The translations under genes and the position numbers were made by a program. Positions 1 to 24,831 of a stretch of 24,831 nucleotides of DNA are shown piece after piece; the first letter of the stretch is position 1; each line of letters opens with the position of its first letter. Source of the DNA: a virus. Where the stretch lies: the IMG/VR virus record IMGVR_UViG_3300022200_006376, positions 1-24,831 of that record; one strand, written 5' to 3'. A model generated the notes under the pieces. That model did not search any database, was not told the origin of the DNA, and worked only from the letters and a program-made list of their open reading frames with translations.

Positions 1-122
1 ACACTGGTGCTATCGATGCTGGTTCTGTTTATGTGTATTCGTCAGGCTCATCTACTTCAAGTGTTATAGCAATACCACCACAAAATTTACCATTAGAAAC
101 ACGCAGTTTTATTAAGCTATGA
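1..122 (+). CDS. C-terminal end of an FG-GAP beta-propeller adhesin (5' truncated)
   Basis: Only the last 39 or so codons are present; the gene enters from before the window and stops at TGA 120-122. The visible part is the end of a propeller blade (DTGA, then AGSVYVY), followed by a tail containing SSTSSVIAIPPQNLPL. That tail is almost identical in DNA and protein to the tail of the gene ending at 3036, so this is a third paralogue of the two genes downstream. By analogy it is a virion-surface or tail-fibre-tip protein with about seven FG-GAP blades (inference). The 50 bases that follow carry a late promoter element rather than a continuation of this gene. Confidence 0.8.
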   Translation, partial: TGAIDAGSVYVYSSGSSTSSVIAIPPQNLPLETRSFIKL

Positions 123-130
123 TAAAATTC

Positions 131-138
131 TATAAATA
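131..138 (+). promoter_or_regulatory. T4-type late promoter element TATAAATA
   Basis: This is a perfect match to the T4 late -10 element, in the short gap between two adhesin genes and 34 bases before the ATG at 173. There is no -35 box, as expected for a late promoter recognised by a gp55-type sigma factor. The motif alone is common by chance in AT-rich DNA; its position just before a start supports it. A GGGAG at about 156-160 may serve as the ribosome site. Confidence 0.6.
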
Positions 139-172
139 CACACAATAACTTGATTGGGAGCAATAATATTCA

Positions 173-1594
173 ATGAGTAAGTTAGAAAATTTTTTAGAAA
201 GTACAGCTATTGTTGGACAGTTAGATGACGAGTATAATCTAATTGGTGCACTCGACGGATACTTAAATCTTACAAATGATTATATTTTTGTTTCAAGAAG
301 CAGTTATCCTAATTTAAGTGCTAATTGCCCTAATTCGTTTTTAGAATGTCAATTAGAACAAGAAATAAATAATCCTACTCCTGTTACTGGTGATAATTTT
401 GGTGTTTCTGTTTCTATAAATTCTACCGGTGATAGAATAGTAGTAAGTTCTCATTATGATGACACTGGTGCTATCGATGCTGGTTCTGTTTATGTGTATT
501 CTAGATCTGGTACAGTTTGGTCATTAGAACAAGAAATAAATAATCCTTCTCCTGTTGCTAGTGATTATTTTGGACGGTCGGTAGCAATAGATTCTACTGG
601 TGATAGAATAGTAGTAGGGGCTCATTATGAAGATACCGGTGCCGATGCTGCTGGTTCTGTTTATGTGTATTCTAGATCTGGTACAACCTGGACATTAGAA
701 CAAGAAATAAATAATCCTACGCCTGTTGCAGGTGATCAGTTTGGTGTTTCTGTTTCTATAAATTCTACCGGTGATAGAATAGTAGTAGGAGCTTCTCAAG
801 AAGATACCGGTGCCAGTGGTGCTGGTTCTGTTTATGTGTATTCTAGATCCGGCACAACATGGACATTAGAACAAGAAATAAATAATCCTTCTCCTGTTGC
901 TAGTGATCAGTTTGGACAGGTTGTATCTATTAATTCAACTGGTGATAGAATAGTAGTAAGTGCTTATTTAGAAGATACCGGTGCTAGTGAGGCCGGTTCT
1001 GTTTATGTTTATACTAGATCTGGTACAACTTGGACATTAGAACAAGAAATAAATAATCCTACGCCTGTTGCAGGTGATCAGTTTGGTGTTTCTGTTTCTA
1101 TAAATTCTACCGGTGATAGAATAGTAGTAGGAGCTTATTTGGAAGATACTGGAGCCAGTGGTGCTGGTTCTGTTTATGTGTATTCTAGATCAGGTACAGT
1201 TTGGTCATTAGAACAAGAAATAAATAATCCTACGCCTGTTACTGGTGATAATTTTGGTGTTTCTGTTTCTATAAATTCTACCGGTGATAGAATAGTAGTA
1301 GGAGCTTATTTGGAAGATACCGGTGCCGATGCTGCTGGTTCTGTTTATGTGTATTCTAGATCTGGTACTACATGGACATTAGAACAAGAAATAAATAATC
1401 CTTCTCCTGTTGCTAGTGATCAGGTTGGATATGCAGTTTCTATAAATTCAACCGGTGACAGGGTATTAATCGGTGCTTATGGTGAAGATACTGGTGCTCT
1501 TGCTGCTGGTTCTGTTTATGTTTATGCGTTAACTGAAAATACTACAGATTTAAAATTAAGAGGATTTAATGATTTTAATCATATTAAAATATAA
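173..1594 (+). CDS. Seven-bladed FG-GAP beta-propeller protein (probable tail-fibre/adhesin component)
   Basis: The 473 residues comprise an N-terminal segment (1-60), seven tandem 57-residue repeats (61-459) and a 14-residue tail. Each repeat follows the pattern LEQEINNP, then PV..D.FG, VSINSTGDRIVVGA, DTGA, AGSVYVYSRSG, TW. The FG, VVGA and aromatic-strand elements are typical of FG-GAP repeats, which form blades of integrin-alpha-like propellers; seven copies would close one ring. The N-terminal segment shares a pattern (NL.N.YI, then YP.L) with the next gene, suggesting a common attachment module. No signal peptide or membrane segment is seen. The role is probably binding of host surface or glycan; this rests on fold and neighbours. 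Classical calcium-binding DxDxDG loops are absent. The next gene starts 2 bases after the stop, so the two are probably co-transcribed. Confidence 0.85.
   Translation: MSKLENFLESTAIVGQLDDEYNLIGALDGYLNLTNDYIFVSRSSYPNLSANCPNSFLECQLEQEINNPTPVTGDNFGVSVSINSTGDRIVVSSHYDDTGAIDAGSVYVYSRSGTVWSLEQEINNPSPVASDYFGRSVAIDSTGDRIVVGAHYEDTGADAAGSVYVYSRSGTTWTLEQEINNPTPVAGDQFGVSVSINSTGDRIVVGASQEDTGASGAGSVYVYSRSGTTWTLEQEINNPSPVASDQFGQVVSINSTGDRIVVSAYLEDTGASEAGSVYVYTRSGTTWTLEQEINNPTPVAGDQFGVSVSINSTGDRIVVGAYLEDTGASGAGSVYVYSRSGTVWSLEQEINNPTPVTGDNFGVSVSINSTGDRIVVGAYLEDTGADAAGSVYVYSRSGTTWTLEQEINNPSPVASDQVGYAVSINSTGDRVLIGAYGEDTGALAAGSVYVYALTENTTDLKLRGFNDFNHIKI
353..1549 (+). repeat. Seven tandem 171-bp blade repeats
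   Basis: Units start at 353, 524, 695, 866, 1037, 1208 and 1379, exactly 171 bases apart. They are near-identical at DNA level apart from short variable patches. Units 3 and 5 share a long identical stretch, as do units 1 and 6. The array encodes the propeller blades and is a likely substrate for homologous recombination. Confidence 0.95.
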
Positions 1595-1596
1595 TA

Positions 1597-3036
1597 ATGT
1601 CTAATACTTACAACCTTATTAAAAATAATAAAATACAAACTGGTTCAACTGTGATTGTACCTGCGCAATTCTCATCTACTAGCTTTATAGAACTTAGTAA
1701 TAATTATATAACTTATATTGATAAAGCTATGTATCCATCATTAGCTAACATAGGAATGCCTGAAGTTAATTTAAGCGAATTAGAACAAGAAATAAATAAT
1801 CCTTCACCGGTTTCTGGTGATCGGTTTGGAAGTGCTGTTTCTATAAATTCTACAGGCGATAGAATAGTAGTCGGTGCTTATTTGGAAGATACCGGAGCTA
1901 ATGCTGCTGGATCTGTTTATGTTTATTCTAGATCAGGTACTACATGGTCATTAGAACAAGAAATAAATAATCCCTCTCCTGTTTCTTTTGATACGTTTGG
2001 ATATTCCGTTTCTATAAATTCTATAGGCGATAGAATAGTAGTAGGGGCTTCAAGTGAAGATACCGGAGCATCTAGTGCAGGTTCTGTTTATGTTTATTCT
2101 AGATCAGGTACAACTTGGACATTAGAACAAGAAATAAATAATCCTTCTCCTGTTATAAATGATTATTTTGGATTTTCCGTTTCTATAAATTCTACTGGTG
2201 ATAGAATAGTAGTAGGGGCTTATGGTGAAGATACCGGTGTTAATGCTGCTGGTTCTGTTTATGTGTATTCTAGATCAGATACAACCTGGACATTAGAACA
2301 AGAAATAAATAATCCTTCTCCTGTTGCTAGTGATCAGTTTGGACAGGTTGTATCTATTAATTCAACTGGTGATAGAATAGTAGTAAGTGCTTATTTGGAA
2401 GATACTGGTGCTAGTGGTGCTGGTTCTGTTTATGTGTATTCTAGATCTGGTACAACTTGGACATTAGAACAAGAAATAAATAATCCTTCTCCTGTTGACA
2501 ATGATCAGTTTGGTGTTTCTGTAACAATAGATTCAACTGGTGATAGAATAGTAGTCGGTGCTTATTTGGAAGACACTGGTGCTAGTGCTGCTGGATCTGT
2601 TTATGTTTATTCTAGATCAGGTACTACATGGACATTAGAACAAGAAATAAATAACCCTTCTCCTGTTGCTGAGGACCGTTTTGGATATTCCGTTTCTATT
2701 AATTCAACCGGTGATAGAATAGTAGTAAGTGCTTATTTGGAAGACACCGGAGCCTATGCTGCTGGTTCTGTTTATGTGTATTCTAGATCAGGTACAACTT
2801 GGACATTAGAACAAGAAATAAATAATCCCTCACCTGTTGCTAGTGATTATTTTGGATATTCCGTTTCTATAAATTCTATAGGCGATAGAATAGTAGTAGG
2901 TGCTTATTTGGAAGATACCGGTGCCGATGCTGCTGGTTCTGTTTATGTTTATTCGTCAGAATCATCTACTTCAAGTGTTATAGCAATACCCCCGCAGAAT
3001 TTACCATTAGGATTAAAAAATCTTATTAAAATATAG
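1597..3036 (+). CDS. Seven-bladed FG-GAP beta-propeller protein, paralogue of the preceding gene
   Basis: The 479 residues comprise an N-terminal segment (1-61), seven 57-residue FG-GAP blades (62-460) and a tail that matches the truncated gene at the window start. Blades keep the same skeleton as the upstream paralogue (LEQEINNP, D.FG, STGDRIVVGA, DTGA, AGSVYVYSRSG). They differ mainly at the residues before D.FG, at two or three residues after VV, and at the residues after DTG. Blade 4 is nearly identical in DNA to blade 4 of the upstream gene over about 85 bases. It starts 2 bases after the previous stop and is followed within 8 bases by the next gene. It is probably a receptor-binding or decoration protein on the virion, alternative or additional to its neighbour (inference). 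Confidence 0.85.
   Translation: MSNTYNLIKNNKIQTGSTVIVPAQFSSTSFIELSNNYITYIDKAMYPSLANIGMPEVNLSELEQEINNPSPVSGDRFGSAVSINSTGDRIVVGAYLEDTGANAAGSVYVYSRSGTTWSLEQEINNPSPVSFDTFGYSVSINSIGDRIVVGASSEDTGASSAGSVYVYSRSGTTWTLEQEINNPSPVINDYFGFSVSINSTGDRIVVGAYGEDTGVNAAGSVYVYSRSDTTWTLEQEINNPSPVASDQFGQVVSINSTGDRIVVSAYLEDTGASGAGSVYVYSRSGTTWTLEQEINNPSPVDNDQFGVSVTIDSTGDRIVVGAYLEDTGASAAGSVYVYSRSGTTWTLEQEINNPSPVAEDRFGYSVSINSTGDRIVVSAYLEDTGAYAAGSVYVYSRSGTTWTLEQEINNPSPVASDYFGYSVSINSIGDRIVVGAYLEDTGADAAGSVYVYSSESSTSSVIAIPPQNLPLGLKNLIKI
1780..2976 (+). repeat. Seven tandem 171-bp blade repeats
   Basis: Units start at 1780, 1951, 2122, 2293, 2464, 2635 and 2806, with a period of exactly 171 bases. They belong to the same family as the array at 353-1549, so fourteen complete cassettes lie within 2.6 kb, in addition to the fragment at the window start. 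Confidence 0.95.
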
Positions 3037-3044
3037 GAAATATT

Positions 3045-3512
3045 ATGCCAACTTTATACAAATACAATGAAAATAGAATATTTTCAGGAGCAATTGAAGT
3101 TCCTGAAGGAATATCATACTCGAACACCACTACAATTAAGCCAGATGAATCATTAAAAGTTCCTAAATGGATGGGAACTGGATTAGGATGGCAAGAAAAT
3201 ATAGTTCGGCACAAGACATATTTAAATGTTACTGCTGATAAAGAAATTTATAATGTTAATGAAAATATTACTATTAATGCAACTGTTAAAAATAATAACC
3301 AATTAGTTCCATTAACAGCAGATTATTATGTTCCCGTAATTCGAGATTCTGATGGAAAGCAAGTTGATTTTTTAACAATATCGTTTATAAATGGAGAATC
3401 GCTTTTTACATTTTCAATTTCTGAAAAAGGAAAATATTTAATTAATATGGATAAAATTACTCCAACACCTAAATCAGTATTAAGTAAAAACCTTAATTTA
3501 ATTATAGTATAA
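3045..3512 (+). CDS. Small virion-associated protein with Ig-like C-terminal half
   Basis: The 155-residue protein has no family I can name. Residues 1-50 are polar with a GLGW motif. Residues 55-155 alternate hydrophobic residues as beta strands and contain the pattern VTADKEIYNVNENITINATV, which resembles the first strands of bacterial Ig-like (BIG/CARDB type) domains. It lies in tandem between propeller genes and the collagen-like fibre, and an AGGAA precedes the ATG. This suggests a fibre accessory or connector domain protein. No signal peptide or membrane segment is seen. Function is inferred from position only. Confidence 0.6.
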   Translation: MPTLYKYNENRIFSGAIEVPEGISYSNTTTIKPDESLKVPKWMGTGLGWQENIVRHKTYLNVTADKEIYNVNENITINATVKNNNQLVPLTADYYVPVIRDSDGKQVDFLTISFINGESLFTFSISEKGKYLINMDKITPTPKSVLSKNLNLIIV

Positions 3513-3529
3513 ATGTAAACATATTAAAA

Positions 3530-3552
3530 GATAAATATATTAAATATATTTA
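3530..3552 (+). promoter_or_regulatory. Late promoter element GATAAATA overlapping a perfect inverted repeat
   Basis: GATAAATA at 3530-3537 is one base off the late consensus and lies 24 bases before the fibre ATG at 3562. It overlaps the left arm of a 9-bp inverted repeat, TAAATATAT (3532-3540) and ATATATTTA (3544-3552), with a 3-base spacer. The all-AT stem is too weak for a convincing terminator. AGGAA follows as ribosome site. Confidence 0.5.
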
Positions 3553-3561
3553 GGAATCAAT

Positions 3562-5316
3562 ATGGGATATATAGGAAATTCTCCAGAGTTTTATACAAAA
3601 GATGAGATCGATGACTTTTTTGACGACTTATCAGGTGTAACTAATCCAGCACAAGCTAGAGCTAATTTAGGAATTAATGGAACAGGTGACGGGTATACTG
3701 GTTCACAAGGCACGATTGGTTATACAGGATCAAGAGGTAATCCCGGTACTAATATTAATGTTGTTGGATCAGTTGCTTTAGTAGCGGATTTACCTGTTTC
3801 CGGTAATACTAATGATGCGTATTTTGTAGATGAAACAAATACACTATATGTGTGGGATGGTACACAATGGTATGATGCTGGGGCTATTGTAGGACCGGTT
3901 GGCGATACAGGATATGTTGGATCACAAGGTATAACTGGTTATACTGGGTCAAGAGGTAATCCCGGTACTAATATTAATGTTAAAGGCTCTATTTCTACAG
4001 TAGCTGATTTGCCTGCTTTTGGTAATACTAATGATGCTTATTTTGTAGATGAAACAAATACATTATATGTGTGGAATGGGATACAGTGGTATGATGCTGG
4101 TGCAATTGTAGGACCTATAGGTCCTACAGGATATGCAGGGTCGCAAGGCACGATTGGTTATACTGGATCAAGAGGGAATCCCGGCACTAATATTAATGTT
4201 GTTGGTTCGGTTGCTTTAGTAGCTGATTTGCCTGTTTCCGGTAATACTAATGATGCTTATTTTGTAGATGAAACAAATACATTGTATGTATGGGACGGTA
4301 CACAATGGTACGATGCAGGAGCTATTGTAGGCCCTGTTGGCGATACAGGATATACTGGATCATCAGGAGCAGATGGGACTATTGGAATTGATGGATATAC
4401 CGGTTCTGTTGGATATACTGGATCGATAGGTGTAAGCGGCACTAATGGATATACAGGTTCGCAAGGTATACCAGGAGAGTATGCTGCGGTAGGCTATACG
4501 GGATCAGCAGGAGTAAACGGTACTATCGGTGTTGATGGATACACCGGTTCACAAGGTACAATCGGTTATACTGGGTCAAGTGGTGATTTAGGTTATACTG
4601 GATCACAAGGTAACGATGGAATTGGTACTACAGGATATACTGGATCAGCAGGAGCTGATGGGACTATTGGAATTGATGGATACACCGGTTCAGTTGGATA
4701 TACTGGTTCACAAGGTAACGATGGAATTGGTACTACAGGATATACCGGTTCACAAGGTATACCAGGAGAGTATGCTGCAATTGGGTATACCGGCTCAGCA
4801 GGAGCAGACGGTACTATTGGAATTGATGGATACACAGGATCACAAGGCTTAATTGGATATACTGGATCAGCAGGTGATAGCGGAGGGAGTGGCTCATTAT
4901 CCGTTATAAATGATAGTAGTACTGATACTGTATATTATGTGAGTATGTCGGATGTGTCCGGTGGAACTTGGAGCAACGCATATGTTTCAACTACCAAATT
5001 ATTTTTTAATCCATCAACTGGAACATTAAATTCCACAATTTTTAATTCATTATCTGATAAAAATTATAAAACAAATATCAAGTTGATTGATAAACCGTTA
5101 GATACAATAAATTCATTATTAGGCGTTGAATTTGATTGGATTGATTCGTCGTTAAAATCAGCAGGGGTTATTGCACAAGACCTTGAATTAGTACTACCTC
5201 ATTTAGTTGATACTAGCGAAACTGGTGTTAAAAGTGTTAACTATTTGGGAATAATTGCGTACTTAATTGAAGCAGTTAAGGAATTAGATCAAAAATTGAA
5301 TATGAAACTAGGATAA
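3562..5316 (+). CDS. Collagen-like tail fibre with C-terminal S74 intramolecular chaperone
   Basis: The protein has 584 residues. Residues 1-50 resemble the N-terminus of phage fibres (NPAQARANLGI). Residues about 59-260 carry three 73-residue modules, each with an ADLP...NDAYFVDETNTLYVWDG..W...GAIVGP segment flanked by collagen-like triplets. Residues about 261-450 are Gly-X-Y triplets dominated by GYTGSxG (about 19 copies in the protein), with a few interruptions such as GEYAAVG. Residues 498-584 are a peptidase S74 chaperone domain: S498-D499-K-N-Y-K503 fits the SD..xK self-cleavage site, followed by GVIAQDLE and VNYLGIIAYLIEAV. S74 domains help phage fibres trimerise and then cut themselves off (family knowledge). 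The collagen region should form a triple helix; it has few prolines but many Thr at the Y position. This is the clearest tail fibre in the window. Confidence 0.9.
   Translation: MGYIGNSPEFYTKDEIDDFFDDLSGVTNPAQARANLGINGTGDGYTGSQGTIGYTGSRGNPGTNINVVGSVALVADLPVSGNTNDAYFVDETNTLYVWDGTQWYDAGAIVGPVGDTGYVGSQGITGYTGSRGNPGTNINVKGSISTVADLPAFGNTNDAYFVDETNTLYVWNGIQWYDAGAIVGPIGPTGYAGSQGTIGYTGSRGNPGTNINVVGSVALVADLPVSGNTNDAYFVDETNTLYVWDGTQWYDAGAIVGPVGDTGYTGSSGADGTIGIDGYTGSVGYTGSIGVSGTNGYTGSQGIPGEYAAVGYTGSAGVNGTIGVDGYTGSQGTIGYTGSSGDLGYTGSQGNDGIGTTGYTGSAGADGTIGIDGYTGSVGYTGSQGNDGIGTTGYTGSQGIPGEYAAIGYTGSAGADGTIGIDGYTGSQGLIGYTGSAGDSGGSGSLSVINDSSTDTVYYVSMSDVSGGTWSNAYVSTTKLFFNPSTGTLNSTIFNSLSDKNYKTNIKLIDKPLDTINSLLGVEFDWIDSSLKSAGVIAQDLELVLPHLVDTSETGVKSVNYLGIIAYLIEAVKELDQKLNMKLG
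3736..4340 (+). repeat. Three direct repeats, 219-bp period, in the fibre gene
   Basis: Copies begin near 3736, 3955 and 4174, exactly 219 bases apart. Each encodes the GNPGTNINV...YVWDG..W module plus part of the collagen-like linker. The first and third copies are closest (both NINVVGSVALVADLPVSG), the middle one more diverged, which fits past duplication or exchange. Confidence 0.85.
4345..4885 (+). repeat. Collagen-like Gly-X-Y coding repeat
   Basis: This is a run of 9-bp-phased triplet codons encoding mainly GYTGS, GADGTIGID and GNDGIGTTG units. Longer stretches recur: GADGTIGIDGYTGS appears three times and GIPGEYAA twice. The periodicity produces long spurious open frames on both strands. 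Confidence 0.85.
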
Positions 5317-5323
5317 TTAACGT

Positions 5324-8300
5324 ATGACTGCTGCTAAGGTTACAAGTCAATCAACAGAAGTAATATATTCATCAACTGCAGACCCAAATGTAAGGGTTAC
5401 TGGACAATCAACAGAAGTAATATATTCATCAACTGCAGACCCAAATGTAAGAGTTACTGGACAATCAACAGAAGTAATATATAGATTACCAAATGTACCA
5501 AATCTTAGGGTTACTGGTCAATCGATTGAAATACTACACAGTCGAGTTCCTAAAAACAAGTGCCTTAGAACAATTGATTTTAATGTAGTAAACCCAGATG
5601 CAGAAACTGGAGATACTACTGGCTGGACTAATGAAACTGGATATATGATAGCTGATGGTAGATTTCACAGCGGTACATACTGCTTCGGCGGAGGTCCAAA
5701 TGCTATTACATTAGCATCGTCTGATTCTATACTGTTAACAGATATAGGAATTGACGCAATTGAAGTAGATTTTAATCGAGTAATGGTTACTGTAAATTAT
5801 TGGCAAAGCTCGTATGCTTCGGCTGATTATGGATCAGTAGGAATTAGATTTTATGATGCAAATAATGCACAGATTGATGTGGATCATTTTGGAAAGTATG
5901 TATCGAGTGACCCATATCCAGAGTGGAATAGTCGATCAAATACATTCCTACTTCCAAAAAATACAAGAAGTATTAAGATTTTATTTCTTGGAGTACGGAG
6001 TAATGGAACAAACTTAGATTTTTATGTAGATGATATTTCACTACAGGCTACAGTTTATAACAATGGATTCCCACACTATATTTTTAATCACGATGCAGAA
6101 ACTGGAAACACTGCGGGTTGGACTGTAGAGCTTGGAAATCTTGGATTACGAACAGGATCTCAAATTTCAGGTACATACACCTTTTATGGAGAAAATACTA
6201 ATGAATTTATTGCATCGTCTGAATTTATAAATCTAATTCAAGATGGAGTTCCATTAACTGAAATTCAAGCTAGACGAGCATTTATGCAAGTAAGTTGTAA
6301 ATTAGGAACATATTCTAATCATCAAGATTACGGTTATTTAGGAGTGAGATTTTATGATGAATTTGATTCTATTATTTCCGAAACTTATGGAACACCTGAA
6401 GTGGGAAATTCAATTCCTAGTTTTATATTTAAAACAGAATCTTTTTTTGTACCAGAAACAGCAAAGAAAGCAAAAATATTAATAAGAGGGGTTAAAATTG
6501 ATGGCGTAAGCAATGCCGACGCTCACTTTGACGATATTACTGCTGTTACATACTGTTGTGTACCTAACGAAGAAAACTTTACAGTTCCAGTTGATAGAGA
6601 TCATACGTTATATAACTATTTTAGATCAGAACAAGATTCTGGTAAATTTTTTGAAAGTATTTACGTTAAATGGCACGAAGTTGGACTAACAGGACCAAAT
6701 CTTACTCCGGGGAAATTGTATGGATTTGGATGGAATAGATATGGACAATTAGGAATTAATAGCACAATTGATGTATCAGTACCTACTCAAGTAAGCACTT
6801 CAGGAAGCTGGAGAACAGTAGTAGTAGACCAAACAGCATTAGCAATCAAAACAGATGGTACATTATGGGGTTGGGGAAGAAATACATACGGGGAATTAGG
6901 ACAACGAGATAATGTTGATAGATCAACTCCAATTCAAATTGGATCAGATCGAGATTGGGTTGACATTGATACTACTAATTTAGGCTCGTGTGTAGCATTA
7001 AAATCAAATGGTACATTATGGGCATGGGGAAGAAATACATACGGACAACTTGGTCTAGACAGCCAAGTTGAAAACGATATAAGTTTTGGAGTATCAGTTG
7101 CATTATCGGGCAACGGAACAAAATTAGTAGTAGGATTAGTTAAGAGTGCAGCTACTGGCAATCGCGGAGGTTTTTATACATATACATTAAATCAAGGATA
7201 TTGGGAAACAATCGGACCAATTATTCAGTCAAATGATGGAACACTTGATGATAATGAAGGAATAACATGTACGTTATCAGACGACGGTTTAATGTTAGTG
7301 ACCGGAGTGCCCGGAAGAGCAGGAACCGGTGGTGACCTTGCAGTAGGAATAGTTATAACATATGATTGGGATAATGATAATAACGAATGGGTTCAACGAG
7401 GGAACTATTTATACCCACCTGAAATTGATGCAGTACCTCAATTAAGATTTGGAACCTCATGCTGCTTATCAAATGATGGATTACGATTAATAGTAGGAGC
7501 TGTTGGATATAACAGTAATCGTGGTAAAGTATACATTTATGATTGGAATACTAACACAGAGGTATGGGAGTTACATAGCGAAATAATTGAACCTAGTATA
7601 ACAGCATCGCAAATCTTTGGAAGATCGTGTTCGATTACTAGTAATAAAACAACAATAGCTGTAGGGTCATCGTATTATTCATCAGACGGCGCAGTCTTTG
7701 TTTATGATTGGAATGGAGCTATATGGGCTAGTCGGTCAGTAATTTTACCACCTGCAGCAGATGTAGATAGTTCTAGTTTTGCAGTATTTGGAATATCATG
7801 TTCAATGTCCGATGACGGATCTGTACTAGTTGTTGGAGCTGCAGGTATTGACAAACCTGATCTAGGCAACACTGTGATTACTGGAATAGCTGGAGGAATA
7901 AATTCAGTATGCTCAGATACTACTACTATACTTGATAATATTGTACCAGGATCACACCAATCAGCAATTAAAATTACAACTTCTGATGCAGTAACTGCAT
8001 CAGTAACTTCAGTAGCATATGTAACTCCAGATAATTCATTATTACAAACGATTATTTCAACTACAACAACTGACAATACATACGATGATGAATCTTACGA
8101 TATCTCTCCACCTTGGAGTGTGGAATATTTAGGACAGACATATCAAAATGTGTTTTATGGATCTAACGGATATATAACATTTGGTGCAGGTAGCACATCT
8201 TATAGTGGTTTAAGTAGCACTAATCCTAGTTTACCTAAGATTTTTATTTTTGGGAATGATAACGTATTAACCGGATTATGGACAGGTACTGAAGGAACTA

Positions 8301-9460
8301 CACCTAATCGTGTACATAGAGTAGTAATCAATACCACATTCGATTATTATAATGACCTTGGATTTGATAAAACTCCAGTTACGTATGAAATTAGATTTTT
8401 TGAAAATGCTCCATCTGAAATAGAAATACATTTTTTAAATGTAGCAGGGAGCAATATAACAACTTCTTCTCTATTTACAGATAATCTAGGAGCAGTGTAT
8501 ATTTACAATTGGAATACTGGAGGTAACCAGTGGGATGTACATAGTAAAATTTCAGCTTCTGATCAAACCGCAGGAGACTTTTACGGTATTTCGTGTTGTA
8601 CAACATTTAACGGCGACTCTATTGTTGTAGGATCATATAGATGGGACGATACCGATGGCTCAGGTGCTCAAAATGCAGGCGCAGTGTATACCTATGCTTC
8701 TGCAGGGGACACTTGGATTTCTGCAGCAGAATTATTAACACAAATTGATTATAGTCCAGAGTTTTATCCAATCCAAGTTGGAACAGATCGGGATTGGAAA
8801 CAAATAGAAATGAACGATCGATCTACGTATGCAGTTAAAGATGACAATTCACTATGGTCGTGGGGCCGTAACTATAGCGGCCAATTAGGTATTAACAATA
8901 CAGTTGACTACTCATTCCCTACGATGATCGGTTGGGATAGAGACTGGAAAAAAGTAACTGCTGGAGCATACGGAAATGTTTTCGCACTAAAACAAGACGG
9001 AACACTCTGGTCATGGGGATTTAATGACTATGGACAGTTAGGACATAACGATGTAGTTAGTAAATCAACTCCTACACAAGTAGGAGTTGATGCTGATTGG
9101 GTAGATGCTGCAACTTCATGGCACACTAGTATTGGTCTTAAATCTAATGGAACAATATGGGCTTGGGGGAGAAATTTTTACGGCGAGCTAGGCCAAGGAC
9201 ACAGAAATGCACTTTCAGTTCCAACTCAAATCGGATTTAAATCAGACTGGAAACATGTGTCGGTATTCGGTTGGGGTACGTTATTTATAAATACATCAGG
9301 CGAATTATGGGGATGCGGATCAAACAGTTACGGAGTCTTTGATCCAGCAACTGCACCTAGTCATGTTTCAATTGCAACTCAAATAGGTACAGATACATAT
9401 TGGAAATCGTTTAGCAAATCTAGTAAATCAAGTTCAATTATGGGCATAAAGTTTATATAA
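5324..9460 (+). CDS. Giant multidomain adhesin: jelly-roll modules plus RCC1 propeller with nested FG-GAP propeller
   Basis: The protein has 1,378 residues. Residues 1-75 hold three to four copies of a 19-residue repeat (STEVIYSS..DPNVRVTGQ), a type seen near the N-terminus of phage fibres. Residues about 88-245 and 253-410 are two similar carbohydrate-binding-like modules (DAETG.T.GWT at the start, FYVDDIS or AHFDDIT near the end). From about 464 come RCC1-type blades (LWGWGRN.YGELG, STP.Q.G.D.DW). Blade 3 breaks off at about 579, and FG-GAP-like blades fill about 580-1142. The RCC1 series then resumes and gives seven blades in total. The FG-GAP section is itself interrupted at about 848-1053 by another beta-rich domain. 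The open frame is continuous, so this is a real architecture rather than a frameshift. The stop is 9 bases before the next gene. Likely role: host-recognition fibre protein (inference). Confidence 0.75.
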   Translation: MTAAKVTSQSTEVIYSSTADPNVRVTGQSTEVIYSSTADPNVRVTGQSTEVIYRLPNVPNLRVTGQSIEILHSRVPKNKCLRTIDFNVVNPDAETGDTTGWTNETGYMIADGRFHSGTYCFGGGPNAITLASSDSILLTDIGIDAIEVDFNRVMVTVNYWQSSYASADYGSVGIRFYDANNAQIDVDHFGKYVSSDPYPEWNSRSNTFLLPKNTRSIKILFLGVRSNGTNLDFYVDDISLQATVYNNGFPHYIFNHDAETGNTAGWTVELGNLGLRTGSQISGTYTFYGENTNEFIASSEFINLIQDGVPLTEIQARRAFMQVSCKLGTYSNHQDYGYLGVRFYDEFDSIISETYGTPEVGNSIPSFIFKTESFFVPETAKKAKILIRGVKIDGVSNADAHFDDITAVTYCCVPNEENFTVPVDRDHTLYNYFRSEQDSGKFFESIYVKWHEVGLTGPNLTPGKLYGFGWNRYGQLGINSTIDVSVPTQVSTSGSWRTVVVDQTALAIKTDGTLWGWGRNTYGELGQRDNVDRSTPIQIGSDRDWVDIDTTNLGSCVALKSNGTLWAWGRNTYGQLGLDSQVENDISFGVSVALSGNGTKLVVGLVKSAATGNRGGFYTYTLNQGYWETIGPIIQSNDGTLDDNEGITCTLSDDGLMLVTGVPGRAGTGGDLAVGIVITYDWDNDNNEWVQRGNYLYPPEIDAVPQLRFGTSCCLSNDGLRLIVGAVGYNSNRGKVYIYDWNTNTEVWELHSEIIEPSITASQIFGRSCSITSNKTTIAVGSSYYSSDGAVFVYDWNGAIWASRSVILPPAADVDSSSFAVFGISCSMSDDGSVLVVGAAGIDKPDLGNTVITGIAGGINSVCSDTTTILDNIVPGSHQSAIKITTSDAVTASVTSVAYVTPDNSLLQTIISTTTTDNTYDDESYDISPPWSVEYLGQTYQNVFYGSNGYITFGAGSTSYSGLSSTNPSLPKIFIFGNDNVLTGLWTGTEGTTPNRVHRVVINTTFDYYNDLGFDKTPVTYEIRFFENAPSEIEIHFLNVAGSNITTSSLFTDNLGAVYIYNWNTGGNQWDVHSKISASDQTAGDFYGISCCTTFNGDSIVVGSYRWDDTDGSGAQNAGAVYTYASAGDTWISAAELLTQIDYSPEFYPIQVGTDRDWKQIEMNDRSTYAVKDDNSLWSWGRNYSGQLGINNTVDYSFPTMIGWDRDWKKVTAGAYGNVFALKQDGTLWSWGFNDYGQLGHNDVVSKSTPTQVGVDADWVDAATSWHTSIGLKSNGTIWAWGRNFYGELGQGHRNALSVPTQIGFKSDWKHVSVFGWGTLFINTSGELWGCGSNSYGVFDPATAPSHVSIATQIGTDTYWKSFSKSSKSSSIMGIKFI
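5351..5540 (+). repeat. 57-bp tandem repeat, three good copies and a degenerate fourth
   Basis: TCAACAGAAGTAATATATT recurs at 5351, 5408 and 5465, with a diverged copy at 5522 (period 57). The first two units are nearly identical over their full length. They encode the 19-residue STEVIYSS..DPNVRVTGQ unit. Confidence 0.9.
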
Positions 9461-9469
9461 GGAAGAGTA

Positions 9470-10168
9470 ATGAAATACGCATTAATTTATAATGGCACAA
9501 TACAAGTAGGTCCTAGAGATTGGATGTACTCTGCATTTTTAGACTTTTTAACAAGTAAGTTAATAAGTGTAGATACTTTACCGGTTACTGCACCGAATAC
9601 ACCAATTACAACAGAACAATACAAAATTTTACCAGTTTATTACACCAGACCCATTTATAATCAAAGATTTCAAACACTCCAAGGGCCGTTCTATCAAATT
9701 GAAGAAACTTATGTATCAGCAACATATAATATAGTAGACCAAGATATTAATATCTTAAAATCACAACTAAAGACAGCAGTTTCAGCACAACGATACGATG
9801 CTGAAACTTCTCCGCTTTCGTACACATTTAAAGATGGTGAAACTGTGCAGTTGTATACATCCCGTGAAGATAGAAGAGTGTACTTAGATATTTTATTATC
9901 ATTGCCAGACTCTGAATCTATTATGGTAAAATATTATGATGGTAAATTTAAATTAACAAGCAAAGAAGATATATCTGCTATAGTAAATCTAGGAAGACAG
10001 CATATTACATCTGTATTTGCATGGGAAGAAAGCAAATATAAATCAATCGATGCAGCACAAACGATAGCAGAATTAAAAGCAATTGGAGTTACTCATCCGT
10101 TAAATCGAACTGTAGAAGAAGTAGTATCATCGGTTATACCAGATGGCGTATTTATAGGGATTAACTAA
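9470..10168 (+). CDS. Fibre-associated phage protein, DUF4376-like
   Basis: The protein has 232 residues. The N-terminal half (1-90) is a small alpha/beta region. The C-terminal half, from about residue 100, contains VSAQRYDAETSPLSY.FKDGETVQLYTSREDR, which resembles the DUF4376 domain found in phage tail-fibre-linked and fibre-assembly proteins (from memory, moderate certainty). It lies between two large propeller adhesins with gaps of 9 and 6 bases, and AAGGAAGAG is a strong ribosome site. It may help fold, attach or cap the adjacent fibre protein. No catalytic motif, signal peptide or membrane segment is visible. Confidence 0.55.
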   Translation: MKYALIYNGTIQVGPRDWMYSAFLDFLTSKLISVDTLPVTAPNTPITTEQYKILPVYYTRPIYNQRFQTLQGPFYQIEETYVSATYNIVDQDINILKSQLKTAVSAQRYDAETSPLSYTFKDGETVQLYTSREDRRVYLDILLSLPDSESIMVKYYDGKFKLTSKEDISAIVNLGRQHITSVFAWEESKYKSIDAAQTIAELKAIGVTHPLNRTVEEVVSSVIPDGVFIGIN

Positions 10169-10174
10169 TTAACA

Positions 10175-12820
10175 ATGAAAAATTTAAGCATACTAAATTT
10201 TAAGGAAGACTTTGAAGATATTATAGATATCTATGTAGCTAAAGAATGGATAAGTTTAATTGACAATAGATTTTTAACCGAGCAAGGACAAAATTTAAAA
10301 TTCCAAATATCAGGCAATTTAGTAGGATGGGGAACTAGTTACAATAGTGAGTTAATGTGGGATATACCATTAAATAGTACGTACACTGTAAATATAACCG
10401 AAATCCCAAATATTACACAACCTGCATTAATAGGCAGGAATATTGCTAAAATGGATGCCACTTATAATACTAATGGCGCAGTTTTTTTAATTGATACTAA
10501 CAATAAATTGTGGGGAATGGCAGCACAACAGGTAAATTCTACTCTTGGAGATCTGCAATATCCTACCGGGGGAACTTATACAACGCCGATTCCTTTAAAC
10601 CCAGAGTATTCGTGGGCATCTGTAAAAACAGATGCTGATTACCATACACTAGGTTTACAAACTAACGGTACATTATGGGCATGGGGATGGGATAGTCAAG
10701 GGGAGATAGGACAAAATTTACCAGAAGACACATACAATGAACCTGTTCAGATAGGAACCGATTCCGACTGGGTTGAAATTGGTTGCATGGAGCAAGCTTC
10801 GTATGCTAGAAAATCAAACGGTACTATTTGGTCATGGGGGTACAACTTAGACGGTCGGCTAGGCCATGACGATATTGTTAACATTAACAGATCATCTCCA
10901 ATCCAAATAGGAACCGACACTGACTGGGCTGCAATTGTTGTATCGGAATATCAAACAGTGTATGCGCTAAAAACAAATGGAACGCTATGGTCATGGGGGA
11001 AAAACTCTAGCGGACAGTTAGGCCATAATGACACCATTAATAAATTATATCCCATTCAAGTAGGAACAGATACAGATTGGGCTATTTTACCAAATAAAAT
11101 AAGTGGAGTATCTATGGCTGCAATAAAAGCAGACGGTAGTTTATGGTCATGGGGGTACAACTTAGACGGTCGGCTAGGACACAATGACACTATTTATAAG
11201 TCCACTCCAACACAAGTAGGAGTTGATACTAACTGGACGTCGATTTCAATAAATTACATTTTTTTAGGGGTAAAAACTGACGGAACTCTGTGGGGGTGCG
11301 GTGATAACAGCGCAAACTTGATAGATTATGCAACAATTACTAATAAATCTACCCCAATGCAAATTGGAACCGATTCAGATTGGAAAGAAACACTAAGTAC
11401 AGCAGCACACTTTGCATATGCTACTAAAACTGATAATACACTATGGGCATGGGGTGAAACTTGGTCATATTTAACAGGATTTACAACAGGGGATCTAAAG
11501 GATATATATCCAGCACTTACAACTCCTACTTCAATATCTAAAGAATCGAACTGGGAAAGTGTAATAACAAATACTACTGCATATGTAGCTACTAAAACAG
11601 ACAAATCTGTATGGGGCTGGGGATATAATACATATGGCGGATTGGGATTGAATAATAATATTAATGAAGTTTCTAAACCAACATTAATAACATCGATTAC
11701 TGACTGGACAAAAATATCAGTAGCTAGTCGAAATGTATTTTTTTTAAAGCAAGACGGTACTATATGGGGAGCTGGATACAATACGCGAGGACAATTGGGG
11801 CAAAATGATATAATTCATCGATCAACTCCTACTCAAGTAGGTTTAGATACCGACTGGATAGACATTTCTGCAGGTAGGTATGTAGTTTTAGCATTAAAAG
11901 CAGATCAATCATTGTGGGCATGGGGCGATAATAGAGAAGGTGCACTAGGTACTAATGATTTGATCTATAGGTCAACTCCTACGTTAATTAGCAGCGATGC
12001 ATGGGCATACATACAAACTTATTCAGATTCATCATATGCAATTAAAACAGACGGATCTCTTTGGGCATGGGGTGAAAATGGAAGAGGACAATTAGGGTTA
12101 AACGACACATTTGCTAATAAGCTCATACCTACTCAAGTAGGTTTAGATACTAATTGGAAGAGTGTGAAAAATGGATTCTCCCATGCAATTGCAGTGAAAA
12201 CAGATGGAACACTATGGTCATGGGGTTGGAATGAATTTGGCGAGTTAGGTCTAGGGCAAGATGTTCCTTATAGAAGTACTCCTACGCAGATAGGTGCAGA
12301 TACTGATTGGGAAGAGCCATTATCTGCACCGGAATACAGCGGAGCATTAAAAACAGATAATACATTATGGGTTTGGGGAATTAACGACGATGCACAGTTA
12401 GGTAATGGAAAAATAGACCCGTCGTATAAAGGAAAGTATAACTCGCGTATTCCAATTCAAGTTGGGTCTGCAACTAACTGGAAAAGTATTAGCTTTGCAC
12501 GATATGCAGTTTTTGCAGTAATTGAACCTCTTGCTGAAAATTTAAATCAAGACCCTATTATTGATAATTTATATTGGAGTTCGGGTCCAACAGTTGCTGT
12601 AGGAGTACCAGTCCAATTATTTTGGGAAACAACACATGCATCGTCTGTTAATTATTATATTAGTGGATTAGGCGGAAGCGATAATCTCGCTCCAGATGAT
12701 TCTTCATCTACTATTGTATTTGAAATAACAGATGTTGGTAAAAAATATACAGGAACAGTTACAGCATATAATAGTATTGGAGTATCAGTTTCTGCTTCTG
12801 TTAATTTAACAGTAGTTTAA
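10175..12820 (+). CDS. Fourteen-blade RCC1-repeat adhesin with C-terminal Ig-like domain
   Basis: The 881 residues comprise a short N-terminal segment (1-45), fourteen RCC1-like repeats (about 48-790) and an Ig/PKD-like domain (about 793-881, ending in SVSASVNLTVV). Repeats follow the pattern LW.WG.N..GQLG.ND.....STP.QVG.DTDW......A..KTDG. Blades 1, 2, 7 and 8 are degenerate (for example LWGMAAQQ, LWGCGDN). Fourteen is twice seven, so two complete seven-blade propellers in tandem is the natural reading. In eukaryotes RCC1 binds chromatin; in a phage structural cluster the fold is far more likely an extracellular binding head. The start lies 6 bases after the previous gene. No signal peptide is present, as expected for a virion protein. 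Confidence 0.75.
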   Translation: MKNLSILNFKEDFEDIIDIYVAKEWISLIDNRFLTEQGQNLKFQISGNLVGWGTSYNSELMWDIPLNSTYTVNITEIPNITQPALIGRNIAKMDATYNTNGAVFLIDTNNKLWGMAAQQVNSTLGDLQYPTGGTYTTPIPLNPEYSWASVKTDADYHTLGLQTNGTLWAWGWDSQGEIGQNLPEDTYNEPVQIGTDSDWVEIGCMEQASYARKSNGTIWSWGYNLDGRLGHDDIVNINRSSPIQIGTDTDWAAIVVSEYQTVYALKTNGTLWSWGKNSSGQLGHNDTINKLYPIQVGTDTDWAILPNKISGVSMAAIKADGSLWSWGYNLDGRLGHNDTIYKSTPTQVGVDTNWTSISINYIFLGVKTDGTLWGCGDNSANLIDYATITNKSTPMQIGTDSDWKETLSTAAHFAYATKTDNTLWAWGETWSYLTGFTTGDLKDIYPALTTPTSISKESNWESVITNTTAYVATKTDKSVWGWGYNTYGGLGLNNNINEVSKPTLITSITDWTKISVASRNVFFLKQDGTIWGAGYNTRGQLGQNDIIHRSTPTQVGLDTDWIDISAGRYVVLALKADQSLWAWGDNREGALGTNDLIYRSTPTLISSDAWAYIQTYSDSSYAIKTDGSLWAWGENGRGQLGLNDTFANKLIPTQVGLDTNWKSVKNGFSHAIAVKTDGTLWSWGWNEFGELGLGQDVPYRSTPTQIGADTDWEEPLSAPEYSGALKTDNTLWVWGINDDAQLGNGKIDPSYKGKYNSRIPIQVGSATNWKSISFARYAVFAVIEPLAENLNQDPIIDNLYWSSGPTVAVGVPVQLFWETTHASSVNYYISGLGGSDNLAPDDSSSTIVFEITDVGKKYTGTVTAYNSIGVSVSASVNLTVV

Positions 12821-12829
12821 TATCTATTT

Positions 12830-12859
12830 TTAGCTATATAAATAGTTCTATATAGCTAA
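12830..12859 (+). promoter_or_regulatory. Late promoter TATAAATA embedded in an 11-bp inverted repeat
   Basis: TATAAATA (12837-12844) lies 30 bases before the ATG at 12875. It overlaps a perfect palindrome, TTAGCTATATA (12830-12840) and TATATAGCTAA (12849-12859), with an 8-base spacer. The symmetry could be an operator over the promoter or a transcript hairpin for the upstream operon. No U-run follows directly, so a simple terminator is less convincing. Confidence 0.6.
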
Positions 12860-12874
12860 CTAATAGGTATTTTT

Positions 12875-14221
12875 ATGAACCAGCAAGACACTTTTTATAA
12901 CATATTAAACTCGAATATTGTTTCAAATGAAAAAGATTTGAAGGATTTTTTGAGAATTTCTTCAAAGTATTCAACTGATTTAGCATGTTTAGATACTATA
13001 GGGCAGATACAATCGAAAATTAAAGATTACGAAAACTGTATTAGCACGCTCCATCGATGCATCGACACTGCAACTACACCGCAGCAAATTACAGCTATTC
13101 GAATTAATTTGGCAAAAACATATAATTTAATTAACGACCCTCAAAAAGCTATACAGCAATTGTTATATATTCAAAAAGTTCTACAAAATAACGATAGTGA
13201 TATTTTAATGGAGTTATCACTATCGTACTACTTATCAGCAAATTATAATAAATCAAAAGAGATATTAGAGTCAATCTTAGAAGTTGAGAACATTCCTGAA
13301 AAACTAAAAAATAGAGTAGAATATAATTTAGCTACTTATCGCATTGCTGAAGGACAATTTAAAAAAGGATTAGCAGACTATGTGTATAAAGGTTGTGCAA
13401 TTGGTATTTGGAAAACTATAGAGATAGATAATATTCCAATGTGGGACGGAACTATTAGGGAAAACTCTACTCTTTATATATTCGGTGAAGGCGGAATCGG
13501 TGATGAAATAGTTTGTTTTAGGTTTGCAAAATACTTAAAGCAAATAGGTATTACTCCAGTTTGGATCACTACTCGACCTGATTTAAAAGACATATTTGAA
13601 CAACATGGAGTAGATACATTATTAGATAAAAGTAAAATTACTAAAACTAAAAATTCTTATCGATGTAACTCTATGATGCTTCCTGTGTTATTAGATCTTG
13701 ATGAAACACAAGTATGGTTTGGAAGTTATTTAAAACCGTCAGATGAATACTTGACAAAATGGGAAGAATTACTCCCACAAGGTAAAAAACTAGCATGTAA
13801 ATGGGAAGGCAGTCCTTACTATGAACAGCAGCTACATAGATCTATACCGTTTGAATATATTGACCATTTACAATTTGACGGTACAAAAATAAATTTACAA
13901 TTAGAACCTAGTAATGCTAAAAGTAATATGTTTAATGCCGGACAGTACATTAATCATATTAATGATACATTGGCAATTTTATATTTGTGCGATTTAACTG
14001 TTACTAGCTGTACTTCTATTGTACACATAGCAGGAGCTATGGATTGTTCTACTATAGTATGCCCTCCAGTGGCAGCATACTATGTGTGGATTAATTGCAA
14101 AAATAACAAGTCATATTGGTATTCAGATAAAGTTAAAGTATTTCAGCAACAACAACATAAAAACTGGGAAAATGTATTTACTCAAGTTCAACAAGAGATA
14201 ATCAATGAACAATTCATATAA
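12875..14221 (+). CDS. TPR-containing glycosyltransferase, heptosyltransferase/GT9-like
   Basis: The protein has 448 residues. The first half (about 10-160) is helical with TPR-like spacing (LDTIGQIQSKIKDYENCISTLHRCI; NLAKTYNLINDPQKAIQQLL). The second half begins with GEGGIGDEI (204-212), the nucleotide-sugar glycine loop of GT9-type GT-B enzymes. It ends with a region around residue 372 (DLTVTSCTSIVHIAGAM, CPP, WYSDKVKVFQQ, NW) typical of TPR-linked bacterial glycosyltransferases. It likely transfers a sugar to a protein or polysaccharide acceptor in the host cytoplasm; the TPRs may hold the acceptor. Its 3' end overlaps the next gene by 17 bases, pointing to coupled translation. The specific sugar cannot be read from sequence. 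Confidence 0.75.
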   Translation: MNQQDTFYNILNSNIVSNEKDLKDFLRISSKYSTDLACLDTIGQIQSKIKDYENCISTLHRCIDTATTPQQITAIRINLAKTYNLINDPQKAIQQLLYIQKVLQNNDSDILMELSLSYYLSANYNKSKEILESILEVENIPEKLKNRVEYNLATYRIAEGQFKKGLADYVYKGCAIGIWKTIEIDNIPMWDGTIRENSTLYIFGEGGIGDEIVCFRFAKYLKQIGITPVWITTRPDLKDIFEQHGVDTLLDKSKITKTKNSYRCNSMMLPVLLDLDETQVWFGSYLKPSDEYLTKWEELLPQGKKLACKWEGSPYYEQQLHRSIPFEYIDHLQFDGTKINLQLEPSNAKSNMFNAGQYINHINDTLAILYLCDLTVTSCTSIVHIAGAMDCSTIVCPPVAAYYVWINCKNNKSYWYSDKVKVFQQQQHKNWENVFTQVQQEIINEQFI

Positions 14222-14903
14222 TCGTCAAATATCACATGCGTATATTATTACTGTAAAAGGCAATAATAAATCAGAAACTCTTTCGAAACGAGCTCAAGAA
14301 ACTTGTGAAATGGTAAATCAACCATTTAAAGTGTGGGATGCGGTTGAATATAAAGATAAAGCTATTCATTTTCCATCACATATCAGTGAAGATAACATAG
14401 TTAGATTTTTAAAAATGACTAATCGATATCTTACAGGAGGCGAACTTGCATGTGCATTATCGCACATCTCATTATGGTTTGAATGTTTGAAAATTGATCA
14501 ACCGATAATCATTTTAGAACATGATGCTGTTATGATTAAAAAATTAGAGTTCCATCCATTTTTTAATAGTGTGTTTTATTTAGGATGTCAGGAATATACA
14601 AAATCAATGCCGTCTGTTCCAATACCGTTGTATGCATCAGATGGTAAAAACAATTTATTCATATGTAGAGCTCACGCATATGCAATCGATCCGCATGTGG
14701 CAAAAAACATGTTGTCATATGTACTTCAACATGGAATTGTTGACCCGTTAGACTTTTTAATTCGATCTGATTTATTTTCTATTCAATACGATGGAACTAT
14801 TTATGCGTATGATATGCCAGATGATACTACTATATTAAATAGAGATCAACGGAGTGAAAGCGGCTATCGACTAGCAATACCTAATGATAATTTAGAAATA
14901 TAG
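14205..14903 (+). CDS. GT25-family-like glycosyltransferase
   Basis: The 232-residue protein has the layout of GT25 (LPS biosynthesis and collagen galactosyltransferase superfamily). AYIITVKGN is at the start, GGELACALSHISLW in the middle, and LEHDAVM (E105, D107) stands in for the usual LEDDA metal site. AYAIDPHVAKNML and DPLDFLI follow. The His within the acidic motif is a variation to note, but both acidic residues remain. It starts 17 bases inside the upstream glycosyltransferase gene, so the two are made together. Bacterial relatives add galactose or glucose to lipo-oligosaccharide; animal and mimivirus relatives act on collagen hydroxylysine. The fibre's collagen-like region has no lysine, so that exact chemistry is excluded for it. 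Confidence 0.75.
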   Translation: MNNSYNRQISHAYIITVKGNNKSETLSKRAQETCEMVNQPFKVWDAVEYKDKAIHFPSHISEDNIVRFLKMTNRYLTGGELACALSHISLWFECLKIDQPIIILEHDAVMIKKLEFHPFFNSVFYLGCQEYTKSMPSVPIPLYASDGKNNLFICRAHAYAIDPHVAKNMLSYVLQHGIVDPLDFLIRSDLFSIQYDGTIYAYDMPDDTTILNRDQRSESGYRLAIPNDNLEI

Positions 14904-14904
14904 T

Positions 14905-14912
14905 GATAAATA
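14905..14912 (+). promoter_or_regulatory. Late promoter-like element GATAAATA
   Basis: This is a one-base variant of the late element, placed immediately after the upstream stop codon and 27 bases before the ATG at 14940. It is the same variant as before the collagen-like fibre gene. An AAAGGA ribosome site follows at about 14927-14932. Confidence 0.5.
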
Positions 14913-14939
14913 CTTAGAAATTAATAAAAGGACTTTTAT

Positions 14940-16133
14940 ATGGCTGTTCGATTTTCTAGTTCAAATGTAGACTTAGATAATATTTTACTTAGACGAGGAT
15001 TGTATATTAACGTAGCAGAACCGGTAATGCCTAATTCTATATACTTATCAGGATATGTTGGGGATATAAACACAAGTGTACTTCCTGATGCTGGATTAGC
15101 AAACTTGTCAACACCGGTTCAACTTACGACAGACACTCAATGGGTCAGCATATCGTTAGGCGATCCAAAACCTATGTTCTTAATTAACTCGGAAAATCAA
15201 TTATTTGTGCTAGGCGATGATATAGGATTTAGTCAAACTGTTTACTCAAATGGACTAGGTGACCGATTTGATAGCCATCCTAGTCCAGTTCAAGTAGGTA
15301 CAGATGCTGATTGGAAATCAGTATTTGTTAACGATCAATATAATGTTTTTGCATTTAAAAACGATGAGTCTGTATGGTGCTGGGGATTTAATAGTAAAGG
15401 AGTGTTAGGGTTGAACGATACCGTATTTAGGTCAACACCTGTACTGTTTGCTTCCTCTGGGTGGAGTAGTATTCATGGAGGGCGTGAATGGTCAATTGGT
15501 CTGAAAACTAATAATACACTATGGGCATGGGGATCTTTAACCAATGGTCTAAGTGGAAATAATAACGGTTCGATAACTCGATCAAGTCCTATACAAGTAG
15601 GCATAGATACAGATTGGCAAAAAATCAAAGGCGGCAGATATAGTGCCTACGGATTAAAACTAGATGGGTCTCTTTGGACATGGGGAAACAATACATTTGG
15701 ACAATTAGGACATAATGAAGTAATTAGTAAATCGACCCCAGTTCAAATAGGGTTCACTATAGAGAAAGATTGGAAAGATGTCTTTGTTGGATACGAGTCT
15801 GCTTATGCTATAAAAAATGACGGTACGCTATGGTCATGGGGAAACAATGCAAACGGCCAGTTAGGAGTAGGTACAACACTTCCATTATCATCACCTACTC
15901 AAGTTGGATTTGATACAGATTGGCAAGAGGTATTCCCGTATACATTGGGAGTATTTGCTAAAAAAACTGACGGATCGTTATGGGCGTGGGGATATAATAA
16001 CAAAGGACAACTAGGATTAAATTCAACATTACAAACATTATCTCCAACACAAGTAAGTACTGTTGGGAGTTCAACTAAAATAGTATCGATACTAGACGGT
16101 GACATAGGCTATACTGCTTTCTTTTTAACTTAA
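14940..16133 (+). CDS. Seven-blade RCC1-repeat protein (probable adhesin)
   Basis: The 397 residues comprise a short N-terminal segment (1-33) and seven RCC1-like blades (about 35-397). The first two blades are diverged (IYLSGYVGD, LFVLGDDIG) and the last five canonical (SVWCWGFNSKGVLGLND, TLWSWGNNANGQLG, STP.QVGFDTDW). The whole protein is thus one predicted propeller without extra domains, the minimal form of the fold used in the 881- and 1,378-residue proteins upstream. It has its own late promoter element and lies between two groups of sugar-enzyme genes. Host-surface or glycan binding is the likely role (inference). A cytoplasmic role linked to the glycosyltransferases cannot be excluded. 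Confidence 0.75.
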   Translation: MAVRFSSSNVDLDNILLRRGLYINVAEPVMPNSIYLSGYVGDINTSVLPDAGLANLSTPVQLTTDTQWVSISLGDPKPMFLINSENQLFVLGDDIGFSQTVYSNGLGDRFDSHPSPVQVGTDADWKSVFVNDQYNVFAFKNDESVWCWGFNSKGVLGLNDTVFRSTPVLFASSGWSSIHGGREWSIGLKTNNTLWAWGSLTNGLSGNNNGSITRSSPIQVGIDTDWQKIKGGRYSAYGLKLDGSLWTWGNNTFGQLGHNEVISKSTPVQIGFTIEKDWKDVFVGYESAYAIKNDGTLWSWGNNANGQLGVGTTLPLSSPTQVGFDTDWQEVFPYTLGVFAKKTDGSLWAWGYNNKGQLGLNSTLQTLSPTQVSTVGSSTKIVSILDGDIGYTAFFLT

Positions 16134-16146
16134 AATACATTTTCTT

Positions 16147-16184
16147 ATTAATGTGTAGAACTAAATAAACACGAACACATTAAT
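16147..16184 (+). promoter_or_regulatory. 10-bp inverted repeat flanking a late-promoter-like ACTAAATA
   Basis: ATTAATGTGT (16147-16156) and ACACATTAAT (16175-16184) are perfect inverted copies separated by 18 bases. The spacer includes ACTAAATA (16160-16167), a six-of-eight match to the late element, 34 bases before the ATG at 16202. TTATTT follows the second arm, so a weak terminator for the upstream gene is an alternative. AAAGGAAA is the ribosome site. Confidence 0.45.
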
Positions 16185-16201
16185 TTATTTAAAGGAAAAC
16201 T

Positions 16202-16795
16202 ATGAATAACACAGACCAAATTTTAACAGAATTAGAACAACGATTTTTTGATATCCCTTTTGAAAATTCACAATATCAAGATAAGGCATTTTTAATTACA
16301 GCACAACATACTCCAGCACGAGCATATCGAGCAATCGGACTACGTATGTTTTCAAAAATTCAAGCAATTAAAGAATTAAAATATGGAAGAATGCTGGAAG
16401 AAGTTGAATTAGAAGAGCTGCAAGAAACTATTGATAACCCGAATTTTAACAAATTTGAAAAACGAAAAGCTGAAATTGAAATAGAGAGGAAATTATCTTC
16501 AAGAGGGTATACTAACAAATTACTAAATGATGCAATTGCAGAATTAAATTTTTTATACTCTGAACTAAACAAGTTTCCAAAATATACTAGAGAGCAATTT
16601 GAACTTGAAGAAAAAGAACATTTTAATCGTAGATTAAATCAACAATTAGTAGCACAAGGTGCTAAAGAGTCGTTAGTAAATATGACACAAGTTGAAAATT
16701 TTGATAAAATGGTAGCAGAAGCTCAACAAGTGTTAGGACATCAAGAACCTGATGTACAAGCACTAATGGAAAAATTAGAACAGTACGAATTGTAA
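16202..16795 (+). CDS. Coiled-coil-rich phage protein of unknown function
   Basis: I do not recognise a family for this 197-residue protein. It is almost entirely helical and highly charged: an N-terminal helix (QILTELEQRFFDIPF), a basic patch near residue 40, then long Glu/Lys-rich heptad-like helices from about 60 to 150 (MLEEVELEELQETI, KRKAEIEIERKL), and a C-terminal VAEAQQVLG...ALMEKLEQ helix. There are no cysteines, signal peptide or membrane segment. It may be a scaffold, chaperone or structural connector. It has its own promoter-like element and is separated from the next gene by a short hairpin. Confidence 0.65.
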   Translation: MNNTDQILTELEQRFFDIPFENSQYQDKAFLITAQHTPARAYRAIGLRMFSKIQAIKELKYGRMLEEVELEELQETIDNPNFNKFEKRKAEIEIERKLSSRGYTNKLLNDAIAELNFLYSELNKFPKYTREQFELEEKEHFNRRLNQQLVAQGAKESLVNMTQVENFDKMVAEAQQVLGHQEPDVQALMEKLEQYEL

Positions 16796-16802
16796 AAGAT
16801 AA

Positions 16803-16827
16803 CTACTGTTATATTTTTTAACAGTAG
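16803..16827 (+). promoter_or_regulatory. 9-bp hairpin adjoining the ribosome site of the large glycosyltransferase gene
   Basis: CTACTGTTA (16803-16811) and TAACAGTAG (16819-16827) form a perfect stem with a 7-base U-rich loop. The AGGAT likely to act as ribosome site (16826-16830) starts inside the second arm, 8 bases before the ATG at 16839. No U-run follows, which argues against a terminator and for translation control or transcript end protection (inference). Confidence 0.5.
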
Positions 16828-16838
16828 GATATCGACAC

Positions 16839-19559
16839 ATGAAAATCGCAATAATTGACACGTTAGGACTAACGTACGACGGCTCGACTCTTTCTAAACG
16901 AGGTTTAGGAGGGTCTGAGTCGGCAGTTATATTAATTTCACAAGAACTAGCATCACTAGGGTTTGAAGTAGATGTTTATAATAACTGTATTGACTCAGAA
17001 GCATCGCCAGGTGTATATAATAATGTAACATACATTGATCATTCTCAAACAAACTTATATAAAACTAATTATGATATTGTAATATCTTCTAGGTCCGTAT
17101 TTCCATATTTTGCAAACTCCACTCATCCTTTTGCAGTAACAGCAAAACATAGGGTATTGTGGATGCATGATACATTCTGTAAAGGTGACGAACATATTGA
17201 AGCAATGTTAGTTGGAAATTATATTCACGAAATATTTACATTATCTGACTTTCATACTAATTATATTTCAAATAATAATCATGGCGGTAATCGTCGAATG
17301 ATGGAAGTGTTTAAACACCAGATATGGCAGACACGTAACGGTGCTGTAAAATGGATTGACGAAGTTGATTTATCAAAAAAAGATAAAAATCATTTTGTTT
17401 ACAATGCTTCTGCTACTAAAGGATTAATTCCATTATTAACTAACATTTGGCCCGAAGTGAAACACCGTATACCGTTAGCAAGGTTAACATGTATAGGAGG
17501 ATTTTATAGATTTAGAGAAGGAGCAGAACCAGACGAACAGGAAAAAACTGTAAATCAGTTAATGAAGGATCCAGAATTAAAAAAGTTAGGAGTTACATTT
17601 ACTGGAGTAATTTCACAAAAAGAAATTGCATCAATTCTAGCAAATGCTAATTTTATGTTATATCCACCAGACTTTCCAGAAACTTTTGGAATTAGTTCAT
17701 TAGAATCATTGTTATATAAAACACCGATTATTACTAGTAACTTCGGAGCATTGGAAGAAACAGCAATCGAATCTGCTTGCTATAAAATCAATTACCCAGC
17801 AGTCCCAAATAGCTTATATCCAAACATTGATCCTAAGCTGCAAGCTCAACAATTTATTAATACTACAATAGCCGCGTATAATAACACATACTTGCATCAA
17901 CAAAAACAAAATGCCTGTGAAGTTGTAAACGATATTGCCGGTTGGGATACTGTTGCGCTACAGTGGAAACAGCATTTTTTTAATATTTTTAAATATCCGT
18001 TAGGTGTATACGAATACAGAAAAGTATCTGAAATAAATGATAAAGTAGCTAGAATTTTTAATCGTCGATTTAATAATGCTGAAACTAGAACTCGGTATAC
18101 TAGTTATGGAAAAGAACAGCATATTGTAGTTATTTCTCCTTTTTGGAATGCCGAACGCTATATTAGTGATTGTATACAATCAGTTGCCCAACAAGATTAT
18201 AATAATTATACTCATATATTAATTGACGATAACAGCACAGACAGCTCGTACACTGTTGCTAAAATGACTATTAGTACATTACCTGAAAGCATTGCTCAGA
18301 AATTTATTTTAATTAAGAATGAAACTAATAAAGGAGCAATTGCAAATCAATTCTTTGCATTTGAAAACCATGTATCAGATAACGATATTGTAATGTTATT
18401 AGATGGCGATGACTGGCTAGTAAACAATAATACTATTTTTCATTATTATAACAATTTATATAAACAGTCAATTGAATTTACATATGGATCGATGTGGAGT
18501 GTAGCTGATAATATTCCATTAATTGCTCAAACTTATCCTCTCAAAATTAGAAAAACTAAAACATACACTCAACATGAATTTAATTGGGGGATACCGTATA
18601 CACACCTAAGAACATTCTTAGGTAGTTTAACTCTTTCATTAGATGAAAATGATTTTAAAGATGAAAGTGGAAATTGGTTTAAAGCTGGAGCTGACAATCC
18701 ATTATTTTACAAATTAATCGAACAAGTAGATTGTGATAAAATTTATTGTGTTAAAGAAATTATGTGTAATTATAATGATAAAAATCCGTTAAATGATTAT
18801 AAAATACGATCAGATGAACAACGCAAAGTAGTACATAGATTTAAAAAACAACAGCAGGAACAGTTTTCGGTTATAGTTCCTACTATGTGGAAATGCAAGG
18901 ATTTATTTCTACAAGCACTTGTGGAATATTCATCTAATGAGCTAGTAGGAGAAATTATCATTATTAACAATGATGTTGCTAATACACCAGATTGGCAAGT
19001 GTTAAGTCATCAAAAAGTTAGAATGTTTAATATGGATAAAAATATTTATGTTAACCCTGCTTGGAATATGGGAGTTGAATTAAGTACATTTGAATATTTA
19101 AATATAGTTAACGATGATATTATATTTGATTTACATGTGTATGAAAAAATACAAACAATAATCAAAGACCCACATGTTGGAGCATTAGGTATAATTGCAG
19201 GTGAAGAACATTTCAACCAACCGTTAAGTACTGATTATACTATTGATTTTATTGACTGGAAACCTGGAGATTGTATCCATAATTTTGGGCAATGTATGTT
19301 TATGAGAAAAGATGCATGGACTCCAATTATAGAAGATCTTAACATTTATTTTGGGGATGATTTTATTTTCCACAGCAATTTTTTAAATGAACGTAAAGTT
19401 GTTTTAGTGTATAATATTAATTATCAGTCTCCATGCGCTCAAACAACTTCTGTATTACCCGAAGGTCCTGAGTTTTATAAAAAGGAAAAATTAATCTACA
19501 GCGAATGGTACTCAAATAATCCAGTTAACTTTGATTTTTTAAATGGTGATCGCACATGA
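16839..19559 (+). CDS. Three-domain glycosyltransferase (GT4-GT2-GT2)
   Basis: The 906-residue protein carries three apparent catalytic modules. Residues 1-395 are GT-B, GT4-like: GGSESAVILISQEL near the N-terminus, HDTF near 105, and PETFGISSLESLLYKTPIIT with the EX7E pair E281 and E289. Residues about 428-665 are GT-A, GT2-like: ISPFWNAERYISDCI.SV..Q, DDNSTD, and DGDDW at 522-526 as metal site. Residues about 676-906 are a second GT-A-like module: SVIVPTMWKCKDLFLQAL, INND, NDDI at 758-761, and a GDDF segment near the end. Such fusions build a glycan in consecutive steps. The stop overlaps the next start (ATGA), so this and the GT2-methyltransferase gene are coupled. Substrates are unknown; glycosylation of virion proteins or remodelling of host surface glycan are both possible. 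Confidence 0.8.
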   Translation: MKIAIIDTLGLTYDGSTLSKRGLGGSESAVILISQELASLGFEVDVYNNCIDSEASPGVYNNVTYIDHSQTNLYKTNYDIVISSRSVFPYFANSTHPFAVTAKHRVLWMHDTFCKGDEHIEAMLVGNYIHEIFTLSDFHTNYISNNNHGGNRRMMEVFKHQIWQTRNGAVKWIDEVDLSKKDKNHFVYNASATKGLIPLLTNIWPEVKHRIPLARLTCIGGFYRFREGAEPDEQEKTVNQLMKDPELKKLGVTFTGVISQKEIASILANANFMLYPPDFPETFGISSLESLLYKTPIITSNFGALEETAIESACYKINYPAVPNSLYPNIDPKLQAQQFINTTIAAYNNTYLHQQKQNACEVVNDIAGWDTVALQWKQHFFNIFKYPLGVYEYRKVSEINDKVARIFNRRFNNAETRTRYTSYGKEQHIVVISPFWNAERYISDCIQSVAQQDYNNYTHILIDDNSTDSSYTVAKMTISTLPESIAQKFILIKNETNKGAIANQFFAFENHVSDNDIVMLLDGDDWLVNNNTIFHYYNNLYKQSIEFTYGSMWSVADNIPLIAQTYPLKIRKTKTYTQHEFNWGIPYTHLRTFLGSLTLSLDENDFKDESGNWFKAGADNPLFYKLIEQVDCDKIYCVKEIMCNYNDKNPLNDYKIRSDEQRKVVHRFKKQQQEQFSVIVPTMWKCKDLFLQALVEYSSNELVGEIIIINNDVANTPDWQVLSHQKVRMFNMDKNIYVNPAWNMGVELSTFEYLNIVNDDIIFDLHVYEKIQTIIKDPHVGALGIIAGEEHFNQPLSTDYTIDFIDWKPGDCIHNFGQCMFMRKDAWTPIIEDLNIYFGDDFIFHSNFLNERKVVLVYNINYQSPCAQTTSVLPEGPEFYKKEKLIYSEWYSNNPVNFDFLNGDRT

Positions 19560-20800
19560 AAACTATATTAATAGCAGTTCCAACTAATCGATATATCGAA
19601 CCGGAAACATTTAAATCAATTTACGATTTAACTATACCTAATGGATATAAAACAGAATTTCAGTTTTTTTACGGTTATCAAATAGACCAAATTAGAAATT
19701 TAATAGCCGAATGGGGGAAACGCTATGATTATTTATTTTGTGTAGATTCAGATATCAAATTGCCAAAAAATGCGTTATTTAATCTAATACAAGCAAATAA
19801 AGATATCGTAACAGGGTTATATATACAACGGATACCAAATAGTCATACACTTGAATTGTATAAAGATAATACTGCAGGAGGAATGAACAATATACCATAT
19901 AATGAAATTAAATCATTACCTTTAGTACCCGTTGACGGATGTGGTTTTGGTTGTGTTCTTATAAAAGGAGAAGTTATTCGAGCATTGCCTTATCCGCATT
20001 TTGTATATAAATCAGCGTTAGATCATCGATATACATTTTCTGAAGATGTATATTTTTGTCGAAAAGCAAAAGAACATGGTTTTGAAATTTGGGCAGATAC
20101 TACAATAAAATGCGAGCATATAGGAAAGTATACATTTAAAGTTGATTCTGATGAATATATTAGGCATGTAGCATTGCGAAACATGGATTTACTGCCGCAT
20201 GTACATGTAGACTATTTAAAAACATTAAAAATAGAGCCTAAAGTAATTTATGACATTGGTTCTAGTGTTATGCATTGGACTGATAAAGCAAGAACTATTT
20301 GGAAAGATGCACAATATTTTTTAGTTGATGCAACAGTTGAATTGGAAGAACTGTATAAAGCAGAAAATGAAAACTATTATATAGGTGTAGTATCTGATAA
20401 AAATAATAAAGTGGTTAACTTTTATTGTGATGTAATGAATCCCGGGGGTAATTCCTATTATAAAGAAAATACAGCAGCATATAACGAGTCACATAAACAA
20501 GTTAGAACAACTATTACATTAGATACAATTGTTGATATATCACAGTGGCCTTTACCTGATTTAATTAAATTAGACGTCCAAGGATCGGAAATTGATATTT
20601 TAAAAGGTGCTGTTAAATGTTTGTCTAATAATCCAGATATTATATTAGAAGCGCAACACGTTGATTATAATGCTGATGCTCCTAAAATTGCAGAAGTTAT
20701 GGAATTTATGACACAACAAGGATATCGTTTAGTTAGTAATTTCTGTACTACTCAAGTAGACGGGGATTATCATTTTACTAAAGATGTTATAGTAAATTAA
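19556..20800 (+). CDS. GT2-like glycosyltransferase fused to FkbM-type methyltransferase
   Basis: The protein has 414 residues. Residues 1-215 are a GT-A domain: ILIAVPTNRYIEPETF at the start, and D64-S-D66 as the metal-binding DxD after YDYLFCV. VDGCGFGCVLI and SEDVYFCRKAKEHGF follow, as in phage and bacterial GT2 proteins. Residues about 228-414 are a SAM-dependent methyltransferase of FkbM type. It has YDIGSS for the SAM loop (a variant of the usual DVGANxG) and the hallmark DLIKLDVQGSEIDILKGA from residue 335. FkbM enzymes methylate hydroxyls, often on sugars, so one polypeptide may add a sugar and cap it. It overlaps the upstream gene by 4 bases and the convergent Nudix gene by 14 bases. 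Confidence 0.8.
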   Translation: MKTILIAVPTNRYIEPETFKSIYDLTIPNGYKTEFQFFYGYQIDQIRNLIAEWGKRYDYLFCVDSDIKLPKNALFNLIQANKDIVTGLYIQRIPNSHTLELYKDNTAGGMNNIPYNEIKSLPLVPVDGCGFGCVLIKGEVIRALPYPHFVYKSALDHRYTFSEDVYFCRKAKEHGFEIWADTTIKCEHIGKYTFKVDSDEYIRHVALRNMDLLPHVHVDYLKTLKIEPKVIYDIGSSVMHWTDKARTIWKDAQYFLVDATVELEELYKAENENYYIGVVSDKNNKVVNFYCDVMNPGGNSYYKENTAAYNESHKQVRTTITLDTIVDISQWPLPDLIKLDVQGSEIDILKGAVKCLSNNPDIILEAQHVDYNADAPKIAEVMEFMTQQGYRLVSNFCTTQVDGDYHFTKDVIVN

Positions 20801-21221
20801 TTACATCAAACACAGTTTGCAATTTTGTTTTAATAATATGATTTAGCAAACTGTGTTTTAATCCACGATGTAATGGTTGAGGACAATTTGCTAAAGTTGA
20901 CCATGACCATCCAAAATGTTCACTACTTAAATGTGGTATAAACTCAGAGTCTAATACACACAAATATGTATGAAAGTTAAATTTATTATCATTTGAAATG
21001 AACGATTCTAATGGAATTACTTTTGAAAATTCAGGATTATATCCAATTTCTTCAAGAACTTCACGCTGTAAACCTTGCCATGCAGTTTCCAGTTCAGTAT
21101 TTTTGCCACCTACTAAACCCCAAGTTCCTTTATGCTTTCCTGATGCTTTTTGCAGCAACAAAATTCTACCAGTTGACTTAGCGTATATTAATGCTCCACT
21201 GCAAACTACTTTATTATCCAT
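20787..21221 (-). CDS. Nudix hydrolase
   Basis: The 144-residue protein has a complete Nudix box, G-KNTEL-E-TAWQGLQ-REVLEEIGY, that fits GX5EX7REUXEEXGU, with the Mg-binding REVLEE core intact. The N-terminus (VCSGALIYAKSTGRILLLQK) and GTWGLVGG fit MutT-like members. It hydrolyses a nucleoside diphosphate linked to another group: damaged dNTP, nucleotide sugar, dinucleotide or RNA cap are all possible, and sequence does not decide. Its ATG lies inside the end of the gp15-like gene (8-base overlap), so it is translated with tail genes, while its 3' end overlaps the convergent sugar operon. A nucleotide-sugar substrate would suit its neighbours but is inference. Confidence 0.85.
   Translation of the reverse strand: MDNKVVCSGALIYAKSTGRILLLQKASGKHKGTWGLVGGKNTELETAWQGLQREVLEEIGYNPEFSKVIPLESFISNDNKFNFHTYLCVLDSEFIPHLSSEHFGWSWSTLANCPQPLHRGLKHSLLNHIIKTKLQTVFDVINLL
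20808..20858 (+). terminator. Putative terminator: 13-bp perfect inverted repeat inside the Nudix 3' end
   Basis: AAACACAGTTTGC (20808-20820) and GCAAACTGTGTTT (20846-20858) are exact inverted copies with a 25-base AT-rich spacer. On the plus strand the second arm ends in a short T-run (TTTTAA), right after the sugar-enzyme operon stop at 20800. The repeat also forms part of the last residues of the convergent Nudix coding sequence. The loop is long for a standard terminator, so an RNA-stabilising or antisense-pairing element is an alternative. Confidence 0.55.
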
Positions 21222-22638
21222 CTAAATCAATCCGCCATGTTCCAATAGCATAAACTCCATCTATGCTTAACAACCATTCTCCGTTATTATAACGATATTG
21301 AGTATTTGTATTTAAATTAGTAACATAGGTAATCTCTGCAGTTTCAGATGCATCAAATATTACGGTCCACTTATTGCCATTCCATTCGATAATGTCGTTT
21401 TCACTAGCAAAAAATCCAGAGCCGTCTAAGTTTTTCCAAGCTGCAGGATATTGTAATGCATCAGGACTACTAATATCTTCCAAAATTAACAATCGTAGAC
21501 CAGGAGTTCGAATTGACTCTGGATTTAATCTTGAAGGATCAATTATGTAATCAACTGTAGTTCTTTCAGCTATGTTGCTAGTAATGATTGTATCTTGTGG
21601 AAAACTATCAGTGTCCCAATTAACAATTAAATTTTCATCTGATGTTGGATCTATTATAAAAGTACCGGTAATAACAGAATCATTATCTAAACTTGATAAA
21701 AATATTGTACTAACATTTGGCATATAATTGCCCGGTAGCATTTCAATAACTCCTCTCCAACTTTTAGCCACAGAGTCGTCTGTTGTAATAATTTTAACAT
21801 TGCCACCGTCTACATAAATTCTATGATTTAAATAATTAGTATTGGCCATCTCTGGATCTAATAAAGTATTTGCTTTTCTTCCAAACTCGTTTTCAACAAT
21901 ACCTGGAGTAAAAAAATCATCCCACGCATTAATTTCAGGAGCACTAACACCTTTGTCAATGTCACCTCGAGATTCGTCAAAAATGCTAGTAATGATATTA
22001 GTAATAATTCCTAATCGTTTAACTTTAATAGGAGGAGAAATGAAAATAGGAATACTTAATGTTATAGTTGCTACATCGATTGTTGAATCTGTTCCTACCG
22101 GAACACTTCTATTTGACCATTGAATTGAATTTAAATTAACTACAGTAACGCTTGTCCAATCTACAAAATTATCAGTAGTTTGTATTTCGATACTGGGATT
22201 AAACCAAACTAATATTTGTTCTAATAATTGTAACTTTTGATCAGTGCTAGATGCCCAAATGTCTGCATTAACTGTTAATACATACGGAGTAGGCATTAAT
22301 TTTTCAATAGTGTAATTTTTCCCTTGAAAGTTTAAATATTCATTTTGTTCAGAATCGTATGCACGTTCACGTATTTGTGTCTTTTTAACAAATGAAGAAT
22401 CTGACATTCTTTCTCTGTCTAACTCTAAATTGGTAACATACACAGAAATTCTAGGAGCACTAGGTAATTTATTTTCAGAATTATCGTTAATAATACTTGC
22501 AACTTGACGACTAAGATCACCGTACACTACAGGAACTTGTTTTATAGTACCATCACCGTACTTTACTGGAAAATTTGATAACAATCTCATTATTTGTGTA
22601 ATGTATCGTCTTATCTGTCCATCATAAAAGTGTCTCAA
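21214..22638 (-). CDS. gp15: Tail sheath stabilizer / tail completion protein, T4 gp15-like
   Basis: The 474-residue protein opens with RHFYDGQIRRYITQIMRLLSN, closely matching the start of T4 gp15 (FYN...RRYATLM..LFSN). KQVPVVYGD and, near residue 130, LLEQILVWFNPSIE follow, as in gp15. In T4, gp15 forms the terminal hexamer on the contractile tail that binds the neck. T4 gp15 has about 272 residues; here about 200 more follow, beta-rich, with two motifs of WNGNKW and YNNGEW type near the C-terminus. The start is TTG (22636-22638), with AGGAG 7 bases upstream. It lies 11 bases after the gp14-like stop and overlaps the Nudix gene by 8 bases. Assignment rests on recalled similarity. Confidence 0.75.
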   Translation of the reverse strand: MRHFYDGQIRRYITQIMRLLSNFPVKYGDGTIKQVPVVYGDLSRQVASIINDNSENKLPSAPRISVYVTNLELDRERMSDSSFVKKTQIRERAYDSEQNEYLNFQGKNYTIEKLMPTPYVLTVNADIWASSTDQKLQLLEQILVWFNPSIEIQTTDNFVDWTSVTVVNLNSIQWSNRSVPVGTDSTIDVATITLSIPIFISPPIKVKRLGIITNIITSIFDESRGDIDKGVSAPEINAWDDFFTPGIVENEFGRKANTLLDPEMANTNYLNHRIYVDGGNVKIITTDDSVAKSWRGVIEMLPGNYMPNVSTIFLSSLDNDSVITGTFIIDPTSDENLIVNWDTDSFPQDTIITSNIAERTTVDYIIDPSRLNPESIRTPGLRLLILEDISSPDALQYPAAWKNLDGSGFFASENDIIEWNGNKWTVIFDASETAEITYVTNLNTNTQYRYNNGEWLLSIDGVYAIGTWRIDLDG

Positions 22639-22649
22639 CTTATAACTCC

Positions 22650-23819
22650 TTAATTATCCGATTTTGGTCGCAATGCTTTAGATAAGCTTTGACGTTCTTC
22701 TACTATCTCACCGCCAATTTCGCTTGTATTTGTATTATTGATAAAACTGGATTTTAATGTCATACGATCATCTGTATTAGATAATGTCATACGTAAATCA
22801 TCACCAATTTTAGTCCATTTTGTTCCGTCGTATCTAAATAACCGATTTGGAACAAAATCAGTGCGTACAAAATAATCACCTTCGTAATTTAATCTAGGAA
22901 ACTGCGCTCCACTACCAAATGGATAACCGTTTGGTGGATCACTATCACCATAAAATACCAAGTAACCAGTGTAACCTATTCGTTCTGGTGATTCAATAAT
23001 CTCACCACTATTGATTACAATACTGGATGCATCAATATTTGTTTGATCAACAGTTGTAAAATCAACAGTTCCATCAGGGTTTACGGAAACAGTATAATAA
23101 TGACTCATCTCATAACCACTTTTTAATGAATCGATTTCTGCTTGAGCAATTACAGCATTATTAATTTGCATATCTGTTTCATAAGTAGACAGCACATCGC
23201 GTAATGTTTCACCATTAGGATCGTCTTCGTCTGCTGGTAGATTTAATATATCAGCATATTCTTGTGAATCATAAATCTGTTTTAATTTTAATCTATATAA
23301 ATGTGGATACCAAGTTGGCGAATAACCTTCTGCTGCGCGAGTTACTTCTTCTACAACATAAAATCTTTTTAATGCAACCGTAAACTCGTTTAATGCGTAT
23401 TCATCAATTAAATGTGGAAGCTCGATAACATCCCCTGACATTATCTTTCTTCCTAATGTTTTAACTGAACTATTAATATGTATAGTTAAAAATAAAATGT
23501 CATTAGTTAAAAATAAACCAAATTGACTTAAATCAAAATCTAAATCTTGAACATTATAAATTCCTCGTAATGTGTAGATATCTGTATCATATTTTCTATC
23601 TCTATTTTCTAAAAATAAAAGATCTTGAATATTAGTAGGATCTAAAAAATCATATTGAGGTTGATCAGCAGTAGCATCTTCATCTGATGGATTTTTAGGC
23701 CCTAGATATTTATAGATGTGAATATCTGTGCCACCGACTGTAAACATTTCATAAATTTGCTTATCTATAAAATAATAGTCATTGCCTCGTTCTGGCTTAA
23801 ATAATGATAAACGTGGAAT
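22650..23819 (-). CDS. gp14: Neck protein, T4 gp14-like, with probable ATT start codon
   Basis: Taken from the ATT at 23817-23819 the product has 389 residues. The first ATG (23745-23747) would give 365 and would cut off a coding-like stretch (PRLSLFKPERGNDYYFIDKQ) that leads directly into EMFTVGGTDIHIYKYLGP. GGAG lies 7 bases before the ATT; no ribosome site precedes the ATG, and no ATG, GTG or TTG exists upstream in frame. The body has GDVIELPHLIDE, ALKRFYVVEEVTRAAEGYSPTW and NRLFRYDGTKWTKI, features I associate with gp14 of marine T4-like phages. In T4, gp14 joins gp13 in the neck after DNA packaging. It is longer than T4 gp14 (about 256). It heads the operon with gp15 and Nudix. Confidence 0.75.
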   Translation of the reverse strand: MPRLSLFKPERGNDYYFIDKQIYEMFTVGGTDIHIYKYLGPKNPSDEDATADQPQYDFLDPTNIQDLLFLENRDRKYDTDIYTLRGIYNVQDLDFDLSQFGLFLTNDILFLTIHINSSVKTLGRKIMSGDVIELPHLIDEYALNEFTVALKRFYVVEEVTRAAEGYSPTWYPHLYRLKLKQIYDSQEYADILNLPADEDDPNGETLRDVLSTYETDMQINNAVIAQAEIDSLKSGYEMSHYYTVSVNPDGTVDFTTVDQTNIDASSIVINSGEIIESPERIGYTGYLVFYGDSDPPNGYPFGSGAQFPRLNYEGDYFVRTDFVPNRLFRYDGTKWTKIGDDLRMTLSNTDDRMTLKSSFINNTNTSEIGGEIVEERQSLSKALRPKSDN

Positions 23820-23844
23820 AGCTGCTCTCCAAATAGTGTTAATG

Positions 23845-23852
23845 TATTTATT
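23845..23852 (-). promoter_or_regulatory. Late promoter-like AATAAATA for the gp14-gp15-Nudix operon
   Basis: The minus-strand element AATAAATA, followed by C, is one base off the late consensus and lies 25 bases before the proposed ATT start at 23819. It mirrors the plus-strand TATAAATAC at 23858-23866; together they form an 8-bp inverted repeat (23844-23851 and 23859-23866). Confidence 0.5.
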
Positions 23853-23857
23853 AAATT

Positions 23858-23865
23858 TATAAATA
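23858..23865 (+). promoter_or_regulatory. Late promoter TATAAATA for gp13
   Basis: This is a perfect late element 17 bases before the ATG at 23883, followed by a strong GGAGG ribosome site (23872-23876). The short distance implies a very short leader. Paired back to back with the minus-strand element for gp14. Confidence 0.55.
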
Positions 23866-23882
23866 CAACATGGAGGATCTCG

Positions 23883-24641
23883 ATGGCAGATTTAGTAGAA
23901 CAAAAAAAAGAAATAATTAATTATATCTATACTATGCTAGGTGGTGGGATGATTGATGTTGAGCTAGATCCTCAACATTATGAAATTGCGATACAAAAAG
24001 CATTATCTAGATATAGACAACGATCAGATCACTCAGTGCAAGAATCGTATGTTGTATTACCTACTGTAATTGATCAAAACGAATATATTTTATCAAAAGA
24101 AATTGTAGAAGTTCGTCAGATATTTAGAAGAAGTATTGGATCAAGAACCGGAGGTGGGGACGGTGGCAGTTTGTTTGAACCGTTTAATATGGCATATACT
24201 AATACGTACTTAATGTCCGGATCAAAGATGGGCGGTTTGCTAACATACGAATTATTTTCAGAATATCAGGAACTAGTAGGACGAATGTTTGGTTCATATA
24301 TGCAGTTTACTTGGAACTCACAAAATAAAAAACTTGTAATTTTACAAAGACCTAGAGCACAAGAGAATTTATTGTTATTTGTTTATAACTATAGACCTGA
24401 TTTTGCAATCTTTGATGATTATTTAGCAAGCCAGTGGATTAAAGATTATGCGTTAGCATCATGTAAATATATGCTAGGTGAAGCTAGAAGTAAGTTTGGA
24501 TCAATTGCAGGACCACAAGGTGGCAGTTCGTTAAACGGTGACGCATTAAAAGCTGAAGCTCAAGCTGAAATGGAAAAACTAGATACAGAAGCAGCAACAG
24601 CATTAAGTGGTGGTGAAGGCTACGGATTTTTAATAGGATGA
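23883..24641 (+). CDS. gp13: Neck protein, T4 gp13-like
   Basis: The protein has 252 residues. It opens with a helix (KKEIINYIYTMLGGGMIDVEL), then the FEPFNMAYTN, LTYELFSEYQELVGRMFG and FTWNSQNKKLVILQRPR segments. The C-terminus (WIKDYALASCKYMLGEARSK, GPQGGSSLNG, GYGFLIG) fits gp13 of marine T4-like phages. T4 gp13 has 309 residues and with gp14 closes the filled head and accepts the tail. Here it faces away from gp14 and gp15, on the opposite strand, behind its own late promoter. GGAGG 6 bases before the ATG fixes the start. Confidence 0.75.
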   Translation: MADLVEQKKEIINYIYTMLGGGMIDVELDPQHYEIAIQKALSRYRQRSDHSVQESYVVLPTVIDQNEYILSKEIVEVRQIFRRSIGSRTGGGDGGSLFEPFNMAYTNTYLMSGSKMGGLLTYELFSEYQELVGRMFGSYMQFTWNSQNKKLVILQRPRAQENLLLFVYNYRPDFAIFDDYLASQWIKDYALASCKYMLGEARSKFGSIAGPQGGSSLNGDALKAEAQAEMEKLDTEAATALSGGEGYGFLIG

Positions 24642-24667
24642 CTTTTCCTATATAATTGTAGTATACT
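24638..24667 (+). promoter_or_regulatory. Possible sigma-70-type (early) promoter before the kinase gene
   Basis: TATACT (24662-24667) lies 18 bases after ATGACT (24638-24643, four of six to TTGACA); an exact TATAAT also occurs at 24651-24656. No TATAAATA is present here, which suits a nucleotide-metabolism gene expressed before late genes. The match is weak and AT-rich chance is high. Confidence 0.3.
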
Positions 24668-24688
24668 TTTAATTTTGAGGTGTTGACT

Positions 24689-24831
24689 ATGATTATTGGA
24701 ATATGCGGATTAATCGGTAGTGGAAAAGGAACTACTAGTGATATTTTAGTTAGCGAATATAATTTTCAAAAAATATCATTTGCAGATGCATTAAAAGATA
24801 CAGTATCGACGATATTTAAATGGAATAGAAC
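24689..24831 (+). CDS. Deoxynucleoside monophosphate kinase, T4 gene 1-like (3' truncated)
   Basis: The first 47 codons are present, starting at ATG 24689 with GAGG 8 bases upstream; the window ends within the gene. The start is MIIGICGLIGSGKGT, a P-loop (GLIGSGKGT, residues 7-15), followed by TSDILVSEYNFQKISFADALKD. This matches the N-terminus of phage dNMP kinases, which phosphorylate dNMPs to dNDPs for phage DNA synthesis. The FADALKD segment (substrate side) argues for this family over adenylate kinase. The downstream lid region is not in the window, so specificity cannot be judged. Confidence 0.75.
   Translation, partial: MIIGICGLIGSGKGTTSDILVSEYNFQKISFADALKDTVSTIFKWNR

Follow-up and report, generated by a model that had tools for sequence, protein, structure and literature searches.

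A probable phage tail adhesin in which an interrupted FG-GAP-type propeller is nested in a blade of an RCC1 ring

Introduction

How are the parts of a protein arranged when RCC1 blades stand on both sides of a long series of FG-GAP-like blades within a single gene? The question is raised by a viral record of 24,831 bases (IMG/VR virus record IMGVR_UViG_3300022200_006376), which was analyzed over its whole length and is called the window here. One of its open reading frames (positions 5324 to 9460, plus strand) encodes a protein of 1,378 amino acids, and an initial annotation proposed that it holds one propeller inside a blade of another. In this study, we used profile searches, structure prediction, and comparison with related phages to ask whether the two propellers are indeed nested or follow each other in series, and what such a protein might do.

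Results

The frame reads through all of its 1,378 codons without a stop, and both insert junctions are also present in a second contig (IMGVR_UViG_3300025655_005034, here L009), so the view that all parts lie in one open frame holds. L009 differs from the window by 17 mismatches across 19.4 kb, none of them within 5324–9460; given these mismatches outside the frame, it is a different assembled sequence, and the two carriers of the nested frame represent one virus species. When the viral collection was scanned with the complete protein, with the insert, with the third domain described below (domain D), and with the neighboring FG-GAP gene, L009, from this same virus, was the sole match. The assembler might be suspected of having made a chimera by joining an RCC1 gene to an FG-GAP gene, since the window contains many near-identical repeats (FG-GAP copies that are ∼85% identical), which can confuse assembly, and a source of error could be common to both contigs. 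Yet L009, with its other differences, has both junctions, the reading frame is maintained across all four junctions, a search for DNA scars gave no close match of the insert DNA elsewhere in the window, and there is no clear break in composition at the insert, with GC content at codon position 3 similar along the frame. We therefore consider a chimera very improbable; the nested architecture is real.

The RCC1 part is recognized both by the Pfam RCC1 family (PF00415; E = 2.2e-51, 172.7 bits against a cut-off of 21.7) and by the RCC1-like domain (PF25390; E = 2.9e-57, 195.1 bits against a cut-off of 150). A blade profile constructed in this analysis places blades at residues 469–514 and 515–565 and a partial one from residue 566, and, after the insert, a partial blade at 1148–1177 followed by full ones at 1178–1228, 1229–1278, 1279–1327, and 1329–1377. 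Blades 1 and 2 and the first part of blade 3 thus occupy residues 465–580 (6716–7063), and the remainder of blade 3 with blades 4 to 7 occupies residues 1142–1378 (8747–9457), in the order originally proposed. The two partial blades are complementary—LWAWGRNTYGQLGLDS, before the insert and scored alone, corresponds to profile positions 1–15, and YPIQVGTDRDWKQIEMNDRSTYAVKDDNS, after it, to positions 22–50—and the profile positions absent between them form a loop with the consensus TTTNRS, which means that the insert replaces a loop and that no strand is lost. As the initial annotation had counted, the total comes to seven only if the two pieces of blade 3 are joined (two blades, the complementary halves, and four blades). 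This count is informative because viral RCC1 proteins have seven blades or multiples of seven: exactly seven were found in 162 of 212 distinct viral RCC1 frames, with further peaks at 14, 21, 35, 42, and 49 (the RCC1 and FG-GAP sets come from the top 80 loci per search). In an alignment of residues 440–1378 with 45 viral RCC1 rings that have no interruption, the longest gap fell at residues 580–1141 in 44 of the rings, within one residue of the limits first given for the insert (580–1142).

Structure prediction points to the same arrangement. AlphaFold2 was run on residues 440–1378 with an alignment of the 45 natural insert-free rings, from which FG-GAP rings were excluded because they were misplaced onto RCC1 columns. 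Block-mean pLDDT was 80–97 for model residues 21–140 and 711–890, 55–82 in the last RCC1 blade, and low in the insert; along the blades, values were mostly 84–96 for blades 1 and 2 with the first part of blade 3, and 81–97 from the rest of blade 3 through blade 6. The first structural match listed was HERC2 RLD2 (351 residues aligned, model residues 22 to 938, 1.9 Å, Z = 47.9), followed by other RCC1-type rings; as the RCC1 flanks total only ∼357 residues, the 351 aligned residues imply that both flanks share one seven-bladed ring. The rows of that alignment run across the insert, which makes the prediction dependent on them, whereas the half-blade match is independent. Taken as a prediction, the model shows the two flanks forming one closed seven-bladed RCC1 ring, and hence a ring split by an insertion, as was suggested at the outset, rather than two rings in series. 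If the domains were instead arranged in series, the RCC1 pieces would be separate partial rings flanking the FG-GAP ring or would pair with other chains. A blade split at a ring boundary would also leave positions 1–15 and 22–50 on its two sides if the first and last strands of a ring pair, and boundary splits of this kind do exist in the bacterial loci L231 and L235, where Fn3 domains lie between half-blades about every 440 residues. In the phage protein, however, two blades and a part stand before the insert and four and a part after it, so that neither side makes a ring while the joined pieces give a count of exactly seven. In addition, the flanks superpose together on a single ring, and 44 of the 45 single rings bridge the gap. 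Against this evidence, a serial arrangement has very little probability.

The insert itself had been described as ∼560 residues of FG-GAP-like blades, a description that stands for the FG-GAP assignment but not for its extent: the blades make up only ∼355 residues, and a further domain (residues ∼844–1052) had been missed. FG-GAP_2 (PF14312) scores 46.2 bits against a cut-off of 23, with four stretches, in residues 581–847 alone and 49.1 bits over the whole protein. A separate prediction of residues 565–1153, based on an alignment of 19 phage FG-GAP rings, yielded six sets of four strands, 24 in all (pLDDT 70–95 in most blocks), and one long unmodelled stretch, model residues 280–488, which corresponds to residues 844–1052. 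Integrin alpha propellers were its best structural matches (Z = 26.9, 321 residues, 4.2 Å), as expected for FG-GAP, and the difference between six and seven blades may explain the rmsd. On either side of the unmodelled stretch lie FG-GAP profile positions 5–29 and 33–58. The insert would thus comprise FG-GAP-type blades 1 to 4 and the first half of blade 5 (residues 581–843; 7064–7852), supported by PF14312, the predicted strands, and the integrin match, and the second half of blade 5 with blade 6 (residues 1053–1141; 8480–8746), supported by a PF14312 stretch at 1070–1124, profile positions 33–58, and the prediction. The ∼200-residue domain D therefore splits FG-GAP blade 5 and brings the nesting to three levels. 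Seven blades were found in 20 of 33 viral FG-GAP frames from relatives, in a search of the viral collection that used a two-row alignment, compared to the six predicted here; a blade may have disappeared, or D may have taken its place, and the data fit equally a loop insertion in an intact six-bladed ring and a replacement of the seventh blade.

Domain D (residues ∼844–1052, conserved core 881–1047; 7853–8479) is recognized by its homologues in related phages. One, matching residues ∼881–1047, is a separate 286-amino-acid protein of the freshwater Synechococcus phage S-SRM01 (47% identity over 57 residues), and others lie within RCC1 proteins of two viral contigs, L132 and L139; the L132 copy leads on to similar stretches in tail-fiber genes of Stenotrophomonas and Xanthomonas phages. 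D matched no Pfam family at the cut-off, gave no vWFA match in Pfam at E values up to 10, and had no significant sequence match in the PDB.

The genes around the nested frame form a tail-fiber cluster, with an S74 fiber, a DUF4376 protein, a sheath stabilizer, and a head-tail adaptor in the window and synteny with S-SRM01. The order S74 fiber, RCC1, DUF4376, RCC1, TPR protein is common to both phages and includes, on the plus strand of the window, a collagen-like fiber with an S74 chaperone end (3562–5316), syntenic with the S-SRM01 tail-fiber gene; a DUF4376/tail-fiber-like protein (9470–10168), also syntenic; and a free RCC1 protein (10175–12820) of 12 to 13 blades by the blade profile and without any insert longer than 60 residues. 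A second free RCC1 protein with seven blade matches follows at 14940–16133, and two neighboring genes upstream (173–3036) each encode a free-standing seven-repeat FG-GAP ring (PF14312, seven stretches each). The sheath stabilizer and neck proteins of this jumbo-type bacterial virus are nearest to those of the jumbo phages Phosso, Atu_ph07, and PA5oct. RCC1 rings free of an insert, looked for as a check on the nesting, were found in number, and the one at the syntenic place in S-SRM01 is a plain RCC1 protein of 344 amino acids (QPX48300.1). RCC1 alone and D alone in S-SRM01, as well as FG-GAP rings alone in the window, show the parts as separate genes; since they nevertheless lie in one frame with intact junctions here, the modules exist on their own without this contradicting the nesting. 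Two further features of the neighborhood may be mentioned. The two FG-GAP genes (173–1594 and 1597–3036) consist of ∼57-residue repeats and share ∼85% DNA identity in several registers, which suggests a recent duplication, or else gene conversion among the repeats. TPR-containing and glycosyltransferase-like genes (12875–14903 and 16839–20800) are interspersed with the tail genes, an arrangement also present in S-SRM01, and perhaps serve to glycosylate virion proteins.

The N-terminal part of the nested protein (residues 81–460; 5564–6703) comprises two similar ∼180-residue domains of a phage tail protein type. It matches a PHROG virion structural family (6.1e-13) and a tail-fiber family (6.9e-6), has tblastn matches in phages XacN1 and VpV262 (“tail appendage”), and resembles MAM weakly (E = 0.009, below the cut-off). 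Ahead of it, the first ∼75 residues (5324–5563) are near-perfect VTGQSTEVIYSSTADPNVR repeats. In the Rak2-like phage GAP32, mass spectrometry showed the RCC1-like protein GAP_001 to be one of the structural proteins (PMC5259590), and the Rak2-like jumbo group is the one nearest to the neck and sheath-completion proteins of the window. Together with the PHROG virion and tail-fiber matches, the presence of GAP_001 in GAP32 virions makes a virion role of the nested protein likely, by analogy and by sequence similarity; from this setting we infer an adhesive, receptor-binding role. A real nesting could also serve another end: the protein might help to build the tail, baseplate, or whiskers, or it might act inside the cell. 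GAP_001 itself is known as a virion component only, without an assigned function (PMC5259590). The S74 collagen-like fiber and DUF4376 neighbors and the occurrence of D in tail-fiber genes fit a receptor-facing protein better, as would the exchange of modules between related phages, and we regard a role other than adhesion as unlikely.

Inserts were also found in other RCC1 arrays. In L132 (frame 4707–8573), D lies within RCC1 blades and is preceded by only 1.5 of them, which places it inside the first ring. In L139 (frame 3081–10760), an array of ∼42 blades with uncertain ring boundaries and with DUF4376 and TPR neighbors as in the window, D occupies the same blade loop as the FG-GAP insert does here (RCC1 profile positions 1–13 before it and 21–50 after it). 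A PA14-like domain, named by eye from the sequence, interrupts an RCC1 blade in frames of ∼1,875 amino acids in L104 and L081, apparently in blade 5 of the first ring. Blade counts place the inserts of L104 and L132 inside a ring. With both D and PA14-like domains found inside other rings, phage RCC1 rings take up inserts repeatedly. Among the top 80 loci per search, the combination of RCC1 with FG-GAP was not seen in any other of the 212 viral and 95 bacterial RCC1 frames, nor did any other viral FG-GAP frame contain RCC1 blades. Among bacteria, Chryseobacterium loci L231, L235, and L268 encode giant RCC1 proteins in which seven blades are followed by one Fn3 domain, with split closing blades. 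The Fn3 domains beside half-blades in L231 and L235 were tried as insertions and rejected, their regular spacing putting them between rings, and these two loci are accordingly not counted as parallels.

Discussion

Our results are best explained by a three-level nested surface protein of the virion, probably a host-binding tail adhesin, that would have arisen by module shuffling. The seven-bladed RCC1 ring would serve as the scaffold; in the loop of its blade 3 that follows GQLG, a whole six-bladed FG-GAP-type propeller would replace the usual half-dozen residues, and blade 5 of that propeller would in turn hold the ∼200-residue domain D in a loop. The nesting may have come about when modules that this phage and its relatives also encode as stand-alone genes were shuffled, and it would be tolerated since a propeller begins and ends at adjoining points, which lets a complete ring be suspended from a loop while the host ring stays unopened. 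Several binding surfaces carried on one stalk could then allow wider or stronger attachment to host surfaces. The early suggestion that one binding head was grafted onto a loop of another has thus become our preferred explanation, supported by the single split ring, with the binding itself inferred.

Insertion of domains into propellers is already known; the phage protein stands out in that its insert is also a propeller, from a second family, with an interruption of its own. DDB1 has three propellers. It was dropped as a parallel because the source says only that its BPB (residues 400–704) is removable. Closer to our case, the RCC1-like ring of UBR5 is interrupted by a UBA domain in blade 2 and by a dSBB domain in blade 5 and still closes (PMC10830417). 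Like the phage protein, UBR5 has a seven-bladed RCC1-type ring with inserted domains, and it is among the structural matches (8e0q, Z = 18.5), but it is a eukaryotic ubiquitin ligase whose inserts are small, are not propellers, and hold no further nesting. Integrin alpha, the top structural match of the phage insert, carries an inserted I domain of ∼200 residues in its FG-GAP propeller (PMC12422189), an insert similar in size to D. Its propeller, however, has seven blades and does not lie inside another ring, and its vWFA-type I domain stands between blades 2 and 3, whereas D lies within blade 5 and showed no relation to vWFA in the Pfam search. S-SRM01 QPX48300.1 occupies the same place in a conserved gene order, and its RCC1 blades are 36% identical, but it lacks the FG-GAP insert, D, and the N-terminal tail domains and shows, by eye, six blade starts of the LWxWG type. 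L132 and L139 share with the nested protein a D homologue in the loop of an RCC1 blade, and L139 also the DUF4376 and TPR neighbors, yet both have a single level of insertion, and the insert is not a propeller. In the literature and structures searched, we did not find any case in which one propeller is placed within a blade of another and in turn contains a third domain, and no publication combining RCC1, FG-GAP, phage, and nested propellers was found.

The locus offers a concrete case in which phages may build multi-headed surface proteins by loading the loops of rigid rings and not only by joining domains end to end, and, as D turns up in different propellers across related phages, the question of permissive insertion sites can be tested. 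More tentatively, and with some doubt on our part, we suggest that the loop after GQLG in phage RCC1 blades could serve generally for docking, with whole binding domains being spliced into it again and again by aquatic jumbo and T4-like phages. If so, the FG-GAP ring, D, and the PA14-like inserts would make up nesting-doll adhesins up to three levels deep, in which docking at this loop would change the bound target while the scaffold is kept. Outside RCC1 proteins, a frame of phage C48C1 (L025, 2012–6454; WJE88002.1) has FG-GAP rings that, judged by eye, seem to lie inside cadherin-like domains, and it would seem to be another propeller hung from a loop.
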